In this document: one piece after another, positions 1-64,000 of the stretch
Position numbering within the stretch: the first letter of the stretch is position 1
Layout of the letters: each line of letters starts with the position of its first letter
NCBI RefSeq assembly: GCF_030295405.1
Contig: NZ_AP027080.1
Coordinates: forward strand, 2,960,001 to 3,024,000
Direction: 5' to 3'
Source of the DNA: Mesoterricola silvestris
GTDB taxonomy: Bacteria > Acidobacteriota > Holophagae > Holophagales > Holophagaceae
DNA length: 64,000 nt
Notes under the pieces: model-generated
The model's database searches: none
Told to the model about the DNA's origin: nothing
The model's input: the letters and a program-made list of their open reading frames with translations, nothing else
Made by a program: the position numbers and the translations under genes

Positions 1-2
1 GC

Positions 3-776
3 CCCCTGGACCAGGAGGCCTACGAGCGCTTCCTGGACGCGCTGCTGGCGGCGCCCCGGGCCCCGCTGCACGACTTCGACACGCCCTACTTCGAGGCGTG
101 CCTGCCCATCGAGGTGATGGCGGACCGCGGCCGCGAGACCCTCCGCCACGGGCCCATGAAGCCCGTGGGACTGGACGATCCGCGCACGGGGCGCTATCCC
201 TACGCCGTGGTCCAGCTCCGCCAGGACGACCTCGCCGGCGAACACTTCAACCTCGTCGGGTTCCAGACGCGGCTCACCTGGGGCGCGCAGCAGGAGGTGT
301 TCCGCCTCATCCCGGGACTGGAGCGGGCCGAGTTCGCGCGCCTGGGAAGCATCCACCGCAACACCTACGTGAACGCCCCCCGCGTCCTGGACGCGCAGCT
401 GCGGGTGAAGGCCCTGCCCCGCCTCTGGATCGCGGGCCAGGTGAGCGGCGTGGAGGGCTACCTGGAATCGGCCGCGGGCGGCCTCGCGGCGTCGCTGTTC
501 ATGCGCCAGCACGCGCAGGACCGGGAGCCGGCGCCCCTGCCCCGGGAGACCATGCTGGGCTCGCTGCTGCACTACCTGGCCCACGCCTCGCCCAAGGATT
601 TCTGCCCCACCAACGCCATGATCGGGCTGCTTCCGGAGATCCCCGGCGGCATCCTGGACCACCGCATGCTGAAGAGGGCCGGCGGACTTCGCGGCCTCAA
701 GCAGGCCAAAGGGGCATATCATCGTGAAAGGGCCCTGGCCGCTCTGGAGGCCCATATCGCGGAGGCCAAGCTGTGA
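3..776 (+). CDS. trmFO: TrmFO, folate-dependent tRNA U54 methyltransferase (5' end missing)
   Basis: This is the C-terminal 257 residues of TrmFO, the FAD/methylenetetrahydrofolate-dependent enzyme that makes ribothymidine at tRNA position 54. The window starts inside the gene, so the N-terminal FAD-binding part, about 180 residues in this 430-440 residue family, is not visible. The segment YFEACLPIE matches the family region carrying a catalytic cysteine. GPMKPVGL and SGVEGYLES are also typical family blocks. The stop codon overlaps the GTG start of the next gene as GTGA, so the two are probably co-translated. The identification rests on these blocks and is firm. Only the 5' truncation by the window edge is unusual. 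Confidence 0.93.
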   Translation, partial: PLDQEAYERFLDALLAAPRAPLHDFDTPYFEACLPIEVMADRGRETLRHGPMKPVGLDDPRTGRYPYAVVQLRQDDLAGEHFNLVGFQTRLTWGAQQEVFRLIPGLERAEFARLGSIHRNTYVNAPRVLDAQLRVKALPRLWIAGQVSGVEGYLESAAGGLAASLFMRQHAQDREPAPLPRETMLGSLLHYLAHASPKDFCPTNAMIGLLPEIPGGILDHRMLKRAGGLRGLKQAKGAYHRERALAALEAHIAEAKL

Positions 777-2002
777 GACCGATCCTTCCCGTGGGGCTGG
801 GAGTCATCCTGCTGCTGGCCGGGGGACTCTACCTGGGCATGCGCCACCAGCCCTCGGGATCGCTCCTGGACGAGCCCGCCAACCCCTTCGCGGTGGAACC
901 CGCCCAGCCGGGATGGCGCGTGAAGTTCGTGGATTCGCAGATCCCGCTGCGGGCCCTGAAGTGGCTCCCGCCGCGCCAGGCCGGCATCCTCCTGGCCCAG
1001 GTGCAGACCCAGAGCGACCGGCAGCAGGTGGCCGTCTTCCGCGACGGGGCCTCGGCGGGCTCCTTTCCGGTGACCCGGCCCCAGGGCGTCAGCGAAGGCT
1101 TCTGGCGCTTCGCGCAGCTCCAGGACGGCTGGCTCGCCCCGGACGGCGCGGTGGTGCTCCTCTACAGGGCGGGGGACGCGGCCAGCTCCGAACCGGCCCT
1201 GGCCATGGCCCTGGAGGCCGGCGCGCCCGAGGCGCGGTGGGTCCACCGCGGGGCCTACGAGCGCATGGCGGTGAGCGGAGGCCCGGAGCCCGCGGTGTTC
1301 CTCTTCGGCCCCAAGGGCCCCGTCCAGCGCCTGCCGCTGGCCGGCACCGCGCGGCGCCCCGTCGCCAAGGACATCGAGCTTCCCCCCGAGGTGCCCGAGC
1401 TCGAGGATCTGCTGCCCACGGGGCCGTGGACCTTCCTGGCCTCCTCCCGCAACGGCCTCTCGGCCTACCTGGGCACCAAGGGCTGGACCCACTTCCCGGC
1501 GCCCGAGGACCGGGGCGTGCCCTGCGCCGGATGGCGCTCCGCGCTGGCCCACGGGGGCAAGCGCTACTGGTGGCAGCCGGCGCCGGGCAAGATCGTGCAG
1601 GTGGCCCAGGACGGCACCCTCGTGGCCGACCGGGACGTGACCGGCTTCGCCCCCGAGGACGCCCTGGCCCGGGACGCCAAGCTGCTGCGCCTCCTGGGGG
1701 CCGACGCCTCCGGGCGCCTCTGGTTCGGCCTGGCCACCCCCGCGCCCCAGGAGGCCGGCCTGGAGGACTGGCCGGCCTACGCGGCCCAGGGCCTGGGCCG
1801 CGTGTACCGCTGGAACCCCGACAAGGAGACCCTGGAGCGCCTCCTGTGGAGCCAGGCCTGGGCCTCCCTGAACCCGCCCCCGGAGGTGGCCCTGGGCGCC
1901 CCGGTGCTGCACCCCGGCGCGGGCACGATGCTCCTGGCGGGATCGCGGGCGGGCTGGTGGCTGCCCCTGGAATCCCTGCCCTTCAGGAACTGCGCCAGCT
2001 GA
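773..2002 (+). CDS. Membrane-anchored protein of unknown function
   Basis: I do not recognise this 409-residue protein. It starts with GTG overlapping the trmFO stop. A hydrophobic stretch at residues 5-22 (GLGVILLLAGGLYLG inside it) looks like a signal anchor, which would place the rest in the periplasm. The remainder is rich in Trp, Gly and Pro. One segment, ASGRLWFG near residue 315, resembles a blade motif of beta-propeller proteins, so a propeller fold is possible but not shown. No catalytic motif is evident. Its only context is the overlap with trmFO. The gene downstream is on the opposite strand and ends 12 bases away. Confidence 0.7.
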   Translation: MRPILPVGLGVILLLAGGLYLGMRHQPSGSLLDEPANPFAVEPAQPGWRVKFVDSQIPLRALKWLPPRQAGILLAQVQTQSDRQQVAVFRDGASAGSFPVTRPQGVSEGFWRFAQLQDGWLAPDGAVVLLYRAGDAASSEPALAMALEAGAPEARWVHRGAYERMAVSGGPEPAVFLFGPKGPVQRLPLAGTARRPVAKDIELPPEVPELEDLLPTGPWTFLASSRNGLSAYLGTKGWTHFPAPEDRGVPCAGWRSALAHGGKRYWWQPAPGKIVQVAQDGTLVADRDVTGFAPEDALARDAKLLRLLGADASGRLWFGLATPAPQEAGLEDWPAYAAQGLGRVYRWNPDKETLERLLWSQAWASLNPPPEVALGAPVLHPGAGTMLLAGSRAGWWLPLESLPFRNCAS

Positions 2003-2014
2003 AGCCCGCGCCCC

Positions 2015-2795
2015 TCAATGGGAGGCGCTCCATTCCAGGAGCGGCCCCAGCCCCGGGATGGGTCCCTGGTGCCCGAAGGCCAGGTACCGCACCTCCCCCC
2101 CGCGCCCCCCCAGCCTTGCCGCCAACCGCTTCAAGCCGGCCTGGTTCATCTTCCGGTCCACCGACACGAAGGGCGGCGCCGACCCCATCCGGCCGTTGAA
2201 GGTCCCCGCCGCGCTGTCCCCCATGAAAAGGCCGCCGAAGGCCAGGTAGGCGCAGCTGTCGTACGTGTGCCCCGGAATCCCGAAGACCTCGATGCGATCC
2301 CCGTGGAGGTCCAGGACCTCGCCGTCCTCCAGGAGCCGCAGCTCCCGCCGGCCCCCGGCCCCGCTTTCCGTGCCCGCGCGCCCCCCCTGGATCCGGTTCC
2401 AGGCGCTCTGCCCCGCCCCGTCCCGCCGGTGCGGATTCAACGCATACAGCGCCGCCCCGGGAAACGCCCGGCTCCCCCCCGTATGATCGTCGTGCGAATG
2501 CGTGAACAGGATCGCCTTCACATCCGCCGCCCCCGGTTCATCCCCTCAGCGCCCCCAGGACCGCCTTCGCCTCCGGGTCCATCCCCGCGTCCACCAGCCC
2601 CACCCCCATCCCTGAACTGCAGGATGTGCGCCGCCACCGGCATCGGCCCGGTCCCGTCCACGACCACCGTCACCCTTCCCCCTCCAGCCGCGCCCCGTCC
2701 ACCAGCGGCGACTGCCCCTTCTTGACGGCCCAGATCCCCACCCCCAAGCAGGACCAGCCCCACGACACCCCGATCACCCACCTGAGGATCCTCAC
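2015..2795 (-). pseudogene. Frameshifted metallo-beta-lactamase-fold hydrolase
   Basis: The 3' part is an intact frame of 168 codons (2015-2521) with the metal-binding motif THSHDDH, a GHT histidine region and GDSA. It is an MBL-fold hydrolase lacking its N-terminus. The missing part lies directly upstream in other frames. A GTG at 2795 opens a membrane-anchor segment (ILRWVIGVSW) reaching LVDGARLEGEG. It is followed in another frame by VTVVVDGTGPMPVAAHILQF, in a third by GVGLVDAGMDPEAKAVLGAL, then by the 3' frame. Three frame changes within about 170 bases, all beside G runs, break the gene. They are either real decay or indel errors in the sequence. The residual 3' frame lacks a good ribosome-binding site. 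Confidence 0.8.
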
Positions 2796-2833
2796 TCCCA
2801 CCCCCGAACTTTTTGGACGTTTTTCGGGTTCGA

Positions 2834-3215
2834 GTATCGCACGTGTCCCCGACATCCGCCCGCGGTACTCGGCCGGACAAGCCGGCCTCGTTGGGTTCCG
2901 AAGGGAACGATGGAGTGGCGTTCCACCTTCCGGCTCCGATCAAGGCCCTGACCGCGCCTTCATCCGGCCTTGCCGGGCGGCCTATGGAACCCAGGCCGCG
3001 CTTCAAGTGTCCCGCAGGGGCATGCCCCCCCGCGCCGACGCTGATCGGATCCGCGACGCCGCAGGGAATCCAGAGCCGGCGCGAACCGCCTTCCCCCAGC
3101 ACCCCTCGAAGCCGGTACGTGGCAACACTCCCCCACCCCCCCAAGGCGAGCCCCTCCGATGACGCAGCTTGCCTGCGTCATCGAAACCGGGCCGCACGTC
3201 CGGAACCCGTACGCT
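2834..3215 (+). repeat. Dispersed hairpin-ended repeat, divergent short copy
   Basis: This fills most of the 427-base gap between the pseudogene and flgL. Its left end (cacgtgtcccc at 2840-2850, then a 6-bp stem 2871-2876/2882-2887) matches the left end of the copy at 16111. Its right end carries a perfect 11-bp stem (3157-3167 with 3173-3183, loop cttgc) followed by cgtccggaacccgtacg, matching the outer end of the copy at 28840. The middle does not align convincingly with the other two copies, so this is a divergent member. It lies immediately 3' of the flgL stop codon. Short open frames across it look spurious. Confidence 0.7.
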
Positions 3216-3222
3216 CCGGAGG

Positions 3223-4158
3223 TTAGGCGAGGTAGTCGAAGAGGTTCTTGCTGCTGATCTTGGAGAGGACGCTGAGGGTCGCGGACTGGGCGGTGCCTTC
3301 GCGGCTGAAGCCGGTGATGGCGGTGGGGTAGTCGACGCCCTCCACCGTGTCCTGCACGGCCTGGAGGTTGGTGTTCACGTCCTGGAGGCTCGTCTTGATG
3401 TTGTCGATGCCGTTCTGGAGGCCCCCCAGCTGGGTGATGACGTCGTTCAGGTGGGTGCTGATGGCCTGGAGGTTCGTGTAGGCGGTCTGGATATTGGCGG
3501 TGTTGCCGGAGTTGAGGGCGACGCTCAGGGACTTGGCGGCGTTGAAGAGATCCAGGTTGCCGCCGTAGGAGCCGGGGGCGGCGCCGCCCAGGAAGAGGGT
3601 GTCGCCGGGGATGTTGGTGGCGGTGGTGGCGCTGGCCCCGACGGTGAAATCGATGTTCGCGTTGTTCCCGTTGTAGGTGATGGAATTGGGCTGGCCCGCC
3701 GGGGCGGTGGCGGCGTCGAAGGGCACGGTGGTGGTGTTGGTGCCGGCGAAGATGTACTTGCCCTGCACCTTCGTGTTGGCGAGGTTCACCAGGCCGGTGT
3801 AGATGCCGTCCACTTCCGAAGCGATGGCGCCGCGGCTGGTGGCGCTCTGGGTGCCGTTGAGGCCGGACTGGGCCAGCTCCATGAGCCGGGTGACCTGGGT
3901 CTGAACGGAGGAGGCGACGGTCTCGGAGTTCTGGAGGAACCCGGTGGCTGCGTTGATCTGGCTGATGAACTGGCTGTTCTGGTCGATGGAGGCCTGGAAG
4001 TTCAGGATCGCGGCGGAACCCGCCGGATCGTCCCCGAGGTTCACGATGGCCTTGCCGGTGGTGAGCTGGGAGGCGTAGTTGGAGTAGCGCTCCTTGGAAC
4101 GCTGCAGGTCCAGGAGCATCTGGGACGAATTGATGGGATTGGGGGTGCGGATGGTCAT
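3223..4158 (-). CDS. flgL: FlgL, flagellar hook-filament junction protein
   Basis: FlgL (HAP3) joins the hook-associated protein FlgK to the flagellin filament outside the cell. The 311 residues start with the flagellin-like N-terminal helix (NSSQMLLDLQRSKERYSNYA) and end with a helical C-terminal region, with a Ser/Thr/Asn-rich middle, as in the family. The ATG at 4158 is chosen because AGGAGG lies just upstream. An in-frame extension further upstream would run back through flgK and is rejected. It is the last gene of the flgM-flgK-flgL unit, 14 bases after flgK. It shares the sigma-28-type promoter ahead of flgM. Confidence 0.93.
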   Translation of the reverse strand: MTIRTPNPINSSQMLLDLQRSKERYSNYASQLTTGKAIVNLGDDPAGSAAILNFQASIDQNSQFISQINAATGFLQNSETVASSVQTQVTRLMELAQSGLNGTQSATSRGAIASEVDGIYTGLVNLANTKVQGKYIFAGTNTTTVPFDAATAPAGQPNSITYNGNNANIDFTVGASATTATNIPGDTLFLGGAAPGSYGGNLDLFNAAKSLSVALNSGNTANIQTAYTNLQAISTHLNDVITQLGGLQNGIDNIKTSLQDVNTNLQAVQDTVEGVDYPTAITGFSREGTAQSATLSVLSKISSKNLFDYLA

Positions 4159-4172
4159 GGGTCCTCTCCCTC

Positions 4173-5696
4173 CTAGGCGCCGAGGTTGTTGATGAGCTGT
4201 TCGGTGAGCTGGCTTATCACGGACACGAAGCGGGCCGAGGCCTGGTACCCGCGCTGGAACGTGATGAGGTTGGCGGCCTCGGTGTCCAGGTCCACCGCGG
4301 AGACGCTGTCCCGCTGGGTGGTGAGGGCGGTGGTGATGTTCTCGACGTTGGTGGAAGTGATCTTCCACTGGGCCGCGTCGGTGCTGGCCTTGGTGACCAG
4401 GCCCGCCACGAAGGAGCTGAAGGGGCCGGTGGTGGAGGCCGCGGGGCCCGCGCCCGTGCTGTCCACGGTCGCCCCGGAGGTCTGGAGGGCCACCATGGCC
4501 TGGGCGTTCTTGTTGTCGCCCGCGGCGCCGGTGCTGCTGGCCGCGAAGAGGGAGGGATTGGCGATGATGGCCGCGTTCACGGACAGGGCGAGGACCATGC
4601 CCTTGTAATCGTTGGCGGGCACCTGGGCGCCCACGTCCGGGGGCACCTGGATCCCCGTGGGCAGGTGCGCGGTGTTGCCGGCGGCGTTCTGGAAGAAGTC
4701 CAGGCCGTGCTGGACCCCGTCCAGGGAGTAGCCGGTGCTGTTCAGGGAGTTGATGTTGTAGGCCACGCCCGCGGCCAGCTCATCCATCTGCTTTTCGTAG
4801 CCGGCGATGAGGTTGTCCCGCAGATCCAGCTGGGCCCCCATCTCGCCGTTGGTGATGGAGGCGGTGACGTCCGTGAAGGGGGCGGTGCCGTTGAGGCTCA
4901 CTTCCACGGAATTGTAGAAGGGCGCCGTGGCGGGGGGCGTGTTGTTCTGGATGGAGGTCATGGTGTAGGCCGTGCTCCCGATCACCAGGGGCGCGGTACC
5001 GCCGTCCAGGTTGATGTTCATCTGGCCCTTGCTGTCGATGTAGGTCTGGATCCCCACGATCTTGGCCAGCTGGTTGGCCAGGTCCTGGCGCTGGTCGATG
5101 GAGGTGTTGTCCTGGTCGGGGTTCACCTCGCCGGCCAGCTTCTTGTTGAGGGCGGCGATCTGGCTGGTGAGGGTGTTGACGGTGGGCACCAGGGCCGCCA
5201 CCTGCTGGTCCGCGGTGGTCTGGGCGTCGCGCAGGGACTGGTACTTGGTCTGGAGGGTGCTGATGAGGGTCTGGGCGGCGCCCACGAGGTTGGTGCGCAG
5301 CGAGGGGTCCTCGGGCTGGGCGGCGACCTTCTGCAGGCTCGTGAAAAAGGCGTTGAGCTGGGAGCTGATGCCCGAGGTGCCGTCGTCGGTGAAGACGGAG
5401 GAGATGGCCTGGAGGCCCTGGTACCGCGTCTGGGCCCCGCTCTGCTGGGCGGTGCTCACGGTGATCTGGAGGTTGAGGAGCTGGTCCCGGATGCCCTGGA
5501 TGGCCTGGAGGTTCACGCCGGTGCCGTACACCAGGCCCCCGAACATGGAGGACCCGGCGGTGCCCAGTTGCGCCACCTGCCGGCTGTATCCGGGCGTGTT
5601 GACGTTGGCGATGTTGTGGCCGATCACGTCCAGGGAATTCTGGGCCGCGGCCAGGCCCGTGAGGCCGATGTTCAATCCTGCGGTCAAGCCCGGCAT
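4173..5696 (-). CDS. flgK: FlgK, hook-associated protein 1
   Basis: FlgK (HAP1) caps the hook and forms the first junction ring below FlgL. The 507-residue protein has the rod/hook family N-terminal signature GHNIANVNTPGYSRQ at about residues 27-41. Its C-terminal helix region contains FQRGYQASARF, which packs against the N-terminus in assembled HAPs. The length is within the family range. The ATG at 5696 follows AGGAG and sits 9 bases downstream of the small gene at 5706. Its position between flgM and flgL is the classic order, and late expression under FliA is expected. Confidence 0.95.
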   Translation of the reverse strand: MPGLTAGLNIGLTGLAAAQNSLDVIGHNIANVNTPGYSRQVAQLGTAGSSMFGGLVYGTGVNLQAIQGIRDQLLNLQITVSTAQQSGAQTRYQGLQAISSVFTDDGTSGISSQLNAFFTSLQKVAAQPEDPSLRTNLVGAAQTLISTLQTKYQSLRDAQTTADQQVAALVPTVNTLTSQIAALNKKLAGEVNPDQDNTSIDQRQDLANQLAKIVGIQTYIDSKGQMNINLDGGTAPLVIGSTAYTMTSIQNNTPPATAPFYNSVEVSLNGTAPFTDVTASITNGEMGAQLDLRDNLIAGYEKQMDELAAGVAYNINSLNSTGYSLDGVQHGLDFFQNAAGNTAHLPTGIQVPPDVGAQVPANDYKGMVLALSVNAAIIANPSLFAASSTGAAGDNKNAQAMVALQTSGATVDSTGAGPAASTTGPFSSFVAGLVTKASTDAAQWKITSTNVENITTALTTQRDSVSAVDLDTEAANLITFQRGYQASARFVSVISQLTEQLINNLGA

Positions 5697-5705
5697 GGCG
5701 ATCTC

Positions 5706-6002
5706 CTAGGCGTTCTGGTGGAGGCGGACGGATACGGTGGGCGGAAGCGGCACGCCGCCCTTGGGGGCGTAGGTGGCGCTGTCGCTCAGCTTGGCCAGGG
5801 TGGCCCGGAGGGGGGCCTCCAGCGTGGTGATGAGGATCTTCAGGTTCCGGAGCCGGGTCTGCAGGCGCAGGGCCTCCTCCCGGTCCCGGGGCCAGCCGAT
5901 GACTTCCTGCCACCGCACGGTGGCCAGAAGGGGGATGGGATCCTCGCCCGCGATGAGCCTGGCCTCAAGGTCATTGAGCAGGGCGGGCAGCGAGTGCAGC
6001 AT
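5706..6002 (-). CDS. Small flagellar-operon protein in the FlgN position
   Basis: This 98-residue, mostly helical protein has no motif I can name. It sits directly upstream of flgK, where many bacteria encode FlgN, the export chaperone for FlgK and FlgL. It has a Leu/Arg-rich helical stretch (REEALRLQTRLRNLKILI, about residues 41-58), compatible with a small four-helix chaperone. The Pro-rich C-terminus would be disordered. A FlgN-like role is inferred from context and size only. Nine bases separate it from flgK. The ATG at 6002 is the only start that keeps the full helical region. Confidence 0.65.
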   Translation of the reverse strand: MLHSLPALLNDLEARLIAGEDPIPLLATVRWQEVIGWPRDREEALRLQTRLRNLKILITTLEAPLRATLAKLSDSATYAPKGGVPLPPTVSVRLHQNA

Positions 6003-6047
6003 GAAGAGCCTCCAGGCCCTCCCTGCGCAAAGGCTGTGCCGGGTCTG

Positions 6048-6356
6048 TCAGGCCAGGAAATCCAGGTGGCCTTCGGCAGGAATTGCCGGTTCCCCCCAGG
6101 ACTCCCGCTCGTCCCCTTCCTCCGGACTTTCGCCCTTCTCCTTGCCACGCGGCTGCTGCCGGCCCTGACGCTCCTCCGTGCGCATGGCGTCGGCCTTTGG
6201 TATTAATGGAACATTATTCTGTTCCTGCGTCATCTGGTCGTCCACGTTCCTTCGGTGGGCGGCATCCCTGGCCTGCAGCTCATGGACGCCCTGGGCTTCC
6301 CGGAGGGCTTCCAGGTTCGCGGTCTGGAACGATTGGCGCAGGGTGAGGGGGTTCAT
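6048..6356 (-). CDS. Small charged protein of the flgM operon, unknown function
   Basis: This 102-residue, very hydrophilic protein lies between flgM (12 bases upstream) and the FlgN-position gene (45 bases downstream). It opens with a predicted helix (MNPLTLRQSFQTANLEALRE). A Glu/Lys/Arg/Gly-rich low-complexity middle follows, and it ends in HLDFLA. It lacks a signal peptide and Cys residues. I cannot assign a function. Its tight placement in the operon and a consistent frame suggest a real gene rather than chance. It could be a flagellar accessory or adaptor protein. Confidence 0.55.
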   Translation of the reverse strand: MNPLTLRQSFQTANLEALREAQGVHELQARDAAHRRNVDDQMTQEQNNVPLIPKADAMRTEERQGRQQPRGKEKGESPEEGDERESWGEPAIPAEGHLDFLA

Positions 6357-6368
6357 GGGCGCGGACCG

Positions 6369-6665
6369 TCAAGGCTCCTGGCGCACGGGGGTGTGTTCGC
6401 GCACGAGGCCGTCGGCCACGGCATCCCCGTCGGGGTTGTAGGCGTCCGCGTCGATCCGGGCGCGGATGGCCTCGACCTTCTCCTGGCGCACGTCGGGAAT
6501 GGCCTCCAGCCGGGCCCGGGCCACGGAGATGAAGTGCGCCCCGTTGGAAACGCTGAGGGCATCGGCCGCCACGGGGGCCCCCACGGGGCCCGTGGAAGCG
6601 GGCTGCGCCCCGCCGCCCACCTTCTGGGAGGCTCCCGGCGCTCCGGTCTTGATTGAAACCCTCAT
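6369..6665 (-). CDS. flgM: FlgM, anti-sigma-28 factor
   Basis: FlgM binds FliA (sigma-28) until the hook is complete and is then exported, releasing late gene expression. The 98-residue protein has the usual disordered Gly/Ala/Pro-rich first half. The conserved C-terminal FliA-binding helices contain RLEAIPDVRQEKVEAIRARI and the following DAYNPDGDAVADGL (about residues 52-88). It is the first gene after the sigma-28-type promoter at 6688-6714. It would therefore feed back on its own operon, as in enteric bacteria. A GGTGAG stretch precedes the ATG. Confidence 0.93.
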   Translation of the reverse strand: MRVSIKTGAPGASQKVGGGAQPASTGPVGAPVAADALSVSNGAHFISVARARLEAIPDVRQEKVEAIRARIDADAYNPDGDAVADGLVREHTPVRQEP

Positions 6666-6687
6666 TTCTCACCTCACCTCGATCTTA

Positions 6688-6714
6688 GTATCGGCAGGAG
6701 GCGGGTTCCAATTA
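6688..6714 (-). promoter_or_regulatory. Sigma-28 (FliA)-type promoter of the flgM-flgK-flgL unit
   Basis: On the minus strand, TAAT (6714-6711) is followed after exactly 15 bases by GCCGATAC (6695-6688). The FliA consensus is TAAA-N15-GCCGATAA, so only the last base of each element differs. The start of transcription would fall about 15 bases before the flgM ATG. The placement, just after the rod-binding gene and before flgM, is where class-3 flagellar promoters lie. Confidence 0.8.
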
Positions 6715-6722
6715 AGTTCTGT

Positions 6723-7031
6723 TCATCTGTATTGCTTCGAGGCCTTCAGGGAGGACTCCAGGCGTTCACTCAGACCCCAGGTCTTCCCGCTGTCCATGGC
6801 ATGGTTGACGACGGCCTGGTCAAGCAAATATTCATACGTGCCCCGGGCGGAATCGTTGGTGCCGAAAAGGCCCGAGGGGTGCACCGTCTTGCGCATCTCC
6901 TTGAAGAGATTGGCCATCAGGAGGCCCTCGAACTGCTTGGCGGCTTCCTTGGCATCCTTCCCGCCGGGGAGGGCGGGGGTCACCAGGTCCTGGGCCGGGA
7001 CCGCGGCGGCGGGCAGGATGGGGGCGCTCAC
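6723..7031 (-). CDS. Flagellar rod-binding protein (FlgJ N-terminal domain only)
   Basis: This 102-residue protein matches the rod-scaffold half of FlgJ: AAKQFEGLLMANLFKEMRKT near residues 30-49, then GTYEYLLDQAVVN. It lacks the muramidase domain of enteric FlgJ, as is common outside gamma-proteobacteria. Another enzyme must open the peptidoglycan for the rod. It starts at a GTG whose bases overlap the flgI stop as GTGA, so it is translationally coupled to flgI. It is probably the last gene of the flgH-flgI unit. Confidence 0.9.
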   Translation of the reverse strand: MSAPILPAAAVPAQDLVTPALPGGKDAKEAAKQFEGLLMANLFKEMRKTVHPSGLFGTNDSARGTYEYLLDQAVVNHAMDSGKTWGLSERLESSLKASKQYR

Positions 7032-8128
7032 AGGATCCTCAGCTCGGCGTTCAGGGCGCCGGCGTCCTTCATGGCCTGGAGGATGGCCACCAGGTCCCGG
7101 GGGGTGACCCCGACATTGTTGAGCATTTCCGCGAGCCGGCCCACGGTGGTGCCGGGCTCCAGGGTCAGGGACTTCACCTTTTCGTCCTCGGCCTTCACCT
7201 CGCCGGTGGCGGTGGTGGTGGTCCGCCCCTTGCTGAGGGGCTTGGGCTGGCTCACCTGGGCGGTGTTCGTTACGGAGATGGACAGGCCGGCCTGGACGAT
7301 GCTCACGGCGCCGATGTGCACGTCCGAACCCATGATGACTGTGCCGGTCTTCTCGTTCACCACCACCCGGGCGTGGGACTGCAGTTGGATGGGCAGGTTC
7401 TCGAGCCGGGCCACCAGCTCCACGATGCGCCCCTGGAACTCCGAGGGCACCGGCACCTCCACGGTGCGCGCGTCCAGGGCCCGGGCCGGGGCCGAGGGCA
7501 GTTCCTGGTTGATGGCCTTGACCACGCGCACGGCGGTGGTGAAGTCCTCCATGAGCAGGTTGTACCGCAGCACCTTGCGGTCGTTGAAATTGCCGCCCAC
7601 CTCCCGCTCCACCAGGCCCCCTTCGGGGATGCGGCCCGCGGTGGGGTGGTTCTTGGTGTTGGAGGCGCCGGCGGTGGCCACGGAAAAGCCGCCCACCAGG
7701 AGGGGGCCCTGGGCCACCACGTACACCTGGCCGTCGGGGCCCTGGAGGGGGGTCATGAGGAGGGTTCCGCCGGCCAGGGACGAGGCGTCGCCGTTGGAGC
7801 TGACCGTGACGTCCACCCGCTGGCCGGGTCTGCCGAAGGCGGGCAGTTCGGCCGTGACGATGACCGAGGCCACGTTCTTCACGTTCACGCCGGTGGTGGG
7901 GATGCTGATGCCCTGGCGGGCCATGAGATTGGCCAGGCTCTGGATGGTGAACTTGGACTGGATGGTGTCGCCCGTGCCCTTGAGGCCCACCACGAGGCCG
8001 TAGCCCAGGAGCATGTTGCCCCGCACGCCCTGGAGGGAGGCCACCTCCCGCAGCGGGAGGTCGATGCCCTTGTCGGGGAGGGCTGCCGCCAGGAGGGCGG
8101 GGGCGAGGAAAAGGAGGAGTCTGCGCAT
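7028..8128 (-). CDS. flgI: FlgI, flagellar P-ring protein
   Basis: FlgI forms the periplasmic P ring around the rod. The 366 residues begin with a Sec signal peptide (LLLFLAPALLAAALP), as expected for the family. The conserved start VASLQGVRGN...LLGYGLVVGLKGTGD follows. The family pattern continues to the C-terminus (LVAILQAMKDAGALNAEL). A diderm envelope is required for this ring. It lies 10 bases after flgH and overlaps the rod-binding gene by 4 bases. AAGGAGGAG sits just inside the first codons, and GGCGGGA precedes the ATG. Confidence 0.96.
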   Translation of the reverse strand: MRRLLLFLAPALLAAALPDKGIDLPLREVASLQGVRGNMLLGYGLVVGLKGTGDTIQSKFTIQSLANLMARQGISIPTTGVNVKNVASVIVTAELPAFGRPGQRVDVTVSSNGDASSLAGGTLLMTPLQGPDGQVYVVAQGPLLVGGFSVATAGASNTKNHPTAGRIPEGGLVEREVGGNFNDRKVLRYNLLMEDFTTAVRVVKAINQELPSAPARALDARTVEVPVPSEFQGRIVELVARLENLPIQLQSHARVVVNEKTGTVIMGSDVHIGAVSIVQAGLSISVTNTAQVSQPKPLSKGRTTTTATGEVKAEDEKVKSLTLEPGTTVGRLAEMLNNVGVTPRDLVAILQAMKDAGALNAELRIL

Positions 8129-8138
8129 GGGTCCCGCC

Positions 8139-8819
8139 TCAGAACGGCCAGATGAAGGACAGGAGGCGGCTCACGTAGCCCGGCTTCAGGGTCTCGTCCA
8201 CCACGCCCTGGCCGCCGTAGCCCACGCGCAGCTCGGCCACTTGTGCCGAGCCGATGGTGTTGGCGGTGTCCAGGCGCGCGGGATCGAGCATCCCGGCCAC
8301 GTACAGGCGCTGCTTCTCGTTGTTGAGCTGGATGTCCCGGTATCCCTCGAAGATCAGGTTCCCGTTGCCCAGGACCTTCACCACCCGGGCGGTGATGGTG
8401 GTGGTGAACAGGGCGCTGCGGTCCGTGACGCCGTTTCCGGCGTACTTGTTCGTGGTGGCGGTCTTGAAGCCCCCGGTGGCCGCGGCCCCGCTGCCCACCC
8501 CCACGCTGGCCAACCGGCTGAAGAGCGACGGGGAGGTGAGGGTGTTGGACCCGGCCCGGGAGGTGGTGACGTCGGCCTTGGAGGTGGCCGTGGTGGATTC
8601 CGTGATCTTGATGGTCACCAGATCGTTGAGGCGGTGGGCCCGCAGATCGGCCACCGTGAGGCGGTCCTGCCACAGGGAGCCGTCCGAGAGGGGCGCGGCG
8701 GCCGGGCCCTCCTCGGCGTAGGGGATCCGGGGCTGCTTGGTGAGACTGGGATCATGGGTCTTGGGGATGGAGCACCCCAGGACCAGAACTCCGACCGCGA
8801 TGGGCAAAAGATACCGCAT
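8139..8819 (-). CDS. flgH: FlgH, flagellar L-ring lipoprotein
   Basis: FlgH builds the outer-membrane L ring. The chosen ATG at 8819 gives a 226-residue lipoprotein with a short signal and lipobox LVLGC (Cys at residue 15), with GGAGG a few bases upstream. A longer in-frame start at 8900 would put the signal peptide internally and is rejected. Family marks include SLWQDRLTVADLRAHRLNDLVTI and the C-terminal GYGGQGVVDE. It is the first gene of the leftward flagellar block here. flgF, flgG and flgA, often adjacent in other genomes, are not in the window. Confidence 0.94.
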   Translation of the reverse strand: MRYLLPIAVGVLVLGCSIPKTHDPSLTKQPRIPYAEEGPAAAPLSDGSLWQDRLTVADLRAHRLNDLVTIKITESTTATSKADVTTSRAGSNTLTSPSLFSRLASVGVGSGAAATGGFKTATTNKYAGNGVTDRSALFTTTITARVVKVLGNGNLIFEGYRDIQLNNEKQRLYVAGMLDPARLDTANTIGSAQVAELRVGYGGQGVVDETLKPGYVSRLLSFIWPF

Positions 8820-8843
8820 GACCTGCCTCCATGCCGGGTATGG

Positions 8844-8858
8844 GCAGGGGTCGTGCCA
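8844..8858 (-). promoter_or_regulatory. Sigma-54-type promoter for flgH-flgI
   Basis: The minus strand reads TGGCACGACCCCTGC with GG and GC exactly 10 bases apart. This is close to the sigma-54 consensus TGGCACG-N4-TTGC and differs mainly at one T of the -12 box. It would start transcription near 8832, leaving a short leader that carries the GGAGG of flgH. A bacterial enhancer-binding protein such as FleQ or FlgR would be needed and is not in the window. This is a sequence match only. Confidence 0.7.
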
Positions 8859-8874
8859 GAAGGCCGGGGCCCCC

Positions 8875-8912
8875 TTGACATGCGCTTGGATCATGCGCAT
8901 TCTTTATGCGCA
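8875..8912 (+). promoter_or_regulatory. Promoter and palindromic operator of ccdAB
   Basis: TTGACA at 8875-8880 is a perfect -35 box. A weak -10 candidate (cattct) follows 17 bases later. Overlapping it is a perfect inverted repeat, TGCGCAT-tcttt-ATGCGCA (8894-8912), with a further half-site TGCGCTT at 8881. CcdA-CcdB complexes repress their own promoters, so this palindrome is the likely autoregulatory operator. It lies within 40 bases of the divergent flgH promoter. Confidence 0.65.
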
Positions 8913-8931
8913 CCTAACGCCGGAGGCGCCC

Positions 8932-9177
8932 ATGCTGCCCGATTACCGCATCGATGCCCCGAAGCGCCCCGTCAACCTCAGCCTGAACAGCGACCTCCTG
9001 AGGTTGGGAAAGGAACTGGGCCTGAACCTCTCCAGCCTGGCGGAGCAGGCCATCGCCCAGGCCATCCGGGCCCACCTGGCGGAAAAGTGGCTGGGCGAGA
9101 ACCGGGACGCCATCCAGGCCTACAACCGGCGCGTGGAGGCCCAGGGGGTCTTCAGCGACGGGGCCCGGACCTTCTGA
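8932..9177 (+). CDS. ccdA: CcdA-type antitoxin
   Basis: This 81-residue protein has the CcdA layout. An N-terminal ribbon-helix-helix DNA-binding part (RPVNLSLNSDLLRLGKELGL, residues 12-31, then SSLAEQAI) is followed by a C-terminal toxin-binding tail with NRDAIQAYNRRVEAQG. The ATG at 8932 follows GGAGGCGCC. Its stop shares one base with the toxin start (TGATG), the usual coupling in this module. It should repress its own promoter through the palindrome just upstream. A chromosomal, not plasmid, setting is suggested by the housekeeping neighbours. Confidence 0.9.
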   Translation: MLPDYRIDAPKRPVNLSLNSDLLRLGKELGLNLSSLAEQAIAQAIRAHLAEKWLGENRDAIQAYNRRVEAQGVFSDGARTF

Positions 9178-9494
9178 TGGCCCAATTTTCCGTCCACGCC
9201 AACCCCAACGCCCGGTCCAAGGGCGAGGTGCCCTACCTTCTGGACGTGCAGTCGGACCTCATGTCCCTGCTGGCCACCCGCGTCGTCGTGCCCCTGTACC
9301 GCCCGGAAGGCGCCCGGTCCCAGGCCCTGACCCGCCTCACGCCCGAAGTGCGCTTCCAGGGAATGCCGCTGATCGCCATGGTCCCGGAGATGGCGGGCAT
9401 CCGCGGGCGGGACCTGGGGGCCGCCGTCGGGGAGCTGGCTTCGGCCCGGAAGGAGATCCTCCAGGCCATCGATCTGCTGCTGACCGGATTCTGA
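9177..9494 (+). CDS. ccdB: CcdB-type toxin
   Basis: CcdB poisons DNA gyrase GyrA. The 105-residue protein shows the family pattern: FSVHANPN at the start, VPYLLDVQSDL and LLATRVVVPLY in the first half, and PEMAGI in the second. It ends in LLTGF, whereas F-plasmid CcdB ends WGI, and those last residues contact gyrase. Toxicity of this version is therefore uncertain. It begins with an ATG overlapping the ccdA stop by one base. No gene follows for 286 bases. Confidence 0.9.
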   Translation: MAQFSVHANPNARSKGEVPYLLDVQSDLMSLLATRVVVPLYRPEGARSQALTRLTPEVRFQGMPLIAMVPEMAGIRGRDLGAAVGELASARKEILQAIDLLLTGF

Positions 9495-9540
9495 GGCGCC
9501 TTGGTGGATGTATCGGCAACTAGTGATGGGGCTCCAGCCT

Positions 9541-9783
9541 TGACCTGAGGTTCTTTATCCTGCTCTTTCCCCTGGATCCTTTTCATCCCCGTTTGAAATA
9601 CGCTGGGAGTTGCCGGCGCCTTGGGGTCAGGACGTCGAGTAACCTGAGCTCCGACCCATCCCCGCGTCAGCCCTGCGGAAACGTGGATGAACGCCGATGG
9701 ATGGGATGAACGGGGATCCGCTCAGCCTGGTACAGCCCCTTCATCGCGGGTTCAAGGCACCTGGGGTTTGCCGGCACCCCCTA
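9541..9783. repeat. Decayed inverted-repeat element
   Basis: No gene lies between ccdB and prmC (9495-9780). This stretch looks like a worn relative of the long inverted repeat at 46404-46652. Read on the minus strand, it has gaccccaaggcgccggc, then acggggatgaaaaggatcc. The same order and nearly the same words occur in the left arm there. Its right side has gatgaacggggatcc and tttgccggcacccccta as imperfect partners. The relation was judged by eye and the boundaries are approximate. Confidence 0.5.
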
Positions 9784-10611
9784 GAGCAGCGCCATGAGGC
9801 ACCGGTCGTGGCCGGCCAGGTCCTGGTGGACCACCGCGCGCTTCCAGCCCGAGGCCAGGGCCCGGGCCTTGAGCTCCTCCCCCTGCCCCGCGCCGATTTC
9901 CAGGACGCAGCCGGGGGCGGCGCGGCGCCGGGCCTCCCGGAGGATCTCGGCGGACAGGGCCAGGCCCCGGTCCGGGGCGAATAGGGCCGTGGCGGGCTCG
10001 AAGGCCAGCTCCCGCTGGAGGCCGGGGGCGTCGGCGGGGTCCACGTAGGGGGGGTTGGACACCACAAGGCCCAGGGGCTCCTTCAGGGGCGCAAGGAGGT
10101 GGCCCCGCCGGAAGGCCACCTTGGCCCCCAGGGCCGCGGCGTTGGCGCGGGCGGCCTTCAGGGCCCCCGGGCTGATGTCCGAGGCCTGGATCTCCCAGTC
10201 CGTCTCCAGGGCCATGCACACGGCGAGGATGCCCGAGCCGGTCCCCACGTCGCAGGCGTGGAGGACCCCCAGGCGCCGGCCCACCTCCAGGGCGGCCTCC
10301 AGCACCAGTTCGGTTTCGGGCCGGGGGATGAGGGTGTCCCGGGTCACGGAGAAGCGGCGGCCCCGGAAGGCGCACCAGCCCAGGATGTACGACCAGGGCT
10401 CGCCCTGCCTGCGCCGCTCCAGCCACTGGGCCACCCTGGCCCGGTCCCCGTCGGGAACGGGGTCGTCGCCGTGGGCCAGGAGCCAGGAGGGGGACAGGTC
10501 CAGGCCCTCCTGGAGCCAGCGGCGGCTTTCGGCGCGCGCCTCGGCCCGGTCCAGGAATCCGGACAGGGCCGAGGCGAGGTCGCCGGCGAACTGGGCGTAG
10601 GTCAGGGGCAC
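9781..10611 (-). CDS. prmC: PrmC, peptide chain release factor glutamine methyltransferase
   Basis: PrmC (HemK) methylates the GGQ glutamine of RF1/RF2, which is needed for efficient termination. The 276-residue protein has the helical N-terminal domain, the linker QGEPWSYILG and RDTLIPRPETE. Its Rossmann methyltransferase domain has VGTGSGILAV (SAM binding) and the catalytic NPPYVDP motif. It starts at a GTG 7 bases after the fumarase beta stop. In many genomes prmC follows prfA; here it ends an operon with fumarase and holA genes. Confidence 0.95.
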   Translation of the reverse strand: MPLTYAQFAGDLASALSGFLDRAEARAESRRWLQEGLDLSPSWLLAHGDDPVPDGDRARVAQWLERRRQGEPWSYILGWCAFRGRRFSVTRDTLIPRPETELVLEAALEVGRRLGVLHACDVGTGSGILAVCMALETDWEIQASDISPGALKAARANAAALGAKVAFRRGHLLAPLKEPLGLVVSNPPYVDPADAPGLQRELAFEPATALFAPDRGLALSAEILREARRRAAPGCVLEIGAGQGEELKARALASGWKRAVVHQDLAGHDRCLMALL

Positions 10612-10618
10612 GGGCGGT

Positions 10619-11203
10619 TTATTTGGCGGCCATCAATTCATTGGCGCGGTCCAGGCTGGCCTTGGCCACGTCCTCGTGGAGGCTGCCGCCGTGGCTGTCC
10701 ATGGTGACCACCAGGGGGAAGTCCTCCACCTCGATCACCCAGAAGGCCTCGGGGCTTCCGAATTCCTCCAGCATCTTCACGTCCACGACCCGCTTGACCC
10801 GCTCGGCCAGGAGGGCCCCGGCGCCGCCGGTGGCGTGGAGGTAGCAGGCCCCCACCTTGCCCAGGGCCTCGGAGGTCTTGCGGCCCATGCCGCCCTTGCC
10901 GATGACGCCGCGCACGGTGTAGGTCTCGAGCACATCCGCCTGGTAGGGCTCCTCGCGGATGCTGGTGGTGGGGCCGGCGGAGACGAAGGACCAGTGCCCG
11001 TCCTCGTGGTGCGCCACCACGGGGCCGCAGTGGTAGATCACGGCCTCGTGCAGGAGCGGCTTGAGCCAGTCGGGCTTCTTCTCCACCATGAACTTGTGGC
11101 CGATGTCCCGGGAGAGGACCACGCGGCCGTTGAGGAGGATCTCGTCGCCGACCTTGAGGCCGCGGATGACGTCTTCGGAGATGGGGGTCGTGATGCGCTT
11201 CAC
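10619..11203 (-). CDS. Class I fumarate hydratase, beta (C-terminal) subunit
   Basis: This 194-residue subunit completes the iron-sulphur fumarase with the preceding gene and acts in the TCA cycle (fumarate to malate). Typical blocks are ILLNGRVVLSRDIGHK, the GPTTSIREEPY segment of the substrate pocket and GKGGMG. The GTG start at 11203 has AGGAGG upstream, 9 bases after the alpha stop. The related L(+)-tartrate dehydratase TtdB cannot be excluded from sequence alone. With no tartrate genes nearby, fumarase is the better call. Confidence 0.9.
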   Translation of the reverse strand: MKRITTPISEDVIRGLKVGDEILLNGRVVLSRDIGHKFMVEKKPDWLKPLLHEAVIYHCGPVVAHHEDGHWSFVSAGPTTSIREEPYQADVLETYTVRGVIGKGGMGRKTSEALGKVGACYLHATGGAGALLAERVKRVVDVKMLEEFGSPEAFWVIEVEDFPLVVTMDSHGGSLHEDVAKASLDRANELMAAK

Positions 11204-11212
11204 GGGAGCCTC

Positions 11213-12193
11213 CTAGCGGTACACGGCGGAGCCGGTTTCATCCAGAACCAGGTCCATGCGCCGGCTGGACCAGCACATGTAGCTGATGCTCACGAAGAAG
11301 CTGGCGGGATGGCGGAACATCTCGGACACGAGCACGCCCAGGACCGTGGTGCGCCCGCCGTAGCCCATGGGGCCGATGCCCAGGGTGTTGATCTCCTCGG
11401 TGAGCCGGCGCTCGAAGGCGTCCAGCTTGGGGTCGGGGTTCGGGGTGCCCAGCTTGCGGAGGATGACCTCCTTGCTGCGCTCGTAGCCCGTGACCCGGTC
11501 CCCGCCGATGGCCACCCCGAGGATGCCCGGGGAGCAGCCCTGGCCCTGGGCCTTGGTGACGGCGTCGATGATGCACTTGCGCACGCCGCCCAGGTCGCGG
11601 CCCGCGCCCAGGGCGGCGTCGGGAAGGCGGTACTGGGCGCCCACGTTCTCGCAGCCGCCGCCCTTGAGCATGATGGAGATCTCGATGCCCGGCTCCTCCC
11701 GCTCCTCGAAGTGGATGACGGGGTGCCCCTCGCCCAGGGGGTCCATGTTGTTGCCGGGGTTCCGGCCCGAAAGGGCCTCCACGCAGTTGGGGCGCAGCCA
11801 GGACTTGGCGGTGGCGTCGGCCACGGCCTTCCGGATCTGCTCCCGGAGCCGGCGCTGGGAGACGCCGAAGGGGTGGCGCACCCAGAAGATGATCGTGCCG
11901 GTGTCCTGGCACAGCGGCGAGACGTGGTCGTCGGCCAGGGTGATGTTCTCGATCATGGTGTCCAGCGTGTTGGCGGCCCGGGACCCCTCGGCCTCCAGGT
12001 TCCGGTTGGCCACCACGGCCTCGATGATGTCCTGGGGCAGCCGGCTCGTCGTCCGGCGGATGAGCTCCATCACCGGCAGGGTGAGGTCGAGGGTCGCGGG
12101 GTGGGCCAGGTCGGCCTTCCAGTCCTTCGGCAACACCGACTTGGACTCCACCGTCCCCAGGGAGGTGAGATTGGGCATGGAACAGGCGGTCAT
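11213..12193 (-). CDS. Class I fumarate hydratase, alpha (N-terminal) subunit
   Basis: This 326-residue subunit carries the 4Fe-4S cluster. The cluster-binding cysteine motif LCQDTG is at about residue 94, with two further candidate cysteines in KGGGCENVG and QGCSPGILG. These oxygen-sensitive enzymes favour anaerobic or microaerobic life. The ATG at 12193 has AGGGGG upstream. A 64-base gap separates it from holA, with TTGTTA and TACACC 17 bases apart on the minus strand as a possible own promoter. The beta subunit follows after 9 bases. Confidence 0.92.
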   Translation of the reverse strand: MTACSMPNLTSLGTVESKSVLPKDWKADLAHPATLDLTLPVMELIRRTTSRLPQDIIEAVVANRNLEAEGSRAANTLDTMIENITLADDHVSPLCQDTGTIIFWVRHPFGVSQRRLREQIRKAVADATAKSWLRPNCVEALSGRNPGNNMDPLGEGHPVIHFEEREEPGIEISIMLKGGGCENVGAQYRLPDAALGAGRDLGGVRKCIIDAVTKAQGQGCSPGILGVAIGGDRVTGYERSKEVILRKLGTPNPDPKLDAFERRLTEEINTLGIGPMGYGGRTTVLGVLVSEMFRHPASFFVSISYMCWSSRRMDLVLDETGSAVYR

Positions 12194-12257
12194 GGGTCCC
12201 CCTTTGCGTCCTCTAGGTGTAGGTCCGATTCAAAAGATTAACAACTCTTTTTTGGGC

Positions 12258-13286
12258 TCAGGAACTCCAGGCCCTGCACAGGGCCGTGGTGAGGTTCAGC
12301 AGGGGGGAGGGACTGCGGGAAAGGGCCACGCCCTTGAGGTCCATGTCCGTCTGGTTCACCAGATGGAGGAGGCGGGCGGCCCCCTCGGGGCCGATGCGGG
12401 TCAGGACCCGGTCATAGCCGTCGAACAGGAAGGCCTGGTTGGGGCCCAGGCCCATGGCGGCCACCTGGCCGTCCCGGCTGCGCACGCCGTTGCGCCGGGC
12501 GTCGTTCAGGCGGCACAGGCGCTCCACCTCCCGCCGGGCCTGGCCCAGGAGCATGAGCGGGGCGCCGCTGGGGTCGTCCTCCACGGCCTGGCGCAGGGCC
12601 GCCAGGGCCGGGGCGGCGGAACCGCCCTGCCAGGCCTTGGACCAGGCGAAGGCGGTTTGCTCGCCCAGACGGAAGGTCGCCTTGTCCACCAGGTCCGCCT
12701 CCACGCGGCGGTCCTCCGCCAGCAGGTCCAGCACCTCCAGGCACCGGCGCAGGATGCCGGGGTTGCCGCCCATGCGCACGGCGATGCGCTTGGCCACCCC
12801 CGAACCCAGGCGCAGGCCCATGCGGGCGGCCTCCGCCTCCACCCATCCGGGGGCCTCCTTCTCGTCCATGGCGCCGAGCTTGAGGACCCTGCCCTGCTTG
12901 GCCCAGTCGCTGAAGGGCTTGGCGCCCAGGATCTTGCCGGGGCCCGCGGAGAGGGTGCCCCGGGCCACCAGGAGGAGCCGGGTGGACGGCAGGGGTTCCT
13001 GCACGAGGCGCTTCACGGAGGCGGGCAGTTCCTTGGCCTTTTCCAGCAGGTTGTCCGCCTGGGGCACCAGCACCACCCGGTCGGCGCCCAGGGGCGCCGA
13101 TTCGGTGAGGGCGTTCACCACCTCGGCCCAGGGGCAGCCCTCGGCGCACACGGTGAAGGAGAACACTTCCCACTCCGGATCCACGTGCACGGCCTTCCAG
13201 GCCTCCACGGCCTCCCTGCGGCCGTCGCCATCCTCCCCGTGGAGGAGGGCGAAGGGGGAATCCAGCCAGGTGCGGGGGATGGCCAT
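12258..13286 (-). CDS. holA: HolA, DNA polymerase III delta subunit
   Basis: HolA is the clamp-loader subunit that opens the beta clamp. The 342-residue protein is near the family length. It has the delta pattern: a weak AAA+ fold without a Walker A motif, the segment ADRVVLVPQADNLLEKAKELP in the first half, and RMGGNPGILRRCLEVLDLLA in domain II. The C-terminal collar domain contains MLLGQARREVERL. It abuts lptE directly, which matches the frequent lptE-holA linkage in diderms. The assignment comes from this pattern and the neighbour. Confidence 0.88.
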   Translation of the reverse strand: MAIPRTWLDSPFALLHGEDGDGRREAVEAWKAVHVDPEWEVFSFTVCAEGCPWAEVVNALTESAPLGADRVVLVPQADNLLEKAKELPASVKRLVQEPLPSTRLLLVARGTLSAGPGKILGAKPFSDWAKQGRVLKLGAMDEKEAPGWVEAEAARMGLRLGSGVAKRIAVRMGGNPGILRRCLEVLDLLAEDRRVEADLVDKATFRLGEQTAFAWSKAWQGGSAAPALAALRQAVEDDPSGAPLMLLGQARREVERLCRLNDARRNGVRSRDGQVAAMGLGPNQAFLFDGYDRVLTRIGPEGAARLLHLVNQTDMDLKGVALSRSPSPLLNLTTALCRAWSS

Positions 13287-13835
13287 TCAGTCGCTCCCTT
13301 CCAGCAGCTGGGTCAGGAAGCTTTCGGCGAAATCGTCGGAGAGGGTGGCCAGCACCCGCAGTTCCTGGTTGTTGAAGCTGGCGAAGTTCTGGTCGACCCG
13401 GTACTGGTTCGAGAAGGTGAGCCCGGGCCGGGTGATGACCACGTCCCCGGTGACCCCGTCCAGCAGCTGCACGGAGGCCACCACCACCACCTCCACCCGG
13501 GTGGCGCTGCCGGCGGAGCCCTTCACGGAATCGCTGCCCAGGGAAAGCCCCAGGGCCCGCACCTCGTAGCGCTCGATGGCCCCCTGGAGCACCCACCGGC
13601 TGGCCGCGCTCTGGGGCACCAGGCGCCAGGGGGAGGCCGCCACGATGCGGTTCTCCAGGGCCTTGCGGAAGGTCTCCTCGGCGCCCAGTTTGGGCGTGTT
13701 GTTGCGGAAGGTGGCGATGCGCACCGTCTGGCCCTTCACCATCCAGGCCGCGGCCCGGGGGCGGTTGTCCAGCCGGTGGTAGCCGCAACCCAACAGGAGG
13801 AATCCGGCCAGGGCCGGCGCGAGATTTCGGGCCAT
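13287..13835 (-). CDS. lptE: LptE, LPS-assembly lipoprotein
   Basis: LptE plugs the LptD barrel and helps deliver LPS to the outer leaflet. The 182 residues start with a signal peptide and lipobox LLGCGYH (Cys at 17). The conserved GYHRLDN and VRIATFRNNTPKLGAE follow, typical of LptE. The neighbour holA supports the call. Its presence argues for an LPS-bearing outer membrane. It starts 9 bases after the hpt stop. Confidence 0.9.
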   Translation of the reverse strand: MARNLAPALAGFLLLGCGYHRLDNRPRAAAWMVKGQTVRIATFRNNTPKLGAEETFRKALENRIVAASPWRLVPQSAASRWVLQGAIERYEVRALGLSLGSDSVKGSAGSATRVEVVVVASVQLLDGVTGDVVITRPGLTFSNQYRVDQNFASFNNQELRVLATLSDDFAESFLTQLLEGSD

Positions 13836-13844
13836 GACGCTCTT

Positions 13845-14378
13845 TCAGGCGGGATTGTAGATTCCCACGTAGGGGAGGTTGCGCAGCTTGCCTTCCAGGT
13901 CCAGGCCGTAGCCCACCACGAAGTGGTCCTCGATGGAAAAGCCGATGTAGTCCACGGGCACTTCCACCCGGCGCCGGCTGGGCTTGCTCAGGAGGGTGCA
14001 GATCCTCAGGCTGGCGGGCTCCCGGTCCAGGAGCAGGTTCCGCACCTTGTGGAGGGTGAGCCCGGTGTCCACGATGTCCTCCACCACCAGGGCGTGGCGG
14101 CCCCGGATGGACTTGTCGATGTCGGTGAGGATCTTCACCTCCCCGGTGGATTCCAGGCCGTGGCCGTAGCTGGCCACCCGCATGAAATTCACGTCCATGT
14201 CCAGCTTGATGGCCCGGGTCAGGTCCGCGAAGAAGGGGTAGACCCCGTTCAGGAGGCCGATGACGACCAGGTCCTTGCCCGCGTAGTCCCGGGCGATTTC
14301 GTCGCCCAGCTCCTGCACGCGGGCGGCGATCTGGGCTTCGGTGAGCAGGGGGTAGATGCGGCTGAGGGAAGCGGACAT
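13845..14378 (-). CDS. hpt: Hypoxanthine phosphoribosyltransferase
   Basis: This enzyme salvages hypoxanthine/guanine with PRPP to IMP/GMP. The 177-residue protein has the PRPP-binding loop VVEDIVDTGLTL (about residues 97-108) and the family block VNFMRVASYGHG. The ATG at 14378 is preferred because GGAG lies about 9 bases upstream. An in-frame ATG at 14408 adds ten residues without a ribosome-binding site. It is first in the leftward hpt-lptE-holA run. The 111-base gap to the divergent sigma factor must hold promoters for both, though none stands out. Confidence 0.94.
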   Translation of the reverse strand: MSASLSRIYPLLTEAQIAARVQELGDEIARDYAGKDLVVIGLLNGVYPFFADLTRAIKLDMDVNFMRVASYGHGLESTGEVKILTDIDKSIRGRHALVVEDIVDTGLTLHKVRNLLLDREPASLRICTLLSKPSRRRVEVPVDYIGFSIEDHFVVGYGLDLEGKLRNLPYVGIYNPA

Positions 14379-14519
14379 GGGTTTCTCCAGATTCTTTATA
14401 CCATTCAACCCGGGCCCCGCCCCCGGGGTCTAGTAGGCAGGACCCATGTCCGGGTCTTGTGCTTTATGGGTGGGCCCCTGATGATATCCCTTGCGTTCCC
14501 AGCCAGAGACGAGAGGTTG

Positions 14520-15107
14520 ATGCAGCAGGCCGCCCTGGATTCCCCCTACCACGGACCCGAGGTCCAGGAATGGGTCATTGCCGCCCAGGGCGGGGACCAG
14601 GCCGCCTTCGGCAAGCTGGTGGAGCGGTTCCAGCGGGACGTGTACGGCAAGGCCTTCTCCATCCTCAAGAACCACCTGGACGCCGACGACGTGGTCCAGG
14701 AGACCTTCCTGCGGGTCTTCCGGGCCCTGCCGGGCTTCCGGTTCGAGTCCTCCTTCCGCACCTGGCTGATCACCATCACCACCCGCCAGGCCCTCAATTT
14801 CCTGGGGCGCACCCGCTCCAGCCACGAAAGCCTGGACCCCACCCCCGACGGCCAGGAGCACCTGGCCCTGCGGGTGGAGGACAACCAGATGTCGACCCTC
14901 CTGGACCAGGAGTCCCGGCGCCTGCTGCGGGAGGCCCTGCCCCGCCTGCCCAAGCGCCAGCGCCAGGCCCTCCTCCTCAAGATCGAGAACGACTGGAAAT
15001 ACGACCAGATCGCTTCGGAAATGAACATCTCGGTGGGCAGCGTCAAGGCCCACGTGTTCCACGCCATCCAGAACCTGTCGCAACTCATCAAAGGGGGGAG
15101 GCCATGA
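14520..15107 (+). CDS. ECF-family RNA polymerase sigma factor
   Basis: This is a 195-residue sigma-70 family protein with only regions 2 and 4. Region 2 spans about residues 28-95 (DADDVVQETFLRVFRALPGF binds the -10 element). Region 4 spans about 135-190, with the helix-turn-helix YDQIASEMNISVGSVKAHVF. The ATG at 14520 is chosen for GAGAGG a few bases upstream. An in-frame ATG at 14481 lacks one. The stop overlaps the start of a zinc-finger anti-sigma factor, the usual ECF pairing. Its target genes are not visible here, although the two following genes are likely co-regulated. Confidence 0.92.
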   Translation: MQQAALDSPYHGPEVQEWVIAAQGGDQAAFGKLVERFQRDVYGKAFSILKNHLDADDVVQETFLRVFRALPGFRFESSFRTWLITITTRQALNFLGRTRSSHESLDPTPDGQEHLALRVEDNQMSTLLDQESRRLLREALPRLPKRQRQALLLKIENDWKYDQIASEMNISVGSVKAHVFHAIQNLSQLIKGGRP

Positions 15108-15589
15108 TGACCTGCCTGGAAGCCCTCGCCGCCATCGAAGCGGATCCCCTGGACCTGCCGGCGGAGGTGGAGGCCCACGTGCGGGGCTGCTCCGGCTGCT
15201 CCGAAGCCCGGGTCACCTGGCTGGCCCTGGACGACGCCCCCGCCGCCCTGGCCCCGGCGGGCTACTTCGACCAGCTGCCCTCGCGCATCGTGCGCAAACT
15301 CCCCACCCGTCCCCGGGCCGGCGGCGGCCACGGGGCCCTGTGGGCCCTGGCGGCCGGCCTTCTCATGGCGGTGGGCGCCGGCGGCTTCTGGCTGGGCCGG
15401 GCCAACCGCCAGCCCCTGGTGGAGGCCACCTACACCCCGGCCGCCGCGGAGCTCCCGGCGGCCCTGCCCGAGACCCCCTTCATGGAAGGCGAGGACGAAG
15501 TGGCCCAGTTGCGCAAGCTCACCCCCGAAAAGGCCGATACGGTCCTGGAGGGCCTCGAGCCCAAGCCCGCCAAGGATCCCAAGCCATGA
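15104..15589 (+). CDS. Zinc-finger (ZAS) anti-sigma factor
   Basis: This 161-residue protein starts inside the sigma-factor stop (ATGA) after GGGAGG. The N-terminal domain carries HVRGCSGC, the His-x3-Cys-x2-Cys of the ZAS/zf-HC2 anti-sigma fold. A single membrane helix lies at about residues 80-100 (LWALAAGLLMAVGAGGFWLG). A Pro/Ala/Glu-rich C-terminal part would be periplasmic. It should hold the ECF factor at the membrane until an envelope signal arrives. Regulated proteolysis is possible but not shown by the sequence. Confidence 0.87.
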   Translation: MMTCLEALAAIEADPLDLPAEVEAHVRGCSGCSEARVTWLALDDAPAALAPAGYFDQLPSRIVRKLPTRPRAGGGHGALWALAAGLLMAVGAGGFWLGRANRQPLVEATYTPAAAELPAALPETPFMEGEDEVAQLRKLTPEKADTVLEGLEPKPAKDPKP

Positions 15590-15609
15590 CCCGCCCGGAG
15601 GCCCCCTTG

Positions 15610-16101
15610 ATGAAATCGGCGTTGCTGCTCGGCCTCTGCGCCACCCTGGGCCTGGCCCAGGCCCCCAGGTCCCCCCAGCACCCGCCCCGGAACGCCCCCC
15701 CCAGCCGGGTGCAGGACCCGCGCTTCATGGCCAGGCTCTTCCAGTGGCGCGCCAGCCGCATCCAGAGCGTGCTGGGCCTGCCCGAGGACCGGGCCCGGAT
15801 GATGGCCGAGAAGTGGGGCCGCTGGGACCGGGAGCACATGGAACGGGGCCAGCAGACCGCGGAGTTGCGCCGGCAGTTCCACCAGATCCTCATGGGCCCC
15901 GAGGCCGAGGACGAGAAGAACGTCCGGCTCAAGCCGGTGGTGGACGGCTACATGACCCTGCGCCGGGCCCAGGAGGCCGGCCGCAAGCAGTTCGAGGAGG
16001 ACATCCGCGCCGGCCTGTCCCCCGCCCAGCAGGCCCGCCTCATCCTCGTGATGGAAGAGATCCAGCAGAAGCTGAGGGAAGGCCTGAAGGACGCCCGGTA
16101 G
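15610..16101 (+). CDS. Small periplasmic Spy/CpxP-like helical protein
   Basis: This 163-residue secreted protein has a signal peptide, MKSALLLGLCATLGLAQA. The mature part is Arg/Glu/Gln-rich and almost wholly helical. Its pattern (LGLPEDRARMMAEKW, then LSPAQQARLILVMEEIQQKL) resembles Spy/CpxP and heavy-metal-resistance proteins with LTxxQ-like repeats. The start at 15610 has GGAGG nine bases upstream. An alternative ATG at 15586 overlaps the anti-sigma stop. Its place as third gene after sigma and anti-sigma suggests an envelope-stress chaperone or sensor. Family membership is moderate, judged by pattern. Confidence 0.7.
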   Translation: MKSALLLGLCATLGLAQAPRSPQHPPRNAPPSRVQDPRFMARLFQWRASRIQSVLGLPEDRARMMAEKWGRWDREHMERGQQTAELRRQFHQILMGPEAEDEKNVRLKPVVDGYMTLRRAQEAGRKQFEEDIRAGLSPAQQARLILVMEEIQQKLREGLKDAR

Positions 16102-16110
16102 GAGCTTGGC

Positions 16111-16613
16111 TGCGTAATCGGTACGTGTCCCAGACGCTCGCCCTGTTTCGTCCTCGCCGGCCAAGCCGGCGATGACGGGGGGGTGCGGAAGAGGCGTTGG
16201 GGCTGTGCTACGCCCAACTCACTTCGTTGAGCGGATGGGAATCCGGAAGGAGATGGCTCTCCTGGAAGACCCAGGCGAGGAGAGCGGCTCCCATGGGTTC
16301 GTGGGTTTGCTTCGCGATGGCCCTCCCGGTGCCGGTGGGCGCCGACGTTGAATGGTTTGCACCACCCACAATCTTTTGAAGTCAGCTCGAGCCCAGACCT
16401 GCCGAAGGCCCGGTTCGAGACGAGGTCGCTTTGCTAATTAGCTTTGGCGCGGTCCAAGGCCCTCCTCGCAGCACTCGAAGAGAGGCCCCGAGGTGGGTCG
16501 GGGCCAATGGGTGAAAACACAGGCCCAACCATGGGGTGGGAGCCTTCCGTTGCTGCGGGCTTGGCCCGCAGCAACGACTCGGGGCGAACGTCCGGGACAC
16601 GTGCGATTACGTG
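16111..16613 (+). repeat. Dispersed hairpin-ended repeat, full-length copy A
   Basis: This non-coding element of about 500 bases fills the gap between two convergent genes, starting about 10 bases after one stop codon and ending 5 bases from the other. The ends are inverted versions of one sequence (gtaatcg, tacgtgtcc, gacg, tcgccc). Inside them lie stems: 16154-16161 with 16165-16172 (loop caa) and a perfect 12-bp stem 16549-16560 with 16564-16575 (loop ttg). Nearly the whole interior reappears in opposite orientation at 28840-29338, well over 90% alike by eye. The 60-codon frame inside is shared by both copies but has no recognisable protein. Confidence 0.88.
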
Positions 16614-16617
16614 GTGG

Positions 16618-18384
16618 TCAGCGCTTGCGCTTGCGGGGCGCCGGGGCCGGGGGAGGCGGAGCCTCGCCCCCGCCGGTCTCGAGGATCATGGGCACCACCA
16701 CGGGCCGGGTCTGGGTGGTCTTGCGGATGGTGCGCCGCAGCGACTGGCGCAGGAACTCCACCAGCAGGTCCCGGTCCTTGCGGATCTCCCGGGGGGCCTC
16801 GTCGAAGGCGTTGCGCACGGTGAGCCGGAGCAGTTCCGAGTAGGCCTGGTCGTCGTTGAGCACCACGAACCCCCGGGTGAGGATGGAGGGCTCGGCGGCC
16901 AGATCCCCGGTGTCGGGGTCCACCACGAGGGTGGCGATGACGATGCCGTCCTCCTGGAGGATGAGGCGGTCGTGGATGACCCGGGCGTCCACCATGTGGT
17001 CCACGCCCTGGTCCACGAAGCACTTGCCCACGGGGACGCTGCCGGCCTCCTGGACCCGCCCGTCCTTGAACAGCCGCAGGCATTCGCCGCCGTCCAGGAA
17101 GAGGATGTGCTCCTTGTCGTAGCCCATGGACGCGGCCAGCTGCGCGTGGACCTTGAGGTTCCGGTAGGTGCCGTGCACGGGCACCATGTGGCGCGGGCGC
17201 ACCATGGAGATCATCGCGGCGGAATCCGGGCGGTGGCCGTGGCCGGTGGCATGGACCACGCCGATGCCCTCCAGGGTGGTCTCGGCCCCCAGGCGCGCCG
17301 CGGTGTCCAGGGTGCGGGAGATGCTCACCTCGTTGCCCGGGATGGCCCGGGAGCTGAGCAGCAGCCTGTCCCCGTCCACCATCTTGAGGCCCTTGACCTC
17401 GCCCTTGAGGATGCGCTGGAGGGCGGCCATCTCCTCGCCCTGGGAGCCGGTGCACAGCACCGCCACCTTCTTGGGGGGGAAGAGGGGCACCTCCTTGGGC
17501 TCGATGAAGAGGTCGTCGGGCAGGGCCAGGCGCTTGAGGCTCCGGGCCACGGTGACGTTGCGCTCCATGGAGCGCCCCAGGAGGCACACCTTGCGGCCCT
17601 CCTCGTAGGCCAGGTCCAGGAATATCTGGATGCGGTGGATGTTGGAGCTGAAGGTGGCCGTGAAGAGCTTGCCCTTGGTGGCGCGGAAGGCGTCCCGCAG
17701 GCCGCCGCGGCATTCCTCCTCGCTGGGCGTGGGCTTCGTGTTGAGGATGTTGGTGGAGTCCGAGAGCAGCACCGCCACGCCCTGGTCGCCCAGCTCCGTG
17801 AGCCGCGCGGTGCCCGTGAGGCGCCCGTCCACGGGGGAGGGGTCCAGCTTGTAGTCGCCGGTGTGGACCACCACGCCCCAGGGGGTGTGGAGGGCGATGG
17901 CGCAGGCGTCGGGGATGCTGTGGGTGACGGGGATCCACTCCGCCTGGATCTCGCCGCGGCCCACCTTCACCTTGGCGAAGTCCTCCACCACGTGCATGTG
18001 CCGGGGGCTCCAGAGCTCGTGCTCCCGGAGCTTGCCCTCCAGGAGGCCCATGGTGAAGGCGGTGCCGTACACGGGCACCGGCCAGCGCTCCAGGAAGTAG
18101 GGCAGCGCGCCCAGGTGGTCCTCGTGGCCGTGGGTGAGCAGCACCGCGTCGATGCGCTCGGCGAAGGGCTCAAGGTAGGCGAAGTCGGGGATGATGCTGT
18201 CGATGCCGGGCTGGTCCTCGGAGGGAAACAGCTGGCCGCAGTCCACCAGGAAGAGGCTCTTGGCGGTGTGGACCACCAGGGCGTTCATGCCGAATTCCCC
18301 CAGGCCGCCGATGGGGATGAGCCGCAGCTCGTCCTTGGCGGGGGGGTTCTGCCAGTCGATGAAGGGGGGTGAGGCGAAATCCAT
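16618..18384 (-). CDS. rnj: Ribonuclease J
   Basis: RNase J is a metallo-beta-lactamase/beta-CASP ribonuclease with 5'-3' exo- and endonuclease activity in RNA decay and maturation. The 588-residue protein has the metal motif HGHEDH at residues 85-90, HTGDYKLDPSPVDG and the beta-CASP block GSQGEEMAAL. A characteristic C-terminal domain ends in a basic Pro-rich tail (PAPAPRKRKR). Its stop codon is 5 bases from copy A of the dispersed repeat, so that element forms its 3' untranslated region. The gene directly abuts rsmA, which encodes an rRNA-modifying enzyme. Confidence 0.94.
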   Translation of the reverse strand: MDFASPPFIDWQNPPAKDELRLIPIGGLGEFGMNALVVHTAKSLFLVDCGQLFPSEDQPGIDSIIPDFAYLEPFAERIDAVLLTHGHEDHLGALPYFLERWPVPVYGTAFTMGLLEGKLREHELWSPRHMHVVEDFAKVKVGRGEIQAEWIPVTHSIPDACAIALHTPWGVVVHTGDYKLDPSPVDGRLTGTARLTELGDQGVAVLLSDSTNILNTKPTPSEEECRGGLRDAFRATKGKLFTATFSSNIHRIQIFLDLAYEEGRKVCLLGRSMERNVTVARSLKRLALPDDLFIEPKEVPLFPPKKVAVLCTGSQGEEMAALQRILKGEVKGLKMVDGDRLLLSSRAIPGNEVSISRTLDTAARLGAETTLEGIGVVHATGHGHRPDSAAMISMVRPRHMVPVHGTYRNLKVHAQLAASMGYDKEHILFLDGGECLRLFKDGRVQEAGSVPVGKCFVDQGVDHMVDARVIHDRLILQEDGIVIATLVVDPDTGDLAAEPSILTRGFVVLNDDQAYSELLRLTVRNAFDEAPREIRKDRDLLVEFLRQSLRRTIRKTTQTRPVVVPMILETGGGEAPPPPAPAPRKRKR

Positions 18385-19191
18385 CTAGTGTTTCCGGGAA
18401 AGGGCACGGAACAGTTCAAGCCACGTGCGGGGGGGGACCGCCTCGGCGCGGATGGCGGGCGGGAGGCCCTGGGCGGCGAGGAGGTCGTGGATCTGTTCGG
18501 GGGGCAGCCAGCCCTGCCAGTTGTTGGCGAGGGTCTTGCGGCGATGATTGAAGCTCCGGTGGAGGAGGGCCAGCAGCCCGGCCCGCGCCTCCAGCTCCGG
18601 GGCGCCGGGGAGCGGCTCGAAGAGCAGCACGGCGGAATCCACCTTGGGCGCCGGCCGGAAGGCCCCGGGCCCCAGCTTGAGGACCCGGGTGACCCGGCAG
18701 CAGAGCTGGGCCAGGATGGACAGGGGACCGTAGTCCTTGGTGCCCGGCTGGCCCAGGATCTTCCGGGCCACCTCCAGCTGGAACATGAACACCATCCGCT
18801 CCCAGGCCAGGGGCTCCACCAGGAAGCGGCCCAGGATGGCCGTGGAGGCGTTGTAGGGAAGGTTGCCCGCCACCGTGAAGGGGGGTCCTTCGGGCAGGGC
18901 GGCGCGCACCGCGTCCCCCGGGATCAGGTGGAAGTGCTCCACGCCCCGGAACCGCTGCTCCAGGACCGCCACCGCCTCGGGATCCAGTTCCACCGCCCAA
19001 AGCGGGCGGCCGTCCTCCAGGAGGGGCGCCGTGAGCACGCCGGGGCCGGGGCCGATCTCCAGGATCCGGGTGGCCGGACTGGCCAGCACGGACCCCACGA
19101 TGGCCCGGATGGCGGAAGCCTGCACAAGGAAATGCTGGCCGAACCCTTTCTTCGGTGTCAGTTTCAGGGGTTCCGCGATATCAAGCTCCAC
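18385..19191 (-). CDS. rsmA: RsmA (KsgA), 16S rRNA A1518/A1519 dimethyltransferase
   Basis: RsmA makes the twin dimethyladenosines in 16S rRNA helix 45 during 30S maturation. The 268-residue protein has KKGFGQHFL, the SAM site EIGPGPGVLTAPLL, the catalytic NLPYNAST and GAFRPAPKVDSAV. The GTG at 19191 is the only start available after an in-frame stop three codons upstream. No clear ribosome-binding site precedes it. It abuts RNase J with no gap, so the two are presumably co-transcribed. Confidence 0.95.
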   Translation of the reverse strand: MELDIAEPLKLTPKKGFGQHFLVQASAIRAIVGSVLASPATRILEIGPGPGVLTAPLLEDGRPLWAVELDPEAVAVLEQRFRGVEHFHLIPGDAVRAALPEGPPFTVAGNLPYNASTAILGRFLVEPLAWERMVFMFQLEVARKILGQPGTKDYGPLSILAQLCCRVTRVLKLGPGAFRPAPKVDSAVLLFEPLPGAPELEARAGLLALLHRSFNHRRKTLANNWQGWLPPEQIHDLLAAQGLPPAIRAEAVPPRTWLELFRALSRKH

Positions 19192-19217
19192 GGATTCAGC
19201 TTAACAGGCTCCCGGGT

Positions 19218-19679
19218 TCAGCGGACGATCCGCCACGCTCGCTTGATTGGTGGCCCCCTTCCCTCCGCCACGGACACGTAGACCTCCCGGGTCTGCACGA
19301 AGGGCCGGGGCCCCGTCACCCGGCCCACCACCGTCAGGCGCCACACCCGGGAACCCGGCCAGCGGCTGGACGGCCCCAGGTCCCGCACCCGCACCTCGCC
19401 GCTCTGGGCCGGTTCCCGGGGCAGGACCCGGGCGGGGACCCCCAGGACCTCCTCCCGGCCCCGCCCGTCCCCGGAATCCAGCAGGGCCGGCACGTCCCGC
19501 CATCCTTCCTCCAGGAACCAGGCCAGGGCGCTGTCCGCGGCCAGGGCCGCCCGGGCCCCCTGCAGGGCCTCCCCTTCCACCGCCTGCTCCCGGAGCACCG
19601 CCCGGTGGGCCATCCAGGCCACGGCCGCGCACAGGGTCAGGATCCCCAGCACCAGGAGCAGGGCGGCGCCGCCCCTCAC
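19218..19679 (-). CDS. PilX-like minor pilin-associated protein (second set)
   Basis: This 153-residue protein begins RGGAALLLVLGILTLCAAVAW, a hydrophobic N-terminal helix of the PilX/GspK type that lacks a standard prepilin Gly-Phe cut site. The GTG start overlaps the previous stop as GTGA. The rest is Arg-rich with Trp residues (FLEEGWRDVPALL). It is the third gene of a compact minor-pilin set downstream of pilY1. PilX identity is inferred from gene order (V, W, X), size and the N-terminus. Confidence 0.65.
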   Translation of the reverse strand: MRGGAALLLVLGILTLCAAVAWMAHRAVLREQAVEGEALQGARAALAADSALAWFLEEGWRDVPALLDSGDGRGREEVLGVPARVLPREPAQSGEVRVRDLGPSSRWPGSRVWRLTVVGRVTGPRPFVQTREVYVSVAEGRGPPIKRAWRIVR

Positions 19680-20431
19680 GGCGGCCCCCCGTTGCGCGGC
19701 ACCCGCGCCAGGGTGAGGGCGCAGCGCCCCCCGGCGGGGCCCAGGGCCTCCAGGGTCACCGCCACGGCCGGGGGCCTTCCCGGGTCCACCCGGAAGGCCA
19801 CCAAGCGATCCGCCAGGACCCGGGGCGTGTCCTCCCCGCACCGGCGCACCAGGCGGCCCCCCTCGAGCCGGTAGGCCACCCGGCAGGAGGGCCGGAGGAA
19901 GGCCACCCCCACCCCCTCCCCATGGGTCCGGGGCACCTCCCCTTCCAGGGCCTCGACGATCCCCTCCCCCTCCCGCCCGGCCTCCAGGACCAGGGGGCCC
20001 GTGAGGCGAAGGCCTTCCCAGGCGCCGTCCTCCACCAGCAGCACATCCCCGGCCTGCAGCCGGACGCGGCGGTCGGCGCCGACGCGCACCCGGCGGGAAA
20101 GGGGCGCCGGGTCCCCCACGGGAAGCGGGGCGCAGAGGCGCCCCCGGCCCGGCAGCACCCGGTCCTTGACCAGGACCAGCGCGGAGGGCCCGGAGGTCAG
20201 GCCCGGCCCCCCCGGCGAAGCCCGGCAGGGCACCTGGAACCCCGCCTCCTGGAGGTCGTCGGAAACCTGCTCCAGGGCCCGGCGGAGGTTCCGCCGGAGC
20301 TCCACCCCCTCCACCGTGCGGGTGGCGGAGCCCAGGCAGGCCCCCAGGAAGCGCAGGAGGCCCGCCGCGACGCACAGGACCAGGAGCATCGCCACCACCA
20401 GTTCCACGAGGGAATGGCCCCGTTCACCCAT
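19676..20431 (-). CDS. PilW-like minor pilin (second set)
   Basis: The 251-residue protein starts MGERGHSLVELVVAMLLVL. This is a class III prepilin signal with the cut after Gly and a hydrophobic assembly helix, with His instead of the usual Phe at mature position 1. The conserved Glu five residues after the cut site is present. The ATG at 20431 lies within the 3' end of the preceding pilin gene. The long globular part has several Cys (CRASP, RLCAPL, RRCGED), possibly disulphides. Size and order suggest PilW, which helps prime pilus assembly with PilV, PilX and PilY1. Confidence 0.72.
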   Translation of the reverse strand: MGERGHSLVELVVAMLLVLCVAAGLLRFLGACLGSATRTVEGVELRRNLRRALEQVSDDLQEAGFQVPCRASPGGPGLTSGPSALVLVKDRVLPGRGRLCAPLPVGDPAPLSRRVRVGADRRVRLQAGDVLLVEDGAWEGLRLTGPLVLEAGREGEGIVEALEGEVPRTHGEGVGVAFLRPSCRVAYRLEGGRLVRRCGEDTPRVLADRLVAFRVDPGRPPAVAVTLEALGPAGGRCALTLARVPRNGGPP

Positions 20432-20714
20432 GGCCGGTCCAGGTCTCCAGGCGCAGGCCGCCCCCGGGCCAGGCCACCCGCGCCACCCGTCTGCCCCCAT
20501 CCTCGGCCACCGCCACCCCCTCGGTTCCGGGCGGCGCCCCCGGATCCAGGGCGCCGAGGGCCGCCCACCGGGCCCGCATGCGCCGCTCCCCGTCCCCGCC
20601 GCACCGGGCCGCCGCCGTGGCCAGGCGGGTGATCCCGCCCAGGGCCAGCCCCGCCAGGGCCAGGGCCGCCAGCACCTCGATCAGGGAGAAGCCTCCGTTC
20701 ACCTCGCGCCCCAT
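20424..20714 (-). CDS. PilV-like minor pilin (second set)
   Basis: This 96-residue prepilin has the signal NGGFSLIEVLAALALAGLAL (cut after GG, Phe1, Glu5 of the mature protein). Its globular domain is very short. It overlaps the next gene by 8 bases. Upstream, 194 bases of GC-rich DNA (20715-20908) separate it from the pilY1 stop, with no gene and no clear promoter. It could be a second-system PilV or GspI analogue. Confidence 0.7.
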   Translation of the reverse strand: MGREVNGGFSLIEVLAALALAGLALGGITRLATAAARCGGDGERRMRARWAALGALDPGAPPGTEGVAVAEDGGRRVARVAWPGGGLRLETWTGHG

Positions 20715-20908
20715 GCCTCACCTCCGCCCCGAGCATGGGCCGCGCCAAGGCGCCGCGCCCGGCCCACGCACCTGGTGGGGCCAACGGGGCTGGGAACCCC
20801 GGCGCGGTCCGCAGTCCCATCGGGAGGGGGCGAATGTTCCCGAAGGTGACAGCGGCCGGCCGGGGTTCCCGGGGCTATTCGTTCGTTAAGCTGGGCGGCG
20901 CGGGCCCG

Positions 20909-23900
20909 TTAGTGAACCGTGCGCCAGGTGCGGGCCTTGGGGAAGCGCTCGGCGGGGTTCCCGCTGATGGTCTTGAGGGCCATGATGGTCGACTCCCCCG
21001 AGGGGGGGGGCGTCGTGGGGATGACCATCCCCGCCTGGATCACGGCGACGGTGCCGATGGCGGAGAAGTTGGAGGCCACCCCCGACCAGGCGGCGCTGAG
21101 GCCGCTGGCGCAGTTCGTGCCGGTCACGGCCGAACTGTCCACCACCGGATTGACCACGTTGCAGATGGTGTAGCTCAGGGTCGAGCCGCTTCCCCCCTGG
21201 CAGGGATTGGAGGCCGTGGGGTTGAAGTAGCTGTAGAAGGCCGCGTAGGCCAGCACCGTGGGATCGGAGATGCCCTTGGGGATGAAGTACGTGGACGGGT
21301 TGGTGGTGGTGTCCACGGTGGCCGCCGGGAAATTCACGTAGTAGCCGTAGTTGGTCTTCAGGTAGTAGGACGCGTTGTAGGGGTTGAGGGCATCGGCCGC
21401 GGGGTCGTTGGAGCCCGAGAAATCGGTCATCTTGGCCGTGCTGATGGGCGAAAGGTCCACGCCGGTGATCTTGCTGTCCTGGCGGTCGAAGATGACGTTG
21501 AACCGGTGCTGGGTGGGCGCCGTGCCGCTGGCGTAGGCGTAGTCCAGGGGGTTGAAGCGGTTGCCCGTCACGAAGGGGATGCCCACGGCGGTGGGGTGGA
21601 CCTTGTTGGTGAGGCTGCTGCTGGTGACGGGGAAATCCGCCAGGAGGAAGGGGGCCGGCAGGGTGGTGATGATGCCGTTGGCGGAGGAGTCGGCGTAGAG
21701 CCGGCGGACGCTGGCCTTGCCGGTGCTGTCGACCCACTTGTCCATTTCGCTGGAATCCTGGCGGAAGTCCTTGAGGGGATCCGCGGTGTTGGTGACGCCC
21801 CGGCCCAGGGCCCAGATGCCGCCCTTGAGGTCCGAGAAGTAGGCCCGCTGGTGCATGTCCGAATTGAGGAACATGCGGAAGGGGACCACGCCCGTGGCGA
21901 TGGGGCCCACCACCGAGGAGGACAGGCCGGTCAGACTCAGGAGATCGTAGCTGGTGAGAATCTCCCCCGTGTACAGGTCGAGCCCGAAGATGGACCGGCC
22001 CAGGGCGGTGTTGGAGTAGTTGGCCTCCACCGCCGTGCTGCTGAGGCCGCCGCCCAGGAGGAAGATGTCCCGGATCTTGCCGCCGAACATCACGCGCCCG
22101 GGGGTCATGGCCGCGGTGGAGTACCCCATCTTGCCCACGAGGGTGCGCACCGTGGACGGCGTGCCGGAAAGGACGCGGTCATCGGGGATGGTGGCGGCCT
22201 CGTCGGGGTTCAGGGCCCACTTGATGTGGGGATCGGTGGGATCCTGCACGTCGATGGCATAGTAGCTGCGGCCGCCCTTGCGCAGGCCGAAGATGACCAG
22301 GGCCCGCTCCGCGGGATCCACGACGCCGTTGCCGGCGACGGAACTGGAGTCGGGAAGGTCCAGGGTATAGACGAAGGGGGAGCCGTTCGTCATGTACCGG
22401 TGCGAATTGGTGGAGGTCTGAAGGTAGTCCAGGTAGGGCAGGAAGTCCGTGGGCAGGAAGGCCCACAGCTCGCCGACGGTGGCCATGTTCACGGAGATCG
22501 ACTCGCTGTTCACGGTCCGGGCTTCGGGCCAGGAGGCCTCCGCGAAGGCGTGCATGAAGCCCTGGTTGGTGCCCACGAAGATGATCCGCAGGTGGGCGTT
22601 GCTGTGGGCGTTCAGGGCGGACTGCACGTTGGTGGGAAGGCCGTTCTTGAAGGTCACGCCCGCCCATTTGTACTCCAGGGCATTGGGCACGCTGTCGATG
22701 ATGTCGCCCATGATATCGATGCGGTTGGCCTTGGGGGTCGTGGTGCTGGCCGGGTCAGCGCCCCGCACGTAGTCCACGAGGGCCTGCTTGGCCGCATCCG
22801 TGGAACCGGGGAGCTTGGCCTTGAACACCGAGAACGCGGGGTCCACGCTGGTGAAGGCGATGACGTCGGGATTGGGCGCCGCGGCGGTGGCCGGCAGGCG
22901 GGTCAGGAGCTTGCGGCTGGACCAGTTGATGGGCGTGGCCAGGGTGCTGGGCGCGCAGCCCGTGGACGTGGAGGTCCCGCTGGAGGAACCGGAGACGCAG
23001 CCCTTGCCCGCGCTGCCGCCGCCGGTGTTGTTGGCGGCCGCCACGTTGAAAACGTCCCGGGCGATGGACCACATGGCCGTGCTGCAATCCAGGTAGATCA
23101 GGGGCTGGCCCGAGGCGTCCAGGAGGGAGCTCACCAGGTTCACGGTGCGGGTGGGGAACATCATCAGGTCGCCGCCCCACACGGGGCCGCCGGTGGTGGG
23201 CGGCTTGAACTGGCCCAGGTAGACCTGGTGGGCCAGGGCCACGCCGGCGAAGGGGATGCTGGGCGCGGAGGTGGTCTGCCGGTTGGAGATGTTCACGGCG
23301 GCGGTGATGGCGTTCCCGATGCTGTTGACCATGGCGCTGGGGTCCCGGGCGTCGAAGAAGAAGGTGCCCGTGTTGTTGGTGGAATAGGGCTCGGCCTTGG
23401 TGACGTCCCAGCTGGTCTGGTTGGGATCGCCGGCGGCCGCGGCCACCAGCAGGGAATACTTGCCGGAGCCCGAGTCAAGGTAGCTTCCGGCCAGGCTGAC
23501 TCCCACCGTGAAGGTCTGGATGGACCGGGGCGTGGTGAAGGTGGTCATGTACGCCGTTCCGTTGCCTCGCTTCTTCACGAAGAAGGGGGCGAACTGGTCG
23601 GGTGCCTTGGCGGTGTCGGTGGGGTAGGAAGTGGGAACCGTGAGGACGTCCGGCGCGAGGGCGGGATCGGCGCCATGGGCCGCCACCGCGGCGAGGGTCC
23701 AGATGTTGAAGTTGGTCTTGCCCGGATCCAGGGAACTGACCGTGTCCGACCGGACCTTCAGGTTCCCGACGCTGGCGTTGCAGCGGGTGGCGGGGGGGGT
23801 GTTGGGATAGGGCGTGGATCCCCCGATGGCCGAACGGCTGTTATAGACATCGTTCGCCTGGCCATCGGTGAAGAGGAAGACGAACATCGTCTGGCACTGG

Positions 23901-25147
23901 GGGGATGTGTACTTGTCGTTGGTGTGGGGCGCGTCGAAGGCGCTGTTCTTGTCGCAGTTCAGCTGGGCGAGGGTGTTGGCCATCGCATAGGTGAGGGGGG
24001 TTCCCCCGTAGGGCGCGGCATCCTGCAGGGCCTTGACGGAGGGGTCCGGGTTGCTCCCGGTGGCCCGGCTGAAAATGCGGAGGTTCCTTCCGGTGCCGCT
24101 CTGGCTGCCATTGCCCGGGTCGACCTTCGAGTTGTTCTGCTCCCCGGTGGAAAGGAAGCGGAAGGCCCAGTAGACCTTGGTCTGGTTGGCCAGCCAGGTC
24201 ATGATCACGGCCCGCTTGACGCCCTGGTACCGCGTGAGGGTGGGGACCCCGTTCATGAAGGCCTTGCCGGCCGAGGTGGTGGCATCGGGAACGATGTAGC
24301 TGGAAGTGGTCGTGGTGCCGGTGGGATTCTCCGCGTCGTTGGCTTCGTCCTTGCCGAAGAACAGCCAGAAGAAATAATCGTGGTTGTACCAGAAATGCCC
24401 GATCCAGCCGTAGCTGTTCCGGGGGGCGGACCCGAAGTAGCCGGTGGCATCGGTCATGTTGACCAGGTACGAAAGGGTGTCGAACGCCGTGACGAGGTTG
24501 CCGTTCTGGGGGTCCAGGGCGTAGCTGGTGGACGCGCTGGTGGAGGGGCTTCCCGCGGGGGAATCGAAGATCGTGTAGGGGAGGGGAATGTCCACGGTGC
24601 GGGAGACGCCGCCGTAGGTGCCGGTGATCCGCGCGTGGGTCGCCAGCCGGACCCAGTTGCTGGGGTCCGTCGTCCTGTTGAGGGAACCGGACTGGGCCTG
24701 CACATCGGCCGCCGTCACGAGGGTGCCGTCCGCCTTGACCAGGGGCCCGGCGGTCAGGGGGAAGGTGGTGGTCTGGTTTCCCCCGCTGTCGAAGACCATG
24801 AAGGTCACCGTGGGACCGGTGGTGCTGCTCATGGTCTTGATGTAGGGCAGCACGTTCGCGTCGTCGCCTCCCTCGTAGCTGCTGGGGATATGATTGTTCT
24901 CATTGGAGTTGGCGTAGTACTTGGGGTGCCACATGACGGCGTTCATGGACCCCGAGAAGTCCAGCACGGTGACGATCTCCGGCTTGACGTTCTGGGAGGC
25001 GCTCTTCTGGAAGAGATCCAGGAAATCCGTATCGGTGACCCGCAGCTTGGGATCCAGCTGCGCCATGGCGGGAAGGAGGCCCAGGGCCAGGAGAACCAGG
25101 GTGAGGCGGGCCCAACGGGAGAGGGTGGCGAGCATGCGCGTGGTCAT
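20909..25147 (-). CDS. pilY1: PilY1-like type IV pilus tip adhesin
   Basis: This very large secreted protein (1412 residues) has a signal peptide at about 13-29 (LTLVLLALGLLPAMAQ). Near residue 63 it has DFSGSMN, a von Willebrand A metal-ion site, with FLFTDGQ as a further vWA segment. The C-terminal part has PilC/PilY1 beta-propeller features (FGLRKGGRSYYAIDVQDP, FGLDLYTGEIL). PilY1 proteins cap the pilus, mediate adhesion and mechanosensing, and work with PilVWX. It lies 17 bases downstream of the pilX gene. The vWA fold links this copy to surface-sensing PilY1 types. Confidence 0.92.
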   Translation of the reverse strand: MTTRMLATLSRWARLTLVLLALGLLPAMAQLDPKLRVTDTDFLDLFQKSASQNVKPEIVTVLDFSGSMNAVMWHPKYYANSNENNHIPSSYEGGDDANVLPYIKTMSSTTGPTVTFMVFDSGGNQTTTFPLTAGPLVKADGTLVTAADVQAQSGSLNRTTDPSNWVRLATHARITGTYGGVSRTVDIPLPYTIFDSPAGSPSTSASTSYALDPQNGNLVTAFDTLSYLVNMTDATGYFGSAPRNSYGWIGHFWYNHDYFFWLFFGKDEANDAENPTGTTTTSSYIVPDATTSAGKAFMNGVPTLTRYQGVKRAVIMTWLANQTKVYWAFRFLSTGEQNNSKVDPGNGSQSGTGRNLRIFSRATGSNPDPSVKALQDAAPYGGTPLTYAMANTLAQLNCDKNSAFDAPHTNDKYTSPQCQTMFVFLFTDGQANDVYNSRSAIGGSTPYPNTPPATRCNASVGNLKVRSDTVSSLDPGKTNFNIWTLAAVAAHGADPALAPDVLTVPTSYPTDTAKAPDQFAPFFVKKRGNGTAYMTTFTTPRSIQTFTVGVSLAGSYLDSGSGKYSLLVAAAAGDPNQTSWDVTKAEPYSTNNTGTFFFDARDPSAMVNSIGNAITAAVNISNRQTTSAPSIPFAGVALAHQVYLGQFKPPTTGGPVWGGDLMMFPTRTVNLVSSLLDASGQPLIYLDCSTAMWSIARDVFNVAAANNTGGGSAGKGCVSGSSSGTSTSTGCAPSTLATPINWSSRKLLTRLPATAAAPNPDVIAFTSVDPAFSVFKAKLPGSTDAAKQALVDYVRGADPASTTTPKANRIDIMGDIIDSVPNALEYKWAGVTFKNGLPTNVQSALNAHSNAHLRIIFVGTNQGFMHAFAEASWPEARTVNSESISVNMATVGELWAFLPTDFLPYLDYLQTSTNSHRYMTNGSPFVYTLDLPDSSSVAGNGVVDPAERALVIFGLRKGGRSYYAIDVQDPTDPHIKWALNPDEAATIPDDRVLSGTPSTVRTLVGKMGYSTAAMTPGRVMFGGKIRDIFLLGGGLSSTAVEANYSNTALGRSIFGLDLYTGEILTSYDLLSLTGLSSSVVGPIATGVVPFRMFLNSDMHQRAYFSDLKGGIWALGRGVTNTADPLKDFRQDSSEMDKWVDSTGKASVRRLYADSSANGIITTLPAPFLLADFPVTSSSLTNKVHPTAVGIPFVTGNRFNPLDYAYASGTAPTQHRFNVIFDRQDSKITGVDLSPISTAKMTDFSGSNDPAADALNPYNASYYLKTNYGYYVNFPAATVDTTTNPSTYFIPKGISDPTVLAYAAFYSYFNPTASNPCQGGSGSTLSYTICNVVNPVVDSSAVTGTNCASGLSAAWSGVASNFSAIGTVAVIQAGMVIPTTPPPSGESTIMALKTISGNPAERFPKARTWRTVH

Positions 25148-25164
25148 GGGTTTCTCCGTTGTGA

Positions 25165-25716
25165 TCAGGGACGGACGGGCGTGGTGAGCCAGGCTTCCTT
25201 GGCATGGACGTAGGTGAGTCCGTTGCCGTAGTCCACGGTGGCGTTGGAGCGGATGGCCCAGATATCCGGCCAGAGGCGCCAGTCCGTGACCAGCTTCTGG
25301 TCATTGCCGGGGCTCTCCAGCTTGCCCATGCGGGTCACGTCCAGGGCGAAGGCCTCGCTGTGGCCCCCGGTGGTGGAGGTGGTGACCTTGGAAAGGGAGG
25401 TCTTGACGCCGGCGGAGGCCGTGTTGGTGATGAGGTTCTGGATGGTGGCGGTGAACTGCACCGATCCCGGGGCGCCGGAATTGCCTCCGGTGTCCTGGTT
25501 GGCCGGGGCCAGCCAGTAGATGGCCCAATCCAGGCCCGTGTCCGCCTCGTTCCGGGCCATGGCCGCCTGGCGGGCGGTTGCGGTGATCATGATGTCCCGG
25601 ACGGAATTCCGGGACATGCCCAGGGCGGCGATGGTCAGGAGGACCAGCAGCATCAGGGCCACCACGATGGTGATGGCGCCGCGCTGGCCGGGGAGGTTCT
25701 TGGGGGCTGGGTTCAT
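25165..25716 (-). CDS. pilX: PilX-like minor pilin
   Basis: The 183-residue protein begins GQRGAITIVVALMLLVLLTIAALGMSR in two hydrophobic parts, the characteristic PilX start. It is followed by a basic/acidic helix (ARNEADTGLDWAIYWL) like the PilX_N domain. It lies between pilW (23 bases upstream) and pilY1 (17 bases downstream), the usual order. It should join the priming complex at the pilus tip. This is the standard-size set, in contrast to the smaller version at 19218. Confidence 0.85.
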   Translation of the reverse strand: MNPAPKNLPGQRGAITIVVALMLLVLLTIAALGMSRNSVRDIMITATARQAAMARNEADTGLDWAIYWLAPANQDTGGNSGAPGSVQFTATIQNLITNTASAGVKTSLSKVTTSTTGGHSEAFALDVTRMGKLESPGNDQKLVTDWRLWPDIWAIRSNATVDYGNGLTYVHAKEAWLTTPVRP

Positions 25717-25739
25717 GACGCGACCTTGGAAGGGGGGAA

Positions 25740-26924
25740 CTAGAGGGTGAGGCCGAAATGGCGCGGGAGGATCACCAGGGACTGGCGGCGGTCCTTGTAG
25801 CCCTGCGTCACGTTGGTCGAACCGTCGGCAAGGTACTCGGCGCGCTTGGTGGGCGTGCGGGTGGTGAGATCGATCTTCACCAGGGCCGGGTTGGCCCGGA
25901 ACCAGGTGGGGTCGTTCAAGATGGAGGCCCCGTTGGTGAACTGCCCCTGCAGGGCGGTGAGGATTCCGGACGTCCAGCCCGTGGCGAAGTCGCTGGCCGT
26001 GAGACCGTCCCCAGCCCAGGAGGCCCCCATGTTTCCGCTGAGGTAGACCTTCAGGGCGGACACCTCCTCCGCGATGACCTGGTCGGGGGTTCCCACCGGG
26101 AAGATGGAGGTGGGGGTCGCGGCGTTGCCGCTGGGATTGTAGGGTAGTTCCTCCCGCACCAGACAGGGCACCAGCGTCCCCGAAGGATCCAGGGCCTTGG
26201 CCTTGATGCGGTACCGCACCATGCGCCCCCGGTTGACCACCACCACGGGGGAGGTGGCGGGGTGGGGGAACTTGTCGTAGTAGCTGGCGCCGCAGCCCGG
26301 GACCGTCACCTGGGGGTTGGGGTCGGGGGTGACCGTCACTACCGACCCGGCGAGGGTCACCGAGGTGATGAGCTTGGAGCGGTACCAGTCCTTGAACACC
26401 ACGAACTGGCCTCCCGCGACCTGTTTGGCCACTTCCGGATCGTCGAAGGAAATGCGGAAGGTCAGGGGGGTGGCCGGCATCACGCCGCCCCCGGCCACGA
26501 ACTCATCCAGGCCCGGGATCCGGTCCAGCAGGGTGGCCTCGGCCGACAGGGCGGAATCCATGTAGATGTACAGCTCGTCGGCGGTGGTGGGGAGGGTGCC
26601 CCCCGCGGCCACATTGGCGTCCGCGTCGTTGCGCACCGGCTGGTTGGGAAGGATGTAGAAGCCCGGGTTGTTGAGGGTGAGCTGAGGCAGGAGGGTGAGG
26701 TTCTCCAGGAACATGCCGGCCTGGTTCAGGTCCTCCTGGAGCATGTCCAGGGAAAGGCGGTTCCGCCGGGCGCTCGCGAGGCTTTCCGACGCGGTGGCGA
26801 ACGTATTGATGCTGGATCTGAACACGCCGGCGAGGCCCGCCATGAGGATCGAGGTGAACAGCATGGCCACCAGGAGTTCCACCAGGGAGAACCCCTTTTC
26901 GGGAAGGGACGAGGATCTACGCAC
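25740..26924 (-). CDS. pilW: PilW-like minor pilin
   Basis: This 394-residue prepilin has the signal PEKGFSLVELLVAMLFTSIL, cut after Gly with Phe1 and Glu5 of the mature protein. The helix is followed by SARRNRLSLDMLQEDLNQAG, as in PilW. A long globular C-terminal region follows. It overlaps the pilV 3' end by 8 bases. With PilV, PilX and PilY1 it should form the assembly-initiating complex. Confidence 0.87.
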   Translation of the reverse strand: MRRSSSLPEKGFSLVELLVAMLFTSILMAGLAGVFRSSINTFATASESLASARRNRLSLDMLQEDLNQAGMFLENLTLLPQLTLNNPGFYILPNQPVRNDADANVAAGGTLPTTADELYIYMDSALSAEATLLDRIPGLDEFVAGGGVMPATPLTFRISFDDPEVAKQVAGGQFVVFKDWYRSKLITSVTLAGSVVTVTPDPNPQVTVPGCGASYYDKFPHPATSPVVVVNRGRMVRYRIKAKALDPSGTLVPCLVREELPYNPSGNAATPTSIFPVGTPDQVIAEEVSALKVYLSGNMGASWAGDGLTASDFATGWTSGILTALQGQFTNGASILNDPTWFRANPALVKIDLTTRTPTKRAEYLADGSTNVTQGYKDRRQSLVILPRHFGLTL

Positions 26925-27414
26925 TTTTCAGGCTCCTCTGGAGGGTGACGGTCCGCACGTGGGTGGGCGCGTCATTGAAGCTCACGACCACCCGAACGAT
27001 CGTCGTCCGGCCCCCCTGGGCGGCTGAAACCGCCAGCCCCGCCGTGGAGGTCGTCACGGCCGTGAAGATGGTGCCGGCCGGGGCCGCGGCGCCGCTGCCC
27101 AGGAGCGTGCCCGCGAAATCGTAGTACTCGGTGGTGGTGCCCGCGGCGGGATTCAGGTAGACCGCCGCCGGCAGGGTGGCCGGGGTGGTGGCCAGCATGT
27201 TGTTCCAGGAGACCCGGCTCTCGTTGGCGGCCGCGTCCAGGATGCGGTTCCCCACGGCGATGGCCGTCTCGAAGGTCCGGCCGTTCGCGTTGGTCTTCAG
27301 CGCCATGACCTGCAGGGCCCCCAATCCCAGGATGCCGATGGCCAGGATGAAGGCCGTGAAGAGCATCTCGATCATGGTGAAGCCGCGCTGGCGGGCCTTG
27401 AATGCGCTGATCAT
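26917..27414 (-). CDS. pilV: PilV-like minor pilin
   Basis: The 165-residue prepilin begins ARQRGFTMIEMLFTAFILAIG, then ILGLGALQVMALKTNANGR, the PilV/GspI pattern, with cut after Gly, Phe1 and Glu5. The ATG at 27414 overlaps the stop of the fimT gene as ATGA. The downstream overlap with pilW is 8 bases, so translation is coupled throughout the set. Confidence 0.87.
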   Translation of the reverse strand: MISAFKARQRGFTMIEMLFTAFILAIGILGLGALQVMALKTNANGRTFETAIAVGNRILDAAANESRVSWNNMLATTPATLPAAVYLNPAAGTTTEYYDFAGTLLGSGAAAPAGTIFTAVTTSTAGLAVSAAQGGRTTIVRVVVSFNDAPTHVRTVTLQRSLKSA

Positions 27415-28112
27415 ATGCGCCTCCAGTTCTGGGTCGGGCTCGAGCGGTAGAACCGGAAGGGCGCCGCGGAGTTCCGGGGCACCACGACCACCGCCATGGG
27501 TCCGTTGGGATCGGCCTGTCCTCCGGCAAGGGCCACCACCACCACCGAGAAGCCCGTGGTGAAGCGGTTGGTGTTGCCGTCCACCACCACATTGGCCTGC
27601 CCGCCGTTGCACAGCGGGTTGCCGTAGGCGGCCAGGAAGGCGGCATCCGTGGAGAAGGGGGGGAGGGTCCGGATGGAATCCGCGAGCCCATTGGCCGTGG
27701 CGTCCGTGGCCACCCCGGCCTGCAGGTGGGTCCGCAGGCTCCTTCCGAACTGGGAGAAGAACGTTTCCGAGGAGGCCCCCACCCGGACTCCCGTATACGG
27801 ATCGGGATTCACCACGGTGGAATCGAAGGGCCTGCCGTCCATCAGGAGCGCGCCCGCCGTGCCCAGGGAGGGGGCCCCCCCCCCGGTCCAGGTGCCGTTC
27901 ACGGCCAGGGTCACGCTCCGTCCGCTGCTCACGGAGGCCTTCTGGGCCGAGTAGATGACCCCGGTGACCTCGTCGGTCACGGCGCGGACGGAATTCCCGG
28001 CGCGATCCCCCAGGGTCATGACCATGGCCAGGGACAGGATCCCGATGATGGACAGGACGACCAGCAACTCGATGAGCGAGTACCCAGGACTCGATTCCCG
28101 TTTTCGGATCAT
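27411..28112 (-). CDS. fimT: FimT/GspH-like minor pilin
   Basis: This 233-residue prepilin has the signal SSPGYSLIELLVVLSIIGIL, cut after Gly with Tyr as mature residue 1 and the conserved Glu5. The globular region contains VIYSAQKASVSSGRSVTLAV, typical of GspH/FimT. It is first in the leftward pilus operon fimT-pilV-pilW-pilX-pilY1. FimT proteins of competent bacteria can bind DNA; whether this one does is unknown. Confidence 0.82.
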   Translation of the reverse strand: MIRKRESSPGYSLIELLVVLSIIGILSLAMVMTLGDRAGNSVRAVTDEVTGVIYSAQKASVSSGRSVTLAVNGTWTGGGAPSLGTAGALLMDGRPFDSTVVNPDPYTGVRVGASSETFFSQFGRSLRTHLQAGVATDATANGLADSIRTLPPFSTDAAFLAAYGNPLCNGGQANVVVDGNTNRFTTGFSVVVVALAGGQADPNGPMAVVVVPRNSAAPFRFYRSSPTQNWRRI

Positions 28113-28401
28113 GGATGGCCTTTCTAATGAACCAAGTATTGGTTAATTGTCAGGGCGGAATTCTCGATTGTTATTATTATAATAAGTAATGTTGCAACAA
28201 ATGCAAAGGCCCGCCCCGCCGGACGCGCCCCGGCAATGTATATTTTTTGCACAGGCCTCCCCGCCCCTGGCCCCCTTGACAAGCGGGGGGAATTGCCATT
28301 TCCCTGGCTTCCCTGCGGAGCTACCATGGTTCCATCCAGCCCAGGATTGGCGGGCCCCCTTCCCGACCGCCGGTTCGACCACTCACATGAGGTGACCCAC
28401 C
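28113..28401. promoter_or_regulatory. Divergent control region between the pilin and the minor-pilin operon
   Basis: This 289-base gap is the least GC-rich part of the window (28115-28205). For the leftward operon the minus strand offers TATAAT (28181-28176). Next to it is a perfect 10-base palindrome, TGTTGCAACA (28190-28199). For the rightward pilin gene, TATATT at 28239-28244 is a weak -10 candidate, giving a leader of about 150 bases with a C5/G5 hairpin (28271-28290). No sigma-54 or cyclic-dinucleotide riboswitch pattern was found. Confidence 0.45.
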
Positions 28402-28830
28402 ATGAAGCGCCGTGTGGAACAGCAGGGTTTCAGCCTGGTCGAACTGCTCCTGGTCCTTGCCATCATCGGGATCATCTCCGCCATCGCCATCCCCTCCTTC
28501 CTGGGCCAGCGGCGCCGGGCCCGGGTCGTGGGCGACGCCCAGGCCAATGCGGCGGTGCTGAGGATGCAGCTGGAGACCCGCAGGGCCGACACCGGAACCT
28601 ACGGCTCCAACGGCGTCACCTACACCTGGACCGGCACCAGCGCCCCCGCCGCCTCCACCAGCCCCGCCCCCAATTTCGTCGTGAGCAAGAACACCACGAA
28701 GATGAATTATTCCCTTCTGATCACCGGCAACGGCCTCTCCTACGTCCTCACGGTCACGGATCCGACCCTGGCCAGCGCCCAGGTCCTCACCACCAACCAG
28801 AACGGCAGCACGGTGGTGCTGCTCCATTAG
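28402..28830 (+). CDS. pilA: Type IV major-type pilin
   Basis: The 142-residue prepilin begins RVEQQGFSLVELLLVLAIIG, continuing IISAIAIPSFLGQRRRARVVG. Cut after Gly gives mature Phe1 and Glu5. The globular domain is small and Thr/Ser/Asn-rich, without an obvious C-terminal Cys pair. Its size and separate rightward transcription suggest the main pilus subunit. A pseudopilin role or a second-system subunit is possible. Mature position 24 is Phe and 27 is Gln, so the aromatic set reported for Geobacter conductive pilins is incomplete. It stops 9 bases before repeat copy B. Confidence 0.82.
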   Translation: MKRRVEQQGFSLVELLLVLAIIGIISAIAIPSFLGQRRRARVVGDAQANAAVLRMQLETRRADTGTYGSNGVTYTWTGTSAPAASTSPAPNFVVSKNTTKMNYSLLITGNGLSYVLTVTDPTLASAQVLTTNQNGSTVVLLH

Positions 28831-28839
28831 GGTCCGGCC

Positions 28840-29338
28840 ACGTAGGTGTACGGGTCCCGGACGTTCGGCCCGGGTCGTTGTCGCCGGCGGGGCCGGCGAC
28901 AACGGAAGGCTCTCACCCCATGGTTGGGCCTGTGTTTCACCTATTGGCCCCGACCCACCTCAGGGCCTCTCTTCGAGTGTGGCGAGGAGGGCCTTGGAAC
29001 GCGCCAACGCTGATCAGCAAAGCGACCTCGTCTCGAACCGGGCATTCGGCAGGTCTGGGCTTGAGCTGGCTTCAAAAGATTGTGGGCGGTGCTAACCGTT
29101 CAACGTCGGCGCCCACCGGCACCGGGAGGGCCATCGCGAAGCAAACCCACAAACCCATGGGAGCCGCTCTCCTCGCCTGGGCCTTCCAGGAGGGCCATTT
29201 CCTTCCGAATTCCCTTCTGCTCAACGAAGTGAGTTGGGCGGAGCCCAGCCCCGACGTCCCTTCCGTCCCCCCCGTCATCGCCGGCTTGGCCGGCGAGGAC
29301 GAAACAGGGCGAACGTCCGGAACACGTACGATTACGTA
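28840..29338 (-). repeat. Dispersed hairpin-ended repeat, full-length copy B
   Basis: This is the near-identical inverted partner of the element at 16111-16613. It lies between the convergent pilin and DUF1573 genes, about 10 bases from each stop codon. The left end has a perfect 12-bp stem (28877-28888 with 28892-28903, loop ggg). The right end has an 8-bp stem (29278-29285 with 29289-29296, loop ttg). The long stem differs in sequence from that of copy A yet pairs perfectly in both. The outermost bases (acgta, cgtacg, ccggacgttcg) are inverted repeats of each other. Confidence 0.88.
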
Positions 29339-29347
29339 GCCAGGCTC

Positions 29348-30031
29348 TTAGATTGGGGCCTTTTCCCACCTTACGCGGATGGAGACGGTGGAGGGGCGCG
29401 GGTTCTCGACGTGGAGGTCGATGGTGTCGGTGCCTGAAGGGGCGGTCTTGGGGAGCTTGCTGGCCAGGAGTTCCAGGTCCAGGAAGAGGTCGTTTCCCTC
29501 GGGGCGGGTGGCGACGCCGAGCCAGGGGGCCTCGCTCAGGGTCACGTCCTTGACGAAGATCGGGCGGGAGGTGCCGGACTTGAGCCGGAGGCTCATCTTC
29601 CGGTGGTCCCCGGGCTTGAGGTCGGAGAACGACACTTCGGCGGAGCCGGGCGTCACGTCGGGGGCGACCCGGGCGAGGACGCTCAGGATCCGGCCCGGTT
29701 CCAAGACATCGTTGGAGATCACCTCCAGGGTCTTGTGCACCAGGCCCATGTAGCCCTCGGTGTTCAGGGTGACCTCCAGGTCGGTGGTCTCCGCCGGGGC
29801 CAGCTCCAGCTTGCCGAGCACGGTCGAGGTGCAGCCGCAGGAAGGCGTGACCCGCAGGATCCTCAGGGTGCCGGTGCCGGTGTTGGTCATGCGGAACCTG
29901 TGGACCGCCTTCTCGCCCCGGCCCACGGAACCGAAGTCGTGGACGAGGCTGTCCACGGTGAGGCGGGGCTGGGCGGGGGCCTCGGCGGCCACCAGGATCG
30001 AGCCGGTGAGGAGGAGGACTGGAATTCGCAT
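29348..30031 (-). CDS. Secreted DUF1573-domain protein
   Basis: This 227-residue protein has a signal peptide (IPVLLLTGSILVAAEAPA). It then has an Ig-like DUF1573/HYDIN-type domain with the hallmark VHDFGSVGRGEKAVHRFRMTN, then LRILRVTPSCGCTST. The CGC pair is conserved in the family and may bind metal or form a disulphide. The function of the family is unknown; a periplasmic or outer-membrane role is likely. It starts 28 bases after the priA stop on the same strand and ends against repeat copy B. Confidence 0.85.
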   Translation of the reverse strand: MRIPVLLLTGSILVAAEAPAQPRLTVDSLVHDFGSVGRGEKAVHRFRMTNTGTGTLRILRVTPSCGCTSTVLGKLELAPAETTDLEVTLNTEGYMGLVHKTLEVISNDVLEPGRILSVLARVAPDVTPGSAEVSFSDLKPGDHRKMSLRLKSGTSRPIFVKDVTLSEAPWLGVATRPEGNDLFLDLELLASKLPKTAPSGTDTIDLHVENPRPSTVSIRVRWEKAPI

Positions 30032-30059
30032 GGGGATTCCCTCAGCGAAGATGGTAACC

Positions 30060-32345
<2,286 letters not shown>

Positions 32346-32467
32346 GCAGGGCGATGATAGCGCGGCCGGACTCCCCCAAAGGCCCACCCCCTCCGTCCCG
32401 GAGCCGTGTAAACTGCATAACCGCAGCAGCTTCCCACCCCCATCCCCCTGAATTCCCAAGGTCCTCC

Positions 32468-33223
32468 ATGGAAACCAAAGGCCACCTCCTCATTGCCGAC
32501 GACGAGGAAGCGTATCTCCGGACCATCGCCCAGCTGCTGGTCCTCCACGGGTTCACGGTGGACTGCGCCTCCAGCGCCACCCAGGCCCGGGAGATGCTGG
32601 AACAAAAGCGGTACGACGTCCTGGTGTCGGACATCCAGATGCCGGGCCTGCCGATCCTGGACCTGGTGCGCCAGATTCCGGCCCTGAACGGGGGCCTGCC
32701 CGTGGTGCTCATGACCGGCCACCCCTCCATGGACACCGCCCTGGAGGCCATGGGGAACGCCGTCCTGGCATACCTGGTCAAGCCGGTGCAGTCCCAGGAG
32801 CTGGTCATGCACATCCAGACCGGGGTGCGGCTAAGGAAGGTCCAGGCCCTGGCCCTGGAGTCCTCCAACCGCCTCCAGACCTGGGCCGACGAAATGAAGG
32901 CCATCGAGGCCGATATCCGGTCCGCCCCCGCCTCCATGGGCGTCATGCCCCTGGGCGGCCTGGTGGGCCTGGTGCTGGGGAACCTCGCCTCCTCCACCCT
33001 GGAGCTCAAGCAGCTCCTGGACCTGGCCCTCCAGGCGAACCCGGGCCAGGGGGTGTGCGGCATCCGGGAATGCCCCCGCCTGGGGCTGTACCAGGAGGCC
33101 ATCCGTTCGGGTATGGAAACCCTCGAGCACACCAAGAGCGCGTTCAAATCCAAGGAGCTCGGAGACCTGCGAAAGAAGTTCGCGGATCTGCTGAAGGGGA
33201 CGGCCGACACGTCGGTATCTTGA
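32468..33223 (+). CDS. Response regulator with uncharacterised C-terminal region
   Basis: The N-terminal receiver domain (residues 1-125) has acidic residues at 11-14, phospho-acceptor Asp55 (VLVSDIQMPG), Thr in LMTGHPS and Lys in LVKPVQS, so it should be phosphorylatable. The remaining 125 residues are helical with a Gly-rich centre. They have two Cys (GVCGIRECP) and no DNA-binding or enzymatic motif I recognise. It is the first gene of the rightward signalling block. The promoter of the large kinase overlaps its stop codon. It may be a partner of that kinase. Confidence 0.85.
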   Translation: METKGHLLIADDEEAYLRTIAQLLVLHGFTVDCASSATQAREMLEQKRYDVLVSDIQMPGLPILDLVRQIPALNGGLPVVLMTGHPSMDTALEAMGNAVLAYLVKPVQSQELVMHIQTGVRLRKVQALALESSNRLQTWADEMKAIEADIRSAPASMGVMPLGGLVGLVLGNLASSTLELKQLLDLALQANPGQGVCGIRECPRLGLYQEAIRSGMETLEHTKSAFKSKELGDLRKKFADLLKGTADTSVS

Positions 33224-33391
33224 CAAATCCGATCCTCTTTCCATAATTGCCCTGATCAAGCCGTCCCTCGGGGACATTCGCCTTGGCGGGCAGGATGCGG
33301 TCCTGCAAGTTGAAGGCGCCCGCCTGGAGCTGGGGTACTCCCGCTGCCGGGTCTGTGCTTCCTTTAGGCGCGTCTAGACCCGGGATTCCCC
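33220..33391 (+). promoter_or_regulatory. Promoter and structured leader of the hybrid kinase gene
   Basis: TTGACA at 33220-33225 and CATAAT at 33242-33247, 16 bases apart, form a near-consensus sigma-70 promoter. The -35 box contains the stop codon of the preceding gene. The leader of about 135 bases has a stem ggcggg/cccgcc around a small hairpin (cagga-tgcgg-tcctg). It also has the motif cctgcaagttgaaggcg (33302-33318), which recurs with two changes in the leader at 37243. I cannot match it to a known riboswitch. Confidence 0.55.
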
Positions 33392-36300
33392 ATGCACGTG
33401 AAACTCCTCCTCGTCGAGAATTCCGAGGCCCAGGCGCAGGTCGTCCTGCGCCCCCTGCGGGAGGCGGGCTTCGAGGTCGCCGCCGAGCGGGTGGCCTCCT
33501 CCCAGGACCTCCGGGCCGCCCTGGACCGGGAGACCTTCGATCTGGTCCTTTGCCAGCACGCCCTTCCGGGGCTTTCCTACACCAAGGTGCTCTCGGACCT
33601 GCTGGCCAAGGCCCCCTCCCTGCCCTGCATCGTCCTGGCCGCCCTGGGCGACGAGGACCTGGTGAGCCGGGCGCTGCGCCTGGGCGCCCGGGATTTCATC
33701 TCCATGGGCCGCCTGTCCCGGCTGCCCCAGGCGGTGCGGCGCGAACTGGCCCACGGCCCCCGCCGCGGCGAGGCGGCCCCCGCCCCGGAGCCCCCGGAGA
33801 CCGGCCTCCTGGAGGACCTCATGGACGAGGCCTACGGCCTCCACGAGGTGATCTTCGACGCGCAGGGAGAGCCCGCGGACTTCCGCTTCGTGAGGCTGAA
33901 CCCCGCCTACGAGCGCCTCACGGGCATCACGGCCCCGGAAGTCATCGGACGCTCGGCCCTGGAGCTTTTCCCGGACATCTCCAGGGACTGGATCCGGAAG
34001 TTCGGCGCGGTGGCCCTTTCCGGCCAGCCCCTGGCGGTGGACGACTACCGCAGCCTGCGGGGGCGGACCTTCGCGGGCCTCGCCTTCTGCCCCCAGCCGG
34101 GCCATTTCGCGGTGCTGTTCAACGACGTCACGGCGGCCCAGGACCTGGAGACCACCAAGGAGCGCCTGGCCACGGCGGTGGAGCAGATCAACGAAGGCAT
34201 CTTCATCGCGGACCTGGCGGGCACCCTCCTGTACGTGAACCCGGCCCTGGAGCGCATCCTGGGCACCGGGCCCGGCGCGGCCCTGGGCCAGCCCGTGGCC
34301 AAGATCCTGCCCGGGCTCCCCCTGGAGGACCCGGGGGCCGAGTGGCAGGGGCGGTTTCCGGGGCTTCCCGGGGACGGGCGCGCCCAGATCCTGGAGTGCA
34401 CCCTGGCCCCGGTGCGGGACGCCTCCGGCAGGCCCGCTTCGCGCGTGGGCATCGTCCACGACGTCACCCGCGAGGTGGACACCGAACGCAGCCTGCGCCA
34501 GATGGAGAAGATGAAGGCCCTGGCGGAGGTGGCGGGGGGCGTCTCCCACGACTTCAACAACCTGCTCGCGGCCATCCTCAGCGCCACCGAGCTCATCGAG
34601 TGGCAGCTGGCCGCCGACAGCCCCATCCGCCTCAAGCTCCAGGTGATCTACCAGGCCGTGACGCGGGCCGGGGAGCTCAACCGCCAGATCCTGGCCTTCA
34701 GCCGCACCCCGGAGGAGAAGAGCGAATCCCTCGACCTCTCCCTGGTGGTGAAGGAGGCCATCCAGCTGGTGCGCTCCACCTTCCCGGCCACCGTGCAGGT
34801 GCGCTCGGCCCTGGCCGCGGGCCTTTGGACCCGGGGCAACGCCAGCCAGCTCCACCAGGTGGTCATGAACCTGTCCATCAACGCCCTCCAGGCCATGCTC
34901 CCCGCCGGAGGCACCCTGGAATTCACCCTGGAGGCCCCGGAGGAGGGCACCGCCCTCCTCACCGTCAAGGACTCCGGCTGCGGCATGGATCCGGCGGTCC
35001 TGGAGCGGGTCTTCGAGCCCTTCTTCACCACCAAGGAGCGCACGGAAGGCAAGGGGCTGGGCCTTTCCGTCGTCCACGGCATCGTGCACGCCCACGGCGG
35101 ATCCATCACGGTGCGCAGCGAACCGGGCCAGGGGAGCGTCTTCCAGGTGGCCCTGCCCTGCAGGATCCCCGAGGCCCCCGCGGCCCTCGGTTCCGCCGGC
35201 GAACCCACGGGGCACGAACGCATCCTCTTCGTGGACGACGAGGAGGTCCTCAGCGCCCTGGGCAAGCAGGGCCTCCAGATGCTGGGGTACCGCGTCACCT
35301 CCCGCTCCGACGCCCAGGAGGCCCTGGAGGAGGTCACCCACCACCCCCAGGACTTCGACCTCCTGGTCACCGACCTCTCCATGCCCAACATGTCCGGCGT
35401 GGAGCTCACCCAGAAGATCCGCCGCATCCGGCCCGACCTTCCCGCCATCCTCATCACCGGCGCCTTCCAGGACCCCGTGCCCCTGGAGGGCATGGCCACC
35501 CCCTTCGCCCAGGTGCTCCTGAAGCCCGTGACCATCCTGGACATGGCCAAGGCCGTCCGGAAGGTCATGAGCCTGCGCCCCGCGCCCCCCGCCAGGGCCG
35601 AGGCCCCCGCGGAACCCCGGGCCGAGGGGGCCTCGGTCATCCTCCTGGCCGAGGACAGCCAGACCACCCGGAGCCTGCTGCGCAGCTGGCTGGTGAAGGC
35701 CGGCTACGCGGTGGACGAGGCCCGGGACGGCCAGGAGGCCTGGGAGGCCCTGGAGCGCAACCCGGGGCGCTATTCCATCCTCGTCACGGACATCGTCATG
35801 CCCCGCATGGACGGGCTCCGCCTCTCGGGCAAGGTGCGCGGCCTGGACGCCTCCATCCCCATCCTGATGCTGAGCTCCACCGACGACGCCGAGTCCGTCA
35901 AGGAGGCCCTTCACCTCCACGTGAGCGAGTTCCTCACCAAGCCCTTCGAGTCCGCCATGCTGGTGGCCACGGTGGAGCGGCTCTGCGCGGACCAGGCCAC
36001 GCGGGTGAAGGTCATGCGCAGCCACGAGACCGCCCAGGCCGTGCGCATGGCCCAGCGCGCCATGGAGGCCATCCCCGAGAAGGGCATGCCCATCTACTCC
36101 ATATCGGAACCCCTCACCGACGCCGGCGGGGACGTGTTCCGGGCCTTCCGCAGGGAGGACGGGTCCATCTTCTTCGCCATCGCCGACGTGGCGGGGCACT
36201 CCGTGATCAGCTCGTACGCGGTGGCGGCCTACCTGGGCATGCTCACCAACTTCCTGGCCACGGACCTGGACCTTCGGGCCCTGGCCTTCAAGCTGAACCG

Positions 36301-37162
36301 CGCCATCCAGGCCGGGCCCTTCGCGGAGGTGCCCATCTGCGGCCTGTTCGGGCACTGGAACCCGGCCACGGGGCGCATCCACCTCCTGAACGCCGGGATC
36401 CCCCACGCCCTCTGGCACCGCGCCACCCGCGGCGCCACGCGGGCCATCGCCATCAACGGCGCCCCCCTTGGCATCCTGGACGAACCCATCGTGGAGGAGA
36501 AGGTGGTGATCCTGGCCCCCGGGGACCGCCTGCTGCTGGGCAGCGACGGCTTCTTCGACGCCCTCTCCGCGGACGGCACGGCCTTCGTGGACCTGGCGGG
36601 GCCCATCTGGGAGAACCTGCGGGGCACGGACATCTTCCAGGCCATCAACCTGGTCTCCGCGGCGGCCCGGGCCCACGCCGGGGGGAGTTTCGGCGACGAC
36701 CTGCTGGTGGTGGCCCTGGAACAGCCTCCCCTGGCTGCGGACCCCGACGGGCTCGGCCTGGACCTGCCCGCGGACCTGGGGGCCATCGACGGCGCCTGCG
36801 ACCAGCTCGAGGCCTTCCTGGACAGCCGCGGGTGGGAGGCCCCCCCGGGGGGCCAGGGCCGCTACGATACGCTCCTGGCCGTGCGGGAGGCCCTCTCCAA
36901 CGCCATCCTCCACGGCTGCGCCGGGGATGGCGCCGCCTCCGTCCACCTCTCGGCCCGGAAGGTCCCGGGGAACGGGTTCCGGATCGCCGTGGTGGATGCG
37001 GGCCAGGGCTTCGACCTGGGCGCCCACACCCCCCCCGACACCGCCTCCTCGGAACGGGGCCGCGGCATCCCCCTCATGCAGTTCTTCGCGGACCGGGTGG
37101 CCATGGTGGGCGGTGAGCTGGCCATGGATTTTCACCAGACCAACACCTCTTTTGTTGATTGA
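33392..37162 (+). CDS. Hybrid histidine kinase fused to PP2C phosphatase and RsbW-type kinase
   Basis: This 1256-residue soluble multi-domain protein is ordered as follows. A receiver-like domain (1-125) has Gln55 at the phospho-acceptor site, so it is probably inactive. PAS domains lie at about 145-250 and 258-370. A HisKA domain has SHDFNN (His386). A HATPase (470-592) has N box NLSINALQ and GKGLGLSVV. Receivers with Asp661 and Asp800 follow. A PP2C/SpoIIE phosphatase (about 895-1110) has DAGGD, IADVAGH, GSDGFFD and GDDLLV. A C-terminal GHKL anti-sigma kinase domain (about 1120-1256) has REALSNAILHG, VVDAGQGFD and RGRGIPLM. It thus holds both enzymes of a partner switch. The next gene encodes a STAS protein, the expected substrate. 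Confidence 0.92.
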   Translation: MHVKLLLVENSEAQAQVVLRPLREAGFEVAAERVASSQDLRAALDRETFDLVLCQHALPGLSYTKVLSDLLAKAPSLPCIVLAALGDEDLVSRALRLGARDFISMGRLSRLPQAVRRELAHGPRRGEAAPAPEPPETGLLEDLMDEAYGLHEVIFDAQGEPADFRFVRLNPAYERLTGITAPEVIGRSALELFPDISRDWIRKFGAVALSGQPLAVDDYRSLRGRTFAGLAFCPQPGHFAVLFNDVTAAQDLETTKERLATAVEQINEGIFIADLAGTLLYVNPALERILGTGPGAALGQPVAKILPGLPLEDPGAEWQGRFPGLPGDGRAQILECTLAPVRDASGRPASRVGIVHDVTREVDTERSLRQMEKMKALAEVAGGVSHDFNNLLAAILSATELIEWQLAADSPIRLKLQVIYQAVTRAGELNRQILAFSRTPEEKSESLDLSLVVKEAIQLVRSTFPATVQVRSALAAGLWTRGNASQLHQVVMNLSINALQAMLPAGGTLEFTLEAPEEGTALLTVKDSGCGMDPAVLERVFEPFFTTKERTEGKGLGLSVVHGIVHAHGGSITVRSEPGQGSVFQVALPCRIPEAPAALGSAGEPTGHERILFVDDEEVLSALGKQGLQMLGYRVTSRSDAQEALEEVTHHPQDFDLLVTDLSMPNMSGVELTQKIRRIRPDLPAILITGAFQDPVPLEGMATPFAQVLLKPVTILDMAKAVRKVMSLRPAPPARAEAPAEPRAEGASVILLAEDSQTTRSLLRSWLVKAGYAVDEARDGQEAWEALERNPGRYSILVTDIVMPRMDGLRLSGKVRGLDASIPILMLSSTDDAESVKEALHLHVSEFLTKPFESAMLVATVERLCADQATRVKVMRSHETAQAVRMAQRAMEAIPEKGMPIYSISEPLTDAGGDVFRAFRREDGSIFFAIADVAGHSVISSYAVAAYLGMLTNFLATDLDLRALAFKLNRAIQAGPFAEVPICGLFGHWNPATGRIHLLNAGIPHALWHRATRGATRAIAINGAPLGILDEPIVEEKVVILAPGDRLLLGSDGFFDALSADGTAFVDLAGPIWENLRGTDIFQAINLVSAAARAHAGGSFGDDLLVVALEQPPLAADPDGLGLDLPADLGAIDGACDQLEAFLDSRGWEAPPGGQGRYDTLLAVREALSNAILHGCAGDGAASVHLSARKVPGNGFRIAVVDAGQGFDLGAHTPPDTASSERGRGIPLMQFFADRVAMVGGELAMDFHQTNTSFVD

Positions 37163-37338
37163 CATATGCGACCCGGGCCCGATACTGACTTGGATTTCAT
37201 CCGGCCATCGGGCTCGGGTGAGCCTGACGGGCGGGGCTCGGACCTGCAAGTCGAGGGCGCGATCCCACGGACCATCCTGGTTTCCGTGGGTCGCGCCCTC
37301 GTTCCGTTTTCCACCAGCCCTTGACCGGGAGGAACCAG
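37159..37338 (+). promoter_or_regulatory. Promoter and leader of the STAS/chemosensory block
   Basis: TTGACA (37159-37164, overlapping the kinase stop) and GATACT (37181-37186), 16 bases apart, form a good sigma-70 promoter. The overlapping TTGA-N15-CCCGATAC also resembles a FliA site. The leader has a GAGCC/GGCTC hairpin and the motif cctgcaagtcgagggcg (37243-37259) shared with the leader at 33302. The second half of that motif is also the 5' arm of the terminator hairpin that follows, so attenuation is possible. Confidence 0.55.
37252..37310 (+). terminator. Rho-independent terminator or attenuator before the STAS gene
   Basis: A very stable stem pairs 37252-37270 with 37284-37301 (18 base pairs with one bulged T). 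It encloses a 13-base loop and is followed by ttccgtttt. It lies about 30 bases ahead of the STAS start and downstream of a promoter, so it is either an attenuator of the operon or the end of a short RNA. Confidence 0.75.
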
Positions 37339-37653
37339 ATGCCAGCCGATAAACCCAGCCCCGCCGATTCCAGCACCCTGAGGATCCCCTCGGGCGGGAA
37401 CCTGGTGGCCAGCACCGTGGAGGCCCGCCGCAAGGCCGCCATGGAGGCCCTGGCGGCCCCCTGCACCGAGGCGGTCCTGGACCTCACGGAATCCGAGGTC
37501 GTGGATTCCCTGGGCATCACCCTCATCCTGGGCCTGTTCAAGACCTGCCAGCAGCGGAAGATCCCCTTCCGGGTGGAGGGGGCCAACGCCGACCTCATGC
37601 GGGTCTTCAGGCTGTTCAGCCTCCCCAAGCTCTTCCCCATCATGGAGAGGTAG
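37339..37653 (+). CDS. STAS-domain anti-anti-sigma factor-like protein
   Basis: The 104-residue STAS protein has the loop VVDSLGITLILGL. Ser57 fits the phosphorylated serine of SpoIIAA/RsbV. Phosphorylation by the RsbW-like domain and dephosphorylation by the PP2C domain of the preceding gene product are the natural inference. The ATG at 37339 follows GGGAGGAA. It lies one base before cheA, so the switch may act on the chemosensory array instead of a sigma factor. No sigma factor is adjacent. Confidence 0.88.
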   Translation: MPADKPSPADSSTLRIPSGGNLVASTVEARRKAAMEALAAPCTEAVLDLTESEVVDSLGITLILGLFKTCQQRKIPFRVEGANADLMRVFRLFSLPKLFPIMER

Positions 37654-37654
37654 G

Positions 37655-40339
37655 ATGGTCAGCCTGGCGGATGAAAGCATCATCGCCGATTTCGTGGCGG
37701 AAAGCCGGGAGCACCTGGGGTCCATCGAACCCGACCTCCTGGCCATGGAGGACCTGGGCGCCCAGGTGTCCCAGGAGGTCATCAACCGGGTGTTCCGGGC
37801 CATCCACAGCCTCAAGGGCGGCGCGGGGTTCTTCGCCTTCGAGGCCCTCAAGCGCCTGAGCCACGCCATGGAGAGCGTGCTGATGCTGGTGCGGGACGGC
37901 AAGCTCCATCCCACGCCGGACCTCATGGACACCCTGTTCACGGGGGTGGACCGCCTGCGGGCCATGCTCGACGACATCCACGCCAGCGACAACGTGCCCT
38001 GCACCGCGGAACTCGCGGCCCTGGACGCCATCCTCGGCGGCCAGGGCGTGAATCTCTCCGAGACGGTCAAGGGCCGGGAGAAGGGCTCCAAGCGCGACTT
38101 CGACCTGGACGCCGAGGGCGTGCGCTCCGCCCTGCGCCGGGGCATGAACCTGTACCATGCCATCGCCTACCTGCACCACGACATCAAGGACCAGGGCCTG
38201 GCCCCCCTGGCCTTCCTCAACAACGCCCTGTCGGTGGGCACCTGCCTGGACGCATTCATCGACGTGGAGGCCATCGCGGACCTGGAGCACTGCCTGGAGC
38301 AGGACCTGCCCGTGACCCTCCTCTTCGCCAGCGTGCTCGAGCCCGAACTGGCGGCCCTTGCCCTCCGGCTCCCCGCGGACCAGGTCAAGGTGCTGGAGGT
38401 GAAGGCCCTCAAGGAATCCCTCAAGGCCAAGGCCAAGGCCGCCAAGCCCGCCGAAGCCCCCCCGGCCCCCGCGGAGGCGCCGGCCGAAGCCGGCCCCGGG
38501 GAGAGGTCCGAGCCCCGGGGACCCTCCGCCAAGGAAGGCGGCCACGAGACCCTGCGGGTGCGGGTGGACCTGCTCACGAACCTCATGAACCTCGCCGGCG
38601 AGCTGGTGCTGGGGCGCAACCAGCTGGTGAGGGCCATCGCGGAGTACCGGGGCGAGATCCCGGGCCTGGGGGCGATCCTCCAGAACGTGAACCAGGTGAC
38701 CACCGAGATGCAGGAAGGCATCATGCAGACCCGCATGCAGCCCATCGGCACGGTCTTCAGCCGCTTCCCCCGCATCATCCGGGACATGAGCCGGCAGCTG
38801 GGCAAGCAGATCGAAGTGCGCATCGAAGGCGCCGAGGTGGAGCTGGACAAGTCCATCGTCGAGATGCTCGTGGACCCCCTCACCCACATCATCCGCAACT
38901 GCGCCGACCACGCCATCGAGCTTCCGGCGGAACGCAAGAAGGCCCGGAAGGCCCCCACCGGGACCATCCACCTCCACGCCTTCCACGAGGGGGGCCAGAT
39001 CAACATCGCCGTGCGCGACGACGGGCGGGGCATCGATTCCAGGAAGGTGCTGGACAAGGCCGTGGCCAAGGGCCTGGTCACCAAGGCCCAGGCGGCGGAG
39101 ATGACCGAACGCGAGATCGTGCACCTGGTGTTCGCCCCGGGCTTCTCCACCGCCGAGACCGTCTCGGACATCTCCGGGCGCGGGGTGGGCATGGACGTGG
39201 TGCGCACCAACGTGGAGAAGCTGGGGGGCCACGTGGAGGTGGAGACGGAGGTGGGCCTGGGCACCACCGTGCGCCTTCGCCTGCCCCTGACCCTGGCCAT
39301 CATCCCCTCCATGATCGTGGGGGTCGCCGACCACCGCTTCGCCATCCCCCAGGTGAACGTCGTGGAATTCGTGTGGGTCAAGGCCTCCGAGGTCACGGCG
39401 CGCATCGAGCAGGTGCAGGGCGCCCTGGTGCTCCGGCTCCGGGACAAGCTCCTGCCCCTGGTGCGCCTGGCGGACGTGCTGGGCATCCCCCGGGTCTTCA
39501 GCGATCCGGGCACCGGGGAGCGGCTTCCCGACCGCCGCGACGCCATCGCCGACCGGCGCGGGGCCGGTTCCCAGGAGGACGCCCGGGACCGGGACCGCAG
39601 GTCGGACTGGCGCAGCGACCACAACATCATCGTGCTGCGGGTGGGCAAGAACCAGTACGGCGTCATCGTGGACGAGCTGTTCGACATCGAGGAGATCGTC
39701 GTCAAGCCCCTCTCCACCTTCATCCAGGGCACCAAGTGCTTTTCCGGGGCCACCATCCTGGGCGATGGCCGGGTGATCATGATCCTGGACGCCGGCGGCC
39801 TCTCCTCCGCGGCCCAGCTGCACTTCTCGGACCTGCAGGCCGAGGAGCTCCGCCGGGCCGAGGAGGAGAGGCGCAGCGCGGCCCTCAAGGCCTCCCGGCG
39901 CCGGTCCGTCATCCTCTTCGAGGGGGCCCGGGGCGAGCGCTTCGCCGTGCCCCAGGACCACGTCCTCCGCCTGGAGCGCATCGTCCGGTCCCGGATCGAA
40001 TTCATCGGCGAGCGCGAATACATCGAGTACCGCGGCGAGGGCCTGCCCCTGCTGCGCCTGGACCGGCATCTGGAAGTGCGGCCCCTGGACCGGAACCTGG
40101 AGGAGCTCTTCCTGGTCATCCCCAAGGTGCCCGGCCAGGATTCCACCGCCAGGCCCCCGGCGGGCATCCTCATCTCCGAGATCCTGGACGCCCTGGACGT
40201 GGAGGTGGAGCTCAAGCAGGTGGAATTCCAGGGGCCCGGCCTGCTGGGCTCGGCGGTGGTGCAGGACCACCTGACCCTGTTCCTGGACCCGGTGAACCTG
40301 CTGCGGGCCGCGGGCCTCATGGGAGGTGACGCCGCATGA
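37655..40339 (+). CDS. cheA: CheA chemotaxis histidine kinase with two CheW-like domains
   Basis: This is an 894-residue CheA. HPt (1-110) has the phosphorylated His51 in [13 protein letters not shown] helical region and a Lys/Ala/Pro linker (250-290) follow. The dimerisation domain is about 300-360. The ATPase has [19 protein letters not shown] and GRGVGMD. There are two CheW-like domains (547-715 and 750-890). The first CheW domain is interrupted by a highly charged insertion at about 620-655 (Arg/Asp-rich). Tandem CheW domains are unusual in a CheA and suggest extra array contacts. It overlaps cheW by 4 bases. Confidence 0.95.
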
Positions 40340-40794
40340 CCCAGTTCGCCACCTTCCGCGTGGGGGAACGCCTGTTCGGCCTGGACATCCTCGGGGTCCG
40401 GGAGATCATCCGCGTCTCCAACATCACCACGGTTCCCCGGTCCGAGGCCCACATCCGGGGCCTCATCAACCTCCGGGGCCAGATCGTCACCATCCTGGAC
40501 CTGTCGGTGCGCCTGGGCCACGAGCCCGCCCCGGTGGGGGACTCCAGCCACATCGTCATCCTCAAGCAGGCCGCCGCGATCCAGGCCGGCGGCCAGACCC
40601 AGGGCGGCACTTCCGACCTCATGGGCCTCCTGGTGGACGCCATCGGGGACGTGGTGGAAGCCGACGCGGCCCTGGCCGAAGCCCCCCCCGCCAACCTCAC
40701 CGACGCCGAGGAGCGCTTCCTGTCGGGCGTCCTGAAGACGGACGCGGGCCTCCTCGTCCTCCTGAACATTCCCCAACTCCTTTCCAGCAACTGA
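40336..40794 (+). CDS. cheW: CheW, chemoreceptor-kinase coupling protein
   Basis: The 152-residue CheW couples receptors to CheA. It has the pattern [20 protein letters not shown] and [18 protein letters not shown] (about residues 40-57), then [14 protein letters not shown]. The start overlaps the cheA stop as ATGA. A 23-base gap with GGGAGAA leads to the MCP gene. Confidence 0.95.
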
Positions 40795-40817
40795 CGACCC
40801 TCCCCGGGAGAACCGCC

Positions 40818-43121
40818 ATGCAATTCCTCGACAACATCAAGATGGGACCCAAGCTCATCTCCGCCTTCCTGGTCACGGCCGCCATCGCCGTGGTCATCGG
40901 CATCTTCGGGGTCACGCGGCTCAACGCCATCCAGGCCGCGGACACCAAGCTGTACGAGAAGATGCTCATCCCCGTCGGCCAGCTGGGCGACGCGGATCAG
41001 CTCAACCAGCGCCTGCGCGTGAACATGCGCGACGCGGTCATTTCCGGCGACGTGGAGCGCTTCGAGCGCCGCTACGACGAGATCGTGGCCCTGGCCGCCG
41101 CCCAGGAGAACGAGTACGACAAGGCCATCCTCACGGATGCCGGCCGGGCCGCCTTCGAGAAGTACAAAGCCATCAAGAAGACGTCCCTCGAATCGAACAA
41201 GAATGTCTTCGCGCTCCTCCGGGCCGGCAAGAAGGCCCAGGCCACGGACCTGATCTACGGGGCCAACTACCGGAACGTGCAGGACCTGAACAAGGTCTCC
41301 GAGGAACTGAGCAAGCTCAAGCTCAAGATCGCCAAGGACACCGCGGACGAGAACACGTCCCTCGCCAGGTCGGCCACCCAGGCCATGATCACCCTCATGG
41401 CCGTGGGCTTCCTCCTGGCCATCGGCCTCGGCGTCGTCATCGCCCGGTCCATCACGCGCCCCATGGCCCTGGGGGTGGACATGATGAACGAGATGGCCAA
41501 GGGGCACCTGAAGACGCGTCTGCGCATGGCGCGCCGGGACGAGATCGGCGAACTGGCCCAGGCCATGGACGGGTTCACGGACAACCTCCAGGGCATGGTC
41601 GGAGGCCTCGGGGAGATCGCCAAGGGCGACCTGAACCGCGAATGGACGCCCACCGACGCCCAGGACGAGATCAATCCGGCGCTGCGCACCGTGCGCGCGA
41701 ACCTCCTCGCGCTGGTGGAGGACGCGGCCATGCTCAACAAGGCCGCCATGGACGGCAAGCTCGCCACCCGCGCCGACGCCACCCGCCACCAGGGCGATTT
41801 CCGCCGCGTGGTGCAGGGCGTCAACGACACCCTGGACGGCGTCATCAACCCCATCAACGAGGTGCAGCGGGTCATGGGCGCCATGGAGCAGGGCGACCTC
41901 ACCGCGCGCATCACCGCCGACTACAAGGGCGACCTCCAGAACCTGCGCAACGCCGTGAACAACACCGCCACCCGCCTGGCCCAGGCGCTCACGGAGATCA
42001 GCGGCGCCTCCAACACCCTGGCCTCCAGCGCCGACGAGCTCACGGCGACCTCGGCCACCATGGCCGGCAGCGCGGAGCAGATGACGTTGCAGGCCAACAC
42101 CGCCGCCGCCGGCACGGAGCAGGCGTCGGCCAACGTGAAGAACATGGCCGCCGGCGTGGAGGAGATGAGCGCCAACGCCAACACCGTGGCCTCGGCCTCC
42201 GAGCAGGTTTCGGCCAACCTGCGCACCGTGGGCGCCGCGGTGGAGCAGATGTCCTCCAACATGAAGACCATCGCCGCCTCCACGGAGCAGATGACGAGTT
42301 CGGTGAACACCGTGGCCACGGCCATCGAGGAGATGAGCGTGAGCCTCAACGAGGTCTCCAAGAACTCGGGCCAGGCCGCCACCGTGGCCGGCAAGGCCTC
42401 CCGCAGCGCCGCCAGCACCGCCGAGACCGTCAACAAGCTGGGCCGCAGCGCCCAGGAGATCGGCAAGGTGGTGGACATGATCAAGGGCATCGCCGCCCAG
42501 ACCAACCTGCTGGCCCTGAACGCGACCATCGAGGCCGCGAGCGCGGGCGAGGCCGGCAAGGGCTTCGCCGTGGTGGCCAACGAGGTGAAGGAGCTCGCCA
42601 AGCAGACCGCGGGCGCCACCGAGGAGATCCGGGCCCAGGTGGAGGACATGCAGGGCAACACCCAGCAGGCCGTGAGGGCCATCGACGACATCGTCCAGAT
42701 CATCGGCGAGATCAACGCCATCTCGGCCAATATCGCCGCGTCGGTGGAGGAGCAGACCGCCACCACCAACGAGATCTCCAAGAACGTGGGCTACGCCGCC
42801 CGGGGCGCCTCGGAGGTGGCCCGCAACGTGCAGCAGGCCGCCACCGGCACCAACGAGGTCAGCCGCAACGTCCAGGAGGCCGTCAAGGGCGTCACCGACA
42901 TCTCCCGCAACATCAACCAGCTGGCCCAGGGCGCCGGGGACGTGGCCCGGAACGCCGGCGAAGCCTCCAAGGGCATGAACGACGTCTCCCGCAACGTGGC
43001 CCTGGTGAGCACCGCCGCCCGGGAGACCACCCGGGGCGCCGGCGACACCAACAACGCCGCCAAGGAACTGGCGCGCCTGGCGGAGAAGCTGCAGCAGAAC
43101 GTCTCGCGGTTCAGGCTCTAG
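40818..43121 (+). CDS. Methyl-accepting chemotaxis protein
   Basis: This 767-residue receptor has a first membrane helix at about 14-34 and a four-helix periplasmic ligand domain (35-190). The second membrane helix is at about 195-217 ([20 protein letters not shown]), with a HAMP pattern ([16 protein letters not shown]). A further HAMP-like repeat lies before the long Ala/Ser-rich signalling coiled coil. The hairpin tip reads [21 protein letters not shown], the conserved kinase-control region with Ala at a usually Arg-containing site. It is the only receptor in the cluster. The ligand is unknown. Confidence 0.93.
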
Positions 43122-43148
43122 GCCCCGCCCAGCACAAGGATACCAGGC

Positions 43149-43997
43149 ATGGCCGCCGGGACCATCCAACCCTCCGACTTCCGCCTCATGCGGGACTACA
43201 TCGAGAAGAACTGCGGCATCGTCCTCGGGGAGGAGAAGGCCTACCTGGTGGAGACGCGCCTGGCGGGCCTCCTCATGGAAACGGGATGCATGGACTACGG
43301 CGAACTGTACCGCCGCGCCTGCGGCGAGGCCGGCACCGCCATGCGCGACAGGATCGTCGACGCCATGACCACCAACGAGACCCTCTGGTTCCGGGACGGG
43401 CATCCCTTCGAGATCCTCCGGGACGTCCTGCTGCCGGAACTGGCGGCGCCCCTCATGGCGGGCCTGCGCTTCCGCATCCGCATCTGGTCCGCGGCCAGTT
43501 CCACGGGCCAGGAGCCCTATTCCATCGCCATCACCATCCACGAATTCTGCAGGAACAACCCCGGCGTGCGGCCCGAACAGTTCGAGATCCTGGCCTCGGA
43601 CATCTCCCCCTCGGCGCTCTACCTGGCCCGGGCGGGACGCTACGACGCCGCGGCCCTCGGCCGGGGGATGCCCGACGACCTGCGGGCGCGGTACTTCAGG
43701 CAGGACGGCCAGGTCTGGGTGGTGGACGATGCGGTGAAGCGGATGGTCACCCTCAAGAAGTTCAACCTGCAGGACCCCCTGGATGCCCTCGGGCGCTTCG
43801 ATATCGTGTTCTGCCGCTACGTCACCATCTACTTCTCGGACATCTTCAAGCGCCAGATCTTCGAGGGCATCGCGAGGCTCACGGCCCAGGGCGGCCACTT
43901 CTTCACCAGCGCGGTGGAGAACCTCCAGGCCTCCGACGATCTCTTCGCGCCCATCTACCACGGCTCGGGAACCTACTACCGGAGCCTCAAAACCTAG
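43149..43997 (+). CDS. cheR: CheR-type receptor methyltransferase (first copy)
   Basis: The 282-residue CheR methylates glutamates of chemoreceptors using SAM. The N-terminal helical domain is followed by MTTNETLWFRD, the SAM site IWSAASSTGQEPYSIAI, ASDISPSALYLARAG and FCRYVTIYF. The AASS in the SAM loop replaces the usual A/S-C-S. It is about 60% like the second copy at 45154 by eye. It lies 27 bases after the MCP gene. Confidence 0.94.
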   Translation: MAAGTIQPSDFRLMRDYIEKNCGIVLGEEKAYLVETRLAGLLMETGCMDYGELYRRACGEAGTAMRDRIVDAMTTNETLWFRDGHPFEILRDVLLPELAAPLMAGLRFRIRIWSAASSTGQEPYSIAITIHEFCRNNPGVRPEQFEILASDISPSALYLARAGRYDAAALGRGMPDDLRARYFRQDGQVWVVDDAVKRMVTLKKFNLQDPLDALGRFDIVFCRYVTIYFSDIFKRQIFEGIARLTAQGGHFFTSAVENLQASDDLFAPIYHGSGTYYRSLKT

Positions 43998-44032
43998 CCG
44001 TCCCTCCGCGGATTCCAGTACCATCGAAATCT

Positions 44033-45157
44033 ATGCCCTCTCCCAAGCTCAGGATCCTCATCGTGGACGATACGGCGGTCTACCGCCGGATCCTCACGGA
44101 GGTCGTCGAGTCCCTCCAGTTCGCCTGCGAGATCACCGCCTGCCCCAGCGGGAGGCTGGCCCTCCAGCGCCTGGACCAGGCGCCGGCGGACCTGGTGCTC
44201 CTGGACGTTGAGATGCCCGACATGGGCGGCATCGAGACGCTGCGCCTCCTGCGGGCGCGCCACCCCGGAACGGGGGTGATCATGATCAGCGGCACCACCT
44301 CCGCCGCCGCGGCCTACACCGTGGAGGCGCTGGCCCTGGGAGCCATGGAATTCGTGCAGAAGCCCGAGGGGGTGGACGCCGACGCCAGCCGGGCCGAACT
44401 GCGGGACATCCTTCGCCCGCTGGTCCGTCACGTCCAGACCCGCGCCAACCTGCGCTTTCCCGTTCCTTCGGCGCCCGCCCCGGCCCCGCCGCGGGGCGCC
44501 GCGGCCCTGCCCGCGCCCCAGCCCCTTCCGCCGCCTCCCCCCCGCCGGCACGCCCCCGGACCCGGGCGCTTCGAGGTGCTGGGCATCGGCGTCTCCACCG
44601 GCGGCCCCAACGCCCTGGGTGAACTCATCCCGGCCCTTCCCGCCAACCTGTCCGTGCCCGTGCTCGTCGTGCAGCACATGCCCCCCCTGTTCACCGCCTC
44701 CCTGGCCGAGCACCTCAACCGCACCTCCCGTCTTCCCGTCCACGAGGCCGTGGAGGGCGAGCCGGTGGTCCCGGGCCGGGTCTACATCGCCCCCGGCGGC
44801 AGGCACATGGTATTGCGCCGGGGACGGGACGGGGACCAGGCCATCATCGGCCTGAACGAGAACCCGCCGGAAAACAGCTGCCGCCCTTCGGTGGACGTGC
44901 TCTTCCGGTCCATGGCCGCGCACTACGGAGGCCATATCCTGGCCGTCGTCATGACGGGCATGGGAAGCGACGGCTGCGAGGGGGTGCGCGCCATGAAGCG
45001 CGCGGGTTGCCACTGCCTCACCCAGTCCGAGGACACCTGCGTGGTGTACGGCATGCCCCTGGCGGTGGACGAGGCGGGGCTCTCGGACGAGCGGGTCCCC
45101 CTGCCCCTCCTGGCCCACCGCATCGCGAGCCTCCTGGGGCCGGGGAGGACCCCGTGA
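44033..45157 (+). CDS. cheB: CheB, receptor methylesterase/deamidase
   Basis: The 374-residue CheB has an N-terminal receiver (Asp58 in LVLLDVEMPDMGG), a Pro-rich linker (145-175) and the esterase domain. The catalytic triad is Ser188 (GVSTGG), His215 (VVQHMPP) and Asp313 (MTGMGSDG). CheA phosphorylation should activate it to counter the two CheR enzymes. The ATG at 44033 has no strong ribosome-binding site. It overlaps the next gene as GTGA. Confidence 0.95.
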   Translation: MPSPKLRILIVDDTAVYRRILTEVVESLQFACEITACPSGRLALQRLDQAPADLVLLDVEMPDMGGIETLRLLRARHPGTGVIMISGTTSAAAAYTVEALALGAMEFVQKPEGVDADASRAELRDILRPLVRHVQTRANLRFPVPSAPAPAPPRGAAALPAPQPLPPPPPRRHAPGPGRFEVLGIGVSTGGPNALGELIPALPANLSVPVLVVQHMPPLFTASLAEHLNRTSRLPVHEAVEGEPVVPGRVYIAPGGRHMVLRRGRDGDQAIIGLNENPPENSCRPSVDVLFRSMAAHYGGHILAVVMTGMGSDGCEGVRAMKRAGCHCLTQSEDTCVVYGMPLAVDEAGLSDERVPLPLLAHRIASLLGPGRTP

Positions 45158-46020
45158 GTCCCGACGCCCTGTCCAGCGCCGAGTTCCGGCTGCTCCGGGA
45201 CTACATCCAGGAGCACTGCGGCATCTGCCTGGGGGAGGAGAAGGCCTACCTCATCGAGGCCCGCCTCACGGGGCTCCTGGCCCGGCACGGCTGCCCCGAT
45301 TTCGGCACCTTCTACCGCCTGGCCAGGAACGCCTCCTCCCCGGCGCTCCGGGAGGAGGTCATCGACGCCATGACCACCAACGAGACCCTCTGGTTCCGGG
45401 ACACCCACCCCTTCACGATCCTCCGGGAGAAGCTGCTGCCCCCCCTCGCCGACGGGATCCTCCGGAAGACCCGCGGCCGGGTCCGCATCTGGTCCGCGGC
45501 CTGCTCCACGGGGCAGGAGCCCTATTCCATCGCCATGGCCATCCTGGAGCACTGCCGCCTCAACCCCGGGGTGAACCCCGCCCAGTTCGAGATCCTGGCT
45601 TCGGACATCTCCCCCTCGGCCCTTTTCCTGGCCCAGGCGGGGCGCTACGACGAGAACGCCATGCGCCGGGGCCTCCCGGAGGACCTGAAGGAGCGCTACT
45701 TCCACCGCGAGGGCCCGGCCTGGTCCGTGAACGACGAGGTCAGGCGCCTGGTCACCTTCCGGAAGTTCAACCTGCAGGATTCCATGGACCCCCTGGGCCC
45801 CTTCGACGTGGTGTTCTGCCGCTACGTGACCATCTACTTCGCCGACGAGTTCAAGCGGCGCATCTTCGCCGGGATCGCCAGCCTTCTGGCCCCTTCCGGC
45901 CATCTCCTCATCAGCGCGGTGGAATCCCTCCGGGGCATCGCCGACCAGCTCCTGCCCATGACCCATGCGGGCGGCCTCTACTACCAGTGCGATCCCTCGA
46001 TTCCAGGAGGCGAAAAATGA
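45154..46020 (+). CDS. cheR: CheR-type receptor methyltransferase (second copy)
   Basis: This 288-residue CheR closely resembles the first, with identical MTTNETLWFRD and ASDISPSAL blocks and SAM loop WSAACSTGQEPYSIA. The start GTG is inside the cheB stop. The copies on either side of cheB look like a duplication that has diverged. Unlike the first copy it keeps the common Ala-Cys-Ser SAM loop. It may serve different receptors. Confidence 0.94.
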   Translation: MSPDALSSAEFRLLRDYIQEHCGICLGEEKAYLIEARLTGLLARHGCPDFGTFYRLARNASSPALREEVIDAMTTNETLWFRDTHPFTILREKLLPPLADGILRKTRGRVRIWSAACSTGQEPYSIAMAILEHCRLNPGVNPAQFEILASDISPSALFLAQAGRYDENAMRRGLPEDLKERYFHREGPAWSVNDEVRRLVTFRKFNLQDSMDPLGPFDVVFCRYVTIYFADEFKRRIFAGIASLLAPSGHLLISAVESLRGIADQLLPMTHAGGLYYQCDPSIPGGEK

Positions 46021-46394
46021 AGATCCTGTCCGTGGACGATTCCACCACCATGAGAAGGATCATCGGCCGCGTGGTGGGCATGCTGGGCTACGACTTCGCC
46101 GAGGCCTCCAACGGCGTCGAGGCCCTGGACCTGCTGGCCCGGGACCACGCCGACATCGCCCTGGTGATCATGGACATCAACATGCCGGAAATGGACGGCA
46201 TCACCTGCCTCCAGTCCATCAAGGCCGACCCCGCCCTGCAGGCCCTCCCGGTCATGATGGTCACCACCGAATCGGACCGCGCCCGGGTCATCCAGGCCGT
46301 CCAGGCCGGCGCCGCCAACTACGTCACCAAGCCCTTCAGCCACGACGACCTGGTGGCCAAGATCGCATCCACCCTCGGCTCGGACGAGTTCTAA
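46017..46394 (+). CDS. cheY: CheY-type single-domain response regulator
   Basis: This 125-residue receiver has acidic Asp7-Asp8, phospho-acceptor Asp53 (VIMDINMPEMDG), Thr in MVTTESD and Lys in YVTKPF. It overlaps the second cheR as ATGA and follows AGGAGG. As the last gene of the operon it is the natural output of CheA, to the flagellar switch or to pilus motors. FliM-binding cannot be judged from sequence alone. Confidence 0.92.
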   Translation: MKILSVDDSTTMRRIIGRVVGMLGYDFAEASNGVEALDLLARDHADIALVIMDINMPEMDGITCLQSIKADPALQALPVMMVTTESDRARVIQAVQAGAANYVTKPFSHDDLVAKIASTLGSDEF

Positions 46395-46403
46395 TCCCGA
46401 ATT

Positions 46404-46652
46404 TCGACCCACTCCGGCGCCTGTCTTGCCTGACCGGGGATGAAAAGGATCCTTCCTTCATCCCCTTCATCCTGTTCATCCAATTAATCCCCGTTCCCGC
46501 AGGGCCAGTGATGAGGTGGGACGGCGCGCAGTTGATCCGCATGCGCCGACCCATCCCTGCTCTGGCCCTGCGGGAACAGGGATTAAAAAGGATGAACAGG
46601 ATGAAGGGGATGAAAGAAGGATCTTGTTCATCACCGGCGCCGGGGTGGGTCG
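46404..46652. repeat. Long inverted repeat between cheY and nadC
   Basis: Two arms of about 90-100 bases (46404-46506 and 46563-46652) are inverted copies. Both contain tcgaccca, ggcgcc, a run of tcatccccttcatcctgttcatcc and gttcccgcagggcca. The central 56 bases (46507-46562) are unrelated. The element starts 9 bases after the cheY stop and ends 11 bases before the convergent nadC stop. It would form a large hairpin in RNA on either strand. A decayed relative is at about 9541-9783. No coding capacity is evident. Confidence 0.85.
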
Positions 46653-46662
46653 AAAAACGGGA

Positions 46663-47502
46663 CTAGAACCTGAGGCTCAGGTCCACGGAGGGGGCGCTGT
46701 GGGTGAGGGCGCCCACGCTCAGGAAGTCGACGCCGGTTTCGGCCACGGCCCGCGCGCGGTCCAGGGCGAGGTTTCCGCTGGCCTCCAGGAAGATACGGCT
46801 CGCGCCCCGCAGGGCCACGGCGGCGGCCATCTGGTCGAGGGTCATGTTGTCCAGGAGGATGCCGTCCACGCCGGGGATCGCCAGGCATTCGGCGACCTGC
46901 TCCAGGGTCTCGGCCTCCACTTCGATGCGCAGGAGGTTGGGGGCGACGGCGCGGGCCTGGGCCACGGCGGCGGCGATGCCGCCGGCGGCGGCGATGTGGT
47001 TCTCCTTGAGGAGGACGCCGTCGCCCAGGGTGAGCCGGTGGTTGACGCCGCCGCCGCAGCGCACGGCGTACTTCTCCAGGAGCTTGAGTCCGGGGGTCGT
47101 CTTGCGGGTGTCCATGATGCGGGCCCCGGTGCCGGCCACGGCGTCCACGAAGGCCCGGGTGAGGGTCGCGGTGCCCGACAGGCGCTGGAGGAGGTTGAGC
47201 ATCACCCGCTCGGCCATGAGGATGGCGCGGCTGGAGCCTTCGATGCGCATCACCACCGCCCCGGGATCCACCCGGTCCCCGTCCTGGGCCCCGGGGACCA
47301 CCTTGAGGGCGGGGTCCACGGCCCGGAAGACCTCCCCGGCAACGGGCAGCCCCGCCAGCACCAGGCGGCCCTTGGCCACCACCCGGGCCTCCATGGGGCG
47401 GTCGGGAACCGAGGCGCTGGTCCAGTCCTGGGTGCCCCAGTCCTCCAGCAGGAAGGCCCGGACGGCGTCGGCGTAGGTGAGGGGGTGCGGCGCGTTGAAC
47501 AT
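46663..47502 (-). CDS. nadC: NadC, nicotinate-nucleotide pyrophosphorylase
   Basis: NadC converts quinolinate plus PRPP to nicotinate mononucleotide in NAD synthesis. The 279-residue protein has the family motifs ILMAERVMLNLLQRLSGTAT, MDTRKTTPGL, CGGGVNHR and LKENHI. The later segments ILLDNMT and LEASGN also fit. The ATG at 47502 lies directly after the HIT gene stop. nadA and nadB are not nearby. Confidence 0.95.
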   Translation of the reverse strand: MFNAPHPLTYADAVRAFLLEDWGTQDWTSASVPDRPMEARVVAKGRLVLAGLPVAGEVFRAVDPALKVVPGAQDGDRVDPGAVVMRIEGSSRAILMAERVMLNLLQRLSGTATLTRAFVDAVAGTGARIMDTRKTTPGLKLLEKYAVRCGGGVNHRLTLGDGVLLKENHIAAAGGIAAAVAQARAVAPNLLRIEVEAETLEQVAECLAIPGVDGILLDNMTLDQMAAAVALRGASRIFLEASGNLALDRARAVAETGVDFLSVGALTHSAPSVDLSLRF

Positions 47503-47504
47503 GG

Positions 47505-47855
47505 CTAGGCCATCCTGCCGCCCATGGGGCGGCCTCCCAGGAGGTGGAAATGGAGATGGAACACCGTCTGCCCCGCGTCGGGCCCGGCGTTGGACACCAG
47601 GCGCCACCCGGAGGCCGCCAGGCCCTCCCCGGCGGCGAGGTCCTTGGCCACCAGGGCGATCTCCCCCACCAGACCCGCCCTTTCCGGCGTGAGGTCGTTG
47701 AGCCCGGAGAAGTGGGCCCGGGGGATGAGCACGATGTGGGTCGGCGCCTGGGGCGCGATGTCCCGGAAGGCCAGCAGGTTCTCGTCCTGGAAGAGGATGG
47801 TGGCGGGGATCTGCCCGGAGGCGATCCTGCAGAAGACGCAATTGGGGTCGGACAT
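47505..47855 (-). CDS. HIT-family (HinT-like) nucleotide hydrolase
   Basis: The 116-residue protein has N-terminal CVFCRIASGQIPA, DIAPQAPTHIVLIP and the catalytic histidine triad VFHLHFHLLGG near the end. HinT enzymes cleave aminoacyl- or phosphoramidate-AMP. It is upstream of nadC with 2 bases between. It is divergent from trmL with a 64-base gap. Confidence 0.93.
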   Translation of the reverse strand: MSDPNCVFCRIASGQIPATILFQDENLLAFRDIAPQAPTHIVLIPRAHFSGLNDLTPERAGLVGEIALVAKDLAAGEGLAASGWRLVSNAGPDAGQTVFHLHFHLLGGRPMGGRMA

Positions 47856-47919
47856 GGTGGCTCCCGGTTGCCCTCAATTCTGCCCGGATTATGATCGGAG
47901 GTATCGAAAGGTTGACGCC

Positions 47920-48378
47920 GTGCCCTTCCACATCGTGCTCCACCAGCCGGAAATCCCCCAGAACACCGGCAGCATAGGCCGCCTCTGCGTGTCCACCGAC
48001 ACCCGGCTCCACCTGGTCCACCCCCTGGGGTTCGACACCTCGGACTACTACCTGCGCCGCGCGGGCCTGGACTACTGGGAGCGCCTGAACCCCACGCACC
48101 ACGCCTCCTGGGAGGCCTTCCTCGCCGCCGAGCCGGGAATGCGCCTGTGGTTCTTCAGCACCAAAGGGGACCGGCGCCACACCGACGTCCGGTGGCAGGA
48201 CGGCGACGGCCTCGTCTTCGGCCGGGAAACCGTGGGCCTGCCGCCGGAGATCCTCCAGGCCCACCCGGAGCGCCTGGTGAAGATCCCCATGCGGGGCGAG
48301 TTCCACCGCAGCCTGAACCTGGCCCAGGCCGCGGCGGTGGGCCTGTACGAGGCGCTGCGCCAGACCGAGGGCTGGTAA
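47920..48378 (+). CDS. trmL: TrmL, tRNA (cytidine/uridine-34-2'-O)-methyltransferase
   Basis: TrmL is a SPOUT enzyme that methylates the wobble ribose of certain leucine tRNAs. The 152-residue protein has HQPEIPQNTGSIGRLC, LVHPLGF, the knot segment VFGRETVGLPPEIL, IPMRGEFHRSLNLAQAAAVG and a C-terminal Tyr-Glu-Ala-Leu. The GTG at 47920 is chosen because the conserved N-terminus starts there. No ATG is in the right place. It converges with the lipid-kinase gene, 2 bases apart. Confidence 0.92.
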   Translation: MPFHIVLHQPEIPQNTGSIGRLCVSTDTRLHLVHPLGFDTSDYYLRRAGLDYWERLNPTHHASWEAFLAAEPGMRLWFFSTKGDRRHTDVRWQDGDGLVFGRETVGLPPEILQAHPERLVKIPMRGEFHRSLNLAQAAAVGLYEALRQTEGW

Positions 48379-48380
48379 TC

Positions 48381-49328
48381 CTAGCGAAAGGGGCAGTCCG
48401 AGGTCACCCGCATGGGGAAGGCCCCCTTCTCCACCGTGATTTCCGCCCGGTCCCGGGCGGGGGCGGGCTCGCCGTCCATGTGCCAGGGGCAGGGCCGGTC
48501 CAGACGAACAACCGCACGAAGAAGCCGCCCCTCCTGGCGCAGGGGGGTCCGCCCCCCTTCCCGGAAGAGCTGGGGCACCTCGGCCAGGATATCGAACAGC
48601 CCGGGACGCCGGAGGCGGACCCAGCTGAGCAGGCCGTCGGCGGGGTCCGCCCCGGGGGCGATCCAGAGGCCGGACCCGTACTGGGGGAGGTTGGCGAAGC
48701 AGAGGCTCCAGGCCGATTCCGGCAGCTCGGGCTCGGGGCCCCTCCAGGCGGCCCGGAGCCTCTCCAGGCGGCCCGGGGCCTCCGGGGCGGGCCGCTCCGC
48801 CTCCCAGCGCAGGCCGGCCTCCCGGTGGCGCCGCCACAGGCCCACGCACTGGCGGACATAGGTCCGGAGGCCGCGGCCCTGGGCCCGGTCGAAGGCCAGG
48901 GCCACCTCGGCCTCGAATCCGGTGCCGCAGAGGTTCAGGAAGGGGGCGCCGTCCAGCCGCCCCAGGTCCATGGCCAGGTCCCGGCCTTCCAGGAGCCGCA
49001 GGACGGCGCCGGCGGGATCCAGGGGGGTGCGCAGGCCCCGCACGAGCCCGTTGCCCGAACCGCCCGGGACCGCCCCCAGGGGCACCGGCAGCCCCAGCCC
49101 GGCCAGGGCGGCCCCGGCGTGGTGGAGGGTGCCGTCCCCGCCCCACACCAGGATCGGCCCCCCCGCGGCCAGGGCCTGGCGGATCCAGGGCTCGTAGTCG
49201 AAGGGGAGTTCCAGGGGCACCGGTTCCAGGCGGGCCCGCACCTCCCCGGGAAGCCGGGCCAGGAGCGCCGCGGGATCCATGCGCCCGTGCCCCGAGCGGG
49301 GGTTGTAGACCAGGGGCGTCCGGATCAC
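48381..49328 (-). CDS. Diacylglycerol/lipid kinase family protein
   Basis: This 315-residue protein has the DAGK catalytic-domain motif GGDGTLHHAG and the GGSGNGLVRGL loop, with LVYNPRSGHGR at the N-terminus. These belong to the LCB5/YegS/DgkB-type lipid kinases. The substrate could be diacylglycerol or another lipid. The GTG start at 49328 shares bases with the stop of the preceding pseudouridine synthase gene and has GGGGGA upstream. Confidence 0.87.
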   Translation of the reverse strand: MIRTPLVYNPRSGHGRMDPAALLARLPGEVRARLEPVPLELPFDYEPWIRQALAAGGPILVWGGDGTLHHAGAALAGLGLPVPLGAVPGGSGNGLVRGLRTPLDPAGAVLRLLEGRDLAMDLGRLDGAPFLNLCGTGFEAEVALAFDRAQGRGLRTYVRQCVGLWRRHREAGLRWEAERPAPEAPGRLERLRAAWRGPEPELPESAWSLCFANLPQYGSGLWIAPGADPADGLLSWVRLRRPGLFDILAEVPQLFREGGRTPLRQEGRLLRAVVRLDRPCPWHMDGEPAPARDRAEITVEKGAFPMRVTSDCPFR

Positions 49329-50197
49329 GCGGGGTCCCCCATGAAGCGCGCCGGAGGCGCCACCAGCTCCATGGGGACGCCGGTGATGGGATGCTCGATG
49401 GAGAGCTTCCACGCGTGAAGCCACAGGTGGTCGGACTTCTCCCCGAAGTAGAGGGCGTCGCCGTACACCGGCGCCCCCAGGTGGGAGAGGTGGACCCGGA
49501 TCTGGTGGGTGCGCCCGGTGTGGGGGGTGGCCACCACCCAGAAGCCCGGCAGGAAGCCCCCGGTCTCCTCCGGCAGGGCCGGGCGGAAATCCGTCACCGA
49601 AGGCCTGGGATCCAGCAGGTCCCCGGTGCACCCGAAGCGCGCCGGCCTGGAATTGCGCACGCGGCCGATGGGCAGGTCCACCGTGCAGGGCTCCAGGTGA
49701 CGGGAGACGCGGGCCAGGTAGGTCTTGGCGATGGTCCGGGCCTGGAACTGCGTGCCCAGGTGGGCGGAGGGATGCTTGGCGATGACGAGGATGCCCGAGG
49801 TGCCCTGGTCCAGGCGGTGCTGCAGGGCCAGGAACTGGCCGGGGCGCTGCCGCTGCAGCAGGGCGGTGAGATCGTGGAGGTCGGAGGCCTGGGTGCCCTG
49901 GGAGGCCATGCCCGCGGGCTTGTCCACCACCAGGAGGAATTCGTCCTCGAAGAGCACCGGGACGGCCATGTCCAAGGGCTGCCCCAGGGCGTCGTCCACG
50001 GACACCGACACCTCCGTGCCCGGCTTGAGCAGCTTGGAGGCCACCTTGATGCGCTTGCGGTGGGCCTGGACGCCCCCGAGCTGGAGCACCTCCCGGGCCT
50101 TCCTGCGGCTGAGCCCGGTGTGGGCCGAGACCAGCTGGTCCAGCCTCATGCCCTCCTCGGCGGGATCCACGGTGAATTTCCAGCTTTGCGTCGCCAT
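49325..50197 (-). CDS. RluA/RluD-family pseudouridine synthase
   Basis: The 290-residue protein has an N-terminal S4 RNA-binding domain (RLDQLVSAHTGLSRRKARE). The RluA catalytic core has HRLDQGTSG, with the nucleophilic Asp conserved but Gln-Gly replacing the usual Arg-Asp/Glu. THTGRTHQIRVHLSHLG and PVYGDALY follow. It modifies 23S rRNA or a tRNA; RluD is the closest functional guess. The C-terminal region ends the gene in a GTGA overlap with the kinase. Confidence 0.9.
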   Translation of the reverse strand: MATQSWKFTVDPAEEGMRLDQLVSAHTGLSRRKAREVLQLGGVQAHRKRIKVASKLLKPGTEVSVSVDDALGQPLDMAVPVLFEDEFLLVVDKPAGMASQGTQASDLHDLTALLQRQRPGQFLALQHRLDQGTSGILVIAKHPSAHLGTQFQARTIAKTYLARVSRHLEPCTVDLPIGRVRNSRPARFGCTGDLLDPRPSVTDFRPALPEETGGFLPGFWVVATPHTGRTHQIRVHLSHLGAPVYGDALYFGEKSDHLWLHAWKLSIEHPITGVPMELVAPPARFMGDPA

Positions 50198-50237
50198 CCC
50201 ATTAGCTTACCGTGCCGGGACTTGGTAGGGTGAAGGC

Positions 50238-51065
50238 ATGGAATCCCCAGGTCCGGCGTCCAGGCTGTCCGCGCTGCCCGGAAAGGCCGCCCGGGGCCTG
50301 GGCGCCAGGGTCCGGTCGTCCTTCGCCCAGGTGGGCTCCCTGGCCTGGCTCTTCCTGGCCGGCGTGAAGGGGATCCTCCGCCTGCGGGGGGAGCAGGTGC
50401 GGGTGGTGCTGGAGGTGACCCGCACCCAGATCCGGTTCACGGCCCTGGACGCCCTGCCCCTGTGCACCCTGGCGGCCCTGCTCATCGGAGGCATCACGCT
50501 GCTGCAGGTCTTCGGGCAGCTTTCGGGCTTCGGAATGGAGAACTACATCTGCCAGATCCTGGCCCAGCTGGTCATCCGGGAACTGGGGCCCCTGCTGGTG
50601 GGCATCGTGGTCATCAGCCGCAGCGGCACGGCCATCGCCACGGAGATGGCCTCGCGCCAGCTCAGCGGCGAGATCGACGCCCTCTACCTCAACGGCGTGG
50701 ACCCGGTGCAGTACCTCCTGGCGCCGCGCCTCCTGGGCGGGATCATCTCGCTGTTCGCCCTGATCATCTACTTCGACACCGTGGCCCTCCTGGGCGGGTT
50801 CCTGGTGGCATGGCTGCGCCTGCCGCTGTCCTTCTCGGCCTTCGCCGACGCCCTGGTGCGGGCCGTGGGCCCCCGGGAGATGGCGGCGACCCTCTGCAAG
50901 GCCCTGGTGTTCGGCACGGCCATCCCGCTGCTGTGCACCTCGTACGGCCTGCGGGTGCGGGTGAGCACCACCGAGATCCCCCAGGCCGTCACCAAGGCCG
51001 CGGTGGGTTCCCTGGCGATCCTGCTCCTGGCCGGCGCCTTCCTGTCGGTGCTGATCTATGCCTAG
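50238..51065 (+). CDS. mlaE: MlaE-type ABC permease (phospholipid transport)
   Basis: The 275-residue permease of the MlaE/YrbE family is encoded first in an operon with an ATPase-like gene and an MCE protein. It has an amphipathic N-terminal helix and five or so membrane segments. Conserved family regions include FGQLSGFGMENYICQI, VISRSGTAIATEMAS and LCTSYGLRV. Mla systems move phospholipids between inner and outer membranes. No mlaB or mlaC is nearby, so periplasmic carrier function may be elsewhere. Confidence 0.9.
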   Translation: MESPGPASRLSALPGKAARGLGARVRSSFAQVGSLAWLFLAGVKGILRLRGEQVRVVLEVTRTQIRFTALDALPLCTLAALLIGGITLLQVFGQLSGFGMENYICQILAQLVIRELGPLLVGIVVISRSGTAIATEMASRQLSGEIDALYLNGVDPVQYLLAPRLLGGIISLFALIIYFDTVALLGGFLVAWLRLPLSFSAFADALVRAVGPREMAATLCKALVFGTAIPLLCTSYGLRVRVSTTEIPQAVTKAAVGSLAILLLAGAFLSVLIYA

Positions 51066-51732
51066 GCCCCTCCTGGCCCTGGAGGGCGTCTCCCTGGCCT
51101 CCCCCGAAGGCCGGGTGGTGTTCCAGGACCTGGATTGGAAGCTGGACCGGGGCGCCCGCTGGCACCTCCAGGGCAACCAGGGCACCGGGGCCACCGCCCT
51201 GCTCCGCCTCTGCGCGGGCCTGGCCCGGCCCCGGGAGGGGCGGGTGGTCCTGGACGGGAGGGAGATCGACCTGGATGCCCTGGACCATCCCTTCATCAAC
51301 GCCGGCGACCTGGGCTGGGTGCCCACCGACGGCGGCCTCGCCGTGAACCTCACCCTCCTGGACAACGTCGCCCTGCCCCTGCGCTTTTCCCGCAAGGTAG
51401 GCCGGGAGGAGGCCCGGGAGGAGGCCCTGCGCTGGCTGGAGCGGGCCGGGCTGGGGAGGTCCGCCGCCTCCCGGCCGCGCCTTCCCGCGGACCGGGCCTG
51501 CTGGATGACGGCCCTGGCCAGGGCCGGCGCCAAGGGCTCCCGGCTCTGGCTGGTGGACCGGCCCGCGGGGGGCCTGGACCCCGAAAGCCGGAAGGCCGCC
51601 CACGCCATCCTGGAGGAGGCCGCCCGGGACCCGGAGACCACCCTCGTGCTGGTGGGGGGCGACTGGATGGAAGACCTGGGCGCCGGCCTGCGCATCGAGG
51701 ACGGACGCCTCGCCACAGGGAGTGCCCCATGA
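51058..51732 (+). CDS. Degenerate ABC ATPase in the MlaF position
   Basis: The 224-residue protein aligns with an ABC nucleotide-binding domain and overlaps mlaE by 8 bases and mlaD by 4. Its motifs are eroded. Walker A reads GNQGTGAT with Ala45 for the catalytic Lys. Walker B ends WLVDRP, with Arg168 for the catalytic Glu. The region where LSGGQ should lie reads RLPADRACW. The switch His is Gly201. No Q-loop Gln is visible at GWVPTDGG. The D-loop GLDPES survives. It looks like an ATP-binding pseudoenzyme, though the operon stays intact. Confidence 0.85.
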   Translation: MPRPLLALEGVSLASPEGRVVFQDLDWKLDRGARWHLQGNQGTGATALLRLCAGLARPREGRVVLDGREIDLDALDHPFINAGDLGWVPTDGGLAVNLTLLDNVALPLRFSRKVGREEAREEALRWLERAGLGRSAASRPRLPADRACWMTALARAGAKGSRLWLVDRPAGGLDPESRKAAHAILEEAARDPETTLVLVGGDWMEDLGAGLRIEDGRLATGSAP

Positions 51733-52697
51733 AGCTCGAAAAGGACGACGCCAAGATCGGCCTGCTGGTGTTCCTGGCCCTGGCGGTGTTCGCCGGGTTC
51801 CTCTTCCACCGCAGCCTCACGGCCATCCTCACCAAGGAGGCCCGCTTCCAGGTGGCCCTGGAAACCGCCTCGGACCTGTCCGAAGGCACCGAGGTCCAGC
51901 TCCAGGGCCTCCGGGTGGGCCAGGTGAAGGCCATCCGCCTCCAGCGGGACGGGGTGGAGTACCGGTTCCTGGCCACGCTGGGCCTGCGCACCGACATCGT
52001 CCTGTGGCAGGGCACCCGTGCCGTGGTGGTGGCCAAGCCCCTGGGCGGGTCCTTCGTGGACCTCCAGCTGCCCGAGCCCGCCCTGCGCAGGGCGGCGCTC
52101 CAGCCCGGGGCGACCCTGAGCGGCGCCGCCAGCGCGTCCCTGGCCACCCTGCTCGAGGACGCCAGCCACCTCATCGCCAACCTGGACGGCGCGGTGACCG
52201 GCCTGCGCACCCAGTTCGAGGCCCGGGGGGCCGGGGCCGTGCTGGACAGCCCCCGCATCGCCAAGGTGCTGACGGACCTGGACGCGGCCCTCCTGGAATT
52301 CCGCAAGCTGGCCCTGGAAGCCCAGACCCTGGCCCGCCACGGCGACGCCTCCATGGCCGTGGCGGACCGGAGCCTGGCGAGCCTGGACAAGAGCCTGGCC
52401 ATGGTCCAGGGCCTTCTGGACAAGCGTTCCGGGGACCTGGACGCCATCGTCGCGCACCTGGCGGGCACCCTCCGGGAATCCGAGGAGCTCGCAAAGGAGG
52501 CCCGCGCCCTCCTCAGGACCGCCGGCCCCGACGCCGACGCCGCGCTCAAGGCCCTGGACCGCAACCTCAGGTCCACCGAGGAACTCCTGGAGATCCTCAA
52601 GGCCAAGCCCAGCCGCATCGTGTGGGGCAAACCCTCGCGGGCCGAGCGGGAGGATGCCGCCCGGCGCGCGGAGGAGAACCGGAAGCCTAATCCTTGA
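51729..52697 (+). CDS. mlaD: MlaD-type MCE protein
   Basis: The 322-residue protein has an N-terminal membrane helix (about 10-27). An MCE domain follows (about 37-125) with DLSEGTEVQLQGLRVGQVKAI and KPLGGSFVDLQL. A long coiled-coil C-terminal part (from 135) is rich in Ala, Leu and Asp, which suits a tunnel or needle in the periplasm. The start overlaps the ATPase gene. Its 3' end overlaps the convergent lipoprotein gene by 11 bases. Confidence 0.9.
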   Translation: MKLEKDDAKIGLLVFLALAVFAGFLFHRSLTAILTKEARFQVALETASDLSEGTEVQLQGLRVGQVKAIRLQRDGVEYRFLATLGLRTDIVLWQGTRAVVVAKPLGGSFVDLQLPEPALRRAALQPGATLSGAASASLATLLEDASHLIANLDGAVTGLRTQFEARGAGAVLDSPRIAKVLTDLDAALLEFRKLALEAQTLARHGDASMAVADRSLASLDKSLAMVQGLLDKRSGDLDAIVAHLAGTLRESEELAKEARALLRTAGPDADAALKALDRNLRSTEELLEILKAKPSRIVWGKPSRAEREDAARRAEENRKPNP

Positions 52698-53460
52698 GCA
52701 CCGGCGTGAAGATGCCGGAGTACTGGGACGAGGGCGAATGCGCGGCGAGGACGAGGCCGCTCCTCGCCCCCCGGAGCCTGAAGGCCACGCCGTTGAACGA
52801 GATGGGGCCGCCGTCAGAGACATTGGTGGGCGTGTAGGTGAAGGCCACCGTGAAATAATTGACGCCGGCCGTGGGCTGGGTGACCGTGCCCGACAGGGAC
52901 CCCACCGCGGAATCGCCGCCGGAAAGCGTGCCATCGGCGGCGATATTCAGGGTCGCGCCGGTGCCGTTGGAGGCTTCCTCCGCGCTGGCGTTGTAGGTGG
53001 CGGCCAGGTCCGAGAGCTGGGTCGTGCCGTTGGAATCGGGTTCCTTCGTGAAGGTGACGGCGGTCCCGGTATTTCCCGGGTAGCTGAGTCGGAGGGTGAT
53101 CTGGCCGGGGCCGGCGGTGCCGCCGACCTGGACCAGCATGGGGGCGTCCTGGGCGATGGGCACCCTCGCAAGGAACTGGAGCCCCAGTCCCGCGAGGGTG
53201 GTGCCGTCCAGGTTGAAGGTCCCGAAGGTGAGGCTCCGGTCCACGCCCAGCCAGGAGAAGCTCCCGTCCCCCGCCTTGACGGCCGCATAGTGGAGCTTGC
53301 CGCCCGCATCCTTGCCGGAATAGACGCCTCCCACGTTGGCCAGGGTCGGCGCCGTGGAGCCCCCCGATTTCCCTCCGCATGCCAGGAGACTGGCGAACAC
53401 CAGGGCCATGGCGCCAAGCGACCATGCGGAAGTTTTGAAAGAATTGAAATTCGGGGTCAT
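52687..53460 (-). CDS. Putative secreted lipoprotein, unknown function
   Basis: This 257-residue protein has a signal peptide ending in the lipobox LLACGG (Cys at 28), so it is probably a lipoprotein. The mature part is Gly/Ser/Thr/Val-rich with repeated beta-type segments. It has no motif I recognise, and Ig-like or beta-sandwich folds are plausible. A 10-base perfect AT inverted repeat lies 25 bases upstream of the start, a possible operator. It overlaps mlaD tail to tail. Confidence 0.72.
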   Translation of the reverse strand: MTPNFNSFKTSAWSLGAMALVFASLLACGGKSGGSTAPTLANVGGVYSGKDAGGKLHYAAVKAGDGSFSWLGVDRSLTFGTFNLDGTTLAGLGLQFLARVPIAQDAPMLVQVGGTAGPGQITLRLSYPGNTGTAVTFTKEPDSNGTTQLSDLAATYNASAEEASNGTGATLNIAADGTLSGGDSAVGSLSGTVTQPTAGVNYFTVAFTYTPTNVSDGGPISFNGVAFRLRGARSGLVLAAHSPSSQYSGIFTPVLKD

Positions 53461-53484
53461 GCCTGCCCTCCTGGGGTGATACCG

Positions 53485-53509
53485 GAAATAAACATAAATT
53501 GTTTATTTC
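53485..53509. promoter_or_regulatory. Perfect AT-rich inverted repeat ahead of the lipoprotein gene
   Basis: gaaataaaca (53485-53494) and tgtttatttc (53500-53509) are perfect partners around a 5-base loop. It is an island of A and T in very GC-rich DNA, in the 87-base gap between the PilZ stop and the lipoprotein start. A low-GC stem is a weak terminator, so a repressor site for the lipoprotein gene is the better guess. Confidence 0.5.
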
Positions 53510-53547
53510 TCGACGCCACCCCCTGGGCCGGAATTTCCCGGGCTAGC

Positions 53548-54249
53548 TCAGTGCCCCCGCATGGCGATGGACCGGTCCATGCGCCGCGCCTGGATGAAGC
53601 GCTGGAGCAGTTCCCGGGTCCCGGGGGGCAGGTCCACCAGCACCAGGCCCACCCGCGTGGGCAGTTCGTCGCCCGCCAGGCTCTGGGCGTGGCGCACCGC
53701 GCCGGAAACGGTGAGCACGTCGTTGCCCGGGAGGCTGGTGACCACCTCCACCTCATCGTGGTAGGAGAAGGCGAGCGGCTCCCTGAACCCCAGGCCCATG
53801 CCCATGTCCGTGAGATTCAGGAGTTTGGCCTCGAGGCGCCGGCCCCGCCAGAAGACGGAGGCGTCCAGGGGGGGCAGGTCCGGGGTGGCCACCCGCACCT
53901 CCCGCCGGGGGTGGATCTCCAGGGGTTCCGTGGGCCAGGCGGCCTGGAGCACGGGGGGGACCTTGGGTTCATGGTCGGCCACGAGGGGTTCGAGGAGGTG
54001 GGTGCGGATGGAGATCACCTGGTCGCCCTGGATGAGGGTGAGGGTGACGGCGGTGCCCGCCGGGGGCAGCGTGTCCCTCAGCTTCAGGCCCGACAGCTGG
54101 ATGGCGGCGCCGGGCTCCAGGCTGCGCACATGGAGGTGCCCGAGCATCTTCACCGCGCCTTCGGCCCGGAGGCTGGCGGAGGTTCCGGACTTCTTGGCCT
54201 TTTCGAGGATGGTTACCAGGTTCGGGTCGGAGGGTTGCGGGGCTTTCAT
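53548..54249 (-). CDS. PilZ-domain protein (probable c-di-GMP receptor)
   Basis: The 233-residue protein has an N-terminal YcgR-like domain (about 30-110) and a C-terminal PilZ domain. The latter has the RxxxR element at HPRREVRVATPD and the second element as NLTDMGMGLGF, with N-x-Ser replaced by N-Leu-Thr. Binding of c-di-GMP is likely but should be tested. It may act on flagella or pili, both encoded in the window. The next gene, a phosphoesterase, lies 8 bases upstream. Confidence 0.83.
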   Translation of the reverse strand: MKAPQPSDPNLVTILEKAKKSGTSASLRAEGAVKMLGHLHVRSLEPGAAIQLSGLKLRDTLPPAGTAVTLTLIQGDQVISIRTHLLEPLVADHEPKVPPVLQAAWPTEPLEIHPRREVRVATPDLPPLDASVFWRGRRLEAKLLNLTDMGMGLGFREPLAFSYHDEVEVVTSLPGNDVLTVSGAVRHAQSLAGDELPTRVGLVLVDLPPGTRELLQRFIQARRMDRSIAMRGH

Positions 54250-54257
54250 GGGGTGCC

Positions 54258-54998
54258 TCAGATTCCGTGGTGCAGGCGTTCGGCGAGGTTGCTGTGGAGA
54301 CCCGCGGCCAGGATGGCCCGGGACGCGCCGGCGTGGTCGTAGTCCAGGCGGTGGAGCTTGACCCGGCGGTGGGAGGGATCGTAGGTGAGGAAGGAGAGCC
54401 GGGGGTCCCGGTCCCGGGGCTGGCCCACGGAGCCGGGGTTGATGAGGTACTTGCAGCCGTCCCGCAGGGGGAACCAGGTGCCGGGCTCGAAGGTGATCCA
54501 GGTGAGGCGCTGGGCCTCGTCATCCAGTTCGTAGGCCCCGGGCAGGTGGGTGTGCCCGAAAAAGCACACCTGGCCCGGGAACCCGTCGAAGGCCGCCAGG
54601 GCCTCCCGGGGATGGAGCAGGTAGTCGTCCTCGTCCAGGGGACTGCCGTGGGCGATGGTGTAGCCCGCGTCCAGCGTGATCGGCCCCGCGGGAATGTTCT
54701 CCAGGAACCAGGCGTTCTCCTCCGTGAGCCGGCCCCGGGTCCAGCTCACCGCCATGCGCGCCGGAAGGCTGAAGGCGGCGTCGGACCCCGGCGTGATGCA
54801 GGCCCGGTCGTGATTGCCGCGCACCATCACCCGCGGTTCCAGCTGCCGGATGAGGTCCAGGGTCTCGTTGGGGTTGGCCCCGTAGCCCACCAGGTCGCCC
54901 AGGAGGACATAGCGGTCGATGATGCGCTTTTTTGCATATCTCAACAGGATCCGCAGCGCGTGCAGATTCGAGTGGATGTCGGAGAAGATGAGGTCCAT
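54258..54998 (-). CDS. Calcineurin-like metallophosphoesterase
   Basis: The 246-residue enzyme of the YfcE/MPP superfamily has motifs DIHSN, GDLVGYG, RGNHD and CFFGHTH, which coordinate two metals. The family hydrolyses phosphodiesters including cyclic nucleotides, but the substrate here is unknown. The start at 54998 (MDLIFSDIH) begins the fold. A longer in-frame extension to 55061 adds a low-complexity stretch and is rejected. The 138 bases to the next gene upstream (54999-55136) show nothing clear. Confidence 0.87.
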   Translation of the reverse strand: MDLIFSDIHSNLHALRILLRYAKKRIIDRYVLLGDLVGYGANPNETLDLIRQLEPRVMVRGNHDRACITPGSDAAFSLPARMAVSWTRGRLTEENAWFLENIPAGPITLDAGYTIAHGSPLDEDDYLLHPREALAAFDGFPGQVCFFGHTHLPGAYELDDEAQRLTWITFEPGTWFPLRDGCKYLINPGSVGQPRDRDPRLSFLTYDPSHRRVKLHRLDYDHAGASRAILAAGLHSNLAERLHHGI

Positions 54999-55136
54999 GG
55001 GAGTCGAGTGCTGCCGTAGTGTCGCAGATTTCCCGGAATCCGGGGCGGAGCCTGAAATCATGCGCGAATTGGGGCCAGGAATTGACGGAATCCAGGCTAC
55101 CCCAATGTGGGAGCGAAATTGTCACGGACCGGCGCA

Positions 55137-56273
55137 TCAAGCATTTTTTACAAGCTCGTCAGCCAGCACGTCAGCCATTCGCCCCAGGGGCAGGACCATG
55201 GGAGCCTCCCACCAGGCGGCCGTCCTCCGGGCGTACCGGTCCAGGAAGGCCGTTCGCTCCGCGGCCAGGGGCCGGTTGGGGTCGCCCCCCACCCGGCCCC
55301 AGGCCACCGCCGGCACCTCGGCCAGCCAAAGGGCCGCGAAGCCCGCCTCCCGCACGCGCCTCCGGGTCTCGGGATCCTCCCAGGCCCCGCCCCCCAGGGC
55401 GGCCACGCAGGGCCGTTCCAGGCACCGGGCCACGCTTTCCGCCTCCAGGGCCCGGAAGCCCGCCTCACCCAGATCCCGGAAGAGGTCCGGAATGGCGCCG
55501 CCGATCTCCCGGTCCGAATCCCGGGCCGGCAGGCCCAGGCGCAGGGCCAGGGCGCGCGCCAGGGTGGATTTGCCGGCGCCGCTGCCGCCGATGAGCACGA
55601 CGCCCTGTCCCCGGACAAGTATCGGACGGGCCGCCCACCGTGCCGTCTGCGCCGCCCACAGCAGCTCCCGGGGATCCGCGCAGCGGCTGATCTCCCCCAC
55701 CATGGCCAGGGCCTCGGCCCCCGCGCGGAAGCATTCGCCCGCGTCCGCGGCGGCCAGGCCCCCGATGGCCACGGGGGCCACCCCCCGGCCCCGCAGGGCC
55801 GCCGCGCCTTCCCGCAGGCCCGGGAGGCCCACCGGAGGTTCGTGGTCGCCCTTGGTGGCGGTGGGGCGGAAGGGTCCGATGCCGGCGTGGTCGCAGGCGG
55901 GATCCGGATGTTCCCATTCGGCCGGGCCATGGGTGGAGACGCCGATGTGGCAGGCCCCCAGCCCCGGCAGGGCCCGGGCCTCCCCCGGGGGCAGGTCCGT
56001 CTGGCCCAGGTGCAGCCCCCAGGGCGCCAGGCCCTCCGCGGCGGCCAGCACCGCCAGATCGGTCCGGTCGTTCACGCAGATGGCCGGCCAGCCCCCCCGT
56101 TCCGCGGCCCCCGCCAGGGCGGCCCGGAGTTCCTGCCACTGGGCCGCGGCGGGAAGGGGCTTGCCCCGGAACTGCACCAGGGGGAAGCCCGCCTCGCCCA
56201 GGCGCAGCACCTGCTCGGCCAGGGGCACCGGGGACCGGGGATCGGTGATGGGGTACAGGGGAGGCAGGTGCAT
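55137..56273 (-). CDS. Fused thiamine-phosphate synthase and shikimate kinase
   Basis: The 378-residue protein joins two enzymes. Residues 1-205 are ThiE-like: VQFRGK, ICVNDRTDLA, GLHLGQTDLP and GIGPFRPTATKGD fit the family. Residues 224-378 are AroK-like: the P-loop GGSGAGKST at 229, DSDREIG at 252 (shikimate-binding Asp), a GGG at 294-296 and the Arg-Pro at 334-335. There is no linker to speak of. AroB lies 2.4 kb away on the other strand. Thiamine and aromatic amino-acid synthesis would thus share a polypeptide. A frameshift or misassembly joining two genes is not indicated, since the frame is clean throughout. Confidence 0.88.
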   Translation of the reverse strand: MHLPPLYPITDPRSPVPLAEQVLRLGEAGFPLVQFRGKPLPAAAQWQELRAALAGAAERGGWPAICVNDRTDLAVLAAAEGLAPWGLHLGQTDLPPGEARALPGLGACHIGVSTHGPAEWEHPDPACDHAGIGPFRPTATKGDHEPPVGLPGLREGAAALRGRGVAPVAIGGLAAADAGECFRAGAEALAMVGEISRCADPRELLWAAQTARWAARPILVRGQGVVLIGGSGAGKSTLARALALRLGLPARDSDREIGGAIPDLFRDLGEAGFRALEAESVARCLERPCVAALGGGAWEDPETRRRVREAGFAALWLAEVPAVAWGRVGGDPNRPLAAERTAFLDRYARRTAAWWEAPMVLPLGRMADVLADELVKNA

Positions 56274-58067
56274 CTAGGAAACGGCCCCTTCCCCCTCGAA
56301 CTGCAGCCGCACCAGCTTGGCGTAGGTGCCCCCCTGCTCCATGAGCCCGTCGTGGCTGCCCCGCTCCACCAGCTGCCCCTGGTCCATCACCCAGATCTCG
56401 TCGGCGTCCTTGATGGTGCTGAGGCGGTGGGCGATGGTGAAGGTGGTCAGGCGGTGGCTGACGCGCTCGATGACCTGCTGGATCTTGTTCTCGGTTTCGC
56501 TGTCGATGTTGGCGGTGGCCTCGTCCAGCAGCAGGATCTCGGGCTCCTGGTAGAGCATGCGCGCGAAGGCCACCAACTGGCGCTCCCCGGCGGAGAGCTT
56601 CTGGCCCCGCTCCCCCACCTGGGTGAGGAGCCCCATGGGAAGCCGCCCCACCAGGTCCTCCAGCTGGCTCTGCTCCAGCACCGAGGCCAGGCGCTCCGCG
56701 TTGTGGGGCCGGCCCAGAACGATGTTCTCCTCCAGGGTCCCGGAGAACACGAAGACGTCCTGGAGCACCAGGCCGAAGAGACCCCGCAGCCGCTTGAGGC
56801 TCGCCTCCCGCACGTCCACCCCGTCCACCGTGACCCGGCCCCCGTCCACGTCGTAGAAGCGCATGAGCAGGTTGATGAGGGTGGACTTCCCGGCCCCGGT
56901 GTGGCCCACCACCGCCACGCGCCGGCCCTTGGGGATGACCCCCGAGAGGTCGCGCACCACCTTGCGGCCCTCGGGCTCGTAGGCGAAGGTCACGCCCTCC
57001 AGGCGCACCTCCTTCGTGAAGGCCACCGGCTTGGGATCGGCCACCTCGCGGATCTCGTCCTGGTTGTCCAGGAGCTTGAAGATGCGTTCGCTGGAGGCCA
57101 GGGCGGTCTGCATGACGTTGTAGCGTTCCGCCAGTTCCCGGATGGGCCGGAAGAACCGCCCCGACTGCTGGATGAAGGCCAGCAGCAGCCCCAGGGTGAG
57201 GGTGCCGGCCTGCAGCTTGTAGCCGGAATAGAGGATCAGCGCGGCCAGGGTGCCGTTGGTGATGAATTCCACCACCGGGAAGAACACCGCGTAGGCGAAG
57301 ATGGTGCGCAGAAAGGCGTCCAGGTACTTCTGGTTGAGGTCGCCGAACAGGGCGCGGCTCGCGGCCTCCTGCCCATTCATCTGCACCAGGGAGATGCCCG
57401 AGAGCTGCTCGGCCAGGTAGGCCTGGATGGCGGCGTAGCGGCCCTGGGTCTCGCGGTAGGCCGCGGACGCGTAGCGGCGGAAGATCTCCGTGGAAAGCAG
57501 CAGGAGGGGCATGATCCCCACCGCCACCAGGGCCAGGCCCACGTGCTTGCTGAACATCCAGATGACGATCGCGGTCAGGGAGAGGGCGTCGCCCACGATG
57601 GCCACGAAGCCCGAGGAGAACATCTCGTTGAGGTTCTGAACATCGCTGATGACGCGGGTCATGAGCCGGCCCACGGGATTGCGGTGGAAGAAATGGGTGC
57701 TTCGCTTCATGAGGTGCCGGAAGACCTGCATGCGCAGGTCCAGCATGGCCATCTGGCCCACCCAGGCCAGGAGCCCGTAGCGCAGCACCTGCACCACGAA
57801 GCCCAGCAGCACGAATCCCAGGAAGGCGGCCACCAGGGGCCCTGAGCCCCGCATGGTGCCCTTGGCCAGGTGGTGGTCGATGAGGCGCAGCGTGAACTCC
57901 GAGGGGAGCACGTCCAGCACCGCCCCCGCGGCCATGAGCACCAGCAGGGCGCAAAGGCCCGCCCAGTAGGGGCGGAGGTAGCCCACGAGCCTCGCCAGGA
58001 GGGCATGGCGTCCGGGTTGCTGGTCGACCTGGTCGGAATGGAAAAAACTACTGGGGGAATCAGCCAT
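56274..58067 (-). CDS. ABC exporter (MsbA/multidrug-type half-transporter)
   Basis: The 597-residue half-transporter has six predicted membrane helices (about 30-300) and an ATPase domain. The latter has Walker A GHTGAGKST, signature LSAGERQ, Walker B ILLLDEATA and His-loop TIAHR. All catalytic residues are intact, unlike those of the Mla ATPase. A lipid- or drug-exporting role is possible and the substrate is unknown. It directly abuts the ThiE-AroK gene (0-base gap) and is divergent from the NYN gene. Confidence 0.92.
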   Translation of the reverse strand: MADSPSSFFHSDQVDQQPGRHALLARLVGYLRPYWAGLCALLVLMAAGAVLDVLPSEFTLRLIDHHLAKGTMRGSGPLVAAFLGFVLLGFVVQVLRYGLLAWVGQMAMLDLRMQVFRHLMKRSTHFFHRNPVGRLMTRVISDVQNLNEMFSSGFVAIVGDALSLTAIVIWMFSKHVGLALVAVGIMPLLLLSTEIFRRYASAAYRETQGRYAAIQAYLAEQLSGISLVQMNGQEAASRALFGDLNQKYLDAFLRTIFAYAVFFPVVEFITNGTLAALILYSGYKLQAGTLTLGLLLAFIQQSGRFFRPIRELAERYNVMQTALASSERIFKLLDNQDEIREVADPKPVAFTKEVRLEGVTFAYEPEGRKVVRDLSGVIPKGRRVAVVGHTGAGKSTLINLLMRFYDVDGGRVTVDGVDVREASLKRLRGLFGLVLQDVFVFSGTLEENIVLGRPHNAERLASVLEQSQLEDLVGRLPMGLLTQVGERGQKLSAGERQLVAFARMLYQEPEILLLDEATANIDSETENKIQQVIERVSHRLTTFTIAHRLSTIKDADEIWVMDQGQLVERGSHDGLMEQGGTYAKLVRLQFEGEGAVS

Positions 58068-58159
58068 GAAACCATTCTTTCATGATTGCTGTCATGCCAT
58101 CATGTTTGATCCGCGGATGCGGAACTATTCAAATCCCCGGGGAAAGCCCCGAATTCAGG

Positions 58160-58696
58160 ATGGACGCCATGATGCGATGCGCCGTTTTCATCGACGGTAA
58201 CAATATCTTCCACTCCGCCCGGCAGCTGGGTTTCGAAGTGGACTACAGCCGGCTCCTCGCTCTTTTGGTTGGCAGGGACCGGGAGCTCCTCAGGGCCTTC
58301 TTCTACACCGGCGTGGACGAGACCGCGGACCGCCAGCGGGGCTTCCTCCACTGGATGCGCCGCAACGGCTTCCGGGTGGTGCAGAAGCCCGTGAAGCTCG
58401 AGCGCGACGGCACCCGCCGGGCCCGCCTGGAAGTGGAGATCACCACCGACATGATGAACTACGCCGACAAGGTGGACCTGGTCATCCTGGTGAGCGGCGA
58501 CGAGGATTTCGCCTACCCCCTCCAGGCCCTGGCCCAGAACGGCGTGCGGGTGGAGGTGGCCGGCTTCAGGTCCGCCATGGCCAACAAGGTCATGGACGTG
58601 GCCGACCGGTACATCGAACTGGATCTCCTGGGGGACCGGTTCCGCAAGGAAGCCGGCAGCGACGACGACGCCGACGAATACCGGGAAAAGCTCTAG
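58160..58696 (+). CDS. NYN-domain (LabA/DUF88) putative ribonuclease
   Basis: The 178-residue protein has the NYN nuclease pattern of FIDGNN, TTDMM, VSGDEDF and RYIELD, with Asp residues likely binding Mg2+. The family includes tRNA/rRNA-processing and LabA-like proteins. Its substrate is unknown. The ATG at 58160 or the one at 58169 could start it; the latter has AGGA at better spacing. It ends directly before aroB. Confidence 0.85.
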   Translation: MDAMMRCAVFIDGNNIFHSARQLGFEVDYSRLLALLVGRDRELLRAFFYTGVDETADRQRGFLHWMRRNGFRVVQKPVKLERDGTRRARLEVEITTDMMNYADKVDLVILVSGDEDFAYPLQALAQNGVRVEVAGFRSAMANKVMDVADRYIELDLLGDRFRKEAGSDDDADEYREKL

Positions 58697-59749
58697 ATGG
58701 AGATCGCGCTGCCGGAAGGCTTCCCCACCCGCGTCTTCGTGGAGGAGGAACCCCTTCCCGGGCTGCTGCCGGCGGGCCCCTGGACCCTGGTGGGCGACGC
58801 CGCCGTGAGGGACGCCTGGCGCGCCGCGGGCCTCCCGGAGCCTCCGGGCGCCCTGTGGGTCCCCGTTTCCGAGGCCTCCAAGCGCCTTTCCACCCTCATT
58901 CCCTGGCTGGAGGCCTGGGCCGCCATCCCCCTGGACCGGCAAGGCACCGTGGTGGCGGTGGGCGGCGGAGTCCTCACCGACATGGCCGGCCTGGGGGCGG
59001 CCCTGTACATGCGGGGCATCCCCTGGCAGGCCTGGCCCACGACGCTCCTGGCCCAGGTGGACGCGGGCCTGGGCGGCAAGACCGCCTGCGACCTCGAGGC
59101 CGGCAAGAACCTGGCCGGCGCCTTCCATCCCCCTTCGACGTTCGTGGCCTGCCGCTCCTTCCTGGGGACCCTGCCCCCGCGCCAGCTGGAGTCCGGGGCC
59201 TGGGAGCTCTTCAAGATGGCCCTGGTGGAGGGGGACCTGGCCTGGGCGGAGGAGCTCCTCGCCCCCGGCCTCCCCTCCCCGGAATCCCTGCTGCGGGCCC
59301 TGCGGGCCAAGGCCCTCGTCGTGCACCGGGATCCCCTGGAGGCCGGGGAGCGCCGCCTCCTGAACCTGGGACACACCCTGGGCCACGCCCTGGAATCCGC
59401 CTCGGGCTACCGGCTCCTGCACGGCGAAGCGGTGGGCCTGGGAACCCTGGCGGCCTGCGCCCTGGCCGAAAGCGAGGGCCTGGGGCCCTTCCCGCCCGGG
59501 TTCCTGGCGCGCACCGCCTCCCGGCTCCGGCACCTCCTGCCCGCCGTCCCCCCCTGGGAGGCCTGCCTCCCCCTGCTCCGGGTGGACAAAAAAAGCGCCT
59601 CCCGGGGGCCCGCCGGCGGATCGGCGATACACTGCATCCTGCCCCGTCCCGGCGCCCGCGCCGAGCAGAAGGTGCTCCCCCCCGAAGCCTGGCGAGGCGC
59701 CCACGCGCGCATGACCACCTTCCTCAACGACCCCGAGATGCCCACGTGA
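58697..59749 (+). CDS. aroB: AroB, 3-dehydroquinate synthase
   Basis: AroB is the second shikimate-pathway enzyme. The 350-residue protein has GGGVLTDMAG, TTLLAQVDAGLGGKTACDL, NLGHTLGHALE with two zinc-binding His, HGEAVGLG and DKKSASRG. The ATG follows the NYN stop with no gap. The GTG of the TPR gene overlaps its stop. AroK activity is found in the nearby fusion on the opposite strand. Confidence 0.95.
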   Translation: MEIALPEGFPTRVFVEEEPLPGLLPAGPWTLVGDAAVRDAWRAAGLPEPPGALWVPVSEASKRLSTLIPWLEAWAAIPLDRQGTVVAVGGGVLTDMAGLGAALYMRGIPWQAWPTTLLAQVDAGLGGKTACDLEAGKNLAGAFHPPSTFVACRSFLGTLPPRQLESGAWELFKMALVEGDLAWAEELLAPGLPSPESLLRALRAKALVVHRDPLEAGERRLLNLGHTLGHALESASGYRLLHGEAVGLGTLAACALAESEGLGPFPPGFLARTASRLRHLLPAVPPWEACLPLLRVDKKSASRGPAGGSAIHCILPRPGARAEQKVLPPEAWRGAHARMTTFLNDPEMPT

Positions 59750-61656
59750 CGAACAAGCTGCTCCCCGCCCTGGCCCTGATGTCGCTCATCGGGACCGGCG
59801 CCCCCGTCCTGGCCGACGACGACCCCCGGGCCCTCATGATCCAGGCCCGGTCCCTGCAGCGCAGGGACGGCGGCAACGACCCCAAGGGCGCCGCGGCCCT
59901 CTACCGCAAGGTCATCGCCCTGGTGCCCGGGAGCTCCCAGGCCTGGCTCCGCCTTTCCGAATCCATCCTGGAGTCCGGGGACCTGCAGGGCGCCGTCGCC
60001 CCCGCGGTGAAGGCCACGGAGCTGGATCCCCGCAGCGGGGAGGCCGCGGCCCACCTGGCCTTCCTCCGCTACCGCCTCAGCCCTTCCAGCCCGGGCGCCG
60101 TGGCCCTGGCGGCCCAGGCCCTGAAGAAGGCCTCCGCCCTCCTGCCCAACGACTACGACCTGTGGACGTGCCTGGCGGAAGTCGACGAGAACGCCAAGGA
60201 CGAGGAGGGCGCCCTGCGGGCCTGGCTCGCCGTGGGCCGGCTGCACCCCATGCGCCCCTACGTCAACGGCCGGCTCCTGGCGGATTTCGCCTACGAACGG
60301 GCCGTGGAGCTCGCGGTGAAGCTCAAGCAGTACGAGAACCGCCGCGAGGCGGTCATGGCCCTCTGTTCCCGGCCCAGCCCCGACCAGCGCCACCTGCGCA
60401 TGCTGGAGGACCTGGCCCGGGACCAGGTGGACGCGGGCTTCCTGGGCCACGCCGAGGAGAGCTTCCTTCGGCTGGCCCAGTTCGTGCCGCGGGAGCCCGC
60501 CATCTGGGAGAACATCGCCATCGTGCAGCTGCGCACCTCCCGGTTCGACATGGCCCTGGCCTCCCTGGAAAGGGCCGAGAGCCTCCATACGTCCATGCGC
60601 ATTTCCTTCAACATCGGCCTCTGCCTCATGAAGGTGGGCCGGCTGAAGGAGGCCGAGGCCCGCTGGAAGACCCTGCTCCCCTCCATCCTGGAATCCAGGC
60701 CGGAGGATCCCGCCCTGGCGCTTCCCGTCAAGGTCCTCTACGCATCCTGCCTGCTCATGGAGGGGCGCCCCGGGGACCTCCTCGCGGCGGTGCGGCCCTG
60801 GCCCGAGGCGGCCTCCAACCCCGAACTGGCCTCCCTCCAGGCCCAGGCCCTCCTCCAGATCCACGACTGGAAGGCGGCCCGGGCCCTCCTGCGCGATGGC
60901 ATCCAGCGCTTCCCCAAGCAGGACCTCTTCCGGAAGGCCGCGCGCATCCCGCCCGGGACCTTCGAGGAAGGCGTCTTCGCCAAGGCCGAGTCCCGCGGCG
61001 CCCTCGCCCTGCTGGATCTGGAGGGCATGGCCGTGCTCTGGTCCGAGTTCAACGCCTGGGACAAGTGCCTGGCCTCGGTGGCCGCCGCCAGGAAGGCCGG
61101 CCCCGTGCGCAACATCGACCTGCTCCTGCTGGAGGCCAACGCCCTGGAGACCCTGGGCCAGGATGACCGGGCCATGGAGGTCCTGCGGGAGGGCCAGCGC
61201 CTGGAACCCGCCAACGCCACCCTCCAGAACAACCTAGGCTACCTCCTGCTGGAGAAGGGCGGGGACCTGGACGAGGCGGCCCGCCTCATCCAGACGGCCC
61301 TGGAGAAGGATCCGGGCAACAGCTCCACCCTGGACAGCTGGGGCTGGGCCCTCTACAAGCAGGGCCGGTTCAAGGAGTCCGAGGAGGCGCTGCGGAAGGC
61401 CTCGGCCATCAGCCCCTACAGCCCCGAGATCCACAAGCATCTGGGCGAGGCCCTCCTGAAGCTGGACCGCCTCCAGGACGCCCTGGACGAGTGGGAACGG
61501 GCCCTGGCCTTCGTCTTCCCCGACCGCAAGGACCTGGAAAAGCAGGTGCTCGACCTGCGGACCCGCCTGGCCCGCAGCCGCAGCTCGGCCGCCGTGGAAC
61601 CCGCCCCCGAGCCGGATCCCGACGAAGCCGGCGACGACGGAACGGACCAGCTATGA
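59746..61656 (+). CDS. Secreted TPR-repeat protein
   Basis: The 636-residue protein has a signal peptide (LLPALALMSLIGTGAPVLA) and several tetratricopeptide repeats. These are clear at about 105-200 and again at 480-590 (NNLGYLLLEKGGDLDEAARL and the next repeats). A Pro/Asp/Glu-rich tail closes it. TPR proteins scaffold complexes; its partner is unknown. It starts with GTG in the aroB stop and its own stop overlaps the next gene. Confidence 0.82.
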   Translation: MTNKLLPALALMSLIGTGAPVLADDDPRALMIQARSLQRRDGGNDPKGAAALYRKVIALVPGSSQAWLRLSESILESGDLQGAVAPAVKATELDPRSGEAAAHLAFLRYRLSPSSPGAVALAAQALKKASALLPNDYDLWTCLAEVDENAKDEEGALRAWLAVGRLHPMRPYVNGRLLADFAYERAVELAVKLKQYENRREAVMALCSRPSPDQRHLRMLEDLARDQVDAGFLGHAEESFLRLAQFVPREPAIWENIAIVQLRTSRFDMALASLERAESLHTSMRISFNIGLCLMKVGRLKEAEARWKTLLPSILESRPEDPALALPVKVLYASCLLMEGRPGDLLAAVRPWPEAASNPELASLQAQALLQIHDWKAARALLRDGIQRFPKQDLFRKAARIPPGTFEEGVFAKAESRGALALLDLEGMAVLWSEFNAWDKCLASVAAARKAGPVRNIDLLLLEANALETLGQDDRAMEVLREGQRLEPANATLQNNLGYLLLEKGGDLDEAARLIQTALEKDPGNSSTLDSWGWALYKQGRFKESEEALRKASAISPYSPEIHKHLGEALLKLDRLQDALDEWERALAFVFPDRKDLEKQVLDLRTRLARSRSSAAVEPAPEPDPDEAGDDGTDQL

Positions 61657-62120
61657 GGTTCCTCGCCGCCGCGGCCGTCCTCGCCCTGCCCCTCTGCGCC
61701 CAGGCCACCCTGGTGAAGGCCCAGTACGCCTGGGGCTACGCCAGCCCCGACGGCCAGGGCAAGGGCACCCTCAACATTCTTCTGGACCCCGCCACCGGCA
61801 GGACCATCGTCGAGCTGCAGGGCCTGGGCGAGCGGCTCCTGCTCCTGGAAGGCAATCCCCGGGACGGCTTCCGCCTGCAGATCCCCCGGAGGGAGGTGGA
61901 CCAGAGGGCCATCTCCCTCGCCGGGCTCAATCTGCCCTTCCTGCCCCGGCTGGGCAGCCCCGAAGGCCTCTACAAGCTCCTGACCCTGGGGGAGGCCGAA
62001 GGCGTCAAGGTCACCGGCAGGGACAAGGACGGCCCCGTGAAGATGCGCTACCAGGGCCGGGACGAGAACGGCAAGGAGCTCACCGTCTGGCTCACCCGCA
62101 CCCGGTGGGAGCGGGGGTAG
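61653..62120 (+). CDS. Small secreted protein of unknown function
   Basis: The 155-residue protein starts with a signal peptide (MRFLAAAAVLALPLCAQA). It then has a beta-rich region with Gly and Leu in alternating patterns. It has no recognised domain. The start overlaps the TPR stop as ATGA, suggesting a partner. It ends 4 bases before the convergent peptidase gene. Confidence 0.72.
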   Translation: MRFLAAAAVLALPLCAQATLVKAQYAWGYASPDGQGKGTLNILLDPATGRTIVELQGLGERLLLLEGNPRDGFRLQIPRREVDQRAISLAGLNLPFLPRLGSPEGLYKLLTLGEAEGVKVTGRDKDGPVKMRYQGRDENGKELTVWLTRTRWERG

Positions 62121-62124
62121 CCGG

Positions 62125-64000
62125 CTACCAGATCCGGACCCGGTCCCGGGGTTCCAGGGCGAGCTTCTGGCCCGGCTTGACCCCGAAGGCCGGGTACCAG
62201 GCGTCCTGGTTGCGCACCGAATCCGCCCGGTACTCCTCCGGCGCGTGGCCGTCGGTGAGTATCTGCTGGCGCCGGGCCGGCTCGCGGGCCTTCCCGCGCC
62301 AGGACTGGGCGTAGCTCAGGAAGAACTGCTGGTCGCCGGTGAACCCCTGGCGCACCGCGTCGGGCCTGCCGCCCAGGGACAGGTGGTAGGCGTCGTAGGA
62401 GGCCGCGAGGCCCGCCACGTCGGCGATGTTCTCGCTTAGGGTCAGGGCGCCGTTCACCGCCAGGTCCGGGAAGGGGCGGTAGGCGTCGAACTGCCTGGCC
62501 AGCCGGGCCCCGGAAGCCTTGAAGTGGGCGAAGTCGTTGGGGGTCCACCAGTTGCTCAGGCGCCCCTGGGCATCGAAGAGGGCGCCGGTGTCGTCGAAGC
62601 TGTGGCTGATCTCGTGGCCCATGGTGGCGCCGGCGGCGCCGTAGTCCAGGACCGCGGCCCGCCTGGGATCGAAGAAGGGCGGCTGGAGGATGGCGGCGGG
62701 GAAATTGAGGGCGTTCATGGCCGGAAGGTTCACGGCGTTCACGGTCTGGGGGGTCATGACCCACTCCCCCCGGTCCACGGGCCCGCCGAGCTTGGCGACA
62801 TTGCGCCGGTAGTCGAAGAGCTCGGCCCGCTCCGCGTTGCCGAAGGCGTCCCCGGGCACCACCCGGAGGCCGCCGTAGGAGATCCACCGGTCCGGGTAGC
62901 CCACGCCCACCTTCAGGACGGCGAGCTTGGCCTTGGCCTTGGCCTTGGTCTCCGGGGCCATCCATTCCAGGGCGTCGATGCGCGCCGCGAAGGCCTTGAT
63001 GAGGTTGCGCACCATGGCCTGGGCCCGGGCCTTTTCGGCGGCCGGGAAGTGGCGCTTCACGTAAAGCTTGCCCACCGCGTCGCCCAGCGCGGCGTTGGTG
63101 GCGTCCACGCCCCGCTTCCACCGGGCCCGCAGTTGCGGCGTGCCCTGGAGCACCCCGCCGTGGAAGGCGAAGGAGGCCTCCACGAAGGCCCTGGAAAGGG
63201 TCGGCGCGGCCTTCTCCACGGCGTGGAAGACCATCCAGTCCTTCCAGGTCTCCAGGGATTCCGCCCCGGCCAGCGCCGCCAGGCCGATGAGGGCCGAAGG
63301 CTGCCAGACCACGAAGGTCTTCTGCCCTCCGAGCCCCGCGGCCCCGAAGAAGGCCTCCCAGTCCAGGCCCGGGGCCCGGGCGGGGAAGGCTTCGCGGTTC
63401 CAGTGGTTGTTGCCCTTCTGCACGTCGAAGGTGTCGAGGTTGCCGGCATGGACCTTGGCGATGCGCCCTTCCAGGTCCAGGATGCGCCCGGCCCGGGCCG
63501 CGGCGTCCTCCACCCCCGCCAGCCTCAGCATCGTCCCGATGTGGGCCAGATATTTCGCGCGGATCCCCTTCATGGCCTCCGAATCCGACAGGTAGTACTC
63601 CCGGTCGGGCATGCCCAGGCCGCCCTGGAGCAGGAAGGGGGAATAGCGGGACGGATCGTCCAGGTCCTGGGCCACCCAGAGCCCCAGGAAGTTCGGCGTC
63701 GCGGGCGACGTGTTGTTGAGCACGTCCACGTCCGCGCGCAGGGTGCGCCCCAGGGCCTCGGCCAGGGCCCGGCGGTCCCCCACGGCCCGGATGCGGGCCA
63801 GGACCGGCTGGAGGGGCTTCGCGCCCAGGGCCTCGATGGCCGCCTCGTCCATGAAGCTGGCGAAATAGTCCCCGGTCTTGCGGGCCTCGGAGCCGGGCCG
63901 GGCCCCGAGGGCGGCCTTGAGGATGGCCGCGGTGCGCGCCGCGGTGACCTCCACCAGCTGGGATCCCGCCCCCACGGCGCTGCGGTCCGGCGGGATGGGG
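62125..64000 (-). CDS. M13-family metallopeptidase (5' end beyond window)
   Basis: This is the C-terminal 625 residues or so of a neprilysin/PepO-type zinc endopeptidase; the N-terminus and signal are outside the window. The zinc motif HEISHSFDD, the third ligand ENIADVAGL and the substrate-binding NALNFPAAILQPPFFD are intact. The C-terminus RDRVRIW matches the family's final aromatic residue. It probably acts in the periplasm or outside the cell. Its convergent 3' end lies 4 bases from the previous gene. Confidence 0.94.
   Translation of the reverse strand, partial: PIPPDRSAVGAGSQLVEVTAARTAAILKAALGARPGSEARKTGDYFASFMDEAAIEALGAKPLQPVLARIRAVGDRRALAEALGRTLRADVDVLNNTSPATPNFLGLWVAQDLDDPSRYSPFLLQGGLGMPDREYYLSDSEAMKGIRAKYLAHIGTMLRLAGVEDAAARAGRILDLEGRIAKVHAGNLDTFDVQKGNNHWNREAFPARAPGLDWEAFFGAAGLGGQKTFVVWQPSALIGLAALAGAESLETWKDWMVFHAVEKAAPTLSRAFVEASFAFHGGVLQGTPQLRARWKRGVDATNAALGDAVGKLYVKRHFPAAEKARAQAMVRNLIKAFAARIDALEWMAPETKAKAKAKLAVLKVGVGYPDRWISYGGLRVVPGDAFGNAERAELFDYRRNVAKLGGPVDRGEWVMTPQTVNAVNLPAMNALNFPAAILQPPFFDPRRAAVLDYGAAGATMGHEISHSFDDTGALFDAQGRLSNWWTPNDFAHFKASGARLARQFDAYRPFPDLAVNGALTLSENIADVAGLAASYDAYHLSLGGRPDAVRQGFTGDQQFFLSYAQSWRGKAREPARRQQILTDGHAPEEYRADSVRNQDAWYPAFGVKPGQKLALEPRDRVRIW

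Follow-up and report, generated by a model that had tools for sequence, protein, structure and literature searches.

We identified, in a 64,000-nucleotide window of the Mesoterricola silvestris genome, a 1256-residue hybrid histidine kinase that is probably a bifunctional regulator of the HsbR/CrsR type with a histidine kinase (HK) front, working as the output arm of the adjacent CheA system. The protein is filed as a variant of that type because a hybrid HK is fused in front, and it departs from the type in not being a stand-alone regulator without its own HK. The bifunctional enzyme design is already known, and it is the HK fusion together with the chemosensory linkage that makes this variant a new one.

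Domain organisation of the hybrid protein

The reading frame was open from its ATG start, and the encoded chain had the order REC(dead)-PAS-PAS-HisKA-HATPase-REC-REC-PP2C-RsbW-type HATPase (Table 1). Pfam detected three Response_reg stretches, two PAS domains, HisKA (residues 377-439), HATPase_c (483-590), SpoIIE (923-1110, E 4e-25) and HATPase_c_2 (1125-1238, E 1e-16). Pfam and the motifs agreed with the domain order given in the first-pass annotation of this DNA, including a dead first receiver and two later receivers with an intact Asp, and with its reading of a PP2C phosphatase and an RsbW-type kinase fused behind the receivers. A Pfam search of the whole 1256-residue chain found no HPt domain. 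The annotation had also proposed a single-protein link from a phosphorelay to a partner switch; this is plausible as regards the two-component input, while a relay from REC2 to REC3 lacks its HPt. The adjacency of STAS and cheA, the missing HPt and the dispensability of REC2 and HK were absent from that annotation.

An assembly artefact does not account for the fusion: several independent genomes carried full-length orthologues that had diverged at synonymous sites, and the dN/dS per domain was 0.13-0.39 in the closest hybrid pairs. The upstream response regulator was kept 5' of the hybrid at four loci (L031, L032, L037 and L038), and a related one was found at two others (L039 and L040).

Table 1. 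Features at the hybrid gene and the adjoining chemosensory cluster (positions in the window)
Feature	Position	Strand	Evidence
Upstream response regulator, REC + uncharacterised C-terminal region	32468..33223	+	Pfam Response_reg E 5e-22
Promoter-like TTGACA-N16-CATAAT before hybrid gene	33220..33247	+	Consensus scan, 11/12 matches
Structured RNA leader, copy 1, 5' leader of hybrid gene	33251..33324	+	Covariance model R1 E 9e-23; copy in training set
Hybrid histidine kinase joined to a bifunctional partner-switch regulator, 1256 aa	33392..37162	+	ORF + Pfam
REC1, degenerate, Gln55 at phospho-site	33392..33751	+	
Two PAS domains	33794..34477	+	Pfam
HisKA (His386) + HATPase_c, CckA-like	34520..35161	+	Pfam, NCBIfam, motifs
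REC2, Asp661 intact	35216..35575	+	Pfam, alignment
REC3, Asp800 invariant in every aligned orthologue	35633..35989	+	Alignment
Helical linker, REC3 to PP2C	35990..36085	+	Predicted structure
PP2C/SpoIIE-type phosphatase domain, metal-binding Asps invariant	36086..36727	+	Pfam SpoIIE, alignment, fold
RsbW-type GHKL serine kinase domain (HATPase_c_2)	36764..37105	+	Pfam E 1e-16, invariant boxes
Promoter-like TTGACA-N16-GATACT before STAS-cheA	37159..37186	+	Consensus scan; kept in L031, L032, L037
Structured RNA leader, copy 2, 5' leader of STAS-cheA	37191..37265	+	R1 E 2e-21; copy in training set
STAS protein, Ser57 (37507-37509) in DSLG motif	37339..37653	+	Pfam STAS E 2e-9, ATG start
CheA	37655..40339	+	Pfam
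CheW	40336..40794	+	Pfam
MCP chemoreceptor	40818..43121	+	Pfam
CheR	43149..43997	+	Pfam
CheB	44033..45157	+	Pfam
Second CheR	45154..46020	+	Similarity to first CheR; syntenic matches
CheY-like single-domain response regulator	46017..46394	+	Best NCBIfam match CheY PRK10610, E 2e-29

The back half is invariant and the front half is not

Each of the 13 orthologues in alignment A3 kept the Asp and Lys of REC3, every metal-binding Asp of PP2C and the N, G1 and G2 boxes of the kinase. Asp800 and Lys850 were invariant, placing an intact receiver directly before PP2C, as were the PP2C residues D914, D932, D1052 and D1102/D1103, and the kinase boxes read REALSNAILHG (N), DAGQG (G1) and SERGRGI (G2). 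GHG is the usual form of one PP2C motif, which reads GHS invariantly among the orthologues. In the structural model of residues 745-1256 a long helix (110-146) lay between REC3 and PP2C, and the modelled REC3-PP2C-kinase unit matched RssB of P. aeruginosa and the RsbU-RsbW fusion of Rv1364c (3ke6). REC3 resembles RssB and CheY receivers, and REC2 resembles hybrid-kinase receivers; the pairwise identities of REC3 with CheY2 (29%) and with REC2 (26%) were too close to decide CheA cognacy.

REC1 carried Gln55 in place of the Asp and had no Lys; among the aligned orthologues only one (L044) kept the Asp. Outside the genus of the window the phospho-sites of REC1 and REC2 were mostly lost; five of the six orthologues there had E, S, V, T or A at the position of Asp661. 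The HK motifs of the window protein were intact, comprising SHDFNN with the phospho-acceptor His and the N, G1, F and G2 boxes INALQAM, DSGCGM, FEPFFTT and GKGLGL, and HK and REC2 were intact and constrained throughout its own genus (HisKA dN/dS 0.14). The HK was degenerate in two genomes (G051 and G052); the HATPase boxes were gone in L042 and L043, and the H-box His was lost in L042 and kept in L043. The best NCBIfam matches of the full protein were CckA-type, at 298 bits against a curated cut-off of 1000, which was not reached. Judged from these alignments, REC2 and HK appear dispensable across the family while REC3, PP2C, kinase and STAS are invariant, a pattern that points to REC3 as the conserved input of the hybrid.

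The STAS gene and CheA are co-inherited with the hybrid

As the first-pass annotation had noted, the next gene encodes a STAS protein with Ser57. Its predicted fold was closest to SpoIIAA/RsbV (from kinase complexes), and with a D-S-x-G phospho-site on a STAS fold it belongs to the SpoIIAA/RsbV type; Asp56-Ser57 was invariant in all ten aligned sequences. The gene ends one base before cheA and adjoins a full chemosensory cluster in the order STAS-CheA-CheW-MCP-CheR-CheB-CheR-CheY. His51 of the CheA HPt was invariant in 12 aligned orthologues. The genome itself encodes four CheA proteins. No CheD was seen among the cluster genes, and no sigma or anti-sigma gene was present in the che operon.

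Of 77 Holophagaceae genomes, 14 (that of the window and 13 others) contained the hybrid, the STAS protein and this CheA, and the remaining 63 had none of the three; in the 14 genomes the three genes were adjacent and in the same order. A single-sequence search of 396 sampled Acidobacteriota genomes detected no full C-terminal orthologue outside Holophagaceae, and a profile search of 396 Acidobacteriota genomes likewise found none there among the best three candidates per genome; its other matches in the phylum covered REC or REC-PP2C only. A scan of genome contigs returned two records only, both from Holophagaceae. REC-PP2C matches in two genomes (G175 and G397) lay beside neither a che cluster nor a STAS gene and were set aside. 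On plasmids, the search gave one weak REC-PP2C match, from Sphaerotilus and outside a che context, and no STAS relatives were found.

Comparison with known systems

The closest known layout is found in S. oneidensis, where CheA1, CrsR and CrsA are all encoded in the che1 locus (PMC9855816). Both loci join a che cluster (in che1 CheA1, CheW1, CheY1, CheR1, CheB1 and MCPs) to a REC-PP2C-RsbW-kinase regulator and a STAS antagonist (PMC9855816, PMC6482189), and the window cluster is Che1-like in holding CheA, CheW, MCP, CheR, CheB, STAS and phosphatase together. However, CrsR is a stand-alone response regulator, whereas the window regulator is fused behind a PAS hybrid HK; che1 has CheD, which was not seen here; and the target of CrsR is RpoS. 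In HsbR-HsbA of P. aeruginosa the receiver, PP2C and GHKL kinase/anti-sigma domains follow one another as they do here, and HsbA is phosphorylated on Ser56, the counterpart of the predicted phospho-site Ser57 (PMC6482189); but HsbR is fed by separate hybrid HKs via HptB, whereas the window protein contains its HK and has no fused HPt. In SypE-SypA of V. fischeri one receiver-controlled protein both phosphorylates and dephosphorylates the STAS partner (PMC3610818, PMC8256260), as predicted here; unlike the hybrid, SypE has the order kinase-REC-PP2C, is not fused to an HK and is encoded in the syp polysaccharide locus. Early gammaproteobacterial F7 che clusters carry genes for STAS (anti-sigma factor antagonist) and serine phosphatase, but as separate genes in another phylum, with no hybrid HK fusion described (PMC7184735).

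CckA-type hybrid HKs share the PAS-HisKA-HATPase-REC front half but have no PP2C or RsbW output domains. Rv1364c of M. tuberculosis includes a PAS sensor as well as a fused RsbV domain and is not known to have a phosphorelay part. It combines an RsbU phosphatase with an RsbW kinase and is a structural match of the hybrid's back half (3ke6). The earlier statement that phosphatase and kinase are separate proteins in known switches is contradicted by HsbR and CrsR (PMC6482189), SypE (PMC3610818, PMC12826045) and Rv1364c (3ke6), all of which fuse both; in the open-access papers searched we found no described example of the exact full-length order, as the annotation had supposed.

Proposed mechanism and alternatives

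We infer the phosphotransfer steps and the identity of the donors, and the polarity of the steps is taken by analogy from HsbR, CrsR and SypE. With REC3 unphosphorylated, the C-terminal RsbW-type kinase would phosphorylate Ser57 of STAS. Once Asp800 is phosphorylated, the linker helix would activate PP2C, silence the kinase or both, leading to dephosphorylation of Ser57, and the unphosphorylated STAS protein would bind a downstream partner, either the kinase domain of the hybrid or a separate regulator. REC3 would draw phosphate from two sources, the in-cis HK for PAS signals and CheA for MCP signals; in relatives with a decayed HK, CheA or another donor in trans would be the only source. CheA is likely a phosphodonor to REC3 alongside the in-cis kinase because of synteny, co-inheritance and HK decay, the last in two genomes only. 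Because both HK and REC2 are intact and under constraint in the genus of the window, REC3 may there receive phosphate from the in-cis kinase alone. Three further observations weigh against the scheme: the four CheA proteins of the genome, the separate promoter-like site and leader of STAS-cheA, and the invariant GHS motif of PP2C. It is possible, though we hold it with some doubt, that the PAS HK and the chemosensory array converge on the REC3 of one phosphatase-kinase chain as a two-input integrator, and that in a sister lineage the HK is now a pseudokinase with CheA as the main or sole input.

If CheA were a mere neighbour, phosphate would pass from the fused HK through REC2 to REC3, directly or by a separate HPt, and STAS would act on a sigma or anti-sigma factor. 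The intact HK, REC2 and REC3 motifs under purifying selection in the genus are consistent with this, as is the feeding of HsbR by three P. aeruginosa hybrid HKs via HptB (PMC6482189). However, the protein has no HPt domain, REC3 and the domains behind it, STAS and CheA have outlasted REC2 and, in two genomes, the HK, and inheritance of the hybrid is strictly tied to that of STAS and this CheA, so we regard such a cis-only relay as somewhat unlikely. The flow could also run in reverse, with STAS acting on CheA and the hybrid tuning CheA-CheY traffic through STAS phosphorylation in place of a sigma factor. A single base separates the STAS gene from cheA and the two are inherited together, the operon has no sigma or anti-sigma gene, and in S. 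meliloti a protein consisting of STAS alone, CheS, binds CheA and changes the traffic of CheY (PMC12654446). Nevertheless, the invariant DSLG phospho-site and the fold, nearest SpoIIAA/RsbV among the structures compared, fit a partner-switch substrate, and the known binding partners of HsbA and CrsA are FlgM or the regulator itself; a CheS-like role is unlikely.

An output like that of HsbA, in which the flagellar sigma factor is released when FlgM is bound by unphosphorylated STAS, is improbable. FlgM is encoded among flagellar genes in the window (~6369-6584, minus strand), and unphosphorylated HsbA binds FlgM (PMC6482189); but FlgM was found in 49 of the 63 genomes without the hybrid and in 13 of the 14 with it, the exception being G026 (87% complete), and being common in both groups it lends this output no support by co-occurrence. 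That the fusion is decayed or spurious and without function is very improbable indeed: REC1 is dead and front domains decay in some relatives, yet every domain is under purifying selection in close pairs and the catalytic motifs of the back half are complete in all orthologues.

CheA kinases are suspected of controlling gene expression via partner switches in S. oneidensis (Che1-CrsRA) and in early F7 clusters, and we found no report in the open-access papers searched demonstrating the CheA-to-regulator step. The present locus, from another phylum, unites CheA, STAS and the bifunctional regulator in a cassette that is inherited together, and its natural variants, with a live HK, a dead HK or a dead REC2, make the CheA question directly testable in vitro.

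Promoter-like sites and a structured RNA leader

A consensus promoter scan found three sites against 0.7 expected. One preceded the hybrid gene and another STAS-cheA, each followed by a copy of a conserved, structured RNA leader that shows covariation; a strong hairpin (fold z -3.75) lay 3' of copy 2. The hybrid and STAS-cheA thus do not simply share one transcript, the latter being preceded by a promoter-like site and a leader that belong to it alone. An Rfam search with the leaders gave chance microRNA-type matches only. The leader was also found 5' of other che genes in the family.

The output half of the hybrid is conserved behind a variable front

We found that the hybrid protein is encoded by a genuine and complete reading frame, and Pfam searches with motif inspection bore out the domain order proposed in the first-pass annotation; as it had also stated, the next gene encodes a STAS protein with Ser57, which lies in a DSLG motif. 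A model of the back half (REC3-PP2C-kinase; mean pLDDT 81, inter-domain placement uncertain) matched P. aeruginosa RssB (REC-PP2C) and the Rv1364c RsbU-RsbW fusion, and the structures nearest to the STAS AlphaFold model (mean pLDDT 82) were SpoIIAA and RsbV from kinase complexes. cheA starts one base beyond the STAS stop, with cheW, an MCP gene, cheR, cheB, another cheR and cheY after it. A conserved response regulator is encoded upstream of the hybrid; its C-terminal region, uncharacterised and some 120 residues long, matched no Pfam family. SpoIIE-type phosphatases usually carry GHG at the motif that reads GHS in the hybrid, and GHS was invariant in 10/10 orthologues (alignment A1).

Features of the hybrid locus and of related loci
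Feature	Position	Strand	Basis or remark
Hybrid reading frame	33392-37162	+
REC1, degenerate receiver (front)	Gln55		Pfam/motif inspection
Two PAS domains	after REC1		Pfam/motif inspection
HisKA with HATPase_c	His386		Pfam/motif inspection
REC2, after HATPase_c	Asp661		Pfam/motif inspection
REC3, before PP2C	Asp800		Pfam/motif inspection
PP2C/SpoIIE phosphatase, then RsbW-type HATPase_c_2	C-terminal part		Pfam/motif inspection
PP2C motif ADVAGHSVISS	36182-36214	+
STAS gene	37339-37653
Upstream response regulator	32468-33223	+
Promoter-like site, hybrid	33220-33247	+
75-nt RNA element, hybrid leader	33251-33324	+	covariance model
Promoter-like site, STAS-cheA	37159-37186	+
75-nt RNA element, STAS-cheA leader	37191-37265	+	covariance model
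Third RNA element copy of this genome	G000:C1:3100161-3100234 (L088)		leader of small XRE-type helix-turn-helix regulator
Natural pseudokinase version	L042 11877-15410	-	partner-switch half intact
Natural pseudokinase version	L043 1131-3827	-	partner-switch half intact
Apparent flagellar cluster	~3223-8819	-	flgL, flgK, flgN-like, flgM, flgJ, flgI, flgH

Of the 77 Holophagaceae genomes, 14 had orthologues of the back half; these 14 also had STAS and this CheA, both of which were absent from the other 63. The order hybrid-STAS-CheA was constant, with further che cluster genes wherever the contig permits, and a search of 396 sampled genomes of the wider Acidobacteriota turned up no further full-length back half. 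Every domain was under purifying selection in the closest pairs (dN/dS 0.13-0.39, PP2C among the lowest), ruling out an assembly join or a pseudogene.

Sequence comparison showed that the orthologues have a constant back half and a variable front. In alignment A3 (n=13) no sequence departs from the REC3 Asp and Lys, the full set of PP2C metal Asps or the N/G1/G2 boxes of the kinase; STAS Asp56-Ser57 (10/10 aligned) and the CheA HPt His51 (12/12) are likewise invariant. The REC1 phospho-site reads Q, E, Q and A within the genus; an Asp occurs in locus L044 only. The PAS domains differ in number and type. Outside the genus, Asp661 of REC2 is replaced by E, S, V, T or A in 5/6 sequences, and the sixth, L042, retains the Asp with its acidic pocket lost. 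L042 and L043 (genomes G052 and G051) have lost the N, G1 and F boxes of the HATPase; the H-box His is absent in the former and retained in the latter. Thus the phosphorelay first proposed, from histidine kinase through REC2 to output, does not hold as the conserved core, which is REC3-PP2C-kinase-STAS, adjoining CheA.

Candidate phosphodonors and a model for the switch

The in-cis histidine kinase looks functional in the genus of M. silvestris. Since the chain lacks an HPt, REC3 would require either direct transfer from this kinase or an external HPt, and an HPt is present in CheA. In G051 and G052, where the kinase lacks its ATP-binding boxes, a trans donor is needed, for which the co-inherited CheA is the strongest candidate. 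REC3 is similar to the receivers of RssB and CheY, and REC2 to those of hybrid kinases; these likenesses agree, if weakly, with CheA as donor. HsbR and CrsR share the REC-PP2C-kinase order; in the published HsbR model, the unphosphorylated protein phosphorylates HsbA and the phosphorylated protein dephosphorylates it (PMC6482189). SypE acts like HsbR with a permuted domain order (PMC3610818). By analogy, phosphorylation of REC3 would shift the hybrid from STAS-kinase to STAS-phosphatase. As to what STAS itself acts on, a live rival reading is CheA, in the manner of CheS (PMC12654446). FlgM is encoded in the window, yet its distribution among the family genomes does not follow the cassette; within the apparent flagellar cluster, FlgM alone was tested with a model and the other names were read from sequence.

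The supposition that known partner switches keep phosphatase and kinase separate had to be dropped, as HsbR, CrsR and SypE are bifunctional. The chemosensory association is also already known: in S. oneidensis the che1 locus contains the genes for CheA1, CrsR and CrsA (PMC9855816), and early F7 clusters contain STAS and serine phosphatase genes (PMC7184735), both like the association seen here, and they show that it recurs in another phylum. In the open-access literature searched we found no description of a full PAS hybrid kinase fused to a bifunctional regulator within a CheA operon, nor of the natural decay series of that fusion; the domain search covered one phylum.

A common RNA element precedes the hybrid and chemosensory genes

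Both transcription units (hybrid; STAS-cheA) start with a promoter-like site and share a 75-nt RNA element, which matched nothing in Rfam; it also lies at L031, L032, L037, L038, L094, L097-L111 and L088. A covariance model trained on 13 copies gave strong matches (E below 1e-9) in 20/77 family genomes, some of them hybrid-less, with one to several copies each. Covariation exceeded that of shuffled and slid controls, with double changes at 7 pairs and 19 cells against 6.1, in an alignment that was fitted to the model and in part made up of the sequences that trained it. Many copies have a strong hairpin with T-rich sequence after it, and the 5′ arm of this hairpin overlaps the 3′ arm of the element; this overlap of the last stem with a terminator-like hairpin suggests a putative attenuator or riboswitch. 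The element merits separate study. By sequence inspection, the downstream genes include those for the hybrid, STAS-CheA, CheW-like proteins (L104, L106), MCPs (L108, L109), a CheY-like protein (L111) and an XRE-type regulator (L088); the common leader supports joint regulation of the hybrid and chemosensory genes.
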